Source of the DNA: Amazonocrinis nigriterrae CENA67
GTDB lineage: Bacteria; Cyanobacteriota; Cyanobacteriia; Cyanobacteriales; Nostocaceae
Direction of reading: 5' to 3'
Assembly: GCF_016056305.1 (NCBI RefSeq)
Contig: NZ_JAECZC010000111.1
Location: forward strand, 30,127-94,126
Length of the DNA stretch: 64,000 nt
The notes beneath the pieces were generated by a model that saw nothing but the letters and a program-made list of their open reading frames with translations, was not told the DNA's origin and searched no databases. How positions within the stretch are numbered: position 1 is the stretch's first letter; every line of letters starts with the position of its first letter. The translations under genes and the position numbers were made by a program. Shown one piece after another: positions 1 through 64,000 of the stretch.

Positions 1-78
1 TAACTACTGACCACTGACAACTGACAACTGACAACTGACCACTGACAACTGACCACTGACTAATGACTATTGACTAAA
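1..78. repeat. Heptanucleotide tandem repeat
   Basis: Degenerate head-to-tail copies of ACTGACA and ACTGACC fill the start of the window and stop about 45 bases before larE. This is the short tandemly repeated repetitive (STRR) type common between genes of heterocystous cyanobacteria. No gene or promoter motif is visible inside it. Confidence 0.85.
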
Positions 79-121
79 ATGATATTTATTGGGCGTTATC
101 AGGTTTTGATGGGATTGGAAA

Positions 122-952
122 ATGATACTGACAGAAAAACTTGAGCAAATAAAAGCTATTTTTACAGAAATGGAGCAGGCTTTGATTGCCTACTCTGGTG
201 GTGTGGATAGTACTTTGGTTGCCAAGATTGCTTATGAGGTGTTGGGATCTCGCGCTTTGGCAATCACAGCAGTTTCTCCTTCTCTTTTACCAGAAGAGTT
301 AGAAGACGCCAAAATTCAAGCTGCAACTATTGGGATTCCTCACCAAATTGTCCAGACTCACGAAATGGACAATCCCAATTACACTTCTAACCCTGTTAAC
401 CGTTGCTATTTTTGTAAAAGCGAATTGCACGACACTCTTAAACCTTTAGCTTTGGAGTTGGGTTATCCTTTTGTGGTAGATGGGGTAAACGCCGATGATT
501 TGCATGATTATCGCCCAGGTATTCAAGCAGCTAAAGAAAGAGGTGCGCGATCGCCTTTAGCAGAAGTCGGTATCACAAAAGCTGAAGTCCGTCAACTTTC
601 ACAACAACTAGGATTACCTTGGTGGGATAAACCCGCCCAACCTTGTCTGAGTTCTCGTTTTCCCTATGGTGAAGAAATTACTGTAGCCAAGTTGCAACGA
701 GTAGGTAGGGCAGAAATTTATTTGCGAAAGCTAGGTTGGCATAATTTGCGTGTGCGCTCTGAAGGAGACACAGCACGCATTGAATTGTTACCAGAACAAA
801 TTAAAGAATTTGTTTTAACTACAAATTTACCCTCAGTAGTTTCTGCATTTCAAGATTTTGGCTTTATCTACGTCACCTTAGATTTAGAAGGTTACCGCAG
901 TGGTAAGTTAAATCAGGTTTTAAACCAACAACCCTTAAGTGCCAACTCCTAA
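122..952 (+). CDS. larE: LarE-type ATP-dependent sacrificial sulfur transferase
   Basis: The 276-residue protein has the PP-loop ATP pyrophosphatase motif SGGVDST at residues 25-31 and the LarE signature PCLSSRFPYG with Cys175, which aligns with the sulfur-donating Cys176 of the Lactobacillus enzyme. A further pair, Cys95 and Cys98 (RCYFC), could bind a metal or cluster, as in multi-cysteine LarE forms. In the known pathway LarE donates sulfur to the pyridinium dithiocarboxylate precursor of the nickel-pincer cofactor used by lactate racemase and related epimerases. LarB, LarC and LarA are not in this window, so the client enzyme is unknown. Length is normal and the ATG start agrees with the conserved N-terminus. 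The cytoplasmic location is inferred. Confidence 0.9.
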   Translation: MILTEKLEQIKAIFTEMEQALIAYSGGVDSTLVAKIAYEVLGSRALAITAVSPSLLPEELEDAKIQAATIGIPHQIVQTHEMDNPNYTSNPVNRCYFCKSELHDTLKPLALELGYPFVVDGVNADDLHDYRPGIQAAKERGARSPLAEVGITKAEVRQLSQQLGLPWWDKPAQPCLSSRFPYGEEITVAKLQRVGRAEIYLRKLGWHNLRVRSEGDTARIELLPEQIKEFVLTTNLPSVVSAFQDFGFIYVTLDLEGYRSGKLNQVLNQQPLSANS

Positions 953-989
953 ATTGATGATTGGTAATTTGTTAACAATCTCCCCATTT

Positions 990-1028
990 CCAATTCCCAA
1001 TTCCCAATTCCCAATTCCCAATTCCCAA
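990..1028. repeat. Tandem repeat of CAATTCC units
   Basis: About five exact copies of the heptamer CAATTCC lie between larE and the convergent DUF4864 gene. This is another STRR array, with no coding signal. Confidence 0.85.
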
Positions 1029-1030
1029 AA

Positions 1031-1393
1031 TTAAATAATTTCTGCTTTCACAGACACTAGAAAGCAACCGTTAATCCTCCAGGTATCGTCTGGCTGTTTT
1101 TCCATAAAATATAAAGCTCTCAAAGGAACTCCATGAGGACTAAGTAGCAGCACTGGCTGAGTGATGTTGCCCTGGATAATTGTAATCTTCTCAAAGAAGA
1201 CAGAACGAGGACGGTATACGGCAGGATAATGCTTTCTCACCATCTGCATAAAATTTTCTGGAGTGCAAAATTGTTCCTGAATTCCAGGACTGGCAAAGGC
1301 AAAAGCACCTTGAGCATCATCTTTTTGAAAGGCTTCTAATTGACGTTCAATGACAGAACGTATGGTGACAAAATCTCTATCAGTAATTTCCAT
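1031..1393 (-). CDS. DUF4864 domain protein
   Basis: The 120-residue protein looks like a DUF4864 family member over its full length. It starts with an amphipathic helix (residues 7-22), then a stretch around FASPGIQEQF and FMQMVRKHYPAVY, and ends in beta strands containing a DDTWRINGCFL block. The fold is probably NTF2-like (inference). No catalytic residues or signal peptide are apparent and no biochemical role is established. It lies 19 bases downstream of the SGNH hydrolase gene on the same strand, so the two are probably co-transcribed. The ATG start leaves the whole domain intact. Confidence 0.75.
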   Translation of the reverse strand: MEITDRDFVTIRSVIERQLEAFQKDDAQGAFAFASPGIQEQFCTPENFMQMVRKHYPAVYRPRSVFFEKITIIQGNITQPVLLLSPHGVPLRALYFMEKQPDDTWRINGCFLVSVKAEII

Positions 1394-1412
1394 AAATTTA
1401 AACTGCGATCGC

Positions 1413-2528
1413 TCATTTCCCGCGCTGAGTCAGCTGAAATTCCATCTGATCTAGTGCTGAGCGCCAAACATCATACCCATCTGGTGATAAATGTAATCCA
1501 TCTGTAGTTAACTCTAAACGCAAATTTCCTTGATAATCCACAAACCAACTATAGATATTGAGATAAGTGGCTCCTTCTTGTTTTGCAATTAGCGCAAGTT
1601 GTGCATTGATGTGACGAATACGGCTATTACTGATTGTTGGTAGGCGAGTAGGCAGAATTGATTCGATAATTATCTTTGTTTTTGGGTGACTGTGCTTCAG
1701 ACTGCGGATAATCTGGCGGTGATTACGCACAATAGTTTCATCACTAGCACCTTTGCGTAAGTCGTTAATCCCAGCCATAATGTAAATCGCCTCTGGTCTT
1801 GTTGCCGAAAAGGCTGCCAATCTTTTTAAAATGCCTCCAGAAGTATCTCCAGATATTCCTTGATTTAGCCATAATTTACCAGCAGGCAATTTTTCTGTGG
1901 GAAACCACATACTTAAAGAATCACCTACTAAGATGCTCAAATTATTTGCATCTTGAATTTTAGTGATTGCTTTAGCTTCTAAAGCTAATAAATTTTTCCA
2001 GTCTTCATAAGTGAGTTGACGCTTCTGGGTTGACTCCGATAATGACTGCACACTATGACCATACATGTGTGTATAAATCTGGCCTGTTTTTAGTGCCGCT
2101 AATCTTTGGTAATAAAGTTGATTGCCAGATGTGAGTGGGAGTCTAGCTGGTTGATAACTATCATTGACTAATGGTTCTGTTGGTGATGTTGATACCTGGT
2201 TGCTGAATTGTGGTAAGGATGTGTCCAAGCTGGCGATGCTTTTCTGACCTACTTTTGGTTGTAAAGCATGTGAGTATGGCAACATCTGACTACTGAATTG
2301 TGCGAAATAAATATCAAAGCTGGGAATGCTAGTTTTACCTACTGTTGGCTGGTAATTGTGTTTAAAATCAGACAGGAATTGAGAACTTTCTGGTAGCATC
2401 ATCGACACTTGTGGAAGAGTCGATGTTGGTAATGCTAATCCTGTTAACAAGCTTGCTGCCAACAGATAAGGCTCTCTCATCACTTTGTCTCTCCTCTGAT
2501 TACTGTTTTTTACGCTTGACAGCATCAA
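1413..2528 (-). CDS. Secreted SGNH/GDSL-family hydrolase
   Basis: The C-terminal half (about residues 196-365) is an SGNH hydrolase. Block I is GDS with nucleophile Ser204, block II is NQGISGD (222-228), block III is GIND (253-256) and block V is DGLH with Asp343 and His346. The family covers lipases, esterases and O-acetyl hydrolases, so the substrate cannot be named. The N-terminus carries a hydrophobic segment after a basic stretch (about residues 17-40), suggesting export. An internal start at Met17 would give a cleaner signal peptide. Residues about 60-112 contain two similar copies of a 30-residue unit around QPTVGKTSIPSF and QPKVGQKSIASL, which is unusual for the family. It is likely in an operon with the DUF4864 gene. 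Confidence 0.8.
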   Translation of the reverse strand: MMLSSVKNSNQRRDKVMREPYLLAASLLTGLALPTSTLPQVSMMLPESSQFLSDFKHNYQPTVGKTSIPSFDIYFAQFSSQMLPYSHALQPKVGQKSIASLDTSLPQFSNQVSTSPTEPLVNDSYQPARLPLTSGNQLYYQRLAALKTGQIYTHMYGHSVQSLSESTQKRQLTYEDWKNLLALEAKAITKIQDANNLSILVGDSLSMWFPTEKLPAGKLWLNQGISGDTSGGILKRLAAFSATRPEAIYIMAGINDLRKGASDETIVRNHRQIIRSLKHSHPKTKIIIESILPTRLPTISNSRIRHINAQLALIAKQEGATYLNIYSWFVDYQGNLRLELTTDGLHLSPDGYDVWRSALDQMEFQLTQRGK

Positions 2529-3382
2529 TTGCCTGTATTTACGGCAATTTTACTTTGGTCAAGTAATTATTTTCAGGGGTACTGTATAGTTCTGTAAAGC
2601 GACTTAACGAGATTCTATTTGACAATTTACAATTTCTTTAACGCATCTTTTTATCAGCTGCAAGTACTAAAATTTGTCAAAACCACAACTGGCAAGAGTT
2701 TTTGCTTTTGATTTTGCTAAAACACGAAATCTCTACCTAAATTCGGAAATTTGAATTCAGACTGTTATGCATTTAGTTGACATATCCACTGAAAAGCTGA
2801 GTTTATAAGCATTTTTACTTTGGAATTTTGACTTTTGCGTAGCGGTACTATTGAGTTTGTCATTTCTCACTTGTCATTAGGAGCCACTGCGTTGCTTTGG
2901 TTTCTAAGTTTGAAGTAAGTGGACTAGATCTTATGTTTACAAATGACTAATGAATATATTCACAGACAATAATGCAACATCTAAGTGCATTTGCCTATCA
3001 AGCAGCAAGCAGAAAGTTAGTCAAACTGATAGTTATTACTAACTATAAACAACTGCCGAACATCAAATAGATCTCAAATAGCTTGATAGCAATTAATGTC
3101 ACTGTTATATACAGTGCAAGTTTTGATTAAATATCAAAAAATTGCTTGATTTCCGTGTAAAATTTGGCTGGTACTTCTGATAGTGTGATTAAGCATCTAG
3201 TAAAAATTGTCCAGAAATGTCAGAATTTAACTTATCTATCTGATTATCTTTTATTAGCTAAATTTATAAATTCTAGTTTTTATACTTCAACACATAAATA
3301 TAAGTTTTTACATAATTAAAATCAATTCTATCTGTTATAGAAGAACTTCATTGAAAGTGCTAAGATTTAGGCGAAGTGATTA
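2529..3382. other. Gene-free region of about 850 bases
   Basis: This is AT-rich sequence with no convincing open frame, RNA gene or terminator. Around 2879-2894 it contains GGAGCCACTGCGTTG, a piece of a dispersed element also present at about 44965 inside a MITE, so part of the gap is repeat-derived. The upstream promoter of the SGNH gene should lie near 2530-2650, but I cannot fix it. Confidence 0.5.
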
Positions 3383-3595
3383 GTGTTTCCCTATTATTCT
3401 GTGGCAAGAGCTAGTACAGCGATTGGTGTTAGTCCAATTATTAAGGAGATTGTGCAAAAACAGGCACATTCAACACGGTTAACCCTGAAAGAAGTTATTC
3501 TTATGGGGATGTTAGCGATTGACAAGCTTGATGATCAAGGTCGTCAAGAGTTAGCAAATCAAGTTCATCAAATGCAAGTTAATGGAGAGATTTGA
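3383..3595 (+). CDS. Small hypothetical protein (70 aa)
   Basis: I do not recognise this 70-residue protein. It uses a GTG start and has an alanine/valine-rich first half followed by a predicted helical C-terminus with KLDDQGRQELANQVHQMQ. No membrane segment, cysteine cluster or metal motif is visible. The neighbours (a repeat downstream, a gene-free gap upstream) give no functional context. It may be a small regulator or part of a decayed toxin-antitoxin unit, but nothing in the sequence proves either. The reading frame ends directly at a dispersed repeat. Confidence 0.4.
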   Translation: MFPYYSVARASTAIGVSPIIKEIVQKQAHSTRLTLKEVILMGMLAIDKLDDQGRQELANQVHQMQVNGEI

Positions 3596-3605
3596 GTGAG
3601 TAGTT

Positions 3606-3743
3606 GTAGGGGCGGGTTTTGCAATCTTATTCAATTAGTAGCAAGATATGCGTTCCTTACCCGCCCGTACAGAAGTTGTAGGGGCAAATTCCGCAATCTT
3701 ACTAAATTGGTAGCAAGATATGTCGATAAACCCGCCCGTACAG
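3606..3743. repeat. Tandemly duplicated palindromic repeat (2 x ~67 bp)
   Basis: Two copies (3606-3672 and 3678-3743) each begin GTAGGGGC and end ACCCGCCCGTACAG. They share internal blocks GCAATCTTA and GTAGCAAGATATG. In the first copy the ends GTAGGGGCGGGT and ACCCGCCCGTAC are near-complementary, so each unit can form a hairpin. This is a dispersed non-coding repeat. The 66-codon open frame across it is an accident of the duplication. Confidence 0.75.
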
Positions 3744-3785
3744 TATTTACAAATCTTAATCATCTCTCACTATTAACTTCATTGA

Positions 3786-4691
3786 CTATTGACTGAAGCG
3801 ATAACGGCTTCCTAGGAGATAATTCTCATTAATCTCAAAAGATATCCATCGGCGTTGTAAAGTTTCACAAACAAACCCAGTTGTATTAGAACCTGCAAAT
3901 GGATCTAAAACGATATCATCTTTATCAGTTAAAAATTTGATAAAGAACTCGGCGAACCCTTGAGGAAAACGTGCTGGATGGGTTTTAACTCCTGCTGCTT
4001 TACAACGACGTAAATAAACACTATTTGATTCAGTGTTAGCAATTTCTAATAAATTCGGCGGAATTGCACCCTGGTTATCTTTTTGGAACTTGTCAGAAAT
4101 ATCATGTCCACTCGGACGTATTTTAGGAGTATAGCCATTTTTGAGTAATTGCTTCATACTTTGGCTATATGGCTTTAAAACTTTTCGATTGTCTGCTTTG
4201 GGAGTTGGTGTTTTGGATAACCACCAAACAACGTTTACTGAATCTTTAACTCGAATCCGTCTGATTGTCACCCACTCAGCAGGAGTAGGCAATCGAGCCG
4301 GATTGTAGTGATAGAATTCTTGAGCGAGAAAAAAGCCAACTTCCTTACATAATTTAACTAAAAGTTCGTATTGGTAAATACTCCGTACAGGTATCCCAGG
4401 AAGATAAGCACCGCCTAAGTCTATAACGAGTGAGCCATCAGTTTTTAGTACTCTTTTAAATTCATAGGCAAAAGGTAGAAACCACTCAATATATTTTTCC
4501 GCACTTTCGTTCCCGTATTCTTTTTTGCGGGTGAGAGCAAACGGCGGTGATGTCAAGATTAAATTAATACTGTTATCATCAATGAATTTAATTAGCTCTA
4601 GGCTATCACCCAAATATACTGCTCCGTTAGTTTGAGTATAATAAGGGCTACAAAGACTAGTTAGGCGGTTTTTTTCAGTTTCGTCTGTCAA
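3786..4691 (-). CDS. Orphan N4-cytosine DNA methyltransferase, M.PvuII-like
   Basis: The 301-residue beta-class methyltransferase has catalytic motif IV TSPPF (47-51) near the N-terminus and the S-adenosylmethionine motif I DPFAGSNTTG (263-272) near the C-terminus. Long blocks such as FALTRKKEYG, RIRVKDSVNVVWW and RPSGHDIS resemble M.PvuII as I remember it, which makes N4-cytosine the likely product. The target sequence cannot be read from the protein, although a PvuII-like site is a reasonable first guess. No partner endonuclease adjoins it; the next genes are cynS and a toxin-antitoxin pair. It is therefore either a solitary epigenetic methylase or the remnant of a restriction-modification pair. 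Length is near normal. Confidence 0.85.
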   Translation of the reverse strand: MTDETEKNRLTSLCSPYYTQTNGAVYLGDSLELIKFIDDNSINLILTSPPFALTRKKEYGNESAEKYIEWFLPFAYEFKRVLKTDGSLVIDLGGAYLPGIPVRSIYQYELLVKLCKEVGFFLAQEFYHYNPARLPTPAEWVTIRRIRVKDSVNVVWWLSKTPTPKADNRKVLKPYSQSMKQLLKNGYTPKIRPSGHDISDKFQKDNQGAIPPNLLEIANTESNSVYLRRCKAAGVKTHPARFPQGFAEFFIKFLTDKDDIVLDPFAGSNTTGFVCETLQRRWISFEINENYLLGSRYRFSQ

Positions 4692-4787
4692 GAATAATTA
4701 ATGTTGTGTAATTAGCGCATCGTCATATTTATATGTTAGTAGTTAGTATCAACATAGGTAAACCCTATTCTCTGCAAAACTAAGAGG

Positions 4788-5228
4788 CTACCATTTTTTG
4801 TAGGGTAGAAATTTGCCAGACATAATAATTTTCACGCGATCGCCTTTGGGGTCTTCTTCTTTCTCCACATCTAAAGTAAAATCAATAGCGCTCATAATTC
4901 CATCGCCGAACTTTTCCTGAATTACGTCTTTAAGTGGATACCCATAGACTTGCATAATTTCATAAAAACGATAAATCAGTGGGTCGGTTGGTACAACTGG
5001 CCCCAATCCTTTCACAGGGTATTCAGCCAATTGTTGAATGTAGCTTGCATCTAACCCTAATGCGTCCACCAGTAACTTTGCTTCTTCTTGGGAAGCAGTA
5101 GCTTGACGGTAGAATAAAGCTGCAATCCATACTTCATCGCGTCCAAGAATTTTTTCTAAATCAGCGAAACTTAGTCCTTTAGCTTTTTTTGCTGCTAATA
5201 GTGTTTGTGTAATTTCGGGAATAGACAC
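4788..5228 (-). CDS. cynS: Cyanate hydratase (cyanase)
   Basis: Cyanase converts cyanate plus bicarbonate to ammonia and carbon dioxide (via carbamate). The 146-residue protein has the usual length, an N-terminal helical DNA-binding-like domain and the C-terminal catalytic domain. The catalytic triad Arg87, Glu90 and Ser113 matches Arg96, Glu99 and Ser122 of the E. coli enzyme with a constant offset of nine. The block [10 protein letters not shown] is characteristic. The active enzyme is a decamer in known cases. In many cyanobacteria cynS lies with cyanate transporter genes; here it stands alone between a methyltransferase and a toxin gene, probably with its own promoter in the 76-base upstream gap. 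Confidence 0.97.
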
Positions 5229-5304
5229 CTGATAACTCCGTTAGTTAATTTCTGCTAGTTTATTTTAGGCGATCGCGGTCACTAGGTTGATAACAGGCTT
5301 CACA

Positions 5305-5652
5305 TTATGTCAGTTTCAAGGCTTGAAGTATTACTGTATTCAAATGTTGAACTTGACTTGCTCCTAATTTACCTATCCTTCTAGTGATTAGTTTACGTTC
5401 TATAGTGGTTATTCGAGTTACTCTAACTTTAGAAGCAACTCGTAATCCAGTATTAGTAAAATCTGGCTCTGAAGGATCTAAGATAAACTCTTCTGGACTC
5501 AAACTACTTATATTTTGAGATGAAATAAAACATAAAGTGATATCATCCCCCATAGTATCTACCCATAAAACTAAACCAGGGCGTAGCTTTGTTCCACTCA
5601 AGTCTGTAAACGGAAATGGAACCAAGACGATATCACCTTTTTGGAGAGACAT
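5305..5652 (-). CDS. MazF/PemK-family endoribonuclease toxin
   Basis: This 115-residue protein has the PemK/MazF SH3-like barrel. The N-terminal GDIVLVPFPFTD, the LRPGLVLW strand and the downstream LRVASKVRVTRI block are typical. Toxins of this family cut mRNA, often at specific short sites, and are held inactive by the upstream antitoxin. The start codon overlaps the antitoxin stop by one base (TAATG), which indicates translational coupling. The gene probably belongs to a transcript that also carries the GmrSD-like gene upstream. The cleavage site cannot be inferred. Confidence 0.85.
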   Translation of the reverse strand: MSLQKGDIVLVPFPFTDLSGTKLRPGLVLWVDTMGDDITLCFISSQNISSLSPEEFILDPSEPDFTNTGLRVASKVRVTRITTIERKLITRRIGKLGASQVQHLNTVILQALKLT

Positions 5653-5858
5653 TAGATAGGTTCTCCGTCTTCAAGGGAGTATATGTCTGGTTCATCTTCA
5701 AGAAATTTAAATGAACCACCAATTTGAGCAAGTTGTATTAGGTCACGGGTTGGAGGTTCTGATGAATCGAAAAAAAGTTTTTTCTCTAAGAGCGATCGCT
5801 CTTCATCAGAAAGAGATAAGATAACCTGCAACAGCGATTCCACAAGTTTAGTGTTCAT
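5652..5858 (-). CDS. Putative antitoxin of the MazF/PemK pair
   Basis: This 68-residue acidic protein has an N-terminal amphipathic helix (residues about 3-25, LVESLLQVILSLSDEERSLLEKKL) and a disordered acidic tail, FLEDEPDIYSLEDGEPI. That is the layout expected of an antitoxin whose tail wraps the toxin. It directly precedes and overlaps the toxin gene. No classical ribbon-helix-helix or AbrB domain is obvious, so assignment rests mainly on position, size and coupling. The gap to the upstream GmrSD-like gene is only 15 bases. Confidence 0.75.
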   Translation of the reverse strand: MNTKLVESLLQVILSLSDEERSLLEKKLFFDSSEPPTRDLIQLAQIGGSFKFLEDEPDIYSLEDGEPI

Positions 5859-5873
5859 AGGCTGACTTAATCT

Positions 5874-7736
5874 TTAGACAGTAAAAACCTTTTTCGCCAT
5901 TTTTAGTAATTTGTTTCTTCGTTGCTCGAAGTGATTTTTATCCCAATCATTTAATTTTGCTAACTCCCTATTGAATGTTACATTTGATTGTTCGTAAAGA
6001 CTTTTTTTATCAAAAAATGACTTATTACCTGCACTATTGTTGTTACGACCAGGCCAAAAAGACAAATTACCAATGTCGTTCTTTAATAACTCAAGCTCTT
6101 CAATTATGGAAGTACTGCTAGCATTCTGCGGGTATATATGCTCTATTGTAACTTTGCTTAAATCAAAAATACTTATTTCATTTGGTTTTGGTTTCCCATT
6201 TGCACCATTATGATACCACTCAATATGATCTTCTAATGTAGTTAAAAAATGTCTAATAATCATTTTTTTGGAGGAATTATCTTGATAGCTTAATTTTTGT
6301 ATTAATAGAGATTCAAAAGTCTCATCAGGTGCATATTTTTCTTGTACTGCTTTCAATTCATCTCTTAAAGTAGAAATATTATATTGTTGCGGTGCTTGTC
6401 TAATTAACTTCGCGTGATCATAATATATTGTAGATATTTTCTCAGCGTGCGCTCCTACAATAGTAATGTAGCGAAAAGCAAAGCGTTCCAAAATGTCTAT
6501 AATTTCTATAAATACTTTTTCCGAAAGACAATGGTAAACACTAAGTAAAAGAGGTATACAAAGTGTATGCCTTAATACTTTTATTAAACGTTGTAGTCTT
6601 TCCTGTTGCCAGTCTGAAGCTGTTGCATCTCGATAAGGCCACCTTCGTTCTAATATTTCTATAAAAACTTGTTGCTCATTTTTTATATCAGAAATAGTAT
6701 GAGATACTTTTTTAGCTTCTTCAGTTTCAGAAATTTCTAAAACTACTCCAGGTGGAAATTTAAATATATCATCTCGAAATGTATCTGCTAAATTTCTCTT
6801 TGCTGCACCCTTACCCTGATGAGATGCATAGTAATTTCTAAAGAATTGGTCTACTTCTGTTGCTGGATAGCTAAGTATTGTGTCCCAGTTATCTTCAGCA
6901 AGTCCTTGTTCTCTCTCGTGTTTTTCTAGTAATTCAAGAGTATCTGAGCGCAGTTTATTTCCATCACTCAACTCTCTCCCTCTATCATTTAGTACCGCAA
7001 ATAATCTGTAAGCTTCACTTCTATCCTCACTAACAATATAAATTACATAACAGTCTTCTATAATAGACTTCCGTAATTGTAGAAGAGAATTGAGTTTATC
7101 AGAAACACTGGATTTACTAATATCACTCAGGATTTTATCAATAAGATTTTTCCTAATAGAATCCCATGCAACTTGTAATTTTTTATGAGAATCTCGTGAG
7201 CATTGAGGACTGCGGCCATTTATCAAGTCTTCAAAAAAGACGTGATCGGCTTTTGAGAGAGTAAGGCGAAGACGCGGCTGTAATTGGTTATTTACGACTT
7301 CTTTATATTCTAAGTATTCATCTCTAGTAGTACTTGCATAAGATTTAGCTGCTTGTGAAGTTTCTATATCTTTTTCAGCTTCAGCTTCATTAGCAAGAGA
7401 CTCGAATGCTTTAACAAGGGAAGCAATTGTCATTGTAAAAGTTGCTAGCCTTTGCTGACCATCAACCAAATCATAAAGATTTCCTGTATAACTATTGGGT
7501 ATATGCTGTTTTATACTTACTAACCCACCAAAGAAATGTTTTCTTGGTTGACTAGGATTAACTTGTCTTGCCTTATAAAGTACTAACAAATCTTTAATAA
7601 AATCATCAATTTCTTCTTGTTCCCAATCAAAAGCTCTTTGGTATTTTGGTACTTTAAAAGGAATACGACGACAAAACAAATCTCCTAAGGATGTACTTTC
7701 AGGTTGCATAGTCATAGTTTTTACATAAATAAGCAT
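5874..7736 (-). CDS. GmrSD-like type IV restriction protein (DUF262 + DUF1524)
   Basis: The 620-residue protein joins both halves of a GmrSD-type system. The N-terminal DUF262 domain (about 10-300) has the ParB/Srx-like signature VDGQQRLATF (91-100) plus VPKYQRAFDW. The C-terminal DUF1524 domain (about 480-600) has an HNH-type IEHIYPQ motif (His533) followed by IGNLSFWPGRNN. Known members cleave DNA carrying modified (often glucosylated hydroxymethyl) cytosines and defend against phages; activity here is inferred. Several starts are possible (Met1, Met8, Met10); all keep the domain. Base composition is more AT-rich than psaA/psaB next door, consistent with an accessory gene. The antitoxin gene follows after 15 bases. 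Confidence 0.85.
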   Translation of the reverse strand: MLIYVKTMTMQPESTSLGDLFCRRIPFKVPKYQRAFDWEQEEIDDFIKDLLVLYKARQVNPSQPRKHFFGGLVSIKQHIPNSYTGNLYDLVDGQQRLATFTMTIASLVKAFESLANEAEAEKDIETSQAAKSYASTTRDEYLEYKEVVNNQLQPRLRLTLSKADHVFFEDLINGRSPQCSRDSHKKLQVAWDSIRKNLIDKILSDISKSSVSDKLNSLLQLRKSIIEDCYVIYIVSEDRSEAYRLFAVLNDRGRELSDGNKLRSDTLELLEKHEREQGLAEDNWDTILSYPATEVDQFFRNYYASHQGKGAAKRNLADTFRDDIFKFPPGVVLEISETEEAKKVSHTISDIKNEQQVFIEILERRWPYRDATASDWQQERLQRLIKVLRHTLCIPLLLSVYHCLSEKVFIEIIDILERFAFRYITIVGAHAEKISTIYYDHAKLIRQAPQQYNISTLRDELKAVQEKYAPDETFESLLIQKLSYQDNSSKKMIIRHFLTTLEDHIEWYHNGANGKPKPNEISIFDLSKVTIEHIYPQNASSTSIIEELELLKNDIGNLSFWPGRNNNSAGNKSFFDKKSLYEQSNVTFNRELAKLNDWDKNHFEQRRNKLLKMAKKVFTV

Positions 7737-7785
7737 CTTCTTTTATTAGCGTAGCTGAAGATATCAAATGTCAGGTGTAATTATT

Positions 7786-7831
7786 AAGTAATAAAAATCC
7801 CCCGCCATTAAGCAGGGGATTTTTATTACTT
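7786..7831 (-). terminator. Bidirectional-looking terminator after psaB
   Basis: A perfect 17-bp inverted repeat (arms 7786-7802 and 7815-7831, sequence AAGTAATAAAAATCCCC on the plus strand) encloses a 12-base loop. The stem has a GC core flanked by A and T runs, so either strand ends in a U-rich tract. It lies 22 bases beyond the psaB stop and separates the photosystem operon from the GmrSD gene. Confidence 0.93.
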
Positions 7832-7853
7832 ATCTACAAAACTAGTAGCCAGA

Positions 7854-10079
7854 TCAACCGAACTTACCAGCCGTAGAGGCAATCAGGAAGGCTGCGTAGG
7901 TCAAGACATAACCAACGGTGAAGTGAGCTAGACCAACCAAACGAGCTTGAACGATGGATAGAGCCACGGGCTTATCTTTCCAGCGAACCAAGTTAGCTAG
8001 AGGAGTACGTTCGTGCGCCCAAACCAGAGTTTCAATCAACTCTTGCCAGTAACCTCTCCAGGAGATTAAGAACATGAAGCCAGTTGCCCAAACTAGGTGT
8101 CCGAAGAGGAACATCCAAGCCCAAACAGACAGGTTATTCACGCCGTATGGGTTGTAACCGTTAATCAACTGAGCAGAGTTAGCCCACAGGTAATCACGGA
8201 ACCAACCCATGAGGTATGTGGAGTTTTCGTTGAACTGAGCAACGTTACCTTGCCAAATACCTAGGTGTTTCCAGTGCCAGTAGAAGGTTAACCAACCGAC
8301 TGTGTTCAATGCCCAGAACAATGCTAGGTAGAAAGCGTCCCAAGCGGAGATATCGCAAGTACCGCCACGGCCGGGGCCGTCACAGGGGAAGGAATAGCCG
8401 AAGTCCTTTTTATCGGGCATCAGCTTAGAACCACGCGCATCCAAAGCACCTTTGACCAAAATCAAGGTGGTGGTGTGCAAGCCGAGGGCGATCGCATGGT
8501 GTACCAAGAAGTCGCCAGGGCCAATGGTTAAGAACAGAGAATTGGTGCTGGAGTTGATCGCATCTAACCAGCCTGGTAGCCATACGTTGCCGTAGTTGGG
8601 CCATGCTGTGTAAGCGACGCTATCAGGGTTAGACAACAAGGTGTCTAACCCGTAAAGTACTTTACCGTGAGCAGCTTGAATGAACTGAGCAAAGACCGGT
8701 TCAATCAAGATTTGCTTTTCAGGAGTACCAAAAGCTACTACTACGTCGTTGTGGACGTATAAACCGAGGGTGTGGAAGCCCAAGAAAAGGGATACCCAGC
8801 TGAGGTGGGAGATAATCGCTTCTTTGTGCTTCAATACACGGTCGAGAACGTTGCCTTTGTTTTGTTCGGGGTCGTAGTCACGAACCCAGAAGATTGCTCC
8901 GTGGGCGAAAGCACCTACCATCAGGAATATAGCAATGTACTGATGGTGTGTGTACAAAGCTGCCTGAGTTGTGTAGTCCTTAGCAATAAATGCGTAAGAA
9001 GGCAGTGAGTACATGTGCTGTGCTACCAAGGATGTAACCACACCCAAGGCAGCTAAGTGCCAACCCAACTGGAAGTGTAAGGAGTTGTTGTAGGTATCAT
9101 AAATACCTTGGTGAGGCAAGTTGAATGGGCCTTCAACGGGAATACCAAAGAAGCTCTTAGCATTCAATGCCTCTTTGAGACTGTGACCAATCCCAAAGTT
9201 TGTCCGGTACATGTGACCGGCAACAATGAATAGTACTGCGATCGCCAAGTGGTGGTGAGCAATATCGGTCAACCACAAGGATTCTGTCTGAGGATGGAAA
9301 CCACCCAAGAAAGTTAGAATCGCTGTTCCTGCACCTTGAGATGTGCTGAACACATGCCCAGGAGTGTCAGGGTTTTGAGCGTATACACCCCAGTTTCCTG
9401 TGAAGAAAGGTGTCAAACCTGCTGGGTGGGGTGCGGTGGTTAGGAAGTTATCCCAACCTACGTGCTGTCCGCGAGCTTCGGGGATAGCAACGTGAATCAA
9501 GTGACCTGCCCAAGCCAAAGAGCTAACACCAAATAGACCTGCTAGGTGGTGGTTGAGGCGATGTTCAGCGCTCTTGAACCATGCCAAGCTAGGACGGAAC
9601 TTGGGTTGTAAGTGCAGCCAGCCAGCGAACAATAACACAGCTGCGAAGATTAGCAGGAAGACTGAACCGGTGTACAGTTCGCTGTTTGTCCGCATACCGA
9701 TGGTATACCACCAGTGGTAGATACCAGAGTAGGTAATGTTTACTGGATAGTTTGCACCTGCTTGGGTAAACGCTTCGATCGCTGGTTTACCAAAGTGGGG
9801 ATCCCAAATCGCGTGAGCGATGGGGCGTACGTGAAGGGGATCTTTGATCCACTGTTCAAAGTTACCTTGCCAGGCTACGTGGAACAGGAGGCTCGATGCC
9901 CACAGGAAGATGATTGCCAAGTGACCGAAGTGAGTTGCGAAAATCTTTTGGTAAAGATTTTCTTCTGTCATGCCATCGTGACTTTCAAAGTCGTTGCCTG
10001 TAGCGATCGCATACCATATCCGACGTGTAGTCGGATCCTGTGCGAGATCCTGGCTAAATTTTGGAAATTTTGTTGCCAT
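7854..10079 (-). CDS. psaB: Photosystem I P700 apoprotein A2
   Basis: PsaB, 741 residues, pairs with PsaA to form the photosystem I core in the thylakoid membrane. It carries P700, the A0/A1 electron carriers and antenna chlorophylls. The [12 protein letters not shown] loop supplies Cys566 and Cys575, two of the four ligands of the shared Fx [4Fe-4S] cluster. Eleven transmembrane helices are expected and the sequence shows the usual histidine-rich antenna helices. Length is standard. The gene follows psaA after 132 bases and is expected to be co-transcribed with it. A strong terminator lies downstream. Open frames on the opposite strand are shadows. Confidence 0.99.
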
Positions 10080-10147
10080 AGGTTTGATAATTCCTCTGAC
10101 CTTTAGCCATCAGGTATCAGCTTCTGAAGTTCTGAGTTTTGAGTCCT

Positions 10148-10183
10148 GAGTGCTGAGTTTTAACTCCTCACCACTCAGCACTC
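10148..10183 (-). repeat. Hairpin of repeat origin between psaA and psaB
   Basis: The psaA-psaB spacer contains degenerate copies of a CTGAGT/ACTCAGC heptamer-like unit. Within it GAGTGCTGAGT (10148-10158) and ACTCAGCACTC (10173-10183) form a perfect 11-bp stem with a 14-base loop in the operon transcript. There is no U-run, so it is more likely an RNA processing or stability element, or neutral repeat, than a terminator. Confidence 0.7.
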
Positions 10184-10211
10184 AGCACTCAGCACTACAT
10201 ATAACTGATTA

Positions 10212-12470
10212 CTACCCTACTGAAAGGATGTGTGCGTGGAAGAAAGCCCAGGTTGTGGCTATTCCTCCTAAGAGGTAGTGAGCTACACCAACAGCCCGTC
10301 CTTGAATGATGCTCAGAGCGCGAGGCTGGATTGATGGCGCTACCCTTAGTTTATTATGCGCCCAAACGATGGACTCAATTAATTCTTGCCAGTAGCCGCG
10401 ACCACTGAACAGGAACATCAAGCTGAATGCCCAAACAAAGTGAGCGCCCAAGAACATGAGTCCATAAGCAGATAGCGCACTGCCATAGGAGTTGATTACT
10501 TGTGAAGCTTGCGCCCACAAGAAGTCACGCAACCAACCGTTGATGGTGATGGCACTTTGGGCAAAGTTACCACCTGTGATGGTTGTTACAGTACCGTCTG
10601 CATCTACAGTACCCCAAACATCTGATTGCATTTTCCAACTGAAGTGGAAAATCACAATGGATAGGGAGTTGTACATCCAGAACAATCCGAGGAACACATG
10701 ATCCCAACCAGATACTTGACATGTGCCGCCACGACCAGGGCCGTCGCAAGGGAAGCGGAAGCCTAGGTTTGCCTTGTCTGGAATCAGACGAGAACTGCGG
10801 GCAAACAATACGCCCTTGAGCAGAATTAGTACTGTTACGTGAATGGTGAAGGCGTGAATGTGGTGAATCAAAAAGTCAGCTGTACCCAAAGCAATGGGTG
10901 CTGCTGCGACTTTGCCACCTACAGCCAAAATACCACCGCCAAACACATAGCTCACAGGTTCTAAGGCATTGGGTGCAGTGCTACCAGGAGCTAAGGCGTG
11001 GATATTTTGTACCCACTGAGCAAATACTGGCTGCAACTGAATTGCCGTATCAGAGAACATGTCTTGAGGACGACCCAACGCACGCATTGTGTCGTTGTGG
11101 ATGTAAAGTCCAAAGCTGTGGAAGCCAAGGAAAATAGACACCCAGTTGAGATGAGAGATAATCGCATCCCGGTGACGAATCACCCGATCCAGTAGGTTGT
11201 TTTGGTTCACCACCGGATCATAATCCCGCACCATGAAGATAGCTGCGTGAGCTGCTCCACCAACGATCAGGAAGCCACCAATCCAAATATGGTGAGTGAA
11301 TATGCACAACTGCGTAGCGTAATCAGTTGCCAAGTATGGATAGGGGGGCATCGCATACATGTGGTGCGCGATGATGATGGTCAGGGAACCCAAGAAGGCA
11401 AGGTTAGTTGCCAGCTGAGCGTGCCAAGATGTGGTCAGGTTTTCGTAGAGACCTTTGTGACCTTCACCAGTGAAGGGCCCTTTATGGTTTTCTAGGATCT
11501 CTTTAATGCTGTGACCGATACCCCAGTTGGTGCGGTATTGGTGACCAGCAATGATAAACAGTACTGCGATCGCTAGGTGGTGATGAGAAATATCTGTCAG
11601 CCACAAGCCACCTGTTACTGGGTTCAGACCGCCTTTGAATGTCAGGAAGTCAGCATACTGACCCCAGTTCAAAGTGAAGAAAGGTGCTAAACCACTAGCA
11701 AAGCCAGGATAAAGCTCAATCAACAAGTCTTTGTTCAGGATGAATTCGTGGGGCAGGGGTATGTCTTTGAGGGCGACGCCTGCATCCAAAAGTTTGTTGG
11801 TTGGTGCAGACACATGGATCAAGTGACCAGCCCATCCCAAGGAACCACAACCTAGCAACACTTGCAAGTGGTGATTCAGCATTGACTCCACATTCTGGAA
11901 CCATTCCAGTTTAGGAGCGCGCTTGTGGTAATGGAACCAACCTGCAAATAGGAACAAGCCTGCTAATACCAAGCCGCCAATGGCAGTTACATACAGTTGG
12001 AAGGAGTTGGTAATACCCCAGCCACGCCATACTTGGAACAAGCCAGAGGTGATTTGAATGCCGTGGAAACCACCACCGACATCACCATTGAGGATGTCTT
12101 GTCCCACAATTGGCCAAACGACTTGAGCGCTTGGCTTGACATTCAACGGGTCGCTTAACCACGCTTCGTAGTTAGAGAACTTAGCCCCGTGGAATATCAT
12201 CCCGCTGAGCCAGATTGTCACTACGGCCAAATGCCCGAAGTGCGCGGCAAATATCTTGCGGGATATTTCTTCTAAATCGCTTGTATGTGTATCGAAATCG
12301 TGGGCGAGGGCATGAAGGTTCCAAATCCATGTGGTGGTTTTGGGACCTCTGGCTAGAGTTCTGTCAAAGTGTCCTGGTTGTGCCCATTTCTCAAATGAGG
12401 TAGGAACCGGATCGTTATCAACTATCACTCTGGCCTTTTTTTCCTCTCGCTCCGGAGGACTGATTGTCAT
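10212..12470 (-). CDS. psaA: Photosystem I P700 apoprotein A1
   Basis: PsaA, 752 residues, is the partner of PsaB in the photosystem I reaction centre. Cys575 and Cys584 in [12 protein letters not shown] provide its two ligands to the Fx cluster. The N-terminus [15 protein letters not shown] and the C-terminus ending HAHILSVG fit cyanobacterial PsaA. It is the first gene of the psaAB operon. The upstream gap to the divergent lipoprotein gene (12471-12984) holds a clear -10 element. Light-dependent control is known for psaAB in other cyanobacteria, but I could not identify a confident HLR1 site here. Confidence 0.99.
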
Positions 12471-12595
12471 TCGACCTCCTCTCTGGATAAGGAATGAGGA
12501 ATCATGGATACCACAAAGTGAACCGCTATCACAGCTCCCAGAAAACTCTGGAGCAGCGATGGAAGACTCTTGATGTGGAGTGTTGTTTCTGTTGA

Positions 12596-12626
12596 ATTAT
12601 AGAGTCTTCACTCGTACACTGTTAGA
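12596..12626 (-). promoter_or_regulatory. Probable psaA promoter
   Basis: On the minus strand a perfect TATAAT (12596-12601) lies about 125 bases upstream of the psaA start. The -35 region around 12619-12626 is weak (TAACAG or TCTAAC), as is common for regulated cyanobacterial promoters. A start near 12588 would give a leader of about 118 bases. The rest of the 515-base psaA-lipoprotein gap shows nothing else I can name. Confidence 0.55.
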
Positions 12627-12984
12627 CACATTTTAACAATAATTCAAAATCCCTGAAATAATTGCCTTTGCTACCTTGTAAGTTCCTAGTCTTGTCCAAA
12701 AAGTCAATAGTTTCTTCATATAATTTACAAAGGATAACAATTCGTAAAATTTATGATTTTACTGTATATAGTAGAAATTCTGTGCTTTGCTAAAACGGCG
12801 TATAAATTGCAAACTACTTATTGTGGGCGTTAACTGATGACGATTGACTGAGACTGTTAACTGTGTGAATGGGAAATCTCGTGGCATGAAGGGAAGATTT
12901 CACCTTTTGGGCTATAGTTCCGAGTGGACAGTTTAAGCCAAAATAATTTGTCAGTTGTTGAAGACTATACTTTGGGTGTAAAGC

Positions 12985-14613
12985 ATGAATTTGTGGCAGA
13001 AGCCGATTTTACAGAAGCTCCTCTCTAGGAGTTTTGCTATTTTTAGATGCTTAATAACTTTAGTGCTGGTATTGAATTTAGCTAGTTGTGGTGAAAAAGC
13101 TGTTAGTAAAGAAGTATCCATTGGCTATACAGAAAAACCTCAACAGATTTCTCAACAATTTTCAGAAGTTTCCCCTCCTGATGTCATTCAAGAACTACGC
13201 CCAGCTTTAGAAGTTTATCGACCACAAGTTACAATAGTTACTCCTAAACCTGATGAAGTCCTAGAGGAAAACACTGTTAAAGTTAACTTTCAGGTTAAAG
13301 ATTTACCAATATTTAAAGACCCACAATTTGAATTAGGGCCTCATTTACATGTAATTCTCGATAATCAACCTTATGTGGCTGTTTACGATTTGAAGCAGCC
13401 GTTAGTTTTGCCAGACTTGTCTCCTGGTACTCATACCCTGCGCGTCTTTGCCTCGCGTCCTTGGCATGAAAGCTTTAAAAATGAAGGCGCTTATGCCCAG
13501 ACAACATTTCACATTTTTACCAAAAGTGACGACAACCAACCGGATGCAGCTTTGCCCTTACTCACCTACAGCCGTCCCAAAGACAATTATGGGGCAGAAC
13601 CAATCCTACTGGATTTTTACTTGACTAATGCTCCCCTACACCTTGCTACTAAAGACAACCCCAATGATCAATTTGGAGATTGGCGCATCCGCTGTACGAT
13701 TAATGGCGAAAGCTTTGTGCTTGACAGTTGGCAAGCAGTTTATCTCAAAGGCTTTCAGCCTGGTAAAAACTGGGTAAAACTGGAATTTTTGGATAACCAA
13801 GGAAATCCTGTAAAAAATGCTTTTAACACTACTGTCAGAGTGATTAACTACCAGCCAAAGGGGAAAGACACTCTGTCGAGAATTGTCAGAGGAGAACTGA
13901 AAGCTGATGATGTACGTGGCATTGTAGACCAAAATTACGTCAAAAAACCAATTACTGAACCAATCCCCACGCCTACCCCTACCACAACTCCTGCTGTGGA
14001 AATTACACCTCAACCACAGCCAGCCGAAGAAAAACAGCCAATTCCTGAAACTAAAGTTCCAGAAATTCCCCAAACACAACCAACCGAGTCACCACAAAAA
14101 GAAGTAACGCCTACACCCCAAGCAACAGAGTTACCAAAAAAAGTAGTTCCTGAACCTGAAAAACAGCGATTTGGCGGCATTTTTAACCGTCGTCCCCGTC
14201 CCACTGTCCAACCATCCCCTAGCACACCAGAAACCACACCTGAACCGCAGCCAGAAGTAACACCTGCGACAGAATTACCACAAAAAGAAGTTCCTGAAAC
14301 AAAGATTATTGAATCTCCTACACCAGAACCGGTTATACCGCTTCCAGAAACTACACCAGAACCACAGTCAGAGGTGACACCCACACCTGAAGCAACAGAA
14401 TTACCAAAAACTGTAGTTCCTCAACCTCAAAAACAAAGATTTGGCGGATTTTTTAATCGTTTTCGTCGCAATGTCCAACCATCGCCAAGCTTAACCCCCA
14501 CGCTACCAGAGATTATTGAGTCTCCAGCAGCAGAACCACAGCTAGAGGTAACACCATCACCTGAAGCCACTGAGTTACCAAAAACAGGAGTTTCTGAAGT
14601 TGAAAAACAATGA
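12985..14613 (+). CDS. Proline/threonine-rich lipoprotein of unknown function
   Basis: This 542-residue protein begins with a signal peptide ending in the lipobox LASC, with Cys35 as the predicted lipidated residue. It is therefore probably anchored in a membrane facing the periplasm. Residues about 75-285 form two beta-rich, Ig-like stretches containing GPHLHVILDNQPYVAVYDL and LPLLTYSRPKDNYGAEP. Residues about 310-542 form a low-complexity Pro/Thr/Glu tail in which a basic motif occurs twice: KQRFGGIFNRR and KQRFGGFFNRF. The tail repeats look like spaced binding motifs separated by flexible linkers (inference). No enzyme motif is seen. It is divergent from psaA and convergent with glutaminase. 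Confidence 0.75.
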   Translation: MNLWQKPILQKLLSRSFAIFRCLITLVLVLNLASCGEKAVSKEVSIGYTEKPQQISQQFSEVSPPDVIQELRPALEVYRPQVTIVTPKPDEVLEENTVKVNFQVKDLPIFKDPQFELGPHLHVILDNQPYVAVYDLKQPLVLPDLSPGTHTLRVFASRPWHESFKNEGAYAQTTFHIFTKSDDNQPDAALPLLTYSRPKDNYGAEPILLDFYLTNAPLHLATKDNPNDQFGDWRIRCTINGESFVLDSWQAVYLKGFQPGKNWVKLEFLDNQGNPVKNAFNTTVRVINYQPKGKDTLSRIVRGELKADDVRGIVDQNYVKKPITEPIPTPTPTTTPAVEITPQPQPAEEKQPIPETKVPEIPQTQPTESPQKEVTPTPQATELPKKVVPEPEKQRFGGIFNRRPRPTVQPSPSTPETTPEPQPEVTPATELPQKEVPETKIIESPTPEPVIPLPETTPEPQSEVTPTPEATELPKTVVPQPQKQRFGGFFNRFRRNVQPSPSLTPTLPEIIESPAAEPQLEVTPSPEATELPKTGVSEVEKQ

Positions 14614-14657
14614 CTGATGGCTGATGACTGTCATCTGTTATTGATAATCAACTTTCG

Positions 14658-15584
14658 TTAGCTGAAGATACTCAACTTTAACTTTTGCGATAAAGCTTCA
14701 ACAAAGGCGATCGCTGCTACTGAATTCCCTGTACTATCCAAGCAAGGACTGTAAGTAGCGATCGCCCCCTCACCTGGTACGATTGCTAAAAGTCCGCCAC
14801 CAATTCCTGATTTCATCGGTAGACCAATTCTGACGACAAACTCGGCAGAAGCTTCGTAAAGTCCACAGGTTAACATCACGCCGTTAACAATTTGGCGGTG
14901 TTTTGATGCTAAAAAACCACTTTCATAAGCAAGCAGTTTTCCCAGTAAAGCTAAATCCTCAACCTGAGCAGATAAACAGCATATTTGCTCGTAAGTGTCA
15001 AGGGCTATATCAAGATTGTAAAGATGTCCGCTTTCAGCGAGATAATTTGCGATCGCTTGATTTGCGGGGGAACGTGATGAACGTACAGAAGCCAACAGCG
15101 CCTGATCTAACTTGAGTTGACAACCTGCTAATTGATTTAACCATTGACAGAATAATTGAGTGCGATCACTACCATTTTTTCCTGGTAACTTATCTGCAAG
15201 GGCAATAGCACCACTATTAATCATCGGATTGCGGGGGTGTCCGCGATCGGCAATTAGTTGATCTAGAGAATTGAACGGTGCATCAGAAGGTTGAATTCCC
15301 ACCCACTGTAACACTGTTTCTGCTCCCATATGTTCTAGCAGATAGAGGAACGAAAATGGCTTAATTACACTCATCAACGGAAAAACACAACCTGTATCCC
15401 CAAGGCTGTAATGCTTTGATTCACAGCAGATGTGAACTGCAAACCAGCGAGGATCTGCTGAAGCTAATTTTGGGATGCGATCGACAATTCGTCCTCGTTC
15501 AGCTTGGGTTTTAGCTAGTTGTAGCCAGTCTAATAACTCTGTATTACTTAATGTGTCAAATTCTTTCACAAAAGATCCAGCCAC
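14658..15584 (-). CDS. glsA: Glutaminase, serine-dependent family
   Basis: Glutaminase hydrolyses glutamine to glutamate and ammonia. The 308-residue protein has the beta-lactamase-like SxxK motif SVIK (Ser72-Lys75), the NSGAI block (Asn123) and the C-terminal KSGIGGGLLAIVPG block of the family. Length is usual for this class. No signal peptide is present, so it should be cytoplasmic. It is convergent with the lipoprotein gene, with 44 bases between them and no clear terminator. It is probably monocistronic; the upstream gap contains a MITE-like repeat. Confidence 0.95.
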   Translation of the reverse strand: MAGSFVKEFDTLSNTELLDWLQLAKTQAERGRIVDRIPKLASADPRWFAVHICCESKHYSLGDTGCVFPLMSVIKPFSFLYLLEHMGAETVLQWVGIQPSDAPFNSLDQLIADRGHPRNPMINSGAIALADKLPGKNGSDRTQLFCQWLNQLAGCQLKLDQALLASVRSSRSPANQAIANYLAESGHLYNLDIALDTYEQICCLSAQVEDLALLGKLLAYESGFLASKHRQIVNGVMLTCGLYEASAEFVVRIGLPMKSGIGGGLLAIVPGEGAIATYSPCLDSTGNSVAAIAFVEALSQKLKLSIFS

Positions 15585-15600
15585 TTCAAATTACTTATAC

Positions 15601-15692
15601 AGGACTTACGCAAAAGTATCAAAAAAACGAACTGCAAAGCACACAAAAGACGTGAAGAAATAAGAGTTTAAAAGAGTTATTGCGTAAGTTCT
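15601..15692. repeat. 92-bp MITE-like inverted repeat
   Basis: AGGACTTACGCAA (15601-15613) and TTGCGTAAGTTCT (15680-15692) are inverted ends with one mismatch in 13. The interior is A-rich and non-coding. AGGACTTACGCA ends are a recurring motif in cyanobacterial intergenic repeats. No convincing target duplication is visible. The element lies just upstream of glsA and about 190 bases before the NHL protein gene. Confidence 0.65.
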
Positions 15693-15877
15693 ACTATAGT
15701 TCAATACAGTTCAGTGACGGATTTCTTCCTTTTCTTTCTTCTCTCTGCGTCCTTGGCGGGTTGTTAAAAAAATTTAATTTGACACAAAGTCTTAGACTTA
15801 ACAGAACCGTATTAACCTATAGTTAATAAGCATAATGCTTGCATTTTTAATTTTTAATTCTTAATTTTTAATTCTTT

Positions 15878-17395
15878 ATGCCTTCCCGTGTTAGAGCGCC
15901 AGAATTACCGCAAAATTATTCTTGGTTAAATACAGATAAACCTTTATCTCTAAAACAACTCAAAGGTAGAGTTGTAATTTTAGACTTTTGGACATACTGC
16001 TGTATCAACTGTTTGCACGTTCTACCAGACCTAAAATATTTAGAACAAAAATACAAAGATAGCCTTACAGTTATTGGTGTCCACTCTGCCAAATTTGACA
16101 ACGAAAAAGAAACCGAAAGTATCCGCCAAGCTATTTTGCGCTATGACATTGAACACCCAGTTATAGTAGATAGTGGTTTCCGAGTTTGGGAAGAGTATAC
16201 TGTGCGTGCTTGGCCTACCTTAATGGTCATCGATCCAGAAGGTTATGTGGTTGGCTACGTCTCTGGTGAAGGAAATCGTGACGCTTTAGATCAACTAATT
16301 GAACAATTAATTACCCAACACCTTGAAAAAGGCACTATTAATTTTCAAGAACTTAGCTTGACTTTAGAAAAACAGCGTCAACCATTAATCACACCCTTAG
16401 CTTTTCCTGGTAAAGTTTTAGCTAATCCAGCAGGTTTATTCATCGCCGACTCTGGACATCATCGCTTAGTGATGAGTAACTTTGATGGCGAAATTTTGCA
16501 TTTAATTGGTACGGGTAAATCTGGTTTAACTGACGGTGCTTTTAACGAAGCACAGTTTTTTGCACCCCAAGGAATGACATTTGATGCTGAAAATCAGATT
16601 CTTTACGTTGCAGATACAGAAAATCATGCGTTGCGACGAATTGATTTACAGCGTCAAGTTGTGGAAACCATCGCCGGAACTGGTGAACAAAGCCACAATA
16701 TTTATCCTCATGGAGGTGTTGGTTTAGAAACTGTGTTGAATTCTCCTTGGGATTTAGTAAAAGTTGGTAATACATTATTTATTGCAATGGCTGGCCCGCA
16801 TCAAATTTGGCAAATGGATTTAGAAACTAGCATTATTAAAACCTATGCTGGAACTGGTGCAGAAGCTTGTGTTGATGGTTTATTAACTGAGTCTGCTTTT
16901 GCACAACCCAGTGGTATCACTACCAATGGAGAAGAATTATATATTGCTGACAGCGAAGTCAGTTCAATTCGTGGTGTGAAATTAGTAGAACCGCAACAAG
17001 TAACAACTGTTTGTGGTAGTGGTGGTTTATTTGGTTTTGGTGATGTTGATGGACAAGGCGAGGATGTGCGGTTACAGCATTGTTTAGGTGTAGAATATGC
17101 TCAAAATTATTTGTGGGTAGCTGATACTTACAATCACAAAATTAAATTAGTTAGTCCTAGTACAGGGAATTGTCAAACTGTTTTAGGCGATGGTGCTGCT
17201 GGTTTACAAGATGGTCAAGGTAAGAATAGCCGCTTTTTTGAACCTTCGGGATTGAGTGCTATAAGTTCATATTTATATGTTGCTGATACTAATAATCATG
17301 CTATCCGTAAAGTAGATTTGAATACGTTTGAGGTGACAACGTTACAATTTCCCGGTTTGTGTGCGCCTGATGTGTGTGTTCCGGCGAATTTATAG
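15878..17395 (+). CDS. Thioredoxin-like protein with NHL repeats (NHLRC2-like)
   Basis: Residues about 15-150 form a TlpA/thioredoxin-like domain with the redox motif CINC (Cys42-Cys45, preceded by a further cysteine). Residues about 165-490 form an NHL beta-propeller with repeated units such as FIADSGHHRLV, YVADTENHALRRID, YIADSEVSSIRGV, WVADTYNHKIKLV and YVADTNNHAIRKVD. This order matches bacterial and animal NHLRC2 proteins. The likely role is protein or thiol redox chemistry with the propeller as a binding surface, but the substrate is unknown. No signal peptide is present. The ATG start follows an AT-rich leader of repeat character. Confidence 0.9.
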   Translation: MPSRVRAPELPQNYSWLNTDKPLSLKQLKGRVVILDFWTYCCINCLHVLPDLKYLEQKYKDSLTVIGVHSAKFDNEKETESIRQAILRYDIEHPVIVDSGFRVWEEYTVRAWPTLMVIDPEGYVVGYVSGEGNRDALDQLIEQLITQHLEKGTINFQELSLTLEKQRQPLITPLAFPGKVLANPAGLFIADSGHHRLVMSNFDGEILHLIGTGKSGLTDGAFNEAQFFAPQGMTFDAENQILYVADTENHALRRIDLQRQVVETIAGTGEQSHNIYPHGGVGLETVLNSPWDLVKVGNTLFIAMAGPHQIWQMDLETSIIKTYAGTGAEACVDGLLTESAFAQPSGITTNGEELYIADSEVSSIRGVKLVEPQQVTTVCGSGGLFGFGDVDGQGEDVRLQHCLGVEYAQNYLWVADTYNHKIKLVSPSTGNCQTVLGDGAAGLQDGQGKNSRFFEPSGLSAISSYLYVADTNNHAIRKVDLNTFEVTTLQFPGLCAPDVCVPANL

Positions 17396-17403
17396 AAGGA
17401 ATT

Positions 17404-17466
17404 ATCTCACGCAAAGGCGCAAAGGCGCTAAGAATAACTTTGCGTCTTTGCGTCTTTGCGTGAGAT
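17404..17466. repeat. Palindromic repeat with CACGCAAAGGCGC arms
   Basis: Arms ATCTCACGCAAAGGCGCAAA and TTTGCGTCTTTGCGTGAGAT can pair with few mismatches around a central AAGAATAACT. It sits 9 bases after the NHL gene stop and could act as a transcript end, but has no U-run. A related, interrupted copy occurs near 30528. Confidence 0.75.
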
Positions 17467-17594
17467 TTAAAAGAAAGATTTTGTTGAGCGATCACTTGAT
17501 ACGATTTTTTCATTCAGTATTTATACTAAACTACTACTAGTAAAATCACAATATAATTTAATTGATACTTTCAATTAATAGTATAAATATAGTT

Positions 17595-18014
17595 ATGAAA
17601 AATAAATGTATTACTTTAGACTGTGGAGATGATGTAGTGTTATTTGAAAAACATACTTATAAAGTAAGTAGATTAAGAGAATTAGTTATACGACAATTGG
17701 TAAATAAATGGCATCATGAAGTTTGCACCTATAAAAGTCAGCTTACTAAAAATTCAGTTGGTAGTTTGTTTGCTAACATCTCTGCTGGTGATGAGTTTAT
17801 ACCCTTCAGTGAAGTTAAATTAAATGCTGTTAAAATTGTCAGGTTCTTAAAATTGATGGTAAAGGGTGGCAGAAAGGTAAATTAGCAATTGAAATAACTA
17901 TATATCCTAATAGTAATCAGCAAAATAATTTAATTATTGAATTTTATCCAAATGAACCTAGTTAACCTTCAAATAGATTCAGATGAGATTCGTAAAATGA
18001 TGCAAACAACATGA
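17595..18014 (+). pseudogene. KGK-family protein gene with two compensating frameshifts
   Basis: From the ATG at 17595 the frame encodes MKNKCITLDCGDDVVLFEKH and continues to about 17845, then runs to an early TAG at 17883. Switching frame by -1 there gives LKIDGKGWQKGKLAIEITIY and FYPNEPS, the KGK-type motif and the strand that should follow. Returning to the first frame near 17965 gives QIDSDEIRKMMQTT and a TGA at 18012-18014 that overlaps the next gene's ATG. All three pieces match the order of the cyanobacterial KGK domain family (function unknown). The gene therefore looks like one that lost and regained frame, or a sequencing problem. A short TTG-started version ending at 17885 would lack the core motif. 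Confidence 0.7.
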
Positions 18015-18361
18015 ACACTATCCTCCACATAACCCAACGCCAACAATGGGAAGACGCAAAATTTATCGGTAGCTATCGCGCTGATTCGCTGGACACTGAA
18101 GGTTTTATCCACTGTTCTAAGTCAACACAAATTGTCAAAGTTGCAAATAGGTTTTTCTTTAATCAAAAAGATTTGGTATTACTTTTTATTGATTCAGAAA
18201 AGGTTCAAGCTGAAATTCGCTATGAAGAGGCTGAGATAGGTGAATTATTTCCTCACATTTATGGAGAGTTAAATGTTGATGCTGTCTATGAGGTGATTAA
18301 TTTTGAGTCTGGGAAAGATGGGTTTTTTGAGTTGCCGCAAGAAGTTGTAAATTTAGAATAA
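18011..18361 (+). CDS. DUF952 family protein
   Basis: The 116-residue protein matches DUF952: ILHITQRQQW at the N-terminus, DSLDTEGFIHCSKSTQIV (residues about 24-41) and FPHIYGELN near the C-terminus. DUF952 proteins resemble ADP-ribosyl-transfer folds and are often predicted enzymes, but no activity is established here. The start overlaps the stop of the degenerate KGK gene (ATGA), so the two were once translationally coupled. The atzG-atzE pair follows after about 34 bases containing a dispersed repeat. Confidence 0.85.
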   Translation: MNTILHITQRQQWEDAKFIGSYRADSLDTEGFIHCSKSTQIVKVANRFFFNQKDLVLLFIDSEKVQAEIRYEEAEIGELFPHIYGELNVDAVYEVINFESGKDGFFELPQEVVNLE

Positions 18362-18395
18362 TGAACCGCAGAGGCGCAGAGGACACAGAGGAGAG

Positions 18396-18644
18396 ATGGA
18401 AGGTAAAGAGTTTGATGTGGGTGAGTATGTTGATCAAATGGCGTTGTTGTTAGATTTGCAATTAAGAGATGAATATCGGGATGGGGTGGTGGCAAATTTT
18501 GAGAGAATTAAAGCGATCGCACATTTAGTAAATTCTTTCCCTTTACCGGAGGATGTTGAAGCTGCACCTGTGTTTGCACCATTGGAAGGGGAAGGAGTAA
18601 AGGGGAAGGGGAAGGTTGAAGCTATACCTGTGTTTGAACCATGA
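18396..18644 (+). CDS. atzG: AtzG-like small subunit (DUF4089) with repeat-derived tail
   Basis: The first about 55 residues match AtzG/DUF4089: YVDQMALLLDLQLRDEYRDGVVANFERIKAIAHLVNSFPLPED is the helical core (only part of it is quoted as a motif: LQLRDEYRDGVVANFERI). AtzG is the small partner that stabilises the amidase AtzE in a heterotetramer. The gene overlaps atzE by four bases (ATGA), supporting a complex. The C-terminal third is odd: VEAAPVFAP and VEAIPVFEP are duplicate blocks separated by a GEGVKGKGK stretch encoded by a GGAAGG-type purine repeat, so the tail seems lengthened by a local duplication. Confidence 0.8.
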   Translation: MEGKEFDVGEYVDQMALLLDLQLRDEYRDGVVANFERIKAIAHLVNSFPLPEDVEAAPVFAPLEGEGVKGKGKVEAIPVFEP

Positions 18645-20008
18645 ATGATGCTGTATCTATAGCAACTGCTATACGTGAAGGTCAAGTTAGTGCGGTGGAT
18701 GTTACTAAAAATGCACTAGGACGTATAGCAGCACGAGATCATGAACTCAATTGTTTTACGGCTGTAATTGCTGAAAAAGCTTTGGCTGATGCAGCACGAG
18801 TTGATGATGAAGTAGCACAAGGTAAAAACCCTGGTGTGTTGGCTGGTGTACCTTTTGCGGTCAAAAATCTCTTTGATATCGCTGGTTTAACTACTCTGGC
18901 GGGGTCGAAAATTAATGCGGAAAACCCAGCAGTTACTCAGGATGCAACAGCAGTGGCTAAGCTGAAACAAGCTGGTGCTGTGTTAGTTGGTGCTTTAAAT
19001 ATGGATGAGTACGCCTATGGGTTTGTGACGGAAAACTCTCATTACGGTGCTACTCACAACCCCCATGATTTACAACGGGTGGCTGGCGGTTCTTCGGGGG
19101 GTTCGGCGGCGGCTGTTGCTGCTGGTTTGGTACCGTTGACGCTGGGTTCTGATACGAATGGTTCAATTCGGGTTCCGGCGGCTTTGTGTGGTGTTTTTGG
19201 TTTGAAGCCAACTTACGGACGGTTATCGCGTGCTGGTGTAGCTTTATTTTCTAGCAGTTTTGACCATATTGGGCCTTTTGCTCGTTCGGTACAGGATATT
19301 GCTACGGTGTTTGATGTGCTTCAAGGTGAAGACGATCGCGATCCAATTTGTACCAAGCGTCTTCCTGATTTATGTTTACCACAATTAAATCAAGATATCT
19401 CTGGTATCAAAATTGCTATCGCTGATGGTTATTTTCTCAAAGGTGCAGCACCGGAAGCTTTAGCAGCAGTACAACAGGTAGCGGATGCTTTGCATGTAAC
19501 TGAGTATGTAACGATACCAGAAGCACACTGCGCCCGTGCAGCGGCGTTTGTAATTACGGCTAGCGAGGGTGCAAATCTGCATTTGGATAAATTGCGATCG
19601 CGTCCCCAAGATTTCGACCCCGCAACCCGCGATCGCTTTTTGGCTGGGGCGTTAATTCCTAGTCATTGGTATTTGCAAGCACAACGGTTTAGAAAATGGT
19701 ATCGCGATCGCGTCCGTGAAATTTTTCAAAATGTCGATGTAATTCTTGCCCCAACTACACCCATTTCAGCACCATTAATTGGTCAACAAACCATGATTTT
19801 AGACGGAGAGGAAATTCTCGTCCGTCCTCATTTAGGTTTATTCACTCAACCATTATCTTTCATTGGCTTACCTGTTTTATCAATACCAATTCTGCGCCCA
19901 GATGCCCTACCTTTAGGTGTGCAATTGATAGCTGCACCATACAATGAAGCGCTAATTTTACGAGTTGCAGCGGTGTTAGAACAACAATTGGTAATTCGTA
20001 ATTCGTAA
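18641..20008 (+). CDS. atzE: AtzE-family amidase (1-carboxybiuret hydrolase-like)
   Basis: This 455-residue amidase-signature enzyme has Lys75 (PFAVKN), Ser151 in GGSSGGS and Ser175 in TNGSIRVPA, the Ser-Ser-Lys triad. The 24-residue serine spacing is typical. Close similarity to the AtzE subfamily and the coupled atzG gene suggest hydrolysis of 1-carboxybiuret or a similar ureido compound, releasing ammonia. In Pseudomonas this step lies in cyanuric acid breakdown. No cyanuric acid hydrolase or AtzH is in this window, so the physiological substrate is uncertain. A GCGATCGC-rich C-terminal half is normal for this genome. Transcription probably starts upstream of the DUF952 or KGK genes. Confidence 0.85.
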   Translation: MNDAVSIATAIREGQVSAVDVTKNALGRIAARDHELNCFTAVIAEKALADAARVDDEVAQGKNPGVLAGVPFAVKNLFDIAGLTTLAGSKINAENPAVTQDATAVAKLKQAGAVLVGALNMDEYAYGFVTENSHYGATHNPHDLQRVAGGSSGGSAAAVAAGLVPLTLGSDTNGSIRVPAALCGVFGLKPTYGRLSRAGVALFSSSFDHIGPFARSVQDIATVFDVLQGEDDRDPICTKRLPDLCLPQLNQDISGIKIAIADGYFLKGAAPEALAAVQQVADALHVTEYVTIPEAHCARAAAFVITASEGANLHLDKLRSRPQDFDPATRDRFLAGALIPSHWYLQAQRFRKWYRDRVREIFQNVDVILAPTTPISAPLIGQQTMILDGEEILVRPHLGLFTQPLSFIGLPVLSIPILRPDALPLGVQLIAAPYNEALILRVAAVLEQQLVIRNS

Positions 20009-20100
20009 TTCGTAATTCGTAATTAATAAAGCGTGGGCGAATGGTATTGGCGGCTATACAAACTAAGTTTGAAACCTGCGTAGGCGGGTTTTGTCTGTAT

Positions 20101-20123
20101 AGAGGCGGTTAGAAACCGCCTCT
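20101..20123. repeat. 10-bp GC-rich hairpin between convergent genes
   Basis: AGAGGCGGTT and AACCGCCTCT form a perfect stem with a 3-base loop. It is the last part of a longer repeat beginning near 20037 that includes AACCTGCGTAGGCGGGTTT and CTGTATAGA. Position between atzE and the convergent dioxygenase suggests transcript ending, although neither strand has a U-run. Copies of GTAATTC at 19989-20025 precede it. Confidence 0.6.
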
Positions 20124-20127
20124 AATC

Positions 20128-21096
20128 TTACGAAAGCACTGGTTGTGCTTCTGGTTGCTGGACTTTACTCTTCAACACGGTTGGTAATTCCTTGCTAAAG
20201 GGTTCACCTTCAACCATTTGTGAACGGAAACCATCAGGGCCAACTGGAACGTCGCCAGTGAGGGTGGTGCGATAAAGCACGCGCTCAACTTCTATATGAT
20301 CCAAATCTTGGGGGGCCAAATGTGCGGTGGCGCGGTTGTCCCAGAAGGCGATATCTCCGTTATTCCAGCGGAAGCGGGTAGTGTATGCAGGTTTGGTGAT
20401 TTGGTTAAAGAACAACTCCAGCAGCAAATCGCTTTCTTGACGTGATACATCAAGAATGTGCGAGGTGAAGCCTGGGTTGACAAACAACGCTTTTTCGCCT
20501 GTCTCAGGATGAACCCGCACTACCGGATGGACGGAAACCAGGGGATTAGCTGCAATGCGCTGGGCTAGCTTACTGTTGCTGGGTATATTCAAACGTGCAT
20601 TAAAGCGGTGTTCAGCTTTCAATCCGTCTGCTAACGCACGCAGAGGTGCTGACAAACCCTCGTAGGCTGCAACTAAATTAGTCCACTGTGTATCACCACC
20701 AACGCTAGGCACGTTAACTGCACGCAAAATTGACCCCGCAGGCGGATTGACAACCGCTGTCACATCGGTATGCCAACGGCTTTCGTAGCTAGAACGGCGC
20801 AACCCGTTGCGTCGTTCGTAGCGGCTGCGGTCAATGGGGAGGATTTCTGAGAAACCCTCAATTGGCTCATCTTCGTGGGGGTGTGCGTAGGTAACTTCGC
20901 CGAAACGACTCGTGAAGGCAATTTGAGCAGCATGATCGATGTTCTGATTACGGAAGAATACGACTTTCCACTTCAATAATGCTTTACGAATTTCTTTAAC
21001 TACATCATCTTCCAGAGGACGGGAAAGATCCACGCCGCTGATTTCTGCACCAGTGAAACCAGATGTAGGTTTGACTTCGATGTGCTTGTAGCCCAT
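20128..21096 (-). CDS. TauD/TfdA-family alpha-ketoglutarate dioxygenase
   Basis: The 322-residue protein is a non-heme Fe(II)/2-oxoglutarate dioxygenase. The metal ligands are His109 and Asp111 in WHTD and His259 in NRATAHLAP, and the 2-oxoglutarate-binding arginine is Arg272 or Arg276 in ERVLYRTTL. Length and blocks such as FTGAEISGVDLSRPL and VVFFRNQNI fit the TauD class. Family members release sulfite from taurine or oxidise other small acids; the substrate here is not determined by the sequence. No sulfonate transporter genes adjoin it. The gene is convergent with atzE and probably monocistronic. Confidence 0.88.
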   Translation of the reverse strand: MGYKHIEVKPTSGFTGAEISGVDLSRPLEDDVVKEIRKALLKWKVVFFRNQNIDHAAQIAFTSRFGEVTYAHPHEDEPIEGFSEILPIDRSRYERRNGLRRSSYESRWHTDVTAVVNPPAGSILRAVNVPSVGGDTQWTNLVAAYEGLSAPLRALADGLKAEHRFNARLNIPSNSKLAQRIAANPLVSVHPVVRVHPETGEKALFVNPGFTSHILDVSRQESDLLLELFFNQITKPAYTTRFRWNNGDIAFWDNRATAHLAPQDLDHIEVERVLYRTTLTGDVPVGPDGFRSQMVEGEPFSKELPTVLKSKVQQPEAQPVLS

Positions 21097-21391
21097 GTCA
21101 ATTCTCCAGAGTTACTTATAGAGCAGTGTTCACACTCGTTCGCTTGTTTTGGTTTGTTGCCATCGTGTGTAAGCAACATCCCAAAGCGAGCGATCGCAGT
21201 TCAAAATTATTCTACAATAAATCGACCAATAAACCGTAGTATAAAGTTACGTATTTTAAACTGCCCAAATCACCGCAGGTTTAATCGAGGTAAGTTAGCC
21301 GTCAGTAGATCACAATTTCACCAAAAAGCGATCGCCTCAATAGACCTCTTGCAAAAGTCATTTAGTTGATTTAACTGACTTTCGACATGTT

Positions 21392-22027
21392 TTACTTGTT
21401 TAATTCTTCCTTTAATAAAAGACTAACCAACTCAGGTAATTGACTACAGCAGGGATTCGAGTGTTCATCTAGTTCATTACGTTGGATCTGTACCCCAATC
21501 TTATCAGCACGTTGAATTGCTTGTTTTGTCAAAGGTTTTAATGGATTTGGATACAGACACATTGATTTTTCGTAATTCGGTATATGCCTTTCAAGCAAAT
21601 TCCGCAACCTATCACGGGTAATTTCTGCAAAATGGTCTTGAAAGTGAATTAAGTACCAAAGTTCAAAACAGGGATTTGTAATTGCTAGCTGAATTTTTTG
21701 GCTTTTAGCTCGATTAATGGCACTTTGCCAATTTTCAAAACTTTTTTCAATATGCTCATCTCCATCAAACACAGCCCAAGCAGTATCTTTAGAATTCCAC
21801 TGCTGGTTTTCTCTTAGCTGCGATCGTTCTTCGATGAGTCTTTCAATAATACTACGTGGATCAGTTCTACCTTGATTCTCCAATACAATAATTTTTAAAG
21901 TTGGCGATCGCAAGTCATTGCGAATACTTTTAAAATAAATTGGTTCTGTTTTACTTCCTTCACAAGCTATTAGTATTTTTTGAGCAATATTTCTACTTGG
22001 TTGACGACGATTTAACGGTCTTGGCAC
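21392..22027 (-). CDS. RloB-like TOPRIM-domain protein
   Basis: The 211-residue protein matches RloB. An N-terminal ILIACEGSKTEPIYF segment carries the TOPRIM-type glutamate (Glu23), and AWAVFDGDEH gives the acidic cluster (Asp88, Asp90, Glu91). A conserved NPCFELWYLIHF block follows. TOPRIM proteins paired with ABC-like ATPases act as nucleases in defence systems (OLD, Gabija, PARIS types); function here is inferred. It starts two bases after the ATPase gene ends on the same strand, so the two form an operon. The protein appears intact. Confidence 0.83.
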   Translation of the reverse strand: MPRPLNRRQPSRNIAQKILIACEGSKTEPIYFKSIRNDLRSPTLKIIVLENQGRTDPRSIIERLIEERSQLRENQQWNSKDTAWAVFDGDEHIEKSFENWQSAINRAKSQKIQLAITNPCFELWYLIHFQDHFAEITRDRLRNLLERHIPNYEKSMCLYPNPLKPLTKQAIQRADKIGVQIQRNELDEHSNPCCSQLPELVSLLLKEELNK

Positions 22028-22029
22028 TA

Positions 22030-23328
22030 CTAATCACCCTGTAAAATCATTTCCTCATCAGATGGAAGAAACGGGACAGCCCCAAAGCGACCATCTAAAT
22101 AAGCTTTATCAATTGCTAAATCATTGCGTACCTTAAAATCACTCAAAGAATATAATTCAGTGCTTTGATCAGGACGTTTTTGGGTAAACCAAATTTGATC
22201 ACGCCGTAACAAATTATTTCTTTGTAAGGTATTATCATGACTAGTGAAAATCAGTTGAGCGCGTTTTGGATTCGTTTGAGGATTTTGAAATATTTTGATA
22301 ATATTTCTTGTAATATTTGGATGAATATTTGTACCTAATTCATCGACAATTATTAATCCGCTTACTGTCAAAGACATTACTATACGGAATGCCAAATTAA
22401 ATAAGCGCTGAGTACCAAGAGACTCTTCATCAAAAAGCCACTGGATTTCGTCACCATCAGAAGTATTATGCACAGCATATATATTGTATTCAAAATCACT
22501 ATCAGATTTTTTTTTAAACTCTATTCTAGACAGTCCGGTATCAAATTTTTGTACAATATTTAATGTTTGTTTAATTAATTCATTGAATCCATAAATGTTA
22601 ATATCTTGCGAAATTAGAATCGAAGCACCGTCTAAATATTCATCTGTCAAGTCAATTCCAACCCATCTAATTGTTATCCAGTCTATAAAAGGGTTTAATA
22701 TATCTACTTTTAATTTGACTAATGTACTAATAAATAATTCATTTTCTCTAATAATTTTTTGAAGCTGATTATGTGGGCCTGTAAAATCATCACCAGTTTT
22801 CCATATAAATTTTTTCTTATCTTTATCCCATTGACGATGAAATAAACGACGAGTCCTTTTAGTAGTGTTTAAGGCATAGTCTAAGTTTTCTGAAACTACA
22901 TGATTTTGATTAATTATTAGAGAATAAGTATAGATAGCGTTGTTAAATGTAGTTCGTAACTCAAATTTTGTTGGGCTGCGAGCAGAAATACTATCTAATT
23001 TGAAGGGGTCTAGTTTTGCATGTTTAAACATTCGTTGAAAGTTGACTACTTCCTGTGTGCCATGAGCCATTATGAACAATAAATAATCTAGAGCTTGGAT
23101 AATATTACTTTTGCCTGATGCATTAGCTCCAAAAATAGCTAGAACTGGTAAAAGCTCAATATTCCAGCCTTCAAGATGATATCCGGGTGCAATTTCATGA
23201 TCAGACTTTACTCGTTTGCGTTTGCTGCTTTGACTTGTTTGACGAGTATTTTGTTTTTGAGCAACTGCACTTAAAGTTACAGGTTCTTTAATTGACCGAT
23301 AGTTTTCAACTGTAAAGTCTACAAGCAT
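22030..23328 (-). CDS. RloA-like ATPase (ABC/SMC-type AAA)
   Basis: The 432-residue ATPase begins with the family N-terminus MLVDFTVENYRSIKEPVTLS. It has Walker A FGANASGKSN (Lys73), a signature-like SLGTQRLFNLAF stretch and Walker B LIIVDELG (325-332, Asp329, Glu330), followed by a TSHD switch. This is the AAA_15/AAA_21 type found in RloA and in OLD-like defence ATPases. With the downstream RloB it should form an ATPase-nuclease complex that senses an invader signal (inference). The AT-rich coding sequence and isolation between unrelated housekeeping genes suggest an acquired module. Confidence 0.85.
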   Translation of the reverse strand: MLVDFTVENYRSIKEPVTLSAVAQKQNTRQTSQSSKRKRVKSDHEIAPGYHLEGWNIELLPVLAIFGANASGKSNIIQALDYLLFIMAHGTQEVVNFQRMFKHAKLDPFKLDSISARSPTKFELRTTFNNAIYTYSLIINQNHVVSENLDYALNTTKRTRRLFHRQWDKDKKKFIWKTGDDFTGPHNQLQKIIRENELFISTLVKLKVDILNPFIDWITIRWVGIDLTDEYLDGASILISQDINIYGFNELIKQTLNIVQKFDTGLSRIEFKKKSDSDFEYNIYAVHNTSDGDEIQWLFDEESLGTQRLFNLAFRIVMSLTVSGLIIVDELGTNIHPNITRNIIKIFQNPQTNPKRAQLIFTSHDNTLQRNNLLRRDQIWFTQKRPDQSTELYSLSDFKVRNDLAIDKAYLDGRFGAVPFLPSDEEMILQGD

Positions 23329-23449
23329 AATAAAACCCGTACAAAGCAGCTTTTTGTGATTTATTCACGTAAATCGTATCGTAAAGGTAAGCAAATCTCC
23401 ACTTTGATTACAACTCGTCATCTGAACTACTAATCTGGCAAACCTAAAA

Positions 23450-23550
23450 TTGCCGGGTGGAGATGGGGAGTAGGGAGTAGGGAAAGAGTTTTAGCATTTC
23501 TCCTTTCCTCCTTCTCTGTGTACTCTGTGCCTCTGTGGTTCGTTATTATA
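23450..23550. repeat. Dispersed repeats upstream of the membrane GTPase gene
   Basis: GGGAGTAGGGAGTAGGG tandem units are followed by a TCTGTGTACTCTGTGCCTCTGTGGTTCG block. The inverse form, GAACCGCAGAGGCGCAGAGG, occurs at 18363-18382. These are dispersed non-coding repeats with no evident gene signal. Confidence 0.65.
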
Positions 23551-23702
23551 CTCTTTAAAGTTTGCTTATAAGTGTAATAACTCGCATAAACTATGACTGC
23601 CAAATTATTACACTTTAAGACACCCAGCAATCCAGAACTAACTACAAGAGTATTAGATCGACAATAGCAGTAAGGAACTCTAACCAAGATAGGTATAGGG
23701 CA

Positions 23703-25616
23703 ATGGTGCGATTAAAGTTGTGGCAATGGGTTGTCTTAGCACTTCCCATCGCCTCCATCATCACTTTTTTATTAATATCCGCAGGTTTACAAATCCACGC
23801 TTGGGGTATTAATTGGATCTGGGCTGTGTTCACTCTAATATTCGTCGCCTGGCGTTGGCTGCTGGTGAGATGGACTCAACCAGCATTCAAGCAAGTAGAA
23901 GCCGTACTAGCAGAAGTCAGCGCCAAACTGGAATCTACTACAGACAATGCTGTCAAACTACCGCCGGAAACTGACACCACCAAACAAGCAGAAGCCGCAC
24001 TCCAGGAAATCTTGCAAGCAGCACAAAACGATCGCCCGATTTGGGAAGATTGGGCGACATTTTGGCAGCGATGCCAAGATTTAGTAGTAGCGATCGCTCA
24101 TATTTACAATCCTCAAGTACAATACCCCCTGCTCAATATTTACGTTCCCCAAGCTTATGGACTGATTCGGGGAACAATGGATGGCTTGGATTTATGGATG
24201 CAAAAGTTATCTCCTGCTCTCAATCAGGTGACAGTTGGGCAGGCATACCAAGCATATGAAGTCTACCGCAAGGTGGAACCATCTGCACGCAAACTCTGGC
24301 GGGTTTGGAACTGGGCGCAGTGGCTGTTAAATCCGGTGGCTGCTGTTGCTAATCGAGCTACCAAAGGTACGAGTAACCGTGCTACTCAGCAATTATTAGT
24401 AAATTTAGGTCAACTACTGCGAGAAGCTGCCCTGAGAAACTTATGTCAGCAAGCGATCGCTCTCTACGGCAAAACAATCCCCACTTCAGTCACCACAGTT
24501 GCCATACCAAAACTACCCACAGTCAAAACTCAAACACTGCGAGACATCCTAGCCCAAGCCGAACCAGTGGAGGCGGTTGAACAAAAACCCGTGAATATTC
24601 TGCTGGTGGGGCGAACGGGATCGGGAAAAAGCAGTTTGATTAATACTTTGTTTCAAACGGATCAAGCAGCTGTTGATGTTTTACCCAGTACTGCACAGAT
24701 TCAAAATTACCACTGGCAAACTGCCAACGGTGAAATTCTCACACTTTTGGATACACCAGGTTACGAGCAAGTCAACCGTGGAGAACTACGAAAATTAGTG
24801 CTTGATTATGCTACAACCGCAGATTTGCTGTTACTTGTGACTCCTGCCCTTGATCCCGCCTTACAAATGGATGTGGACTTTCTCAGAGATATACAGGCGG
24901 AAGTTAGCGACTTAAACGCGATCGCAGTAGTAACTCAAGTAGATCGCTTGCGTCCCATCCGTGAATGGCAACCTCCTTATGATTGGGAAGGGGGCGATCG
25001 CCCAAAAGAAATTGCCATTCGCCAAGCGACTGAATACCGCGTGCAACTTTTGGGTGAATTCTGTAATTTGGTTTTACCAATCGTCACCAGTGACATCAAA
25101 ACCGGGCGAGTTTCCTGGGGAGTGGAAGCCCTATCTTTAGGATTAGTAGAAGCGATCGCGCCTGCAAAACAACTCCGCCTAGCTCGATTTTTGCGTAACC
25201 TAGAAGCCCGCACTGTCGCCGCTGCTAAAATCATCGACCACTACACCTTTCAGATGGCTACCACACAAGGACTGACAGCACTGCTTAAAAGTCCTGTCCT
25301 CCAGTTTATTTCTACCCTGTCAACCGGTACTCCCACCTTAGCTTATTTACTGGCAGAACAAATCCCAGTGGAAAAGTTACCGATTGTAATTGGTAAACTG
25401 CAAATGGCTTATGAGCTTTTCTCACTTTTGAATGGCAGCGATTCTAAAACACCCAACTTTGACTTATTAGCCCTGTGGCCGCTGCTGCTGGAAACTTCTG
25501 CATCTCCCGACCGCAACGCTTGGGCATTTGGTCATGCTTTAGTAGAATATTGGACTAAGAATTTCACAGTTGAACAACTTCGAGAAAGATTTGAATATTA
25601 TTTACAGCAGGTTTGA
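23703..25616 (+). CDS. Membrane-anchored dynamin/Era-like GTPase
   Basis: The 637-residue protein has two N-terminal transmembrane helices (about residues 8-29 and 33-52), a long helical region and a G domain from about residue 295. G1 is GRTGSGKS (303-310), G3 is DTPG, and G4 is TQVD in place of NKxD. A downstream helical domain with further hydrophobic segments completes it. It resembles the YeeP/DUF697-neighbour class of cyanobacterial membrane GTPases; their role (membrane remodelling, stress or cell division) is not settled. The TQVD variant is common in dynamin-like GTPases. The gene is monocistronic and ends near a strong terminator hairpin. Confidence 0.8.
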   Translation: MVRLKLWQWVVLALPIASIITFLLISAGLQIHAWGINWIWAVFTLIFVAWRWLLVRWTQPAFKQVEAVLAEVSAKLESTTDNAVKLPPETDTTKQAEAALQEILQAAQNDRPIWEDWATFWQRCQDLVVAIAHIYNPQVQYPLLNIYVPQAYGLIRGTMDGLDLWMQKLSPALNQVTVGQAYQAYEVYRKVEPSARKLWRVWNWAQWLLNPVAAVANRATKGTSNRATQQLLVNLGQLLREAALRNLCQQAIALYGKTIPTSVTTVAIPKLPTVKTQTLRDILAQAEPVEAVEQKPVNILLVGRTGSGKSSLINTLFQTDQAAVDVLPSTAQIQNYHWQTANGEILTLLDTPGYEQVNRGELRKLVLDYATTADLLLLVTPALDPALQMDVDFLRDIQAEVSDLNAIAVVTQVDRLRPIREWQPPYDWEGGDRPKEIAIRQATEYRVQLLGEFCNLVLPIVTSDIKTGRVSWGVEALSLGLVEAIAPAKQLRLARFLRNLEARTVAAAKIIDHYTFQMATTQGLTALLKSPVLQFISTLSTGTPTLAYLLAEQIPVEKLPIVIGKLQMAYELFSLLNGSDSKTPNFDLLALWPLLLETSASPDRNAWAFGHALVEYWTKNFTVEQLRERFEYYLQQV

Positions 25617-25619
25617 TAA

Positions 25620-25730
25620 GGCAGGGGGAGCAGGGGAACTCGGGGCCCCCACGACCGGAGGGAGTGGGGATTAGGGGCACAGGGGAGATGGGGAGAATAA
25701 CAACTGACAACTGACAACTGACAACTAACT
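25620..25730. repeat. Purine-rich and ACTGACA tandem repeats
   Basis: A G-rich run of GGGGAG-type units with an inserted GGGGCCCCC palindrome is followed by ACAACTGACAACTGACAACT heptamer copies, the same family as at position 1. Non-coding. Confidence 0.75.
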
Positions 25731-25745
25731 AAGCACTTTGCTATA

Positions 25746-25784
25746 AAAGCTGCTCTTGTTAAGAATACATTCAAGAGCAGCTTT
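25746..25784. terminator. Bidirectional terminator between convergent genes
   Basis: Arms AAAGCTGCTCTTG (25746-25758) and CAAGAGCAGCTTT (25772-25784) pair perfectly over 13 bp around a 13-base loop, with A/T tracts at both ends. It serves the GTPase gene on the plus strand and probably the small gene on the minus strand. Confidence 0.92.
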
Positions 25785-25816
25785 ATTTAATATAAATACT
25801 CAAACTTACACACAAT

Positions 25817-26137
25817 TTAAGCATCTTCAAGTTCAAATTGCGCCACTGTCACCGCATTAAAAGCGAAAGCTGCAACCAAAGGCATTGGACACCGCAGTAC
25901 AAAGGTAGAAATTACAGCTACGATTGTGCCAATTACCGCAGATACCGACCATAATCTTTCCTCAAAGGTTAACCCCTTTTCGGCTTTGATCGATTTGAGA
26001 ACGTGACTCGGAATTGGTTCAGGTATTACTCCTCCCGGAGGGAAAGCCCAATAATTGTTACGCCGTTCAATAAATAATTCTGTCCAGCCATTCTCTTGGC
26101 ACCATGCTTCAATCCATTCAACAGAGTAATGTGTCAT
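25817..26137 (-). CDS. Conserved-looking small membrane protein
   Basis: I do not recognise the family of this 106-residue protein. The N-terminal half contains VEWIEAWCQENGWTELFIER and a WAFPPGGVIPEPIP segment. The C-terminal half has a hydrophobic stretch (about residues 63-98, SAVIGTIVAVISTFVL then PLVAAFAFNAVTVAQ) that would make one or two membrane helices. It ends with acidic ELEDA. Codon use is ordinary for the genome, and the gene is bounded by a clear terminator, which supports it as real. No operon partner is visible. Confidence 0.65.
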   Translation of the reverse strand: MTHYSVEWIEAWCQENGWTELFIERRNNYWAFPPGGVIPEPIPSHVLKSIKAEKGLTFEERLWSVSAVIGTIVAVISTFVLRCPMPLVAAFAFNAVTVAQFELEDA

Positions 26138-26834
26138 ATCAGTGTTGGTAATTCGCCGGGTTGAATTTGTGTAGTTGAGAATATAAATCTATAGAATATT
26201 TTTGAGTCATTAACTAATCACAATGAAGTTACAGCTAATTATCCTCTTGTAAACTTGTAAAGCTTTTTCAGCATTTGAGACACTTAAATCATTACGCTCA
26301 AACAATGCTTACTGCTCACCTTAATTAAAAGACTAACAGTCGATAGTGCTAGGTGAACTTAAAAGACAACAAACTTTACCTGAAATTAGTAAATTTAAGA
26401 AATGTAAACCAAATTGTTGATGATTTCTACTACTAATGAAACTACTTTTATCCTAAAATTCAATTTTTTATGTCAATAATTGTAAATAATGCACGAGTAA
26501 TTACTCCATAATCATTTACTCATATTTTAAATATCTGCTCATGAGATTTTGTGCTGTAGAATCACAAAATATGTCTTGTGAATTACCATCATCATTCCTA
26601 AGTAACAAATTTGCAGACGAGAGTGCGATCGCTTGAAATGGGGAGTAGGGAGTAGGGAGTGGGGAGTTGTGTAGTTCAATTAGTTCAAAAGTGCTGTGAT
26701 AAAAATTGAACAAAACAAAAAACAGTTATTATTTCCCCCTCATCTCCCTCATCTCCCTCATCCCACTCATCCCCCCATCTCGCCATATTCAAATGCGGTA
26801 AGCTGAATCCAGTAACACCAAAGTAGCTACGAAT
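26138..26834. other. Gene-free region with STRR arrays
   Basis: About 700 AT-rich bases without a supported gene. GGGGAGTAGGGAGTAGGGAG units lie at about 26639-26665 and CTCATCTCCCTCATCTCCCT units at about 26740-26785. The pentapeptide gene promoter should lie close to 26790-26830. No RNA gene was recognised. Confidence 0.6.
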
Positions 26835-27323
26835 ATGTTTTGGAAGCACGGATTAGCATTAATTTTGGGGATTATGACATTTTTCCTGGCTTCCCCAGCA
26901 CTGGCGGTAGACTGGACTCATCCGTTGTCATTTAGTAATGCAGAGTTATCAAGACGCGACTTTTCAGGTCAAAGTTTGCAAGCTGCTGAGTTTTCTAACG
27001 CCAACATGGAACTAGCTAACTTTACAAACGCTGACTTGCGAGGAGCCGTGATGAGTGCTTCGGTGATGACACAAGCAAATCTCCACGGAGCTGATTTAAC
27101 GAATGCAATGGTTGATCAGGTAAACTTGACTAAAGCTGATTTGAGTGATGCCATTTTCAAAGAAGCTCTTTTGCTCCGCGCCATCTTTACCGATGTCAAT
27201 ATCAACGGTGCAGATTTTACTGATGCAATTTTAGACAAAGCGCAAATTAAAGAATTGTGCGCCAAAGCCAGCGGAGTCAATTCTCAAACTGGCGTGGAAA
27301 CTCGTGATTCTCTAGGATGTTAA
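26835..27323 (+). CDS. Exported pentapeptide-repeat protein (lumenal type)
   Basis: The 162-residue protein has a signal peptide (about residues 1-24, cleavage after ASPALA) followed by about 18 consecutive A(D/N)LXX pentapeptides, for example ANFTNADLRGA and ANLHGADLTNA. These would form a short right-handed quadrilateral beta-helix. The C-terminal segment has two cysteines (LCAKAS and the final LGC) that could pair. Such secreted proteins occur in the thylakoid lumen or periplasm of cyanobacteria; function is unknown. The stop overlaps the purK start (TAATG), so translation is coupled and the two genes form an operon. Confidence 0.88.
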   Translation: MFWKHGLALILGIMTFFLASPALAVDWTHPLSFSNAELSRRDFSGQSLQAAEFSNANMELANFTNADLRGAVMSASVMTQANLHGADLTNAMVDQVNLTKADLSDAIFKEALLLRAIFTDVNINGADFTDAILDKAQIKELCAKASGVNSQTGVETRDSLGC

Positions 27324-28456
27324 TGAAACGTGTTGGTATAATTGGTGGCGGACAACTTGCCTGGATGATGGCGGATGCAGCCAAAAAGTTAGGAGTGGAA
27401 TTAGTTGTACAAACTCCGAGTAAAGATGATCCCGCTGTATCTATTGCCCAGGAAACTGTTTTCGCCCCAGTTGATGATGCTCTGGCTACAGAGATTTTAG
27501 CCACTAAATGCGATGTCATCAGCTTTGAAAATGAATTTGTGAATCTGAATGCTTTATCATCTTTAGCACACCAAGGTGTCTGCTTCCGCCCCAGGTTAGA
27601 AGCTTTGACACCTATATTAGATAAATATCACCAACGCTGCTATTTACGTGATTTGGGCTTGCCTGTTCCCCATTTTTTCGCTGTTGAACAGGAAAATCTC
27701 GCTTCTAAGATAGAATCTCTGGATTTTCCACTGGTCTTGAAAGCCAGGCGGCACGGTTATGACGGTCAAGGAACTTTCATTATCCAGGATTTAGCCACTT
27801 TACAAGAAAAGTTAAATTCCAGCAAAAATTTATTTTTAATCGAGGAATTTGTACCTTTTGAGCGGGAATTGGCGATAATTGCGGCGCGTTCTGTCCAAGG
27901 TGATGTTGTCACATACCCAGTTGTAGAAACCCAGCAAGAACAACAAGTGTGTCGGCGAGTCATTGCACCAGCGGATATTACGGTAAATCAGGCAGCAGAA
28001 ATAGCAGCGATCGCTCATACTCTATTAAATAGCCTGGAAGTAGTGGGAGTTTTCGGCATTGAACTATTCCTCACTGGTGATGGTCAAGTCTTGGTCAACG
28101 AAATCGCACCTCGTACCCATAATTCTGGACACTTTTCTTTAGATGCTTGCAAAACTTCCCAATTTGAGCAGCATTTGCGTGCTGTTTGTGGTTTGACTTT
28201 GGGTGATCCCGCTTTACAATGCGCCAGTGCTGTAATGGTCAACCTATTGGGATATGAAAATTCCTTTAGTGACTACCAAAGCCAGCGCCAAAAATTAGCA
28301 GCCATTCCTCAAGCTCATGTCCACTGGTATGGTAAAAGTGAATCACGCCCTGGGCGCAAACTGGGACACGTCACCGTTTTGCTAAATCACCAGAACCGCG
28401 ATGCAGCGATCGCCACTGCCCACACCGTAGAATCTATCTGGTATTCCAATCAATGA
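27323..28456 (+). CDS. purK: N5-carboxyaminoimidazole ribonucleotide synthase
   Basis: PurK carboxylates 5-aminoimidazole ribonucleotide with ATP and bicarbonate in purine synthesis. The protein has the N-terminal preATP-grasp motif VGIIGGGQLAWMM, ATP-grasp blocks KARRHGYDGQG and FIEEFVPFERELA-like, and the catalytic ELFLTGDGQVLVNEIAPRTHNSGH region. I chose the ATG at 27323 (377 residues), because it overlaps the upstream stop as TAATG; an ATG six bases earlier is also possible. PurE is not adjacent. The 6S RNA gene lies about 130 bases downstream, a linkage I recall from other cyanobacteria. Confidence 0.95.
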   Translation: MKRVGIIGGGQLAWMMADAAKKLGVELVVQTPSKDDPAVSIAQETVFAPVDDALATEILATKCDVISFENEFVNLNALSSLAHQGVCFRPRLEALTPILDKYHQRCYLRDLGLPVPHFFAVEQENLASKIESLDFPLVLKARRHGYDGQGTFIIQDLATLQEKLNSSKNLFLIEEFVPFERELAIIAARSVQGDVVTYPVVETQQEQQVCRRVIAPADITVNQAAEIAAIAHTLLNSLEVVGVFGIELFLTGDGQVLVNEIAPRTHNSGHFSLDACKTSQFEQHLRAVCGLTLGDPALQCASAVMVNLLGYENSFSDYQSQRQKLAAIPQAHVHWYGKSESRPGRKLGHVTVLLNHQNRDAAIATAHTVESIWYSNQ

Positions 28457-28576
28457 AAGATCAATGAAAGGCAACTCTTAACTGTTCGTTCCCTATTCCC
28501 GATTCCCACCCCAAAGGGGTTTGGTTAAATTTGCGAGAAAATTTTGATCTTCAACACACAACCTGTTTTTGAAAGC

Positions 28577-28582
28577 TATAAT
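28577..28582 (+). promoter_or_regulatory. -10 element of the 6S RNA gene
   Basis: A perfect TATAAT lies 5-7 bases before the inferred 5' end of the 6S RNA. No good TTGACA is found at the usual spacing; TCAACA at 28551 is 20 bases away. Confidence 0.65.
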
Positions 28583-28586
28583 GAGT

Positions 28587-28773
28587 GAGTTGCACTACGA
28601 CGTTGGTGACTGCCATCAAGTTTTTTGATCTATGTCTTTAAAGAAAAGGGAACCAAACAGTTCTCGTGGCAGTAGACCGGGCATGTACCCGGAAACTTTA
28701 AACGAGGCACATCGGTACCCACCTGGTTTAACCAGGTCATAAACTTAGGTAAAACGGCGTCGCGGTGAACTCA
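28587..28773 (+). ncRNA. ssaA: 6S RNA (6Sa RNA)
   Basis: The region after purK folds like 6S RNA. The 5' end GAGTTGCACTACGACG pairs with the 3' end CGTCGCGGTGAACTC to form the closing stem, and further complementary blocks include GGTGACTGCCATCAAG against GGCAGTAGACC-type segments and ACCTGGTTTAACCAGGT. Length is about 187 bases, close to the 185 of cyanobacterial 6Sa RNA. It has a TATAAT box and a separate downstream terminator. 6S RNA binds sigma-factor-charged RNA polymerase by mimicking an open promoter. Exact ends are estimated within a few bases. Confidence 0.85.
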
Positions 28774-28781
28774 AAATTCTC

Positions 28782-28821
28782 AGCTCCCAAAATCAGCAAT
28801 AAATTGGGAGCTTTAATTTTA
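28782..28821 (+). terminator. Terminator after the 6S RNA
   Basis: AGCTCCCAA (28782-28790) and TTGGGAGCT (28804-28812) form a 9-bp stem with a 13-base loop, followed by TTAATTTTAAT. It lies just past the mature 3' end of the 6S RNA. Confidence 0.88.
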
Positions 28822-29060
28822 ATATTAGGAAAACTTATACAATATTAATTAGTAATTAAAAATTATAAATAATAAATGTAAATTGAGGCAGAATCAGGAT
28901 TTTGCCGATTTTGCTGAAATAAGTTCAATTTTGATAAACCTGAGAAATGGTACTTACCTGTTTAAGAAAACTAAATCTGTATAACTTGATTCTAAATTAG
29001 CGATCGTTCAGAGTTAAGATTACAAAAATAACATGAAATTGTGGTTAAAGCTACAAAAAA

Positions 29061-30329
29061 TTGTCACAACAACAACTAATTAATAGCGTGTTTCCAGCCT
29101 CGGTTATCCGATTAGATAATGGTTTAACGTTTATTCATCAAGAAATTTCCACTACCCCTGTAGTTGTCGCTGATGTATGGGTGCGTGCTGGAGCTACCCT
29201 TGAGCCAGAACCGTGGTATGGCATGGCTCACTTTTTAGAACACATGATTTTTAAAGGTACAGCAACGCTACCTCCAGGAATGTTTGATCACAAGATTGAA
29301 AACAGAGGTGGTGTGAGTAATGCAGCCACAAGCTACGATTATGCTCATTATTCCTTAACTACGGCTGCACCTTACCTACAAGAGACTTTGCCCCACTTGG
29401 GCGAACTACTGCTGAATGCCGCAATACCAGACGATGAATTTGCCCGCGAACGGGACGTAGTGCTAGAAGAAATCCGCTCTTGCTATGATGATCCTGATTG
29501 GATAGGATTCCAAGCTTTGAACAAAAGCGTTTACCAAACCCATCCTTACGGACGTTCAATACTTGGTAGTGAACAAGAACTCATGCAGCATTCACCAGAA
29601 GCAATGCGCTGTTTTCATCGCACTCACTACCAACCAGAAAACATGACAGTAGTGGTTGTGGGAGGAATTGCTCAACAGCCAGCTTGGGAACTGGTAAATA
29701 AATCATTTGTGAATTTTCCTGAACGTTCTGCTTGTCCGCTTGCACCAAAAGTGATAGAACCAGCTATCGCCGAAATTCGCCGTCAAGAACTTTATTTACT
29801 ACGCATAGAGCAAGCGCGGTTATTGATGGCATGGGTTGTACCAGGAGTAGAGCAACTGCGTACTGCTCATGGTTTAGATTTATTGTCGGTGTTATTAGCA
29901 GAAGGGCGGACTTCGCGTTTAGTGCGTGATTTACGGGAAGAATTGCAACTAGTACAGGGGATTTGTAGTAATTTTTCTCTACAGAGAGAATCAAGTTTAT
30001 TTACAATTACCGCTTGGTTGGAGCCAGAAAATTTAGAGAAAGTTGAGTACTTAATTTGCACTCATTTGAATGATTTGCAAACTCAAGGCATAACAGAACA
30101 AGAACTTGCTCGTACACGCAGACTTCTGTGTAATGAATATGCTTTTTCTACAGAAACGCCAAATCAGCTGACTGGGCTTTATGGTTACTACAATACCATT
30201 GCCCAAGCTGAATTAGCAGTAGCATATCCGCAGCAGATTCAATCATTTAATGCCCAAGAACTGCAACAATTAGCTAAACAGTATCTTTCACCGCATAATT
30301 ACGCTGTCACCATACTTAAACCCTGTTAA
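29061..30329 (+). CDS. M16-family zinc metallopeptidase (active subunit)
   Basis: The 422-residue protein has the inverted zinc motif HFLEH (His57, Glu60, His61) and the downstream glutamate region VVLEEIRSCYDDPDW, as in processing-peptidase-like M16B enzymes. The C-terminal domain has the family substrate-binding region. Partners of this type usually form heterodimers with an inactive homologue, and the second M16 gene here (30718-31992) fits that role. No ATG is available between the upstream in-frame stop (29046) and the conserved sequence, so a TTG at 29061 or the GTG about eight codons later is used. No signal peptide is seen. Confidence 0.9.
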   Translation: MSQQQLINSVFPASVIRLDNGLTFIHQEISTTPVVVADVWVRAGATLEPEPWYGMAHFLEHMIFKGTATLPPGMFDHKIENRGGVSNAATSYDYAHYSLTTAAPYLQETLPHLGELLLNAAIPDDEFARERDVVLEEIRSCYDDPDWIGFQALNKSVYQTHPYGRSILGSEQELMQHSPEAMRCFHRTHYQPENMTVVVVGGIAQQPAWELVNKSFVNFPERSACPLAPKVIEPAIAEIRRQELYLLRIEQARLLMAWVVPGVEQLRTAHGLDLLSVLLAEGRTSRLVRDLREELQLVQGICSNFSLQRESSLFTITAWLEPENLEKVEYLICTHLNDLQTQGITEQELARTRRLLCNEYAFSTETPNQLTGLYGYYNTIAQAELAVAYPQQIQSFNAQELQQLAKQYLSPHNYAVTILKPC

Positions 30330-30388
30330 TGTCAGTTGTCAGTAGTTAGTTGTCAGTAGCTGTAAAGAACTTACCTTTTGGTCTGCAA

Positions 30389-30514
30389 TTACTCACAGCC
30401 AAACAACGCCCTTTGGTTTAGCCAGTTCCATATGGCGAGAAACCCACCTTCAGGATAGGACTCACCATTCACCACAACTTTGGGAACTAAAGCAACAGAA
30501 TAGACTTTTTGCAT
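30389..30514 (-). CDS. Possible small gene or gene fragment (41 aa)
   Basis: Between the two M16 genes, the minus strand has an ATG-started frame of 41 codons with protein-like content, MQKVYSVALVPKVVVNGESY followed by PEGGFLAIWNWLNQRALFGCE. It is flanked by repeats and may be a relic of a longer gene or a small protein. I cannot assign a family. It is listed because the residue pattern (VPKVVVNGE) does not look random. Confidence 0.3.
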   Translation of the reverse strand: MQKVYSVALVPKVVVNGESYPEGGFLAIWNWLNQRALFGCE

Positions 30515-30527
30515 AAATAATTTTTTA

Positions 30528-30712
30528 TCTCACGTAAAGGCGCATTCGCCGTCAGGCGTTCCCGCAGGGTAGACACAAAGAAGAAGATAAAAAGAAGGAC
30601 TTTTGCAATAGGTCTAATAACTCCCTAAAACCTTACTCTCTCACAACTAACAACTAACAACTGACAACTGACAACTAACAACTAACAACTGACCACTGAC
30701 AACTAATAACTC
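30528..30712. repeat. Composite dispersed repeats between the M16 genes
   Basis: ATCTCACGTAAAGGCGCA begins like the palindrome at 17404 but is broken by a CGTCAGGCGTTCCCGCAGGG block, then continues into ACACAAAGAAG. GACTTTTGCAATAGGTCT (30599-30616) is the inverse of a motif at 21341 and 56824. ACAACTAACAACTGACAAC heptamers fill 30648-30712. Together they separate two genes that are neighbours in function. Confidence 0.65.
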
Positions 30713-30717
30713 AAACC

Positions 30718-31992
30718 GTGAAACCTTCTTTATCTCACTCCTCTATCCATCGCACTGTATTGAACAATGGCATTGTAGTGCTAGTAGCAGAAAATCCGGC
30801 TGCGGATATTATTGCAGGGCGGATTTTTATTCGTGCTGGCAGTTGTTACGAAAAACAAGAGCAAGCAGGCTTAGCCTATTTGCTTTCAGCAGTAATGACA
30901 AAGGGATGTGATGGACTTTCGAGTTTAGAAATTGCTGAACAAGTGGAGTCTGTGGGGGCTAGTTTAAGTGCAGATACTACCACAGATTACTTTTTGTTGT
31001 CGTTGAAGACAGTAACATCAGACTTCCCGGAAATTTTAGCATTGTCAGGGCGAATTTTGCGATCGCCTACATTTCCTGAAGTGCAAGTGGAACTAGAACG
31101 GCGTTTGGCACTACAAAATATTCGTTCTCAACAAGAGCAACCGTTTACCGTTGCCTTTGAGCAAATGCGGCAGGTGATGTATCAAAACCATCCCTACGCT
31201 ATGTCATTGCTGGGTAACGAAGCAACCATGAGCCGCTTAACCCGTGCAGACTTAGTTGCATATCACCAGACTTATTTCCGTCCAGATAACGTAGTCATTA
31301 GTATTGCCGGTCGCATTTCCCAACAAGATGCAGTGGCATTGGTAGAACAAGTATTTGGTGATTGGCAAATTCCTACACAACCACTACCTAGTATTAATTT
31401 ACCTGAAATTCAAGTACAACCACAACACCAACTCAAGCCCATCCAAACGCAGCAATCAATCGTCATGTTGGGTTACTTGGGTTCATCAGTGATTTCTCCT
31501 GATTATGCACCGCTAAAGCTACTTTCGACCTACTTAGGTAATGGGCTTTCCAGCCGTTTGTTTGTAGAATTGCGAGAAAAGCGGGGCTTAGCTTATGAAG
31601 TTTCTGCATTTTACCCAACACGGCTGTATCCAGGGTCGTTTGTGGTTTATATGGGTACTGCACCAGAAAATACAAGTATAGCCCTGAACGGTCTGCGTAC
31701 AGAAGTAGAGTTACTCTGTAACACAGAAGTATCAGAAAGTGCCCTGCAAGCGGCTAAGAACAAAATATTGGGACAGTATGCTTTGGGTAAACAAACAAAC
31801 GGACAAATTGCTCAAATATACGGCTGGTATGAAATTTTAGGCTTGGGAATTGACTTTGATATGAAGTTTCAAGAGTTGATTGCATCCGTGAATGCACAAG
31901 ATGCCATGACAGCTGCTTGTAGGTATTTGCAGGAACCTTATCTGTCTTTAGTTGGTCAAGAAGAAGCAATTAATAATGCTCTTGATAGTTGA
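30718..31992 (+). CDS. M16-family peptidase homologue, non-catalytic
   Basis: The 424-residue protein aligns with the upstream M16 peptidase, but the zinc motif is lost: GLAYLLSAVM replaces GMAHFLEHMI, so all three key residues are Tyr54, Ser57 and Ala58. The C-terminal domain keeps LREKRGLAYEVSAFYP, the conserved Arg/Tyr-containing region that helps bind substrate. This is the usual non-catalytic partner of a heterodimeric M16B peptidase. It starts with GTG after a stretch of repeats. The separation from its partner by about 390 bases of repeats suggests that insertions split an original operon. Confidence 0.88.
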   Translation: MKPSLSHSSIHRTVLNNGIVVLVAENPAADIIAGRIFIRAGSCYEKQEQAGLAYLLSAVMTKGCDGLSSLEIAEQVESVGASLSADTTTDYFLLSLKTVTSDFPEILALSGRILRSPTFPEVQVELERRLALQNIRSQQEQPFTVAFEQMRQVMYQNHPYAMSLLGNEATMSRLTRADLVAYHQTYFRPDNVVISIAGRISQQDAVALVEQVFGDWQIPTQPLPSINLPEIQVQPQHQLKPIQTQQSIVMLGYLGSSVISPDYAPLKLLSTYLGNGLSSRLFVELREKRGLAYEVSAFYPTRLYPGSFVVYMGTAPENTSIALNGLRTEVELLCNTEVSESALQAAKNKILGQYALGKQTNGQIAQIYGWYEILGLGIDFDMKFQELIASVNAQDAMTAACRYLQEPYLSLVGQEEAINNALDS

Positions 31993-32121
31993 TTGATGAC
32001 TGATGACTGTTGACTGTTGACTATTGGCTATATAATTTATACGCGATCGCGATCGCACCAGCTGTTTTCTAAACGCAAGCGGCTGTAATATTAGCATCAG
32101 AAGATTCTGGGAACAAATTCC

Positions 32122-33063
32122 ATGAAAGGCAGCCTCACAGCAAGTATATTGAACTACCTGGGGTCAGGAAAAGCATGTGACTTATTGAGGGCTAATAAGT
32201 TTTTTAGCTTACTTGTGTTTTCCTCTACGACTGTGCTTATTGGCTCCTCTGGTATGGTATCAATTGCCGCACAACAAGAAATTGCCCAAGTCAGCGTTCA
32301 AAGTAACATCAATCGTCCTGTGCTGCAAGTTGGTAGCCAAGGCGAACGTGTATCGGAACTGCAAGCCGCTTTGAAGCTTTTGGGCTTTTACTCAGAAGCA
32401 GTCAATGGTGTCTATAACGAAAATACAGCTAGTGCTGTTTCCCGTTTTAAGCAAGCAGTTGGCTTAAACCCAGATGGCATTGTTGATGCTGAAACTTGGC
32501 AAAGACTGTTCCCAAATGGCCCAGCAGCTACACCAGGCGTCTCTGCTGCTAACCCATCAACTAACTCAGCATCTAACTCGACAACCAGTTTCCCTGTTCC
32601 CACTCTCCCTAGTACAACTCCAGTTGCAACTCTCAAACCCGAACCCAGACCTGTTATCCGCACAACCACACCTCCAGTTGCAACTACCAAACCCGAACCC
32701 AGACCTGTTATCCGCAAACCAACTACAACTCAAAAGCCACAAACAACACCTAAACGCCCTTCATCGCAGAATCGCAGCACATCCAACACCCGCAGCACAA
32801 CTACAACTACTACCCAAATCCCTGGCGTTCAATACACCACAGAAGGATTGCCGATTTTGCGTCCAGGTATGCGTAATTCGGAAGTCACTAAGTTGCAACA
32901 GCGGTTGCAAAGGCTGGGATTTCTCGATGGCGGTATAGATGGAGACTTTGGCCCAGCAACCGAAGAAGCAGTCAAAGCAGCGCAAAAACGCTATGGACTA
33001 GAACCTGACGGCGTAGTCGGTGGCGCTACTTGGGAAATTCTCTTGCGGCGATCATCAAGGTAA
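32122..33063 (+). CDS. Cell-wall protein with two peptidoglycan-binding domains
   Basis: The 313-residue protein has an N-terminal hydrophobic export segment (about residues 26-50) followed by two PG_binding_1 domains: about 65-125 (VGSQGERVSELQAALKLLGF and GVYNENTASAVSRFKQAVGL) and about 245-310 (LRPGMRNSEVTKLQQRLQRL and GDFGPATEEAVKAAQKRYGL). The linker is Thr/Pro-rich with KPEPRPVIR present twice in a direct duplication. Such proteins bind peptidoglycan and often present an enzymatic domain, but none is visible here. It is probably a periplasmic structural or adaptor protein. Confidence 0.88.
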   Translation: MKGSLTASILNYLGSGKACDLLRANKFFSLLVFSSTTVLIGSSGMVSIAAQQEIAQVSVQSNINRPVLQVGSQGERVSELQAALKLLGFYSEAVNGVYNENTASAVSRFKQAVGLNPDGIVDAETWQRLFPNGPAATPGVSAANPSTNSASNSTTSFPVPTLPSTTPVATLKPEPRPVIRTTTPPVATTKPEPRPVIRKPTTTQKPQTTPKRPSSQNRSTSNTRSTTTTTTQIPGVQYTTEGLPILRPGMRNSEVTKLQQRLQRLGFLDGGIDGDFGPATEEAVKAAQKRYGLEPDGVVGGATWEILLRRSSR

Positions 33064-33235
33064 CGGTAGTGTAAGAGGGACTGGGTACTGGTGATTAGGG
33101 ACTGGGGATTAGGGATTGTGGTAACGTGTGAATTTATGATGATGTTGGTATCTGTTACCCAGTACCCAGTACCCAGCTGTAATTGCCATTAACCATCAAT
33201 GAATCAGTTGAAGCTTTTTCTTAAGTTTTGAAATT

Positions 33236-33589
33236 ATGAAACACTTTTTATTAACTTGGCTAGGAACTGCGGTGGCTTTACTGATCACTGCTAATATTGT
33301 TCCGGGATTCTCTGTGAAAAATTTTGTAGCGGCCCTTGTTGCTGTAGCAGTTATTGGACTAGTTAATGCATTTATTCGCCCAATTTTAAGTATTTTGGCG
33401 TTTCCCATTACCTTACTGACTTTTGGCTTATTTACATTTGTCATCAACGCCCTCACCCTTTGGCTAGCAAGCGCCCTCACACCTGGTTATGGGTTTGAAA
33501 TTAAGGGATTCTTGCCTGCATTTTTGGGGTCAATTGTGTTAACAATTGTTTCTAGCATCATCAGCTATTTTCTGAGAGTAGTTTTGTAA
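33236..33589 (+). CDS. Phage-holin-4-like membrane protein (YvlD type)
   Basis: The 117-residue protein is mostly hydrophobic, with about four transmembrane helices: residues 5-22, 26-50, 55-80 and 92-115. The block VNAFIRPILSILAFPITLLTFGLFTFVINALTLWLA (quoted only in part) is characteristic of phage_holin_4_2/YvlD proteins. Despite the name, these chromosomal proteins are not linked to prophages here; no phage genes are near. The function is unknown and likely envelope-related. The ATG start gives the expected length. Confidence 0.85.
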   Translation: MKHFLLTWLGTAVALLITANIVPGFSVKNFVAALVAVAVIGLVNAFIRPILSILAFPITLLTFGLFTFVINALTLWLASALTPGYGFEIKGFLPAFLGSIVLTIVSSIISYFLRVVL

Positions 33590-33662
33590 TAAAAAATTAC
33601 TAGATCAACAACAAAGGGTCTATGGCAGTCCTCAATCATTCGTGAGTTTAAGCTTTTTGTTC

Positions 33663-34112
33663 CTAATTTGATTGTTGAGTAACAGCCAGCGTTACTACTC
33701 CAGGTTGCCCTTTTAAACGAAAAATTTGTTTAGGAACTAAAAACATGACTTGGAATTTGGTAGACAATAAGGGCAATTTGGAGCAATCATCTAAATTTGC
33801 ATGAGAAGCTGCGAGAATAGCTGCTGCTTCTGCTACGCTAGGTGTTCCCACTTGCGTTTCGATAATTGTGGCGGGGTTGGGGACAGAAACAGTGGACAAC
33901 ATTTCTGCTGTAAAGGTTTTTAAAGGCAACCCCCGTAAGCGGCAAAGTTCTACTAGAGCAACCTCTGAGGCTTTAGTGTTAATGGTAGCAAAACCTGCGA
34001 TCGCACTTTGGTTAAGTTGATTTTCTTGAAACACCTGCTCAATTGCTGTTTCCATCAACTGCAACGAACTACCCCTCTGGCAACCAATTCCCACCCACAA
34101 ATCTTGTCGCAA
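33663..34112 (-). CDS. CobE/CbiG C-terminal domain protein
   Basis: This 149-residue protein has the CobE/GbiG-C fold pattern: LWVGIGCQRGSS at the N-terminus, IAGFATINTKASEVALVELC in the middle and a VSVPNPATIIETQVGTPSVAEAAAILA block. CbiG C-terminal domains help open the corrin ring lactone during cobalamin synthesis. A free-standing version is common in cyanobacteria. No other cobalamin genes adjoin it and I saw no cobalamin riboswitch upstream. It is divergent from the candidate RNA gene at 34215. Confidence 0.85.
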   Translation of the reverse strand: MRQDLWVGIGCQRGSSLQLMETAIEQVFQENQLNQSAIAGFATINTKASEVALVELCRLRGLPLKTFTAEMLSTVSVPNPATIIETQVGTPSVAEAAAILAASHANLDDCSKLPLLSTKFQVMFLVPKQIFRLKGQPGVVTLAVTQQSN

Positions 34113-34214
34113 TCCTAGATGAAATTAACTTTGTCATTTAGCCGTTTACTATGATACCTGAAAACTGATCGTTAGAATACTGTTATCAAAAACTAAAATC
34201 TATATATTAAGCAT

Positions 34215-34398
34215 ATCTAGCACAGTAGGAAACACCGAGGGGAAGACTAGGTGAAATATTAAAGGTAATTTCCTTCTTCATTTTGGCTTCTTTGGTATCT
34301 TGGAAGCAGAAACTTTTTCCCTGTGCTTTCCCTCGGTGCTTCAATTTCTTATATTCTCCGTTGTAGCAAGCTCACAACAGCTACAACGGAGTTTTATT
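34215..34398 (+). ncRNA. Candidate structured non-coding RNA with terminator
   Basis: CACCGAGGGGAAG (34233-34245) pairs with CTTTCCCTCGGTG (34326-34338) along 13 bp with one G-U, enclosing about 80 bases that can form small inner hairpins (GCTTC/GAAGC near 34288-34309). A second hairpin, CTCCGTTGTAGC (34356-34367) and GCTACAACGGAG (34380-34391), runs into TTTTATTTTA and is a textbook terminator. TATATT at 34203-34208 could be the -10 box. There is no open reading frame. The size is about 180 bases. It does not match 6S, SRP, tmRNA or RNase P RNA as I know them, so the identity is open. Confidence 0.6.
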
Positions 34399-34401
34399 TT
34401 A
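34356..34401 (+). terminator. Intrinsic terminator of the candidate RNA
   Basis: A perfect 12-bp stem (CTCCGTTGTAGC/GCTACAACGGAG) with a 12-base loop is followed by TTTTATTTTA on the plus strand. No plus-strand protein gene ends nearby, so the transcript it ends must begin in the 34113-34356 gap. Confidence 0.88.
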
Positions 34402-34586
34402 TTCACAATTTTTGTCTTTGTGCCTGAGTAGTAAAAAATAAAATAACCACCAAAGACACTAAGACACAAAGAGTTTTCATTTGTTTTAGTGTACTTAATT
34501 AATAACTGCTATTTTGATTATAAGTTCACTCTTGTTGATTTTATAGTACTATCATCCCATATGATTTGATATTATCTCAAAATCCA

Positions 34587-35504
34587 ATGAGAACTGATTC
34601 AATTTTTTATAAACTATTTAAAACCTTTCCTAGCGCCTTTTTTGAATTAATCAATTTACAACCATCAGAAGCGAATGCATATAGTTTTACCTCAGTAGAA
34701 TTGAAACAAACAGCATTTCGTATTGATGGGGTATTTCTTCCTGTTGTTAATGCTAGCGATCGCCCAATTTATTTTCCCGAAGTTCAGTTTCAAAAAGATA
34801 CTGAATTTTACGCTCGTTTGTTTTCACAAATATTTCTTTATTTACGACTTAACACACCGACAAAAGCTTGGCGGGCAGTAGTGATTTTTCCTCACCGCAG
34901 CATTGAACCAATAGAAATCGAACCTTATCAAGTTTTGCTTGATAGTCAACTTGTTACGCGATTATATCTGAACGAGTTGGGAAATGAAGCTGAACAATCT
35001 TTAGGAGTTGGTATCATCAAATTAGTGGTTGAAAGTGATAAACAGACCCCTGAATATGCAAAAAATCTGATTACTAGGACACGCACAGAACTAGCTAATA
35101 CAGCCCTCATGCAGCAAGTGCTAGATTTGATAGAGACAATTGTACTCTATAAATTGCCCCGTCTCAGCCGTCAGGAGTTAATCAAAATGTTTGAATTAGA
35201 TACTTTTGATATCAAAAAAACCAGAATTTATGAGGAACTCAAAGAGGAAATCCTCGATGAAGTCAAACAGCAAGCCCGCGATGAAGTCATACGGGAAGTC
35301 CGCAATGAAGCCAGACAGGAACAGACTTTAGAGGTAGTAATGCGTCTGCTGCGACGACGCATTGGTAATGTAGATCAGCAAATACAAGAGAGTATTAGTC
35401 AATTATCTGTTGAACAGCTGGAAAATCTCGCTGAGGCGCTATTGGATTTTGCAACACCAACAGATTTATCTACTTGGCTGCAAAACAATTGCAATCAGCC
35501 TTGA
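34587..35504 (+). CDS. DUF2887 PD-(D/E)XK nuclease-like protein
   Basis: The protein (305 residues from the ATG at 34587; a TTG 21 bases upstream is less likely) matches DUF2887 of the Rpn/PDDEXK transposase-associated group. FRIDGVFLP and PIYFPEVQFQKD give the Asp...Glu-x-Gln catalytic core, about residues 44-71. A charged helical region with KEEILDEVKQQARDEVIREV and a C-terminal DUF4351-like segment follow. These genes occur in many copies in Nostocales and may help recombination or be selfish. Upstream lies a dispersed repeat (about 34443-34475) that is the uninterrupted form of a site carrying a MITE at 56918. Confidence 0.85.
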   Translation: MRTDSIFYKLFKTFPSAFFELINLQPSEANAYSFTSVELKQTAFRIDGVFLPVVNASDRPIYFPEVQFQKDTEFYARLFSQIFLYLRLNTPTKAWRAVVIFPHRSIEPIEIEPYQVLLDSQLVTRLYLNELGNEAEQSLGVGIIKLVVESDKQTPEYAKNLITRTRTELANTALMQQVLDLIETIVLYKLPRLSRQELIKMFELDTFDIKKTRIYEELKEEILDEVKQQARDEVIREVRNEARQEQTLEVVMRLLRRRIGNVDQQIQESISQLSVEQLENLAEALLDFATPTDLSTWLQNNCNQP

Positions 35505-35548
35505 GTAACCAACTGCCAATTATTGTTGCTGAGAAACTGCTAGAATGG

Positions 35549-36832
35549 CTATTCTTGCGCCCCAGCATTGATCAGACTTCTAACTATATCTCTGTATCCA
35601 TTAAATTCCGCAATCATTAAGGCGGTATAACCACCGCGATTTTTTAAATTCATATCTGCCCCAGCTTCAAGCAATATCTGCACAGCCTCACCATACCCCC
35701 CAGAGGCAGCCCACATCAATGCTGTTGCCCCGGCTGAGTCTTGAAAATTCACATCTGCTTGCTTTGCCAGCAACAGCTGTATGATTTCTGTGTAGTTGCG
35801 TTCGGTTGCTTTAATCAAAACAGTTTTGCCATTTTCTACTAGAGTATTGGCATCAGCACCGTAGTCTAACAACAACTTTACCATCTGGGTTTGTCCCTGC
35901 GATACAGCCAGCTTCAAAGGTATTTCACCCTGGTTTTGGCCGTTAATATCGCTTCCATAACGCAGTAATGCCTCAACAATTTGGTTGTGTCCTTGTAATA
36001 CGGCTACAAACATTGGGGTATCACCCAAATTATTTTTGATTTGTACATTTGCACCCCGGTTGAGTAACACTTGCACTACATCAATATAGCCTTCCACAAC
36101 AGCCAGGTGGAGGGCTGTTTCACCATCTTTGTCTTGGGCATTAATTTCGGCACTCCGCTCCAGTAAAGCAGCTGCGATCGCACTATGTCCAGCTGCCGCA
36201 GCTGCCAACAGCGCAGTTCCCCCATGGCTATTTCTCAAGTTAACGTCAGCCCCAGCTGTCAGTAATGCTTGCACAACCTCCAAATTTCCCAAGTCTACCG
36301 CTACCATCAAGGGTGTTTCGCCTTCTTCATCTTGGATATTGACATTTGCACCATTTTGTAAAAGTAATTCTATAACAGCTGTGTGTCCGTGCTTCACAGC
36401 CAGTTTCAAAGCAGTGTCATCATCTTGATCCGTGAAATTGACTTTAGCACCAGCCGCTAATAAAACTCGCACCACATCAACATGACCTTTGAGTGCTGCT
36501 GCCATTAAAGCTGTGCTGCCATCTTCATTAACAGCATTGACATCAGCACCTCTAGACACTAAAAGCTGTACAATATCAAGCTGATTGGCACTACCAGCCA
36601 ACATCAAAGCTGTTAATCCATAGCGAATTCTTGGCAAGTTAATATTTGCCCCAGCATCTAGCAGCGATCGCACAATTTCGGTGTAGCCTAAATTGGCAGC
36701 AAACATTAAAGCCGTAGTGCCATCGCGATCGCACGCGTCCACCAAAGCACCAGCAGCCAGTAGCGCACCCAGCCGCTTGATATCGCCACTTTTAGCGGCC
36801 TTCAGCAGCAAAATATCTTTGTTTTCAGTCAT
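35549..36832 (-). CDS. Ankyrin-repeat protein
   Basis: The protein of about 427 residues (start taken at Met5 of the longest frame, MTENKD) consists almost entirely of about 12-13 ankyrin repeats of 33 residues, with cores such as DGTTALMFAANLGYTEIVRSLLDAGANI and similar units repeated to the end. No catalytic domain, signal peptide or membrane segment is present. It should be a soluble protein-binding scaffold; the partner is unknown. The opposite-strand frames within it are shadows of the repeats. It is convergent with the DUF2887 gene with a 44-base gap. Confidence 0.93.
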   Translation of the reverse strand: MTENKDILLLKAAKSGDIKRLGALLAAGALVDACDRDGTTALMFAANLGYTEIVRSLLDAGANINLPRIRYGLTALMLAGSANQLDIVQLLVSRGADVNAVNEDGSTALMAAALKGHVDVVRVLLAAGAKVNFTDQDDDTALKLAVKHGHTAVIELLLQNGANVNIQDEEGETPLMVAVDLGNLEVVQALLTAGADVNLRNSHGGTALLAAAAAGHSAIAAALLERSAEINAQDKDGETALHLAVVEGYIDVVQVLLNRGANVQIKNNLGDTPMFVAVLQGHNQIVEALLRYGSDINGQNQGEIPLKLAVSQGQTQMVKLLLDYGADANTLVENGKTVLIKATERNYTEIIQLLLAKQADVNFQDSAGATALMWAASGGYGEAVQILLEAGADMNLKNRGGYTALMIAEFNGYRDIVRSLINAGAQE

Positions 36833-36978
36833 GAAATTCTGCACCAGCAGGTTTTATTCGTCTACTCTCAAAATTTAGTCTGAGATTGTTTAACCACTTT
36901 TGCAAGAAGGCTAACTATAAAATAATATTTAGAGTTATGCTAATTTTTATTAAGATTTAAGAATTGGGCGAGAACACA

Positions 36979-37449
36979 ATGGATTCAGTACTATCTCCCT
37001 CGGTTAAATATTGGCTGAACTTTTTTCATCCCGTGCTGATGTGGCTGTTATTGGCGATTTCACTTTACGCTGCTTACCTGGGGCTGCAAGTACAGCGTAC
37101 CAGAAACGCTCAAGGAGAACAAAAGAAAGAACTGATTAAAGGTAGATATAATATTAGGCACTACCAAATAGGCTCTATACTCTTAGCTTTGATGGTGACA
37201 GGTGCCGTTGGTGGTATGGCCGTCACTTACATCAATAACGGTAAATTGTTTGTAGGGCCGCACCTGCTTGCAGGGCTTGGTATGACTAGTCTGATTGCAT
37301 TTTCTGCTGCCTTATCTCCTTACATGCAAAAAGGAGCAAATTGGGCACGTGCAACTCACATTTTATTAAACTTCACGCTGTTAGGACTTTTTGTTTGGCA
37401 GGCTTTCAGTGGCGTGCAAATTGTTCAGAGAATTTTGACTCAAGCGTAG
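36979..37449 (+). CDS. DUF4079 membrane protein
   Basis: The protein (156 residues from ATG 36979; a TTG 15 bases earlier is possible) has four predicted membrane helices: about residues 12-34, 66-88, 96-114 and 128-148. HPVLMWLLLAISLYAAYLG, RHYQIGSILLALMVTGAVGG and GPHLLAGLGM are typical of DUF4079, a cyanobacterial/plastid family with conserved histidines that resemble cytochrome b561-like heme ligands (inference). Function is not established. A STRR array follows the stop codon. Confidence 0.85.
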   Translation: MDSVLSPSVKYWLNFFHPVLMWLLLAISLYAAYLGLQVQRTRNAQGEQKKELIKGRYNIRHYQIGSILLALMVTGAVGGMAVTYINNGKLFVGPHLLAGLGMTSLIAFSAALSPYMQKGANWARATHILLNFTLLGLFVWQAFSGVQIVQRILTQA

Positions 37450-37563
37450 TCAGTTGTTAGTTGTCAGTTGTTAGTTGTTAGTTGTTAGTTGCAGGAGTCA
37501 GTGATTTATTTTTCTTTGTTACTGACCACTGACCACTGACCACTGACTACTGACCACTGACTT
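37447..37563. repeat. STRR array between convergent genes
   Basis: TCAGTTGTTAGTTG units in the first half and ACTGACCACTGACCACTGACC units in the second are approximate inverse complements, so the whole region can fold back. The same heptamer families occur at 1-78, 25700-25730 and 30648-30712. Confidence 0.8.
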
Positions 37564-37568
37564 TCGAC

Positions 37569-38255
37569 TCACCGCTTTTTCTTAGAAGCATTAGGAAATG
37601 GAATACCCAAAGATTGGTAGAAATCTTCCTGAACTTTGCGTGTGAGGCGGCGAGAGACTTGACGGACAATTTGGTTTAATAAGCGATCGCCTGTAGATTG
37701 AATTATAGACTTGGGCAATCGCTGAATAAACCGAGGAAAGTGTAGATGAACCATTAAATCCAGTTCCCATTCAACTCGTGTCACTTCACCGAGATTACTA
37801 CAAGCATCGTTAACCAAATTTTCTTTTAACTGTAGTGCTGCTCGATAGTCTACATCGTAACCAGGTGGCTGATAGTCAGGAATAGGGATTGTGCGAATGT
37901 AGTATACTCCTTGCTCTGGTGGTAACAATTCTAAACCTATTTTCGGTTCAACTTCATAACCAAAAGAGCCAAAACGACCAATTGTCAAAGCATAGCCATT
38001 TTTACCCAACGGTTGCACCTTCATCGGTTCAGCGCAACGAGAAAACCATGAAGCGTGAGCATTAAGATACTGAGCAACTGTATCAGCTGGAGCATACATT
38101 TCCATACAGTCGCTATAGTGACCATAAAACTTAGTTGGTGACTCTACAGTTGCTTGTTGGGGTGTTTCCTCAGCTTCTGCTAGGCTTGACTCTGCGGGTA
38201 AAACAGTGTCTGTTATTTCCAAAGAATGATATTCGCCATTTGTTGAAAGCATCAA
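37569..38255 (-). CDS. DUF1997 family protein
   Basis: This 228-residue protein matches DUF1997, a family conserved in cyanobacteria and plants. The central block has CMEMYAPADTVAQYLNAH, WFSRCAEPMKVQPLG, GRFGSFGYEVEPKIGLELLP and VEWELDLMVHLHFPRFI. The N-terminal 40 residues are acidic and poorly conserved-looking, and the C-terminus is basic (NASKKKR). The fold may be START/SRPBCC-like (inference), and no biochemical role is known to me. It has no signal peptide. It is divergent from the SDR gene at 38418. Confidence 0.85.
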   Translation of the reverse strand: MMLSTNGEYHSLEITDTVLPAESSLAEAEETPQQATVESPTKFYGHYSDCMEMYAPADTVAQYLNAHASWFSRCAEPMKVQPLGKNGYALTIGRFGSFGYEVEPKIGLELLPPEQGVYYIRTIPIPDYQPPGYDVDYRAALQLKENLVNDACSNLGEVTRVEWELDLMVHLHFPRFIQRLPKSIIQSTGDRLLNQIVRQVSRRLTRKVQEDFYQSLGIPFPNASKKKR

Positions 38256-38417
38256 TGGATTCCCCTATAATTAGGCGTTTGTCTATATTAATAATTCCCA
38301 GCTTGTTTGGGTCTTTTACTGTAACATCCCATTTTGACCGAAACCTCAATAATCTGTCATAAACTTTATAAAATCACTAAAATAAAGAACTGAACAATCA
38401 CATATTAGTTTCCCAGG

Positions 38418-39089
38418 ATGGCGTTTGTCATGAAAGCATTTGTCGCAGGAGCAACAGGTGAAACAGGTCGCCGGATTGTGCAAGAATTGATAGCGCGGAA
38501 CATCCCAGTTCGTGCTTTGGTGCGGGATACAGAAACAGCTAGAGCTATTTTGCCTCCTGAGGCTGAGTTAGTAGCGGGCGATGTATTGAACTCAGAAAGC
38601 CTGACTGCTGCTTTGGGAGACAGCACAGTCTTGCTTTGCGCTACTGGGGCAAAACCTAGCTTTGACCCTACCGGCCCCTATAAAGTAGATTTTGAAGGTA
38701 CTAAAAATTTAGTGGATGCAGCCAAAGCAAAGGGAATCGAGCATTTTGTCATTGTTTCTTCTTTGTGTACTTCCCAATTGTTCCACCCTTTAAACTTGTT
38801 CTGGCTGATTTTGGTTTGGAAGAAGCAAGCCGAGGAGTACATCCAGAAAAGCGGTCTTACCTATACGATTGTGCGACCTGGCGGTTTAAAGAATGAAGAT
38901 AACACCGATCCTATAGTCATGCAGGGTGCTGATACATTATTCGATGGTAGTATTCCTCGGCAAAAAGTTGCCCAAGTTTGTGTAGAGTCCTTGTTTGAGC
39001 CAGCCGCACGCAATAAAATTGTCGAGATTGTTGCCAAACCTGAAGCTACATCAAAAAGCTTTGGCGAGTTATTTGCTAACGTAGCCTAA
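38418..39089 (+). CDS. Atypical SDR / NAD(P)-binding protein (Tic62-like)
   Basis: The 223-residue protein has the Rossmann motif FVAGATGETGRRIV (glycine-rich turn, residues about 8-21), ALVRDTE after strand two, VAGDVLN after strand three and the late YTIVRPGGL block. The catalytic YxxxK is absent in the usual place, so it belongs to the atypical SDRs related to Tic62/Ycf39-like proteins. These bind NAD(P)H and act in photosynthetic assembly or redox sensing in some cases; the role here is inferred. An ATG 12 bases downstream (38430) is an equally plausible start. Confidence 0.83.
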   Translation: MAFVMKAFVAGATGETGRRIVQELIARNIPVRALVRDTETARAILPPEAELVAGDVLNSESLTAALGDSTVLLCATGAKPSFDPTGPYKVDFEGTKNLVDAAKAKGIEHFVIVSSLCTSQLFHPLNLFWLILVWKKQAEEYIQKSGLTYTIVRPGGLKNEDNTDPIVMQGADTLFDGSIPRQKVAQVCVESLFEPAARNKIVEIVAKPEATSKSFGELFANVA

Positions 39090-39096
39090 TTAACAA

Positions 39097-39168
39097 GTTA
39101 GGAGTTAGGAGTTAGGAGTTATGAGTTGTAATTCCTCACTCCTCACTATTAACTCCTAACTACAAGCA
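39097..39168. repeat. GGAGTTA tandem repeat with inverse copy
   Basis: TTAGGAGTTAGGAGTTAGGA units are followed by CCTCACTCCTCACTATTAACTCCTAAC, forming an imperfect fold-back. It lies between the SDR gene and the GH104 gene. Confidence 0.75.
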
Positions 39169-39248
39169 AAGCGATTTGTGAACTTTGCCGAAATCGGTGT
39201 ATCAATGATTGTTATTGACTAAGAGAGCAAATTTAAAGGAGTGAGACT

Positions 39249-39980
39249 CTGAAAGGCTTTGAACTCAAGGGCGTTGAAAAACTGATTGGCCCAATAGCCG
39301 CACTTCTCGGCTTCATATGTTTGTTGCAATGGTATATATATGGAGACTTGCGATCGCCTGATGATCCAGTTTTTACAGCCAAACAGCCACCTTTAGTCAT
39401 GAAAGGCGGTGATCCTTACATTCGCGCTTTGATGCGAACTATTTCAGCCAGCGAGGCAAATAGCAACCGTCCCTATTCTCTCTTGTATGGTGGTCAGCAA
39501 GTCAACGACCTCAGCCGCCATCCTGAGATATGCATCACAATTGTCACAGGCCCCAACACAGGAAATTGTTCTACAGCTGCTGGTAGATATCAAATCATCA
39601 ATACTACTTGGTATCAAATAGCCCGCCGCTATCACCCGCACCCAAGCAGGTTAATGTTTTGGGTTTCTTATAGTTTTGAACCAGAATATCAAGACTTGGT
39701 AGTTTACCGTTGGTTGAATGATTCGCAAGTTTGGAAAACTGATATTTCTCAACAGCTGCGTCAGGGACAGTTAAATGATGTTTTGCGGCGACTATCTCCC
39801 ACATGGACAAGTTTAGGATATGGCATAGAAACTAATTCTATGACTAGCTCTTTGCCTAAGATTTATCAGACCATGTTGCAAGAGGAATTAAACCAAAATA
39901 ACCAACCACCATCACTAAATTTAGCGCCAAGCTCAAGCACTCAAAGCAAACCAGTAGAAAAAAAGTTTCAAGTTCAGTGA
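39249..39980 (+). CDS. GH104/lambda-lysozyme-like muramidase with N-terminal anchor
   Basis: The catalytic-type region (from about residue 55) has RALMRTISASEANSN with the likely catalytic Glu69, then HPEICITIVTGPNTGNCSTA and AGRYQIINTTWY, as in phage lambda endolysin-type lysozymes adopted by cyanobacteria. The open frame extends upstream of any ATG, GTG or TTG: KGFELKGVEKLIGPIAALLG leads into a transmembrane segment FICLLQWYIY. An AAAGGAG ribosome site at 39235-39241 sits seven bases before a CTG at 39249, so CTG is my preferred start (243 residues). Starting at TTG 39321 would cut the anchor. It probably cuts or remodels peptidoglycan from a membrane-bound position. Confidence 0.75.
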   Translation: MKGFELKGVEKLIGPIAALLGFICLLQWYIYGDLRSPDDPVFTAKQPPLVMKGGDPYIRALMRTISASEANSNRPYSLLYGGQQVNDLSRHPEICITIVTGPNTGNCSTAAGRYQIINTTWYQIARRYHPHPSRLMFWVSYSFEPEYQDLVVYRWLNDSQVWKTDISQQLRQGQLNDVLRRLSPTWTSLGYGIETNSMTSSLPKIYQTMLQEELNQNNQPPSLNLAPSSSTQSKPVEKKFQVQ

Positions 39981-39996
39981 TTTATCATAAATCTAC

Positions 39997-40809
39997 TTAA
40001 TGCCTAAAAAAATATCGCACATTTTGCACAAATGCTGTGGTATTTTCAAAGTGAATATTATGTCCAGCATTTTTAATTAATTTAAACTGAGCAAACTTAC
40101 ATACTTGAGTCATTTCCGTATTTATATTGATAAATTTATCATCATACTCACCAGCTAGTAATAGCAAAGGCTTAGTATTTTTATTAAGCATTTCCCATAA
40201 AGATGGTTGACATCCAGTACCCATAAATTTCAGTGATTTAGCTAATTCAATTGGATGATTCTGTAACCTGTTTTTTACCATCATTTCAAATCTAGGATGA
40301 GTTTTTATATCACCAAAAATCGGCTGATTGTACCAATTAGATAGAAAAGTTGCAAAATCACTCTTATTTACACTTCTTGCTAATTTATTAGCTATTTGAT
40401 TATCGCATTTAACTCGTTCTAATCGTTCTGTTTCCGTTGCCAAACCTGGAGAGGCTGATTCTAATACAAGTTTATAAAAACGTTCTGGAAAATGTAAGGT
40501 GAGGTATAAAGCTAATCTGCCACCCATTGAATAACCAACTAAAAAGCATTGAGAAATGTTCAAATTATCTAGTAAGTTGATTAAGCCATAGGCAGTATTT
40601 TTCATTGTATAGTAATCCTCCCCACCTAAAACTTGAGTTTTTCCATGTCCGGGAAGGTCAAGTATTAGATAAGAGAATTCATTACCTAGTAATTCTATAG
40701 CTTCATCAAATTCATCAATATTACCCATGAAGCCATGTAAGAACAAAATCAATGGTTTTTCTAAATTGCCAATTACAGAATAGTGAAATTGATAATTTTC
40801 TAAAACCAT
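39997..40809 (-). CDS. menH: SHCHC synthase, phylloquinone/menaquinone pathway
   Basis: MenH makes 2-succinyl-6-hydroxy-2,4-cyclohexadiene-1-carboxylate. The 270-residue alpha/beta hydrolase has the nucleophile elbow VGYSMGGRLA (Ser94), oxyanion-side HGFMGN, the MenH-typical SPGLATETERLERVKCD region and a late GHNIHFE histidine. In this organism the pathway leads to phylloquinone, the A1 electron carrier bound by PsaA and PsaB. No other men gene adjoins it. The gene is convergent with the GH104 gene across a 16-base gap. Confidence 0.9.
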   Translation of the reverse strand: MVLENYQFHYSVIGNLEKPLILFLHGFMGNIDEFDEAIELLGNEFSYLILDLPGHGKTQVLGGEDYYTMKNTAYGLINLLDNLNISQCFLVGYSMGGRLALYLTLHFPERFYKLVLESASPGLATETERLERVKCDNQIANKLARSVNKSDFATFLSNWYNQPIFGDIKTHPRFEMMVKNRLQNHPIELAKSLKFMGTGCQPSLWEMLNKNTKPLLLLAGEYDDKFININTEMTQVCKFAQFKLIKNAGHNIHFENTTAFVQNVRYFFRH

Positions 40810-40851
40810 ATCCTTAGCTTATAATCACTTCGATTTACTCATCAAATGAAG

Positions 40852-41501
40852 TTAGCTTGGAATTATATTTTCCAGACGCAACAACCATTGGTTAAAATGC
40901 TGACATTCTTGACGTATTTTACTCAAACCAATCTCAAGCGCCAGCAAGGAACCATGTAATACTTTATCGTAGCCATTGCAACAATTACGAATTCGTTTTG
41001 ATGGCGCTGTTAGTGGATTATTATTAATATGCTCAGGAGAAGCAAAGGCTTACGGTCGGCTTGCAAAATACTGACTACACTTTCATCAAACCACTGGGCA
41101 AACACTTGTGGCTGACTGTACAGCAGCCCTTCAAATTCATGTACGAGCAAGTTCGGGATAAAATTGTTGTGAGCAATATCCTTGCCCATTTCCTGTTCCA
41201 AATATTCAGCCTTCTTGAATGGGTCGCTAGTTTTCGGTATGGAATCGCATCCAGGGAAATCATTAGGCAAGGCATACATATCAAACATGGTAGTGACGAT
41301 CGCCGTTTTGTCTTCTAGACATTTACGATTTAATTGCAGCTTAATTTTGGCATAAATCATCACTCCACCCTTACCAGTGGAACTAGTTTTTACAAGAATA
41401 AGATTGAGGTAAATATTTTTCTCTAGAAAATAATTGTACAGCAGTTCTCTAACGAAAGTTTCTTCAGTTTGCCCTTCCACGAAAACATTGACCCTGATCA
41501 T
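40852..41501 (-). pseudogene. DUF4276 TOPRIM-like protein gene with one frameshift
   Basis: From the ATG at 41501 the frame reads MIRVNVFVEGQTEETFVREL (the TOPRIM-type glutamate motif) and FDMYALPNDFPGCD, and continues to about 41050 with LLVHEFEGLLYSQPQVFAQW. There the frame slips. The original frame adds only a short nonsense tail and stops near 41010. In the -1 frame the sequence continues with AFASPEHINNNPLTAPSKRI and ends LLRLENIIPS at 40852, the expected DUF4276 C-terminus. A single missing A in the CGTAAGCC context explains it. The start overlaps the ATPase stop (ATGA). Either the effector is inactivated or the base was lost in sequencing. Confidence 0.8.
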
Positions 41502-42586
41502 CGTGCCGGTCTTCCGCCTAAGAGGTTCTTTTGCCAAAGCTCGCCCAAGCTATAATCCAATAGCCATTCTTCCAACTCATGCTGATTCAACTTGTGAAGG
41601 TAAGAACTTCCTTCATCGCGGTCTACAATAATCACATCATTTGCTTCAAATTCGTTAAGCAATTCAACGGACTGAGTAGAAACAATCACTTGTTTAGAGA
41701 CAGTACGGATTAACGAAGCCAGTACCTTAATAGCGTAAGGGTGAAGTCCCAGTTCTGGCTCATCAACGATAATTGTTTCTGTTTGGAGATCTTCAGGTTG
41801 CAGAAAAACCGTTGCTAGACATATAAAGCGCAGCGTGCCATCTGAAAGCAAGTGTGCCTTAAACGGAATATCCTGACCCCGCTCGAACCATTCCAACTCA
41901 ATAACCTCCTTGTTCTGTGGAGCAGGACGCAGGTTAAAATCCCCAAAAAACGGAGCAATCAGTCGAATAGTTTTGACGATTCTTTGATATGACGCTGGGT
42001 AGCTGTTACGCAATAGATACAGGAAGGATGCAAGGTTACGTGCATCAGGACGCAGATAAGCATTGTCATTGATACCCTGCGGCTGTTTGATGTAGGCGCT
42101 GTCACTTGTGTCATGGAAATGGTAAACTCGCCACTGTTGCATGGCAGGCAAAACGTATTCATCAATTCCCGTTCTTGTGCCGATGAAAGCCTTTGTCTCG
42201 AAATGACCCCTACCGATTTCACGTTCACCACCCATGTTCCACCAGAACGATTCCCTAGCGAACATCAAGCGATTATCCTGGGTCGGTTCAAGGGTAGCGA
42301 AGTATCCATTATTGCCGAAGTATAATTCAAACTCTAATTGTTCCGTTGTTTTCCGCCCAAAATGTAATAACGCATCAGGACTTCCTTGGCGACTCACAAA
42401 AACTTGTAGGTTCTTCTCTAACAACTGCCCAACCATGCGGAAGAAGCCGATAAAATTGGATTTACCCGCCCCATTAGCACTGATTAAAATGTTCACTCTG
42501 GAGAGTTTAAGGTCACAATTGGCGATAGACTTGAAGCCTTTTAAAACTATTCTCGACAGTTGTTTATCACGGTTTATCTCCGTCAT
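41498..42586 (-). CDS. AAA_21-type ATPase partner of DUF4276
   Basis: The ATPase (362 residues from the ATG at 42586) has the ABC/RecF-like layout: IVLKGFKSIANCDLKL, Walker A SANGAGKSNF (about residues 36-45), a DGTLRFICLATVFL signature-like helix, and Walker B TIIVDEPELGLHP followed by VSTQS. I reject the earlier TTG start at 42601 because it lies inside the GGGAG ribosome site of the ATG. Downstream DUF4276 is translationally coupled by ATGA overlap. ATPase-DUF4276 pairs are found in defence islands and are likely OLD- or PARIS-like in principle (inference). The ATPase itself seems intact. Confidence 0.83.
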   Translation of the reverse strand: MTEINRDKQLSRIVLKGFKSIANCDLKLSRVNILISANGAGKSNFIGFFRMVGQLLEKNLQVFVSRQGSPDALLHFGRKTTEQLEFELYFGNNGYFATLEPTQDNRLMFARESFWWNMGGEREIGRGHFETKAFIGTRTGIDEYVLPAMQQWRVYHFHDTSDSAYIKQPQGINDNAYLRPDARNLASFLYLLRNSYPASYQRIVKTIRLIAPFFGDFNLRPAPQNKEVIELEWFERGQDIPFKAHLLSDGTLRFICLATVFLQPEDLQTETIIVDEPELGLHPYAIKVLASLIRTVSKQVIVSTQSVELLNEFEANDVIIVDRDEGSSYLHKLNQHELEEWLLDYSLGELWQKNLLGGRPAR

Positions 42587-42651
42587 AGAACAGTCTCCCA
42601 ATATAAAGACTTTTTATCTACTGGTTTCATTCTGTTTCAATTTTCTAGCTT

Positions 42652-43053
42652 TCAGGGCAAAAACCGATCTAAAGCTGCTTTTAATTGTTCAATTTCAACT
42701 TCCATGTTGCCCTCTTTGGCAGCTCTAGCAATACACTCTGTTAAATGTTCATCAAGAACGATTCTCGCTACCCGATCTAATGCACCCCGCACAGCAGCAA
42801 TTTGCAATAAAACATCAGGGCAAGGGCTATTTTGTTGCACCATTGTCTTAATACCACGAATGTGTCCTTCTATACGTGACAGCCGATTGACAATTCGCCG
42901 TAAAGACTCTTCACTATGGATGTGAGGATGCACCGATTCTTCATGCCCATGAGTATGGTCTGTATGCGCGTGGCTTAAATCTTGATTATGGGAGTGTTCT
43001 GTTTGCTCAGATACAGGCAAGGATTCGTTGGCTAGTCGGTTTGATCCATTCAT
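42652..43053 (-). CDS. InrS/CsoR-RcnR family metal-sensing repressor, His-rich
   Basis: The helical core (about residues 48-133) is the CsoR/RcnR fold. Metal ligands Cys78, His103 and Cys107 have exactly the 25- and 29-residue spacing of CsoR Cys36-His61-Cys65. The first 46 residues are very rich in histidine (SHAHTDHTHGHEESVHPHIH), more than the usual short N-terminal extension, which points to the nickel sensor InrS of cyanobacteria rather than copper CsoR. It would repress a metal exporter until metal binds. No exporter gene is present nearby, so the target lies elsewhere. It lies about 50 bases upstream of the ATPase gene on the same strand. Confidence 0.88.
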   Translation of the reverse strand: MNGSNRLANESLPVSEQTEHSHNQDLSHAHTDHTHGHEESVHPHIHSEESLRRIVNRLSRIEGHIRGIKTMVQQNSPCPDVLLQIAAVRGALDRVARIVLDEHLTECIARAAKEGNMEVEIEQLKAALDRFLP

Positions 43054-43550
43054 GGGTTATGAAAGCACTGGTAGTACTAAAATCCTAGCCTAGAGAGCAA
43101 TAATTTATTTAACTGAGTGGGCAATGGAGAATGGGGAATGGTGAATGGGGCATTGGGCATTGTTATTAGTTATTTCTCCCTCATCTCTCTCATCCCCAGT
43201 CCCCAGGGAATGGGTGAAAGCCGAACCTACAAAGGGTAAATGTCCATAATAGCTATGGCGCTAAATATGTAAATAATTTTAATTACAGGTGGTTTACACA
43301 CTGCCCGAAATTCAATATTGGAGGAATCAGGCGAAACCTAAAGCTCAGAGCAAATGTTAAGACGCTGGATTTATATCCAACCTGTAAAAATAGCTGTAGA
43401 TAGATTTCTTAACTGAAGGATGAAGAATGAAGTATAAAATATCAACATTTAGCCTTTAGCCTATTCCGTGGGAAGCTACTCAAAGGGCATCTACATCCTT
43501 TGTTTTGTCACGACTAACTAACAATTAAACTTCTAAATTAGGTTGTGATT
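43054..43550. other. Gene-free region with short repeats
   Basis: About 500 bases with AATGGGGAATGGTGAATGGGG-type units near 43123-43165 and CTCATCTCTCTCATCCCCAG near 43180-43200. The 43413-43480 stretch (GAAGGATGAAGAATGAAG then TTAGCCTTTAGCC) resembles repeats near 58670. No RNA gene or operator for the metal sensor could be recognised with confidence. Confidence 0.5.
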
Positions 43551-44768
43551 ATGCGATTTTACAAACTACCTCGCTCCATACGTCAACTTAGTACTCATGT
43601 GTTAGCGATCGCTTTAGGTGTTGTGTTAACTGTCACTTCGTTACGAGTATTGCCCTCACAAGCAGAACCTGCACCGAATACTGCGACTAACCCAGATACC
43701 CTAGAAATAATCGCCCAACGACCATCTCCTGCAACTGGTGCGATCGGCAGCACTAGTTTTGTCACAGCAGCTGTAAATCTTGTCGGGCCAGCAGTTGTAC
43801 GGATTGACACAGAACGGACAATTACCCGTAGAGTAGATCCATTTATGGAAGATCCTTTTTTCCGTAGATTTTTTGGTGACAGTCTACCCCAACAGATTCC
43901 TTCTGAACAGTTGCGGGGTCTTGGTTCTGGTTTCATCATTGACAAAAGCGGGTTAATTTTAACTAATGCCCATGTGGTAGATAAAGCTGATAAGGTGACA
44001 GTCCGCCTCAAAGATAGTCGTACCTTTGAAGGAAAAGTTCAAGGTATTGATGAAGTCACAGATTTAGCGGTAGTGAAAATTAACGCTGGTGGCGATTTAC
44101 CAGTCGCATCGTTAGGTTCTTCCAATAATGTACAGGTGGGAGACTGGGCGATCGCAGTAGGTAATCCTTTAGGATTTGATAACACTGTTACTTTAGGAAT
44201 TGTCAGCACCCTCAAACGTTCCAGCGCTCAAGTTGGTATCACTGACAAACGCTTGGATTTTATTCAAACCGATGCAGCTATTAACCCTGGTAACTCTGGT
44301 GGGCCGCTATTAAATGAACGGGGTGAAGTGATTGGGATTAACACAGCCATTCGTGCTGATGCTATGGGTATTGGCTTTGCGATTCCCATTGATAAAGCCA
44401 AAGTGATCGCATCTCAGTTACAGCGTAACGGCAAAGTTGCCCACCCCTATTTAGGTGTGCAAATGGTAACTTTAACACCTCAATTAGCAAAGCAGAACAA
44501 CACTGATCCCAACTCTTCTATCGAAATACCAGAAGTTAACGGCGTTTTGGTGATGCGAGTTATACCCAATTCCCCAGCTGCTAGTGCTGGTATCCGGCGG
44601 GGAGATGTCATTGTCCAAATTGATGGTAGACCAATCACCAGCGCCGAACAGTTACAGAATGTTGTAGAAGATAGCCGCCTTGGTCAAGTGTTGCAGGTGA
44701 AAGTGCAACGAGGTAATCAAACACAGCAGCTATCAGTACGTACCGCTGAATTGCAAAATGCTTCTTAG
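43551..44768 (+). CDS. HtrA/Deg-family serine protease (HhoA/HhoB/HtrA type)
   Basis: The protein (405 residues from ATG 43551) has an N-terminal signal/anchor (about 10-38), the trypsin-like domain with His141 in TNAHVV, Asp171 in TDLAVV and Ser249 in GNSGGPL, and one C-terminal PDZ domain (about 300-395, [17 protein letters not shown]). This is the Deg layout; cyanobacteria carry three such paralogues (HhoA, HhoB, HtrA) for periplasmic or thylakoid protein quality control, and the sequence alone does not fix which one. A GTG six bases earlier is a less likely start. A terminator hairpin follows at 44842. Confidence 0.93.
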
Positions 44769-44841
44769 ATGGCTGATAGCTGATGGCTGATGACTGTAAA
44801 TAGTCAATCTGGTCTGTATTGTTTGTGGATTTTCAGAGCAT

Positions 44842-44880
44842 AGGACAGTGTACCGTTGGTTGCACTGTCCTATCTTTTAC
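44842..44880 (+). terminator. Terminator after the HtrA gene
   Basis: AGGACAGTG (44842-44850) pairs with CACTGTCCT (44863-44871) around TACCGTTGGTTG, followed by ATCTTTTACT. It lies 74 bases beyond the stop codon. Confidence 0.85.
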
Positions 44881-44912
44881 TATTATTTCTGGCTCCTGGC
44901 TGATTTATTCTG

Positions 44913-45205
44913 ACGTGAGTTCGACAGATTTTAAAGATCCCTCTCCAAACCTCTCCCCTGAAAGGAGGAGCCACTGCGTTGGGGAGCCACCGCCGGGGTG
45001 AGGCAGTGCGTTGGGCGGCTTTGCCGACAGCCGCGCAACTGCCGAAAGGGTTTCCCGACTTGATGCGTCTGGCGTCCGGCTTTGCCGACAGCCGCGCATG
45101 TAGCGTCAGAGGCTTCAAAACCTTAATTTTTCATGCTTGATCAAGAATTTCAAAGCCCCTCTCCGCGTCGGAGAGGGGTTGGGGAGAGGTTCATCGAACT
45201 CACGT
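44913..45205. mobile_element. 293-bp MITE with 7-bp target duplication
   Basis: Perfect 12-bp terminal inverted repeats ACGTGAGTTCGA (44913-44924) and TCGAACTCACGT (45194-45205) are flanked by direct TATTCTG copies at 44906-44912 and 45206-45212. CTCTCC-type blocks continue the inverted symmetry inward. The centre holds a GGAGCCACTGCGTTGGGGAG block and two copies of CGGCTTTGCCGACAGCCGCG, probably a second repeat inserted inside. No transposase is encoded, so it must have been moved by an enzyme made elsewhere. The small open frames inside are not genes. Confidence 0.88.
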
Positions 45206-45418
45206 TATTCTGGTTATAGTTTTACTAGCCCACGAAAAATTTTTTAGGTTTTTGCATAAATTCTGAATTTATCCTCGATAGGTATCTTGAGGATGAAACT
45301 AGCTTAGCTCTGGTTAAATCTAGGGCTAAGCTTAGCCTAAAATCCTGTCACAGGATTAATTTTTTGTAGTGATTTTCAATTGTTATCTAGCGTTAAATTT
45401 ATCAAGCCTATTAATTTT

Positions 45419-45589
45419 ATGAGTACTATGGCATCAGTAAAAGTCGAATTCATGAATGTTCAGTCTCAAACTGCTGAGGAGACATTAGGTGTTGATGAGT
45501 TTTACCTAGTTGGTTCGTTGATATCTCGTCGGTGCATTGGTAGAAGACCGAAACACAAAGACAATTTTGACAACTGCGATATGAATTAG
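45419..45589 (+). pseudogene. Degenerate gene remnant
   Basis: An ATG-started frame gives MSTMASVKVEFMNVQSQTAE and TLGVDEFYLVG, then loses sense. After about 19 extra bases (TCGTTGATATCTCGTCGGT) a different frame continues as ALVEDRNTKTILTTAI before a stop. Joining LVG to ALVEDRNTK gives a natural-looking protein, so a short insertion probably broke the gene. The family is not recognised. A terminator follows at 45654. Confidence 0.5.
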
Positions 45590-45652
45590 ATGCTGTCTGT
45601 TAGGAAATTCTGCTCACTTATTCCCATTCACCATACTCAATTCCCTATTCCC

Positions 45653-45688
45653 AAAAACTCCACTCTCAAAGATGGAGTTTTTTTATTG
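45653..45688 (+). terminator. Terminator downstream of the remnant gene
   Basis: AAAACTCCA and TGGAGTTTT form a 9-bp stem with a loop of about 10 bases, followed by TTTTATTG. It shows that the remnant upstream was once a transcribed unit, or still is. Confidence 0.82.
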
Positions 45689-45791
45689 TAAGTATCGTGT
45701 TTACAGCTACAGTTCTGTCCTAGAAATGTGAGTAACAATGATTCTAAATAACTCGAAATGCAGCCCTTGCTGTAGATGATCCTGCTGTTTC

Positions 45792-47483
45792 ATGAAACCC
45801 CGAATCATTGTTTGTGGCTTAGGACGTACTGGATATAAAATCTTTCGTTTGTTGAGACAGCAGGGAGCGTTAGTTGTTGGCATTCATCACCAACCTATCC
45901 CTGGCGAAACAGCAAAAGATGTGATTGTTGGTGATTTACATGCAGCTGCTACACTGACAGCAGCGTCAATTCAGGAGGCAGACACTTTAGTGATTGCTAG
46001 CTGTGATGATGCTGTAAATTTATCGATTATGATGCAAGCGCGGGTGCTAAATCCCCAAATTCGGATTATTAACCGTCTCTATAATACGAATTTGAGCGAT
46101 CGCTTGGATCAAACTTTGCCTGACCATTTAAGTATGAGTGTTGTAGGTTTAGCAGCACCAGTATTTACATTTGTGGCCCTGGGAAACCAAGCCATTGGGC
46201 AAATCAAGTTATTTCAGCAGACTTGGCCTATCAAAGAAGAATATATACATGAAAACCACCCTTGGCTAGGTCGTAAGCTGAGTGATTTGTGGGATGACAC
46301 TTCGCAGATGATGATTTATTACTTACCTGTGCAAGGTGAGATAGATTTAATCTCTGCCGTGCTGTCTGGAGAAGAGTTAAAATTAGGCGATCGCTTAGTC
46401 ATTGCTACTCAACCTCGCATCCGTCCTCCCCGCCGTTCACTGGTGAGAAAACTGCTGAAAGTTCTTACCAGCCTGAGCAAGTTTCAACAACATGCTCAAT
46501 CGGTGGTGTCGATGGCAATTGTATTACTGGCAATCATTTTGCTGTCTACACTCACCTATACTGCTACTAAGTTAAACATTTCTTTTATCGATGCCTTATA
46601 TTTTGCTGTAGGTATGATCACCGGAGCCGGCGGTAATGACAAAGTAGTAGAAAATGCTCCCGACAGTATTAAATTATTTACTATTGTGATCATGCTGATT
46701 GGGGCAGCAGTGATTGGTATTTGGTACGCCATGCTTACCGATTTTGTCTTAGGCAGTCGCTTCAAACAATTTTGGGACGCAGCACGCATTCCGCAGCGAA
46801 ATCATTACATCGTCTGTGGCTTGAGTGGCATCGGCATCACAATTATCCAACAACTCCATGCCAGCGGACATGAAATAGTAGTAATTGAAACAGACTCTAA
46901 TAACAGATTTGTCAACTCCACCAGAGGATTGGGTATTCCAGTAATTCAAGGTGATGCCAGTTTCCGCACAATACTCAAAGCCAGCAATATCAACTCAGCT
47001 GCTGCGGTGCTTGCTGTCACCAACAACGATGCTACTAACTTAGAGATTGCCTTGAAGGCTAAAGGCTTAACACCAAGTATTCCGGTGATTGTGCATTATG
47101 CCGACCCTGATTTTGCTAGAATGGCTCAACAGTTATTTGATTTCGAGGCTGTACTCAGTCCTGCTGAACTTGCAGCACCAGCTTTCGCCGCTGCTGCACT
47201 TGGAGGCAAAATCCTCGGCAATGGCATTACAGCGGATAATCTGTGGGTAGCTTTTGCGACAGAAATTACACCATTACATCCCTTCTGCGGCCACTGGGTG
47301 AAAGATGTAGCTATATTGGCTGAATGTGTGCCTTTATACTTAGAAAATAATTACAAAACCTTTCATGGCTGGGAATTGCTAGAAACTATCCTCAGCGATG
47401 GCGATATTTTATACTTAACTATGTCTGCAACCAAATTATATCAATTGTGGCACGACGAGCGATCGCAGGCGATCGTTAGTTGA
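45792..47483 (+). CDS. RCK-type ion channel with two TrkA-N domains
   Basis: The 563-residue protein has an N-terminal NAD-binding TrkA-N domain (IIVCGLGRTGYKIFRLL, residues 4-20), a TrkA-C-like region (about 150-210), two transmembrane helices (about 238-262 and 295-322) flanking a pore loop, and a second TrkA-N domain (HYIVCGLSGIGITIIQQL, from about 335). The pore loop reads YFAVGMITGAGGND where potassium channels have TVGYGD, so selectivity is uncertain. Cyanobacterial and CASTOR/POLLUX-like channels show similar departures. It would sit in the cytoplasmic or thylakoid membrane and respond to nucleotides through its RCK domains (inference). It is monocistronic. Confidence 0.85.
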   Translation: MKPRIIVCGLGRTGYKIFRLLRQQGALVVGIHHQPIPGETAKDVIVGDLHAAATLTAASIQEADTLVIASCDDAVNLSIMMQARVLNPQIRIINRLYNTNLSDRLDQTLPDHLSMSVVGLAAPVFTFVALGNQAIGQIKLFQQTWPIKEEYIHENHPWLGRKLSDLWDDTSQMMIYYLPVQGEIDLISAVLSGEELKLGDRLVIATQPRIRPPRRSLVRKLLKVLTSLSKFQQHAQSVVSMAIVLLAIILLSTLTYTATKLNISFIDALYFAVGMITGAGGNDKVVENAPDSIKLFTIVIMLIGAAVIGIWYAMLTDFVLGSRFKQFWDAARIPQRNHYIVCGLSGIGITIIQQLHASGHEIVVIETDSNNRFVNSTRGLGIPVIQGDASFRTILKASNINSAAAVLAVTNNDATNLEIALKAKGLTPSIPVIVHYADPDFARMAQQLFDFEAVLSPAELAAPAFAAAALGGKILGNGITADNLWVAFATEITPLHPFCGHWVKDVAILAECVPLYLENNYKTFHGWELLETILSDGDILYLTMSATKLYQLWHDERSQAIVS

Positions 47484-47504
47484 CGAAAGCTTGCTGTTAT
47501 TTGT

Positions 47505-50183
47505 TTATGATACTATTTCCTCATAATCCTCAAGCAGCAATACATAATCTTCCATCAACCTAGCTAAATGAAGAGGCCAAGGCAGCTTGAGTGGTTCATC
47601 ATAGTGGAGTGCTAGATGACGTAATTCATGTGTTACCGCTGCCCAAAGTATTGGATCATCATTCGGTTGAATACAAGCTACAGTCAATTCAACTAAACCT
47701 GGATTCCAATAATAAACATCAGGAGATGCATCATAAATTTTTTCTTCCTTTGTTTTTCGACTTATGCTTGTCCAAGACGAGGCTTTAGAAAGATTACGGT
47801 TTAACTGAAACTGCTTAGGCGTATTGTAGGTGCTAGCAAAGACGCGCTCACCCATTTTAAAAATGCCTTCGCTAAAGCCATGGCCATCTCCGTCTTTTTG
47901 GGCATACCACTCTGGTGTTTCGTGATTTTGACTATCACGCACTCGCACAATCCGAAGCTTATTAGAATGAAAGCGACTAATGTCTAAAGGCTTTTCTTCA
48001 CCAAAAGCTATTTTGTCAAGTGTGATGTTTCCATTTTGTAACCATTTCCAAACACTTCTGATGTTCTGTGCGTGGCAGAGCAAGAGTGTATCACCAAGTG
48101 AGAGAACATCTTTAAGTTTTGGCTTGATGAATCTCATTACAGCTTCTTCTTGACGTTGGTAATTTTCTACTTCGCCTTGACCAATTTTCAGAAGTGCTTC
48201 TCGATAGGGTAACCAAGTGTTTCCTAAGCCAGGAGCGATCGCTTTAATTTCTGTAGTATCTGAGGACATGTGAACCATTACTGGCACACGTTGAATACTA
48301 CCATCACTGCTGGTTGAGGAATTGTGTTTGATCATCCATAAAGCAACATAATTCAGTTTTTCTGGTAAAGCTTTTTGGGTAACTTGTGGAGGCGTTGCGA
48401 TCATTTGCTGACTACTGTGGGGTATCGTAATTACTATCTTTGGTGGTTGTGCTTGTACACCTAACTGACGCAGTAAATCTAAAAAACCATTTTTGGCACG
48501 ATGCGACAAATTTCCAGTGTTATCAGTGCTAATAAACTGCGTCCAGCTTTCCTTCACAGCAAATCCCATACGAAGCGCATCTTTTGGATCAGCGTTTTCA
48601 GCAAACTTATCTGGGCCATCTAGTTCAATAAATGCAACTGTTACACAAGAAGCTTGCGGAACCTTTGCTTCTACTTCTTCACATCGTTGAGTAATGGCTT
48701 CACGACGTTGCTCTATTTTGTTTGTGATACTTTTATCAAGCTGTAATACATCCCCTAACTCCCCCAAATTATATTCTTGGATATTTAAAGTTAGATTCAC
48801 ATTAGGAAACTTATAAGGAAATGATTCCAACTCTGAAATTCCTAAGAATTGACGTAAAGTATGAATCAAAGTATCGCGTGTTGATGAGCGTTGATACCAG
48901 ATTTCTACTGTTAATTGCTCACCAATGGTTTTGCTGATAGCATGACAACGTTGATTTTGAAATTCCTCCTCGGAATTTAGTTTTTTAGCTGTTGTATCTG
49001 GTAAAAAGGGATTTATAGGAATTTTTGGACTATACTTAACTCGTTCGGGAGCTGCCACAAATTCCCACTCTGATTGAAGTAATTCGGCAATTTGTTCGGC
49101 AAGTTCACGACGGTCAACTGGCCCGAACCCAGGCTCAACTTCATGAGCAGGCTTTATACCATTGCGATAAACTAGTGCAGCATTGGGGTGATCATTCAGA
49201 TTAAGTGCTGATGCCGGATCATCTACAATATTTTGTGGTGTAGGAAAAGGATGCTGGCGATTTAGCCTATCAAGTAAAGCTGTTAGATTACTCCCCCATG
49301 TCCAGCCGTATTGTGAATTACCTTGCTCTGTTTGCGAAGAGGGCAAACGTCCCCATCCTATCGGTGCGACTTGAAAACTTTGTGAGTTATGCAGCCCCTC
49401 AAGCCAAGGCACACTTGTAAGTAAATAGACACTAGTTTCTTTATTCCTCGGTAAATAAGTAATTGGCTTACTTTCCCAACGCCGTAAGCTGATGTCAGCG
49501 TGAATAACAGGAAAGTTTTGAAAAGGTACAGTCTGTACTGTAAAAGTAATTACAACAGACCAGTACCAGCCCTCATATTCCAGTGGTTTCCAAGAAACAA
49601 TTTCAGCTCCCTTGATACCTGGAGGTAAAGGAGCGCGGCGAAAATGTAAAGTTTCTGAACCGAATCTTAACGATACATCTGGACTGCTGAACTGAGCAGC
49701 CAGGATATAAGGCAGTAAGATAAATTGATCGTCATTACCTAAGTTTGCTGTGCCATTATCCCCAACAGTCCACTTAGCTGTATTGACTTGTGTGGGTCGC
49801 CAATAAAGTTGAGCTGGCTGTAGTTGCTCTAGCACTTGACGTTTTCTTGCATCCGATGCTCTGGAAAATTGAGTCTGTACCCAAGCGTTGAGAATCAAAT
49901 ACAATGCCTGTGGATTAATTGCTGTCTCACTGTACAGCCAAGGGGTTTCACCGCTTCTACCAGCATTGGCAGCAATGTAAATTAAGTCTGGCACCAAAGC
50001 CCGCATTGCCTTATTCAGTAAGCTGATAGGGATAGTAGTTCTATCAAGTGGACGACCTGAAAGCTCAGATTGTAACTGCAATAGCTCAGACTTACCTGGA
50101 AGATTGAGAATTTGAAAATTATGTTGCAGCTTGATACCCTCTTTCAGACGAAAGGAAAGAGTGCGTAATTCGTCGTAGCTCAT
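47505..50183 (-). CDS. pPIWI_RE-family prokaryotic Argonaute-like protein
   Basis: This 892-residue protein matches pPIWI_RE in length, order and neighbours. It has an N-terminal module (about 1-400, with a beta-rich segment around YEGWYWSVVITFTVQ), a MID-like region (about 430-520), and a C-terminal RNase H/PIWI-like domain beginning near VTVAFIELDGPDKF. The C-terminal helices include the ILWAAVTHELRHLALHYDEP block, which may supply the Arg/Glu pair naming the family. Family theory is guide-directed targeting, possibly of RNA-DNA hybrids, with the partner helicase and nuclease. Residue-level catalysis is not proved here. Its ATG overlaps the helicase stop by one base (TGATG), so it is the last gene of a coupled operon. 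Confidence 0.85.
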   Translation of the reverse strand: MSYDELRTLSFRLKEGIKLQHNFQILNLPGKSELLQLQSELSGRPLDRTTIPISLLNKAMRALVPDLIYIAANAGRSGETPWLYSETAINPQALYLILNAWVQTQFSRASDARKRQVLEQLQPAQLYWRPTQVNTAKWTVGDNGTANLGNDDQFILLPYILAAQFSSPDVSLRFGSETLHFRRAPLPPGIKGAEIVSWKPLEYEGWYWSVVITFTVQTVPFQNFPVIHADISLRRWESKPITYLPRNKETSVYLLTSVPWLEGLHNSQSFQVAPIGWGRLPSSQTEQGNSQYGWTWGSNLTALLDRLNRQHPFPTPQNIVDDPASALNLNDHPNAALVYRNGIKPAHEVEPGFGPVDRRELAEQIAELLQSEWEFVAAPERVKYSPKIPINPFLPDTTAKKLNSEEEFQNQRCHAISKTIGEQLTVEIWYQRSSTRDTLIHTLRQFLGISELESFPYKFPNVNLTLNIQEYNLGELGDVLQLDKSITNKIEQRREAITQRCEEVEAKVPQASCVTVAFIELDGPDKFAENADPKDALRMGFAVKESWTQFISTDNTGNLSHRAKNGFLDLLRQLGVQAQPPKIVITIPHSSQQMIATPPQVTQKALPEKLNYVALWMIKHNSSTSSDGSIQRVPVMVHMSSDTTEIKAIAPGLGNTWLPYREALLKIGQGEVENYQRQEEAVMRFIKPKLKDVLSLGDTLLLCHAQNIRSVWKWLQNGNITLDKIAFGEEKPLDISRFHSNKLRIVRVRDSQNHETPEWYAQKDGDGHGFSEGIFKMGERVFASTYNTPKQFQLNRNLSKASSWTSISRKTKEEKIYDASPDVYYWNPGLVELTVACIQPNDDPILWAAVTHELRHLALHYDEPLKLPWPLHLARLMEDYVLLLEDYEEIVS

Positions 50184-53100
50184 CAGTCAGCGATGCCTCC
50201 GATATTTTCAATAGCTTGATAAAACGGCCCGTATAGTGCTTGCACTAATGCCTGATCTCTCTGAGTAATTTTGCCGTTAGAGGCAGGCAAAAAATAAGGG
50301 CGCAAAACTTGTTTAATACTGACTAAAAGACTGGTTAATGGTACTTCCCCTAGCTCATCTTGGTAGGCAGTACGACGAGCAAAGGCTGCATCACAGAAAA
50401 CCACACGCGCAGGGCTACCTCCACGTACCAGCCGTCCAATAACTTGCCAAATGGAAACTAGCTGATTCCAAGTCACAGCTTTACGCTCGTCATTACCCAA
50501 TGTGCTGTAAATCATTGGTAGTCGCAAAAGACGACGCCATTCGCTGTAAGCAGCGTTACGAAAGGCTTTTCCTACATTGTCAAGTGTCAGCAAATTATTT
50601 TCACACTTACTAGTTAGCCAGGAAACGTCATTGTACTTTTCTACAGCCCAGCGATTGATGGAGTGGATGGCATAACTAATATCATCAGGACGTGGAAGCG
50701 GACGCACGAGAAAGTAAGCCGCTCCAAATGCTGCTTTCCCAGCTTCGTTAAGAATGTTGTGTCCGCGTTCAATTGCCATCAAAGGAGCTATTAAAATCCA
50801 TGCTCCAGTAGTGGCAAATTTACTTACTAGTCCACGTTGGATGCTTCGACCGCTACTACTGCGCCATTCGCTTTCAAATTCGTCATCATCACAAACCAAA
50901 CGCAGTATTTGATCTCGCCATTCAGGTCGAATGTATTCTAAATGCTCTTGTGTCAGCTTTGCTTCTTCATAACTACCAACAAGTAAAAGAATCCGCTGAC
51001 GGTCTTCTGGTAATGCATCACGTTCTACCTCAAGTAAGCTGGGGCCTCCTAAACCACTTGGTTGTGTCAACTTATTTAGAAGTTCTTTGAGGGCGACAAC
51101 TCTTTGGTGGCCAGACTTACCAGAGACAGTGATTGGCTGTTGACCTTGATCATCGTAATAAAAAGCTTCAAATCGAAAATCACTTTTTTCAATTGCTTGT
51201 AGCTCTTCTAGGGGCGATCGCAATATTCCCGCTACTGGCACTTGTACATGATATCCTGGCGCATCCCCCGCCCAACTTGTACCAGAAAGCAACAAAACGT
51301 TTGGCCCCGCCATGCCATCACTAGCAAAGAGTTCGTGTAAATGCAACAAAAGCCAACGACCAATACCCAAGCACTTAAAAAAGCACAAGTTTCCGGGTTC
51401 GTTGTCATTGTAACTAACATACTGAAATGCCAATATATTACCCATTGATGCTACCGGCATAACTGGCTCATAGTCCCTCGGTGGGTTATGAACCAAAAGT
51501 GAACTCTCTCCTTCAAGTTTGAAGGTTTCCTCTACTAGCTTCCAATCCCGTAACATTCGGTTGAGACGTTCTTGAACCGCCGCCACAAGCAAAGCAAACT
51601 TCAGTTGTATTACCGCATCTTTTAGTTCTTCCTCTGTTAGTGCCACAGCAGGAGATTTGTTTTGCACGATCCAGCCATGCAAACGCTGTAATACTAATTC
51701 TTCATTGGTAACAGTGATGAGTTGACGCGTGAATTCTGAGAGTTGATGATTGCTCCAGTCACCAAGTGGGTCGTTGAGGTATTCCTCAAACAAGTCCATC
51801 AGTCTGCGATAATCTGGATTAGATTGGCGCTTGTTAAATTGTGTACCACTTAGCTTGACTGCTAATTTGTCCAAAATCAACCAATCTGTAAAGGATTCTC
51901 CGTTTTTCTTCCATGTCTTCAGGGCAGTTTCTGCTTTCTGATTTAGCATTAACGAGTAAATCCGACTAATAGCTGTTTGAGTAGTATCATGTGCTAGCTC
52001 CCACCTATCAACATCTGGATCTGCGAGTTGACCCCGACCCTCTAAATTTAACTGCCGCACCACAGGTTGCTGGACTTGGCTAAACCAACCATTTCCTCCA
52101 GGCCCAAATAATTTTTGATTCGGGCTAAAAATGTTATCAAGTTGAACTTGTACTTGGTCAACTTCATCTACGATGATCAAGTCGCTACGACGAGAAACTA
52201 ACTCAATAAAACGAATACTCTCAGTGTTAATTTGTCGAGCGACGCGAGTGTATACCAAGCTGGCTGGTGTAGCAATCCATATTTGCGCTTTCACTAAATC
52301 TCTCTGTGCTTGGTGAAATGGACAAGCACTGTAGAGGGGACAAGCATGGGTTTTACTTGTCTGTGCTTGTTCTTCTTCCTCTGCATTATCCAGACGTAAC
52401 AAAGATAAACAAGGCTGCTTACCCGATACAAAGGGTTGCGTCACATCCCGACGTAATTCGCTTAATGGACAGGCTGCACTCAGCCATTGAAAGCCTTGGT
52501 GTTCTTGAGCAAACGGCTCTAGGGGATGTTCAGCAGTCCATGCTCGATGCAAGCGGTTTGTATGGCGTTCTCGGTTTGACACCCCCAGAATAGGAGCAAC
52601 TTTAATACCTAATCTCTCAAATAATTTTGACCGCTCCAATGCTCCAATCACATCTCCCACAACTAGAGTTACATGAAGTTTTTGTTGAGCAGCCCTAACT
52701 GCTAGCACATCCATGAGAGTGGATTTGCCAGACGATACCATGCCAATTAAATGCATTAATCCATTGATAGTGAGACTGTCTGCATCAGTGAGAGTGATAC
52801 TGTTATTACCAAACAGTTCTAAGCTGACTCTTGATATCCGATATTCCCATGTTTGAGAGTTTGGGGATTCTTCTTGAGATACCACTAGCTCTGGATGTAA
52901 TACAGAATCCATCCAACGCGCAGTTTCAACAAGTTCTTGCTTGGAAACTGTGATTTGATTTCTTTGAGTTCTTCCTGACAAGTCGTGACTTGTAGGTGGG
53001 TTGAGTATTAACTCTGGGGGAATTTCAACTGTAGCTTGATATTTGCCATCAGTACACTCGTATAAGCCTGCTTCTGTAATCCACCTCACAGGATCTTGAT

Positions 53101-53536
53101 GATGCTGTAATGGTAGATTCAAGGTATTTAAATAAATGTGGTAACGATTAGAAGCAATGCTGACAGAACGCTGGGAGAATTGGTTAAACTCTGCATCTAT
53201 TTCGTAACCTCGAAGACGTTCATCTACCAAACAATAATGCTCTAGGCCATTCCTCCAATTGGAGTCGCTTCTAAACTGGGTAAGAATATGGCGTGCGTTA
53301 CCCAACATTCGCCATTGTTGTTCACTCCAATTGTATGATTCAGCAATTGGAAAAGGGTATCCAGTTAGTAGTACCCACAGAGAATCTGCTCTTGCTGTTG
53401 GTATTAACTGTGATAAAAGGTAGAGACCTAATTCTAGGTCACAAAATTTTGCAAACGTTAAATGTGCTTCAATTTCTAATCGATGATTCCGCAAAGTACG
53501 TCTTAACTCTCGCCGCCAAGAATTTGTATCCCGCAT
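50183..53536 (-). CDS. DinG/XPD-type helicase of the pPIWI_RE system
   Basis: The 1117-residue SF2 helicase has Walker A GMVSSGKST (Lys271) and Walker B IIVDEVD (Asp457, Glu458), which differs slightly from canonical DEAH. Four cysteines lie between them at 356, 376, 399 and 405 (AACPLS, KQPCLS, HACPLYSACPF), the arrangement of the iron-sulfur cluster of XPD/DinG helicases. The C-terminal half contains NVLLLSGTSWAG, QRILLLVGSYEEAK and a QVIGRLVRGG motif VI. It should unwind DNA or RNA-DNA hybrids for the pPIWI protein. The stop overlaps the pPIWI start, and the gene begins three bases after the nuclease gene ends. Confidence 0.87.
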   Translation of the reverse strand: MRDTNSWRRELRRTLRNHRLEIEAHLTFAKFCDLELGLYLLSQLIPTARADSLWVLLTGYPFPIAESYNWSEQQWRMLGNARHILTQFRSDSNWRNGLEHYCLVDERLRGYEIDAEFNQFSQRSVSIASNRYHIYLNTLNLPLQHHQDPVRWITEAGLYECTDGKYQATVEIPPELILNPPTSHDLSGRTQRNQITVSKQELVETARWMDSVLHPELVVSQEESPNSQTWEYRISRVSLELFGNNSITLTDADSLTINGLMHLIGMVSSGKSTLMDVLAVRAAQQKLHVTLVVGDVIGALERSKLFERLGIKVAPILGVSNRERHTNRLHRAWTAEHPLEPFAQEHQGFQWLSAACPLSELRRDVTQPFVSGKQPCLSLLRLDNAEEEEQAQTSKTHACPLYSACPFHQAQRDLVKAQIWIATPASLVYTRVARQINTESIRFIELVSRRSDLIIVDEVDQVQVQLDNIFSPNQKLFGPGGNGWFSQVQQPVVRQLNLEGRGQLADPDVDRWELAHDTTQTAISRIYSLMLNQKAETALKTWKKNGESFTDWLILDKLAVKLSGTQFNKRQSNPDYRRLMDLFEEYLNDPLGDWSNHQLSEFTRQLITVTNEELVLQRLHGWIVQNKSPAVALTEEELKDAVIQLKFALLVAAVQERLNRMLRDWKLVEETFKLEGESSLLVHNPPRDYEPVMPVASMGNILAFQYVSYNDNEPGNLCFFKCLGIGRWLLLHLHELFASDGMAGPNVLLLSGTSWAGDAPGYHVQVPVAGILRSPLEELQAIEKSDFRFEAFYYDDQGQQPITVSGKSGHQRVVALKELLNKLTQPSGLGGPSLLEVERDALPEDRQRILLLVGSYEEAKLTQEHLEYIRPEWRDQILRLVCDDDEFESEWRSSSGRSIQRGLVSKFATTGAWILIAPLMAIERGHNILNEAGKAAFGAAYFLVRPLPRPDDISYAIHSINRWAVEKYNDVSWLTSKCENNLLTLDNVGKAFRNAAYSEWRRLLRLPMIYSTLGNDERKAVTWNQLVSIWQVIGRLVRGGSPARVVFCDAAFARRTAYQDELGEVPLTSLLVSIKQVLRPYFLPASNGKITQRDQALVQALYGPFYQAIENIGGIAD

Positions 53537-53539
53537 TTA

Positions 53540-54661
53540 CTAGCACCTTTGCAACTTGTTTCGTACATCTTTGATGAATGCGCTTTCAAACTTAGCCTTA
53601 ATCTGTTTGGGTAGCGGACAATGATTACAAAAAGCTCGTAGATAATCCGGGCGTTGTTCACTGCGATCATCTGGAAAGACAAAGTAGGCTTTTATCCAAG
53701 GTGGTTTGCTGGGAATCAAAGGATTTTGTTGCCTGACTTTGTGTGCTAACAGAAAGGGATTAGCCCAGTCTTTGACATCAATTGCCCATACTTCATTATC
53801 TGGAAAAACAATTCGTAAATCATAGGCATCAAAATCAGGCCATAAGTTGACTTGAAGCCTTGATTTACCTAAATTTTCTAGTTTTTCTGCCAATCTTAAC
53901 TCTGCACAACCAGGTGCAGCAATAAAGCGCCGTAATCCTCGTTTGAGCCAAATAACTTGCTGTTTTTGAGAAATCTGACGACCTGACTTGCTAACATTTT
54001 TGGCACGGCAACGATCTTCCGCACAGATCAATTCTCCTTGGACAGTGCGAAGCATCAAATTTCCACAGTGAGCGCAACAGTGAAAATAACCATCGACAGC
54101 ATAGGATTCCGGTGCAGGTTCGTAAGCTGCTTGAATTTGTTCTTCTAGCTTTTCTAACAATGGTTCAGTACAAATTTGTAGTAACTCAAACGCTGTTAGT
54201 AGAAGTTGACTAATCAACAAACGACGGAACTGAACATAAGAATCGGGAGTGTCAGCCAATCTGCAAACACTCATTACGTTTAGCAATAACTGTTTTTGGG
54301 TGAGTTCCGCTTCTATATCCGAACTTGCGATCGCCCACTCTTCACAAATAGCAGTTGGTATTTGACCATCAAGCAGCTTATCTGCTACGCCTAAATCTTC
54401 TTGAGACAAATCCAAATGCCACTCTGTTAAAGGCCGACGACACCAACAAAGCAACTCAGGGACTCCTTGTGGTGGTTTCCTGCCTTGACGTAAGCAATTC
54501 AAAACCAGTCTATCTAGACCACGTTGGAGTTCTTTCGGATAAGGAAGAGTGGGCGCTTTACCGTTTTTGAGGCTTTCTGCAAGTTTTACGATACCACTAG
54601 CAACTAAGTGCAGCGTTAGTTCATCTGGTGAAAGTTGTGGTTTAGTGAAGTTAACAGTCAT
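53540..54661 (-). CDS. Zinc-ribbon plus PD-(D/E)XK nuclease of the pPIWI_RE system
   Basis: The 373-residue protein is the first gene of the operon. A helical N-terminal region (about 1-185) leads to a zinc ribbon (Cys195, Cys196, Cys199, Cys213, Cys218; FHCCAHCG and LICAEDRC). The C-terminal restriction-endonuclease fold has Glu254 (CAELRLAEK), Asp281 (YDLRIVF) and Asp295-x-Lys297 (AIDVKDW), a complete PD-(D/E)XK core. This is the third element of predicted pPIWI_RE loci and presumably cuts the targeted DNA. An optimal ribosome site (GGAGTGAGG) precedes the ATG. The promoter lies in the divergent gap with the XRE gene. Confidence 0.87.
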   Translation of the reverse strand: MTVNFTKPQLSPDELTLHLVASGIVKLAESLKNGKAPTLPYPKELQRGLDRLVLNCLRQGRKPPQGVPELLCWCRRPLTEWHLDLSQEDLGVADKLLDGQIPTAICEEWAIASSDIEAELTQKQLLLNVMSVCRLADTPDSYVQFRRLLISQLLLTAFELLQICTEPLLEKLEEQIQAAYEPAPESYAVDGYFHCCAHCGNLMLRTVQGELICAEDRCRAKNVSKSGRQISQKQQVIWLKRGLRRFIAAPGCAELRLAEKLENLGKSRLQVNLWPDFDAYDLRIVFPDNEVWAIDVKDWANPFLLAHKVRQQNPLIPSKPPWIKAYFVFPDDRSEQRPDYLRAFCNHCPLPKQIKAKFESAFIKDVRNKLQRC

Positions 54662-54726
54662 TACCTCACTCCAGATTTAGATTAAATTGTTGTTCACTTG
54701 AGTTACTCCTACAAAATCTCAAAACC

Positions 54727-54751
54727 TAAATTGAGAGTACAAATCTCAATT
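54727..54751. promoter_or_regulatory. AT-rich palindrome upstream of the pPIWI operon
   Basis: AAATTGAGA (54727-54735) and TCTCAATTT (54743-54751) are perfect 9-bp inverted arms around GTACAAA, 66-90 bases upstream of the nuclease start. It could be an operator or a 5'-leader hairpin. On the plus strand it is followed by TTT, but no plus-strand gene ends here, so it is not a terminator. Confidence 0.55.
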
Positions 54752-54841
54752 TTTTGAATTTAGTTTTATGTGTAGTGTTATGTATTAATTACAAGATTAG
54801 GTAGCAGTCTAACCCTTTATTTACCTGATGTCAATTAAAAT

Positions 54842-54880
54842 TGTTTGCAAAAAAATATGTTTGTAATACAAACTGTTTGT
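54842..54880. promoter_or_regulatory. Cluster of GTTTGT half-sites: probable XRE operator
   Basis: GTTTGTA-A-TACAAAC (54859-54873) is a perfect inverted repeat with a one-base centre. Its right half also forms a second one, ACAAAC-T-GTTTGT (54868-54880), and a further TGTTTGC lies at 54842. The half-sites have alternating orientation in the gap between the divergent pPIWI operon and XRE gene. A TTGACA at 54910-54915 lies between this cluster and the XRE start. This fits binding by an XRE repressor to two or more adjacent sites. Confidence 0.6.
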
Positions 54881-54945
54881 CTCATTAACATCATTACAGT
54901 ATTGTAGGATTGACAAGATATGCAGCAAATTCTCTTACTGTATAA

Positions 54946-55269
54946 ATGCCTGACTATCAACGGTTCTATACACAAGTAGGTCGCCGTATCCGCGAAGCAA
55001 GAGAAAAACGGGGATTGAGTCAAGAGGCACTAGCCTCACTTGTCTCTCTTACCCGTACCTCTGTGACAAATATTGAAAAAGGTAGACAGAAGTTTCTAGC
55101 TCACACCCTTGTGGACTTAGCTTTTGCATTGCGAGTTGAGCCAGCTACCTTACTTCCAGAGAGCAAAATTACATCCGAAGAAGAACTTGATGAACTCTTG
55201 AAAGATCGACCTCCCGAGGAACAGCACTGGATCAAAGCTGTCTTTGATTCTGTTGAAGAGAGAGAGTGA
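54946..55269 (+). CDS. XRE-family transcriptional regulator
   Basis: The 107-residue protein has an N-terminal HTH_3 domain (about residues 6-64): RRIREAREKRGLSQEALASL, VSLTRTSVTNIEKGRQ, LVDLAFALRVEPATLL. The acidic C-terminal tail (EEELDELLKDRPPEEQHW) may contact the metalloprotease encoded next. The ImmA/IrrE-like gene starts one base after its stop, so the two form an operon. By analogy with ImmR-ImmA and DdrO-IrrE pairs, the regulator would repress its own and perhaps the divergent pPIWI promoter until cleaved (inference). Confidence 0.88.
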   Translation: MPDYQRFYTQVGRRIREAREKRGLSQEALASLVSLTRTSVTNIEKGRQKFLAHTLVDLAFALRVEPATLLPESKITSEEELDELLKDRPPEEQHWIKAVFDSVEERE

Positions 55270-55270
55270 T

Positions 55271-55813
55271 ATGGCAGTTCGCCGGAAGTACATCTGTAAG
55301 GTCGTAGAACGCCTGATTAAGGATCAATGTATTCAAGCAGCACCAATTTTTGTTGAAGAATTGGCGCGTGCTTTGGGTGTGGAAGTGCAATATCAACCAG
55401 CTGATGACAAGCTATCTGGATTTCTAATTCGAGATTTTAAAAACCATTGTGCTGTTATTGGCGTTAACAGTTCTCATCATAAAAATAGGCAAAGATTTAC
55501 AATTGCCCATGAACTTGGACATTTTCTATTACACGAAGGAGAAAAAGTACATGTTGACCGTATTGACTATAGCTTTCAAGTCAAGCTTCGTAACGAAGAT
55601 TCAAGCAAAGGCATCAATTTAGAAGAAAAAGAAGCAAATTATTTTGCGGCAGAACTTCTTATGCCAGCAAGTTTTCTCAAAAAGGATCTTACTAATATGG
55701 AAATGCTTGATTTGCTAGATGAAGAAGGATTGAAGAAACTGGCAGATTCTTACAGAGTAAGCACTCAGGCGCTTACTTTCCGCTTAGCCTACTTAGGATA
55801 TATCCAGCTATAA
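55271..55813 (+). CDS. ImmA/IrrE-family zinc metalloprotease
   Basis: The protein (180 residues from ATG 55271) has the zinc motif HELGH within RFTIAHELGHFLLHEGE (His80, Glu81, His84) and the third-ligand region EKEANYFAAELLMP. A winged-helix-like C-terminus with LADSYRVSTQALTFRLAYLG follows. This is the DUF955/ImmA-IrrE class that cleaves XRE repressors in response to stress or invader signals. A TTG start 27 bases earlier is inside the XRE gene and less likely. Clear functional coupling to the XRE gene is inferred from the one-base gap. Confidence 0.9.
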   Translation: MAVRRKYICKVVERLIKDQCIQAAPIFVEELARALGVEVQYQPADDKLSGFLIRDFKNHCAVIGVNSSHHKNRQRFTIAHELGHFLLHEGEKVHVDRIDYSFQVKLRNEDSSKGINLEEKEANYFAAELLMPASFLKKDLTNMEMLDLLDEEGLKKLADSYRVSTQALTFRLAYLGYIQL

Positions 55814-55872
55814 GCAAAAATTCAACTAAGTTGAGTTTCAACTCAACGTAGGTTTTTCAACAATCTCTAAAT

Positions 55873-56745
55873 TTAAAATGATTCCATATATTCAATACAC
55901 TTTTGCATTTGCTGGCGCATAGTTTCAGCATCAGCATGAAACCTCCATCCATGACCTGGTAGCACCCATTCAAATGAGTAATTAGCCAATTGATGCATTG
56001 ATTGAGTCTGTTGTGGCCAAGAATACCAGCAGACATTGTGGAATGCTATCAGCTGATGCAAACTTTCTGACCAAGCAAGATGGTCGCCAGTGAAGAGAAA
56101 CTTATTCTTGTACAGTAAAACCGTGTGCCCTTTGGTATGTCCGGGAACAGGAATAATTAGCAAATCTGGAGTTAAAGCAAATTCTTCTACACCAGTTAGC
56201 TGTATTTCCACATTCCGAGTACTTCCAGAAATATCATCAGCGTGGAGAATCCGCTGACAATGAAAATGTTCGGCAAACTTTTGATGATCTGCCACATCAT
56301 CTCGGTGGGTTAAATACATATAACGTATTCCACCCATCTGTTCTATATGCTTAACTAAAGGAGGCGTAAATCGGGGAGAATCAACTAAGATATTACCTTC
56401 CGCAAGTTGAATCAAATAACTAGCAGCAGCGTAAGATTTTTCCGAATGATAGCCACAGTGATAAATATTTTCATCTAGTAAAATCGGAAAAGTTTGTTGA
56501 GCATCTTTGATATCGTGTGGTTTTTCAACTGTGCCAATGGAACTAGTAGGGCAAGCTAAAAGCGCTTGGAGTGCTGCTAATCTTTCTGTCTCATTCTCTG
56601 GTTGGTGAAATACTGCCGACTGTTCATCAACCCGATAAAAAACTTCGGGAGTCATCCAGCGACATGTATCACAATCAATACAAGTAGTATCTACATAAAA
56701 ATCGCCATTGACATTTTGGGGGCGACGAAGATTTAAATGAGCCAT
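55873..56745 (-). CDS. MBL-fold hydrolase with N-terminal ferredoxin-like domain
   Basis: The protein (290 residues from ATG 56745, preceded by AGAGG) has an N-terminal 4Fe-4S ferredoxin-like segment: CIDCDTC plus a later CPTSSIG cysteine (residues about 23-70). A metallo-beta-lactamase domain follows, with THRDDVADH as the HxHxDH-type motif (first-position variation), PVPGHTKGH, FTGDHLAW and VLPGHGW. Such ferredoxin-MBL proteins are frequent in cyanobacteria; the substrate is unknown (glyoxalase II-like and flavodiiron-like proteins share the fold). It lacks a flavodoxin domain. A longer start 36 bases upstream is possible but lacks a ribosome site. Confidence 0.85.
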   Translation of the reverse strand: MAHLNLRRPQNVNGDFYVDTTCIDCDTCRWMTPEVFYRVDEQSAVFHQPENETERLAALQALLACPTSSIGTVEKPHDIKDAQQTFPILLDENIYHCGYHSEKSYAAASYLIQLAEGNILVDSPRFTPPLVKHIEQMGGIRYMYLTHRDDVADHQKFAEHFHCQRILHADDISGSTRNVEIQLTGVEEFALTPDLLIIPVPGHTKGHTVLLYKNKFLFTGDHLAWSESLHQLIAFHNVCWYSWPQQTQSMHQLANYSFEWVLPGHGWRFHADAETMRQQMQKCIEYMESF

Positions 56746-56821
56746 GTTAAACCTCTTTCTGGCTGCTTGCTGGGCGGGCAATAAACCCTATATCACCACG
56801 CTAGCAAAAACAACCCCCCAC

Positions 56822-56917
56822 TAGACCTCTTGCAAAAGTCTCAATTCTTAACTCTGCCTTTGTGCCTTTGTGCCTTAGTGGTTAAGAAATTGACTGTTGA
56901 ACCACCAAGACACTAAG
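56822..56917. repeat. Host palindromic repeat (left part)
   Basis: AGACCTCTTGCAAAAGTC (56824-56841; also near 21341 and inverted at 30599) is followed by TTTGTGCCTTAGTGGTT and then AACCACCAAGACACTAAG, an inverse copy. Its continuation, ACACAAAG, is found only after the MITE (57084). The joined version ACCACCAAAGACACTAAGACACAAAG occurs uninterrupted near 34446-34471. Confidence 0.75.
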
Positions 56918-57078
56918 AGGATGTTTGGAAAGTAGAAAAGTATACTAAGAACCCCTCTCCAAACCTCTCCCCCACAGGGAGAGAGGCTTTGAAAGCCCCA
57001 TTCCCTCGTAGGGAAGGGGGGTAGGGGGGTTAGGTTTTTTAGGCTTTGATGTTAGCAATAATACTTTTCAAACAACCT
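56918..57078. mobile_element. 161-bp MITE inserted in a palindromic repeat
   Basis: Ends AGGATGTTTGGAAAG (56918-56932) and CTTTTCAAACAACCT (57064-57078) are inverted with 13 of 15 matches. CTAAG is duplicated on both sides (56913-56917 and 57079-57083). The interior holds CCCCTCTCCAAACCTCTCCC and a G-rich inverse, but no gene. Removing the element and one CTAAG restores GACACTAAGACACAAAG, the intact repeat seen near 34455. Confidence 0.88.
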
Positions 57079-57097
57079 CTAAGACACAAAGGGCTGA

Positions 57098-58219
57098 TTA
57101 ACCCCCAAAACCAGGAATCAAACGCTTGAGGGCACGTCCAGCAACATCACCATAGCGCAGTTCGCCACACAGAATCTTACCCATGATTTGGGCACCAGAG
57201 GGGCGCTTGACACCAACTTTGTAGCCAATACCAGGAAAGCGATAGAATGCTTGAGCTAATTTTTGCGCCCAAGCCATATCAGCACCCCATTGTTCATTCA
57301 TGGCTTCGGTGTATTGTTCTAAAGCATTTATGTCACCAGAAAGGGCCTGATTAATAGCTCCTGCTGCCAGTAAGCCACTGAAAATTGAGGGACGGATGCC
57401 TTCTGCTGTCATGGGATCAACTACACAAGCAGCTTCCCCAGCTAAAACAGCATTTTGAGTATGCAGCTTTTGATTGCCATCCCAAATACAAAGGGGATGA
57501 CCATATTGTTTGCTAATTGTCATGTCTAAATTAAACGATTTGGCATACTCATCCAAAATTTTCTTAAAGTCTTGGCGTTCACCACCAATGAATGTACCAA
57601 CACCAATTGAATAGCCGTCTGCTTTGGGGAAGTTCCAGATGTAGCCGTTTTTCACTAAGCCAAACTCGAAGTGAATTGTGGATTTGTTTTCCACATTGGC
57701 AGCAACTTCTGCCTCTAAAGCTCCTGCTAGGCGGCGTTTACGTTCTTTGAAGCCTAACCATTTTGCCATTGGGCCTTTCGCACCGTCAGCCGCTATTAAG
57801 TAGCGACTTGTAAATGCACCATTGGCTGTGTTCACTTGCCAATGATCAGTTTTAAACTCAATTCCTGTAACTTCTGTATTGTCCCGTAGTTCCGCTCCTT
57901 GTTTCTGGGCTTGCTGCACTAGGAAATGGTCAAAAATATCTCGCCGCACCATCCAGACTGGTTCTTTAGTTTCTATTTTTGCTTCTACAGGGTCTTCCAA
58001 TTTCCAGGTGAAGCGCAGAGAGTCTGCCTTGGAAGAAATAGCTGGGCTGAAGTCAAAGTCAAACCATTGCGCGATCGCAGGTGATACACCACCCCCACAT
58101 GGTTTATATCTTGGTAGGGATTCTTTTTCTAAAATTAATACTGAACGACCCTTTTTAGCTAGGTGATATGCTGCTGTTCCACCAGCTGGGCCTGCGCCGA
58201 CAATGATAGTATCGTACAT
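57098..58219 (-). CDS. Geranylgeranyl-reductase-family FAD oxidoreductase
   Basis: This 373-residue flavoprotein has the dinucleotide motif IIVGAGPAGGTAAYHLA (residues 5-21), the family block LPRYKPCGGGVS, YLIAADGAKGPMAKWLG in the middle and GEAACVVDPMTAEGI for FAD binding. The family includes ChlP, which reduces the geranylgeranyl side chain of chlorophyll, and related isoprenoid reductases. This one is shorter than ChlP as I know it, so a different isoprenoid substrate is possible. It lies directly downstream of a MITE on the plus-strand map and is probably monocistronic. Confidence 0.85.
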   Translation of the reverse strand: MYDTIIVGAGPAGGTAAYHLAKKGRSVLILEKESLPRYKPCGGGVSPAIAQWFDFDFSPAISSKADSLRFTWKLEDPVEAKIETKEPVWMVRRDIFDHFLVQQAQKQGAELRDNTEVTGIEFKTDHWQVNTANGAFTSRYLIAADGAKGPMAKWLGFKERKRRLAGALEAEVAANVENKSTIHFEFGLVKNGYIWNFPKADGYSIGVGTFIGGERQDFKKILDEYAKSFNLDMTISKQYGHPLCIWDGNQKLHTQNAVLAGEAACVVDPMTAEGIRPSIFSGLLAAGAINQALSGDINALEQYTEAMNEQWGADMAWAQKLAQAFYRFPGIGYKVGVKRPSGAQIMGKILCGELRYGDVAGRALKRLIPGFGG

Positions 58220-58785
58220 ATTGCTGAATTTTTGCTCCTCAAATAGTTAATTCTTTAGTTTATCTTTGGAATCTAAATAAAAACGGTTTGACTAGAGTTT
58301 AATTGATTCTCAAAATTGCTAAATATTCATTTTATGTAAATGTTTTTACATATATAGTAATTTTAGTAGGAGGTAAGTATGCCATAAATCCATACGGTTC
58401 AGTCAAGGCTAGGATTCTTGAACAAAGTAATCTTTTTAACGATTCTCTCAATTAATATGTAGTTATATCTCTTCCCCAAAAATGACTTACTTTTTCATAT
58501 TTTTGATCTCGTTTAACGGTTATTAAAATACAATTTATTTCTACAGTAATTGCAAAAAATTTAATAATTATTCAGGTGATTTTATAAATTTTTAGTAAAC
58601 ATCTAAGTACGGATATTCAGCGATCGCGCTTCAAGGTATCCCTAGTTAATTTTTCTTGCAGTGTCAAACGAAATATGAAGGCTAAAGAATTGATACATCA
58701 TTCTTCAACCTTCATACTTGACACTACTTACCCTTGGGTAATGCTAAAAGTGAGCGTTAAGCCGCCCCAAGGGCGTCTACATGCT
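58220..58785. other. Gene-free region with fold-back repeat
   Basis: About 565 AT-rich bases. TATGAAGG and CCTTCATA with inner AAGAAT/ATTCTT arms form an imperfect hairpin at 58674-58716, lying past the end of frr. GCCGCCCCAAGGGCG near 58761 is another short inverted motif. No RNA gene was recognised and the frr terminator is not clear. Confidence 0.5.
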
Positions 58786-59334
58786 TTAGACAGTGGTGAT
58801 GTCTTTTTCTTTTTCTGCCAATAGTTCGTCTATTTTGGCAGTGTATTTGTTTGTTAATTTTTGCAATTTGTCTTGTTGGTCTTTCGATTCATCTTCTGAG
58901 ATTTCCGAGGCTTTCTCTTGTTTGCGAATGGAATCTATGGCATCACGGCGGATATTGCGAATCGCAACGCGACCTTCTTCAGCATACTTAGCAGCGATTT
59001 TGACTAGTTCTTTACGGCGATCGCTTGTTAAAGGCGGAATGTTGAGCCGAATCACAGAACCGTCGTTGCTGGGTGTTAAACCCACATCTGAGAGGGAAAT
59101 TGCCTTCTCAACGATGTTTAAGCTGCTGCGATCGTAGGGCTGAATCAAAATCGTCGTGGCGTCTGGCGTGCTGATATTTGCCAAGGATTTCAAAGGTGTG
59201 GGTGAACCGTAGTAATCCACCTGTACTTTATCTAGCAGACTCGCGTTGGCGCGACCAGTGCGAATCGTGTTAAAAGCTCGTTGAGTTGACTCAACGGTTT
59301 TTTGCATCGTACTTTCAGCTTCAGCTAATTTCAC
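58786..59334 (-). CDS. frr: Ribosome recycling factor
   Basis: RRF (182 residues) splits post-termination ribosomes with EF-G. Signature blocks are [55 protein letters not shown] and [14 protein letters not shown] chose the GTG at 59334 over the longer frame, because it follows a GGGAGG ribosome site and gives the conserved MKLAEAES N-terminus. The start lies 14 bases inside the end of pyrH, so the two genes are coupled, as in most bacteria. Confidence 0.96.
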
Positions 59335-60049
59335 AAGAACCTCCCACAAGGGTGCCGATGGATTCTCCCAAGACTGCGCGGTGGATATTACCTCTCACCG
59401 TTAGATCAAATACCAGAATTGGGATATTATTTTCTTTACACAAGGCAATCGCTGTACTATCCATCACTCGCAAATCTTTGGCCAAAACGTGCGCGTAAGT
59501 GAGACTGGTGTAGCGTTTAGCGTCAGGATAGACGTGGGGATCAGCATCGTATACTCCGTCTACCTTGGTGGCTTTAAAAATCACTTCGGCATCAATTTCT
59601 GCAGCTCTTAATGCCGCAGTGGTGTCAGTGGTAAAGAAGGGATTTCCAGAACCAGCACCAAAAATAACCACCCGTCCTTTTTCTAGATGACGGATGGCGC
59701 GACGACGGATATAGGGCTCTGCTAATTCTTGCATAGCGATCGCAGTCTGTACCCGTGTCTGTACCCCTATTCGCTCCAGTGAATCTTGTAGCGTCATGGC
59801 GTTCATTACCGTGGCAATCATTCCTATGTAGTCAGCGGTTGCCCTATCCATCCCCGCCGACGCCGCTTTGACGCCTCGAAAAATATTGCCGCCGCCAACG
59901 ACGATGGCGATTTGAACGCCTGTGGCTACTACCTCTGCTACCTCTTGTGCTATCTCTTTGACCACTTCTGGATCAATGCCATAGCCCATGTTGCCCATTA
60001 AGGCTTCACCGCTCAGTTTAAGTAAAACCCGTCGGTAATTCGTTCCCAT
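59321..60049 (-). CDS. pyrH: UMP kinase
   Basis: PyrH phosphorylates UMP in pyrimidine synthesis. The 242-residue protein (start at ATG 60049; a 13-codon upstream extension is unlikely) has [14 protein letters not shown] at the N-terminus, [11 protein letters not shown], the [23 protein letters not shown] block and [10 protein letters not shown]. Length is standard for the hexameric bacterial enzyme, which is allosterically controlled by GTP and UTP in other species. It heads the pyrH-frr operon and overlaps frr by 14 bases. Confidence 0.97.
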
Positions 60050-60119
60050 GAAGTTACGCTTTATCAAAAAAGTTGCAATTGCCTCCAATTTAAGATAACA
60101 GTAGAGTGCCTATCTATGT

Positions 60120-60674
60120 CTAGTTCCGCCAAATCAATGAAGTACCTACTGGCTCTGTTTCTGGAATGTTAATTGCTTGATTTGCAAACAGAGAGGCGAT
60201 CACGTTTCTCAAATATTCCTCTCCTACAAATAACGGTTCTTGAGGATGATTGTCAATTTGACCTTTATAGCGCAATATCCCATCACTATCTATTAAGAAA
60301 GCCATTGGCGTTTTACTCGCACCAAAGCTCTTAGTCACATCTTGCGTTGAATCCCATAGGTACGGAAAATTCAACTGATGATCACTAGCAAAAGCTTTCA
60401 TATTTTCAAAAATTTCTCTAGGATGCTCAGTAACATCACTGCCGTTCATGCCGATGAGTGTAAAGCCATTTGGGGCAAATTCGGCTTGAATGCTTTTTAG
60501 CCTATCTAGATATAAGTTTACGTAAGGACAGTGGTTGCACATAAAAATGACGCCAACTGCACGGAACTTTTCTAGATAACGGCTAAGATGGTGTACTTGA
60601 TTGTCAATTCCTGGCAGTTCAAAATCTGGTGCGTAGTTACCAACAGGAGTATAAACTGTTTCTAATATAGTCAT
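60120..60674 (-). CDS. Thioredoxin-like/AhpC-TSA family redox protein
   Basis: The protein (184 residues from ATG 60674) has a peroxiredoxin/thioredoxin-like fold: APDFELPGIDNQVHHLSRYL, then FMCNHCPYV with the redox pair CNHC at about residues 47-50, then TPMAFLIDSDGILRYKGQID. It resembles the cyanobacterial thioredoxin-family proteins annotated as peroxiredoxin-like; the CNHC motif suggests disulfide chemistry rather than a single peroxidatic cysteine. No signal peptide is seen. It lies upstream of pyrH on the same strand with a 70-base gap. Confidence 0.85.
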   Translation of the reverse strand: MTILETVYTPVGNYAPDFELPGIDNQVHHLSRYLEKFRAVGVIFMCNHCPYVNLYLDRLKSIQAEFAPNGFTLIGMNGSDVTEHPREIFENMKAFASDHQLNFPYLWDSTQDVTKSFGASKTPMAFLIDSDGILRYKGQIDNHPQEPLFVGEEYLRNVIASLFANQAINIPETEPVGTSLIWRN

Positions 60675-60689
60675 CTTATTTGGCCGCAA

Positions 60690-61250
60690 GGAGCTAGTAA
60701 TACAATAATCTAGGTGAATTTAGCGTCAATTTCTGGTGCAAACCAATTTTTAACCGAATACTTAGTAACCAACATTTTATAGATTCATTTAGAAGCCGTA
60801 AATTGTGAAACTACTGAAACTACTACCGATGCTAATTTCATTACATTAGCCACAATTATCTGGTGAGTTACACACAGGCAGCGCAATTCGTTAAATTATA
60901 TAAGCACAGTTGTAAATTGAGCGTTCGCAATTATTAGTTAAGTCTCCATCTGCATCAACACTCAATACTGTACATAAATTGCTTGTAAAGCCTTTACAAT
61001 ATTTCTCTGGTTTCAGTGTTATTACTAGATTTGCGCTTATAAGCCGTCACAGATGTAGCGATCGCTAGTGTTTCCCTCGCCAAAAAAGCCATATTACATT
61101 TTGTAAAGTATGATAAATAAAAATAACAAAATTTAAAAAAAGCGTCACCAAAATTAGGGGCAGTACTGTTTTCACTTGAATCGAAGTTAAAAAAAGACTG
61201 TGTACAGTAACTATATATACTTAATCTCTCTGTATCCTGAGTAATTTACC
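60690..61250. other. Gene-free divergent promoter region
   Basis: About 560 AT-rich bases between the divergent thioredoxin-like and hydrolase genes. TATATATAC near 61213 could be part of the hydrolase promoter. I see no RNA gene, terminator or long repeat. Confidence 0.5.
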
Positions 61251-62150
61251 ATGACGACTTCTACAACCGCGTTTACATCTACAAAAACTTGGATTTGGCA
61301 AGGTTTTCCCATCTCCTACCAAACCGAAGGAACTGCTGGCCCAGCTGTGATTCTGGTTCATGGTTTTGGAGCCTCATTGTGGCATTGGCGAAAAAATATA
61401 CCAGTCTTAGCGGAAAATTGTCGCGTTTATGCTATTGATTTAATTGGTTTTGGAGGTTCAGCCAAACCTGAACCAGGTGAAAAAATTTTTTATACACTAG
61501 AAACTTGGGGACAGCAAGTAGCTGATTTTTGCCGCGAAGTAGTGGGTGAGCCTGCTTTTCTGGTGGGAAATTCTATTGGCTGCATTGTAGCTTTGCAAAC
61601 AGCAGTCAGTAACCCGGATATTGCCTTGGGAGTTGCCTTGCTCAACTGTTCTTTGCGTCTGTTGCACGATCGCAAACGAGTAAGTCTACCGTGGTCGCGT
61701 CGTTACGGCGCACCTATTTTGCAGCGTTTATTAGCGATTAAACCAATTGGTAGCTTCTTTTTCAATCAAGTTGCCAAACCAAAAACAGTGCGGAAAATTT
61801 TGCTGCAAGCCTATGCTAACAGTGAAGTGGTTACAGATGAATTGGTAGATATTTTGACTGCACCAGCCAGCGATCCCGGTGCTGTAGCGGTCTTCCTGTC
61901 CTTTACTGCTTACTCTTGTGGGCCGCTACCAGAAGACCTTTTACCCCTGTTACCATGCCCTGCCATTATTTTATGGGGAACAGCTGACCCTTGGGAACCA
62001 ATAGAGTTAGGTAGAGAGTTAGCTAACTTTCCCCAAGTGGTCAAGTTTATTCCATTAGAAGGTGTTGGTCATTGTCCTCAAGACGAAGCACCAGAGTTAG
62101 TTAATCCAATAATCAAAGATTGGATTCAAAGCTCCATAAAGCAAAGTTAG
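61251..62150 (+). CDS. Alpha/beta hydrolase
   Basis: The 299-residue alpha/beta hydrolase has the oxyanion-side HGFGASLWHWRKN, the nucleophile elbow LVGNSIGCIVA (Ser about 109), an acidic residue in WGTADPWEP and a late histidine in GVGHCPQDEAPE. The HGFGAS...HWR and GNSIGC patterns are shared with plant and cyanobacterial pheophytinase/chlorophyll dephytylase-like hydrolases, so chlorophyll phytyl-ester cleavage is a fair hypothesis, not proved. No signal peptide. It is divergent from the thioredoxin-like gene and convergent with the RelA/SpoT gene. Confidence 0.85.
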   Translation: MTTSTTAFTSTKTWIWQGFPISYQTEGTAGPAVILVHGFGASLWHWRKNIPVLAENCRVYAIDLIGFGGSAKPEPGEKIFYTLETWGQQVADFCREVVGEPAFLVGNSIGCIVALQTAVSNPDIALGVALLNCSLRLLHDRKRVSLPWSRRYGAPILQRLLAIKPIGSFFFNQVAKPKTVRKILLQAYANSEVVTDELVDILTAPASDPGAVAVFLSFTAYSCGPLPEDLLPLLPCPAIILWGTADPWEPIELGRELANFPQVVKFIPLEGVGHCPQDEAPELVNPIIKDWIQSSIKQS

Positions 62151-62162
62151 GAGTTAGGGATA

Positions 62163-62191
62163 GTAGAGACGATTCGCCGAATCGTCTGTAC
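62163..62191. repeat. Palindromic repeat GTAGAGACGATTCG-type
   Basis: GTAGAGACGATTCG and CGAATCGTCTGTAC are near-perfect inverted arms around a single central base. It sits 13 bases after the hydrolase stop, between convergent genes, and is followed by CTCCCTCATCCCCCTCATCT units. It may end transcripts, but there is no U-run. Confidence 0.7.
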
Positions 62192-62238
62192 ATTATTTCT
62201 CCCTCATCCCCCTCATCTCCCCATCCCCCCTGCATCTA

Positions 62239-64000
62239 CTACTCGTCTATCTGCCCAACACGGCGTATATTCAAAATGTCGCTCATTTTCTTAATTTGGA
62301 TGAATACTTGTTCTAGTTGAGAGCGATCGCGTATATCTATTCCTAAATCCATTAACGCTGGTTGACCTGTAGCGGTTTTTACCTGAGCATGACGCACATT
62401 AATGCTTTGGTCGCTTAACCGTGACAAAATATCTTTTAACACTCCCACACGGTCAAGGGCTTCGATCTGAATTTCCACTGGGTAAGTGTGATGACAACCG
62501 CTATTTTCCGCTGCTGGGTTCCATCTCACTGGTACTAAGCGCTCAAATTCCACATTCTCCAGATTATGACATCCTTGGCGATGAATCGAAATTCCCCTAC
62601 CTCTGGTGACTACACCAATAATTGGTTCGCCAGGAATCGGAGTACAACATCCAGCAAGATGATACACCAAACCTTCTACTCCAATTATGGGCGAATCAGT
62701 TGAGCGACAAGTACTTGGTGGTGCATCCCGCAAAGCTTTAAGTGAACTTCCTTCTTTGGGAAGAAATGGAGGCGCAATGGTAACGGGTTGTTGTCCTTTC
62801 GCCACTTCTCGCCATCGATTTAGCACTAAATTCAGTGTGACTTCACCGTAACCCAATCCCGCAACTAAATCTTCGACACTGTGGTAATTACATTTTTCAG
62901 CCACAGTCTGCATTGCTTCTGACTTCAACAAATTATCAAAACCAGTTTTACCCAGTTCTTTTTCTAACAATTCTCGTCCACGGATGACATTTTCTTCGCG
63001 GCGCGATCGCTTGTACCATTGCTTAATGCGATACTTGGCTGCTGAGGTTCTGACAAAGTTCAACCAATCTAAACTCGGATGGCTGTTCTTTTGGGTGATA
63101 ATATCTACAATATCCCCATTTTGCAGTCGCGTAGACAGCGGTACCATCCGTCCATTCACCCGCGCCCCTGCACAGTGGTTCCCCACTTCTGTATGAATCC
63201 GATAAGCAAAATCTATACTGGTAGAACCAGGGCTTAAGGGTACAACATCTCCCTTAGGGGTGAAGACATAAACATCATCTTCAAATAAATTATCTTTTAC
63301 ACTGTCGAGATATTCTTGAGCATCCTTGAGGTCGCTTTGCCATTCCAGCAGCTGGCGCAACCAAGTAAACTTTTCATCTGTTGCTGTCAAATGGCTGCTG
63401 GTAGAAGTGCCAGTTTCTTTATACTTCCAATGGGCTGCAATTCCATACTCAGCAATGTGATGCATTTCGATAGTGCGAATTTGCACCTCCAGAGGACGAC
63501 CTGTCAGCCCTATGACGCCGGTGTGCAATGATTGGTAACGGTTGGGCTTGGGCAAGCCAATGTAGTCTTTAAATCTGCCTGGGATCGGGCGAAAGGCATC
63601 GTGAACCACTGCCAAAGCACGATAACATTCCTCATTAGTCTGGACGATAATTCGCAGGGCTGCCAAATCATAAATTTCATGAAATTCCTTTTGCTGCCGC
63701 TGCATTTTTTGGTAAATGCTATAAAGGTGTTTGGGACGACCGCTGATATCCTGGCAGTGAATTCCGGCTTGCTGCAAGCGATCGCGCAAAATTTCAGTAG
63801 CTTTTGCCAATTTCTCTTCTCGTGCCGTGCGTTTTTCGGAAACAAGCTGCTGTATTTCCCGGTAAGCTTCAGGTTCCAGGTATTTAAAAGCTAAATCTTC
63901 CAGTTCCCATTTGATCCGCCAGATCCCCAAGCGATTGGCTAAAGGCGCAAAAATATCTCGCGTTTCCTGGGCACTGCGGCGGCGGCTGGACTCTGACATA
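62239..64000 (-). CDS. RelA/SpoT-type (p)ppGpp synthetase/hydrolase, partial
   Basis: The 5' end lies beyond the window; 586 residues are visible and the Met at the edge is probably internal. The visible part begins at the end of the HD hydrolase domain (AQETRDIFAPLANRLGIWRI), and contains the synthetase domain (RFKDYIGLPKPNRYQSLHT), the TGS domain (DVYVFTPKGDVVPLSPGSTS), a zinc-finger-like region (YHLAGCCTPIPGEPIIG, RQGCHN) and a C-terminal ACT domain (IEALDRVGVLKDILSRLSD). This is the long Rel architecture of cyanobacteria, controlling the stringent response. Catalytic HD residues cannot be checked here. Confidence 0.95.
   Translation of the reverse strand, partial: MSESSRRRSAQETRDIFAPLANRLGIWRIKWELEDLAFKYLEPEAYREIQQLVSEKRTAREEKLAKATEILRDRLQQAGIHCQDISGRPKHLYSIYQKMQRQQKEFHEIYDLAALRIIVQTNEECYRALAVVHDAFRPIPGRFKDYIGLPKPNRYQSLHTGVIGLTGRPLEVQIRTIEMHHIAEYGIAAHWKYKETGTSTSSHLTATDEKFTWLRQLLEWQSDLKDAQEYLDSVKDNLFEDDVYVFTPKGDVVPLSPGSTSIDFAYRIHTEVGNHCAGARVNGRMVPLSTRLQNGDIVDIITQKNSHPSLDWLNFVRTSAAKYRIKQWYKRSRREENVIRGRELLEKELGKTGFDNLLKSEAMQTVAEKCNYHSVEDLVAGLGYGEVTLNLVLNRWREVAKGQQPVTIAPPFLPKEGSSLKALRDAPPSTCRSTDSPIIGVEGLVYHLAGCCTPIPGEPIIGVVTRGRGISIHRQGCHNLENVEFERLVPVRWNPAAENSGCHHTYPVEIQIEALDRVGVLKDILSRLSDQSINVRHAQVKTATGQPALMDLGIDIRDRSQLEQVFIQIKKMSDILNIRRVGQIDE

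What the first reader, a model, noticed from the sequence alone, without database searches (positions are those of the whole stretch)
47505..54661. Complete three-gene pPIWI_RE locus: candidate RNA-guided restriction system
Three coupled genes (3-base gap, then a one-base TGATG overlap) encode a zinc-ribbon PD-(D/E)XK nuclease with full Glu254/Asp281/Asp295-Lys297 core, a DinG/XPD-like helicase with four cysteines at 356/376/399/405 between its Walker motifs, and a pPIWI_RE Argonaute-like protein. All appear intact. Such loci were predicted from comparative genomics to act on RNA-DNA hybrids in conflicts with invaders. To my knowledge the guide, target and mechanism remain largely undescribed.
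Basis: partly seen in the sequence, partly recalled or inferred. Interest (0 to 1): 0.9.

Follow-up and report, generated by a model that had tools for sequence, protein, structure and literature searches.

The report
Damage-switched five-gene Argonaute-like defence locus
A cyanobacterium carries a known but little-tested kind of three-gene Argonaute-like defence operon, and beside it, facing the other way, a repressor-protease gene pair of a type known to switch on immune genes when DNA is damaged, which suggests how such operons stay silent until needed.

Summary
In detail: window 47505-54661 (minus strand) is an intact pPIWI_RE triad (REase, DinG-like helicase, PIWI protein). This kind was described in 2013 and one PIWI-RE protein was characterised in 2022, so the triad itself is not new.

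Two things change the reading. (1) The PIWI protein lacks an acidic residue at both RNase H positions I could place (K619, H704), so it is probably a non-cutting guide/hybrid binder; the nuclease residues are in the REase protein. (2) The locus has five genes. A divergent pair (54946-55813) matches CapH and CapP, the repressor and ssDNA-activated protease of CBASS-type operons. In a same-genus genome all five genes are absent together (26 bp in place of 8,400). A second pPIWI_RE locus in this genome has an analogous but different HTH-M78 pair. In that clade 18 of 18 countable loci have one, against 3 of 66 other family loci; 0 of 87 have one downstream; 0 of 75 genome-collection loci have one.

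Best reading: a normally silent restriction-like system derepressed by DNA damage. Regulation is inferred, not tested. New variant of a known kind.

The parts
47505..50183 (-). pPIWI_RE protein, 892 aa (X, MID, RNase H/PIWI domains); probably catalytically inactive
   Evidence: Pfam PF13111 7.8e-66, PF18157 3e-19, PF13032 4.6e-58; PADLOC PprPIWI 1.3e-143; AF2 model pLDDT 88.2, Argonaute fold; K619/H704 at the predicted catalytic strand ends
50183..53536 (-). DinG/XPD-like helicase, 1117 aa, pPIWI_RE_Z domain and four-cysteine Fe-S-type motif
   Evidence: PF18155 2.2e-37; PprDinG 1.3e-227; invariant Walker A, DExD and Cys356/376/399/405 in 10 sequences
53540..54661 (-). Y domain - zinc ribbon - PD-(D/E)XK nuclease, 373 aa
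   Evidence: PF18156 1.9e-35, PF18154 4.7e-32; E254, D281, D295, K297 and 4 Cys invariant in 21 sequences; AF2 model pLDDT 90.2
54662..54945 (.). Shared divergent intergenic region: perfect palindrome GTTTGTAATACAAAC 54859-54873; inverted ATGTYAWT half-sites 54828-54835 and 54884-54891; promoter-like hexamers 54834-54806 (minus strand)
   Evidence: Palindrome matched in 92 of 1000 shuffles; half-site chosen post hoc and overlaps a -35-like hexamer
54946..55269 (+). CapH-like Xre-family HTH repressor, 107 aa
   Evidence: PADLOC capH 1.8e-13 over 3-101 of 103; Pfam HTH_31 3.7e-12
55271..55813 (+). CapP-like M78/IrrE metalloprotease, 180 aa from ATG 55271 (the ORF list starts it at TTG 55244)
   Evidence: PF06114 1.9e-23; PADLOC capP 2.1e-34; HELGH motif; PDB CapP 7t5t 6e-5; start
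47482..55881 (.). Five-gene unit present/absent as a block relative to same-genus genome G001
   Evidence: G001 matches the window up to 47481 and again from 55882, with 26 bp between

Best explanation
An inducible five-gene pPIWI_RE defence locus. The divergent CapH-like repressor binds the shared intergenic region and keeps the REase-helicase-PIWI operon, and itself, low. When DNA damage or phage replication makes single-stranded DNA, the CapP-like M78 protease is activated, cleaves CapH and derepresses the operon. The nuclease-dead PIWI protein then holds a guide or an RNA-DNA hybrid (R-loop), the Fe-S DinG-like helicase opens or translocates the DNA, and the zinc-ribbon PD-(D/E)XK protein cuts it. 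Shown here: gene content, domains, presence or absence of catalytic residues, joint presence/absence of all five genes, conserved regulator position in a related clade. Inferred: repression, ssDNA sensing, guide binding, DNA cleavage, antiviral role.
For: Triad domains and Argonaute fold. CapH/CapP profile matches and CapP as best PDB sequence hit. All five genes absent together in G001. Divergent HTH-M78 pair at the same place in the genome's second locus L094 and in 18 of 18 countable loci of that clade, against 3 of 66 other family loci and 0 of 87 downstream (HTH in all 18). Pfam whole-genome check: of 98 M78 matches in 55 genomes, 14 lie within 10 kb of a pPIWI_RE match (coordinates, my count). 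Palindrome 9-11 bp before the HTH start in 7 of 8 loci of L094's subclade. Homologues of the window pair face multiubiquitin-E2-E1/JAB, E1-DUF6527-XamI and HNH-caspase/helicase operons. CapH+CapP as ssDNA-triggered derepressor: PMC13373217, passages.
Against: Most pPIWI_RE loci lack the pair (63 of 66 non-B1 family loci, 75 of 75 genome-collection loci), including the close relative L142. The window's palindrome is weak (92 of 1000 shuffles) and its half-sites overlap a -35-like hexamer. The B1 pair does not match the capP profile. Nothing was measured. The dead-PIWI claim rests on a model and on spacing, not on a direct alignment with an active member.
Confidence: 0.5

Rival explanations
1. 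Burroughs model without the switch: a constitutive R-loop-directed restriction triad in which the PIWI module senses RNA-DNA hybrids; the adjacent HTH-M78 genes are an unrelated ImmR/ImmA-like or toxin-antitoxin passenger.
For: The triad occurs without the pair in most loci (63 of 66, and 75 of 75). R-loop model proposed in PMC3702460 (passages). L037's M78 neighbour looks like a HigBA-type toxin-antitoxin.
Against: 18 of 18 in clade B1 and 0 of 87 downstream; five-gene block absent as one in G001; homologous pairs face other defence-type operons.
Confidence: 0.3
2. The PIWI protein itself is an active guided nuclease, like PsPIWI-RE, and the REase and helicase assist it.
For: PsPIWI-RE cuts ssDNA with RNA guides (PMC10991935, passages).
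Against: PsPIWI-RE needs D525 and D610, 85 apart; here residues 619 and 704 at the predicted strand ends, also 85 apart, are Lys and His, and 610-622 has no acid. The nearest acid, D642 beyond strand 2, is D in 37 of 150. The comparison is by predicted strands and spacing only.
Confidence: 0.1
3. A DNA-repair or replication-stress system rather than defence: damage-induced helicase and nuclease acting on the cell's own R-loops or stalled forks.
For: A CapHP-type pair responds to DNA damage; deletion of PsPIWI-RE raised ciprofloxacin sensitivity and affected cell division (passages).
Against: Patchy presence (87 of 217 family genomes), plasmid copies (25 plasmid records with a helicase relative), presence/absence in one genus, and several decayed copies look like a mobile conflict system.
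Confidence: 0.1

Closest known systems
pPIWI_RE three-gene island (Burroughs, Iyer and Aravind 2013, PMC3702460); PADLOC PprRE/PprDinG/PprPIWI
   Same: Gene order, coupling, all Pfam domains, REase motif, helicase cysteines, conserved R747 and E832
   Different: Divergent CapH/CapP-type pair; the passages and the section part I read mention HTH domains fused to some REase proteins and a metallopeptidase fused to some PIWI proteins, and no separate HTH-protease pair
PsPIWI-RE of Pseudomonas stutzeri (PMC10991935)
   Same: PIWI-RE protein encoded overlapping a dinG gene
   Different: PsPIWI-RE has catalytic D525 and D610; the window protein has Lys and His at the positions of equal spacing
CapH+CapP controller of CBASS, Bub and other operons (passages in PMC13373217)
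   Same: Xre-type HTH plus M78 protease, divergent before a defence-type operon, profile matches to capH and capP
   Different: Controls (by position) a pPIWI_RE operon, a pairing I found in no listed paper; activity not tested
Catalytically inactive prokaryotic Argonautes with separate effectors (RsAgo, SPARTA)
   Same: MID-PIWI fold; RsAgo with guide RNA and target DNA is the best Foldseek hit, SPARTA Ago chains are among the VIA-align rows
   Different: Own N-terminal X domain; effector is a helicase plus PD-(D/E)XK protein. That RsAgo and SPARTA Agos are inactive is recalled, from no call

Membership tests
pPIWI_RE three-gene system | PIWI protein with X, MID and RNase H pPIWI_RE domains | tested here: met
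   PF13111, PF18157, PF13032 over gathering scores
pPIWI_RE three-gene system | Signature Arg and Glu of the family | tested here: met
   R747 in 129 and E832 in 134 of 150 homologues, both present in the window; that these two are the named R and E is my mapping by position
pPIWI_RE three-gene system | Upstream DinG-like helicase with Z domain and cysteine motif, and REase with Y domain and zinc ribbon, in the order REase-helicase-PIWI | tested here: met
Active PIWI-RE nuclease (PsPIWI-RE type) | Two catalytic aspartates on RNase H strands 1 and 4 | tested here: not met
   K619 and H704 at the predicted strand ends; no acid in 610-622. By model and spacing, no direct alignment with PsPIWI-RE
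CapH/CapP controller (window pair) | Profile matches of both proteins | tested here: met
   capH 1.8e-13, capP 2.1e-34, each the best PADLOC hit of its protein; CapP 7t5t best PDB hit, 6e-5. The CapH-like protein's PDB hits are other HTH proteins (C.AhdI 3.3e-8)
CapH/CapP controller (window pair) | HExxH protease motif and position divergent before a defence operon | tested here: met
   AHELGH; geometry
CapH/CapP controller (window pair) | ssDNA-activated cleavage of the repressor and derepression | not testable with these tools
   needs purified proteins or reporters
CapH/CapP controller (second-locus pair, L094) | Match to the capP profile | tested here: not met
   only RmrA profiles at 1e-3, though PF06114 7.8e-16 and HTH_3 2.8e-8 match; it may work alike but is not filed as CapHP
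PD-(D/E)XK nuclease | Fold match to solved members | tested here: inconclusive
   no Foldseek hit at E 0.001 or better; many of the listed weaker hits are PD-(D/E)XK enzymes, others are not; Pfam PF18154 and the invariant E/D/D-x-K are met

The most novel reading that the evidence does not exclude
pPIWI_RE systems in Nostocaceae-type cyanobacteria are DNA-damage-induced, probably self-harming immune operons. HTH-M78 protease switches were captured independently at least three times (window, clade B1, L066), so that the two pPIWI_RE loci of one cell each have a private switch, and the PIWI protein of the window's locus acts as a non-cutting guide or hybrid sensor for a helicase-nuclease pair.
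Probability: 0.45. Interest if true: 0.7.

Novelty: new variant of a known kind. Interest (0 to 1): 0.57.

Why it matters
In what I read, the trigger of pPIWI_RE loci is only predicted (R-loops). A CapHP-type switch gives a concrete, testable trigger (ssDNA or DNA damage) and a handle: removing capH should give a derepressed system to assay, and would explain a silent locus failing in a phage challenge. It would also extend this regulator class to a PIWI-based system.

Tried and rejected
PIWI active site: I first placed the strand-1 site at residue 640 (D in 7 of 150). The model showed 631-640 to be the second strand, so I moved it to the end of 610-619. The window lacks an acid at both readings; D642 lies just beyond strand 2.

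A general association of M78 with pPIWI_RE loci is rejected: 3 of 66 non-B1 family loci, 0 of 75 collection loci. L037 is probably a HigBA-like toxin-antitoxin neighbour and is not counted among the independent captures.

How the counts were made: 109 family loci examined (window and L034-L141), 88 with a REase piece over 700 nt and a PIWI match, 84 of these with 1.6 kb upstream; 87 of 88 with 1.6 kb downstream. The B1 list was drawn up by me from the score bands, the layouts and the helicase tree. In the tree B1 is a clade of 19 rows, 16 labelled M78+; the rest are L095 and L104 (contig ends before the REase gene) and L133 (REase remnant; the pair is there). The tree is a FastTree with long branches and needs 6 label changes, some due to cut contigs. 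My M78 model was seeded with window, B1, L037, L066 and L076 sequences, so unlike M78 types may be missed; the Pfam search of 55 genomes is the independent check.

Operators: the window palindrome alone is not significant (92 of 1000 shuffles). The half-site ATGTYAWT was chosen after seeing WIN, L259 and L260; 7 sites in five intergenic regions (L260 cut to its last 300 bases) against 0.49 expected, at most 3 in 500 shuffles; L261 has none, L262 one. It contains a TTGACA-like hexamer, so it may be promoter. The B1 palindrome is in 7 of 8 loci of L094's subclade but, as an exact pattern, in only 1 of 11 of the other (L107, elsewhere in the region); the regions of the first are 73-87% identical, so descent contributes.

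Relatives of the window pair: 21 of 208 genomes matched CapP. I fetched six; four hold a CapH+CapP pair; L263 gave no hit and L264 is a 436-aa protein without CapH.

Led nowhere: empty-site test of the second locus (G001 matches L094 only to 3587, apart from an 86-base match at 14767-14852); tRNA; Rfam at 45000-58500; direct repeats at the unit's ends (longest 6 bases); helicase profile against PDB (only RecA P-loop matches); L094 CapP-like protein against PDB (none); NCBIfam for the triad (none informative).

Literature: searches listed no paper that by title or abstract start links an HTH-M78 pair with pPIWI_RE. One search was badly aimed ('irre' matches 'irregular'). I read the passages of PMC7641849: they are about 'Piwi-related', not PIWI-RE. 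Most subscription papers and bioRxiv are not held.
Full report
What is there. Three coupled minus-strand genes: PIWI 47505-50183, helicase 50183-53536, REase 53540-54661. Pfam places pPIWI_RE_X, MID_pPIWI_RE and RNaseH_pPIWI_RE on the 892-aa protein, pPIWI_RE_Z on the 1117-aa helicase, and pPIWI_RE_Y plus pPIWI_RE_REase on the 373-aa protein, all over gathering scores. PADLOC calls them PprPIWI, PprDinG and PprRE.

Fold. The PIWI model (pLDDT 88.2, pTM 0.89) matches Argonautes: Foldseek best is RsAgo with guide RNA and target DNA, E 1.1e-15; the best VIA-align row is TtAgo, Z 15.9, rmsd 6.6 over 512 residues. The REase model (pLDDT 90.2) has no Foldseek hit at E 0.001 or better; many of the weaker ones are PD-(D/E)XK enzymes.

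The PIWI protein probably does not cut. Burroughs et al. say that catalytic residues survive only in a subset of the family (PMC3702460: outline, abstract, section 6 part 1 and passages read). Here the predicted first strand (610-619) ends at K619 with no Asp/Glu in 610-622, and the fourth (698-704) ends at H704. Among 150 homologues position 704 is D in 51, E in 42, H in 41. PsPIWI-RE needs D525 and D610, 85 apart (PMC10991935, passages); 619 and 704 are also 85 apart. This rests on predicted strands and spacing, not on a direct alignment; D642 lies just beyond strand 2.

The locus is larger. Upstream and divergent lie an Xre-type HTH gene (54946-55269) and an M78 protease gene (55271-55813 from its ATG, 1-base gap). 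They match PADLOC capH (1.8e-13) and capP (2.1e-34), and the best solved structure by sequence for the protease is CapP 7t5t (6e-5). CapH+CapP is described as a pair whose protease is activated by ssDNA and cleaves the repressor, freeing adjacent immune operons such as CBASS and Bub (PMC13373217, passages; the original paper is not held).

Is the pair part of the unit? In same-genus genome G001 the flanking genes are 92-93% identical, and window positions 47481 and 55882 have 26 bp between them there instead of 8,400, so all five genes are present or absent together; this cannot tell gain from loss. The genome has a second, distant pPIWI_RE locus (L094) whose REase gene also faces an HTH and an M78 gene, of another subfamily (no capP match at 1e-3). 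Among family loci with REase, PIWI and 1.6 kb upstream, 18 of 18 of this second clade (B1) have a divergent M78 gene, against 3 of 66 others (window, L037, L066); 0 of 87 have one downstream of PIWI; 0 of 75 qualifying loci from the genome collection (Cyanobacteria, Chloroflexota, Actinomycetota; at least six repeat family loci) have one. Pfam's own M78 model finds 98 matches in 55 genomes; by their coordinates 14 lie within 10 kb of a pPIWI_RE match, where uniform placement would give well under one (my arithmetic; most of the 14 are one clade, so not independent). In the B1 subclade of L094 a GTnTCA-N4-TGAnAC palindrome lies 9-11 bp before the HTH start in 7 of 8 loci; shuffles reach at most 1 of 8, though these regions are 73-87% identical. 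The other B1 subclade has the exact pattern in 1 of 11.

A portable controller. Homologues of the window's own pair (58% to 37% CapP identity) stand divergently before a multiubiquitin/E2/E1-JAB operon (L259), an E1/DUF6527/XamI set (L260) and HNH/caspase-helicase genes (L261; caspase-helicase also in L262). The window shows such a module on a pPIWI_RE operon.

Against this reading. Most pPIWI_RE loci lack the pair, including L142, the closest complete triad found (64% helicase identity; no M78). Operator evidence at the window is weak: the palindrome 54859-54873 is equalled in 92 of 1000 shuffles, and the inverted half-sites were picked post hoc and overlap a -35-like hexamer. Nothing has been measured.

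Spread. 87 of 217 family genomes match PF13032; 25 plasmid records hold a helicase relative. The helicase tree puts the window with Hormoscilla and an uncultured Calothrix, then Oscillatoria, Chloroflexota and Nostoc-type loci, consistent with horizontal transfer.

Verdict. The triad is a known kind. The CapHP-type switch and the probably inactive PIWI protein make a new variant with a testable trigger.

Noticed in passing
L094 3974-12745 (G000 contig C91): Second, distant pPIWI_RE triad in the same genome with its own divergent HTH-M78 pair.
   Followed up: yes
window 41010-42601: AAA_21 ATPase gene plus DUF4276 gene; in G001 the window interval 40812-42631 is replaced by about 0.6 kb, a second presence/absence block near this locus. 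A similar-looking ATPase gene lies downstream of the CapHP pair in L261.
   Followed up: partly
window 21392-23328: Adjacent genes matching PADLOC AbiLii (2e-24) and AbiLi (3.5e-85).
   Followed up: no
window 3786-7736: DNA methyltransferase-like gene (3786-4691) and a PADLOC Orf5/HEC-06-type gene (5874-7736).
   Followed up: no
L109 3965-9139: One open frame matches both the helicase and the PIWI model: a helicase-PIWI fusion.
   Followed up: no
L106, L111, L119, L120, L133: Decayed B1 loci that keep HTH and M78 matches (the HTH match shortened in L106, L119, L120, L133) while triad genes are truncated or missing.
   Followed up: no
L038 12278-13069; similar genes in L039, L043, L051, L054, L062, L074, L077: A sigma-70-type factor gene (L038 tested; the others look alike) lies divergent, about 0.6-0.8 kb upstream of the REase gene in one pPIWI_RE clade; shared site or function unclear.
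   Followed up: partly
L130, L131, L132, L135: Related pPIWI_RE proteins with Asp at alignment positions 640 and 704 but without the R747/E832 pair (Ser/Asn); possibly a distinct group.
   Followed up: no
L142 8977-10001: About 1 kb separates the REase and helicase genes in Hormoscilla sp. GUM202, unlike the touching genes of the window.
   Followed up: no
L076 4517-8362; also L078, L081: A 1281-aa protein with an HTH_upst_double_PIN domain (L076 tested) is encoded about 150 bp upstream of the REase gene, same strand.
   Followed up: no
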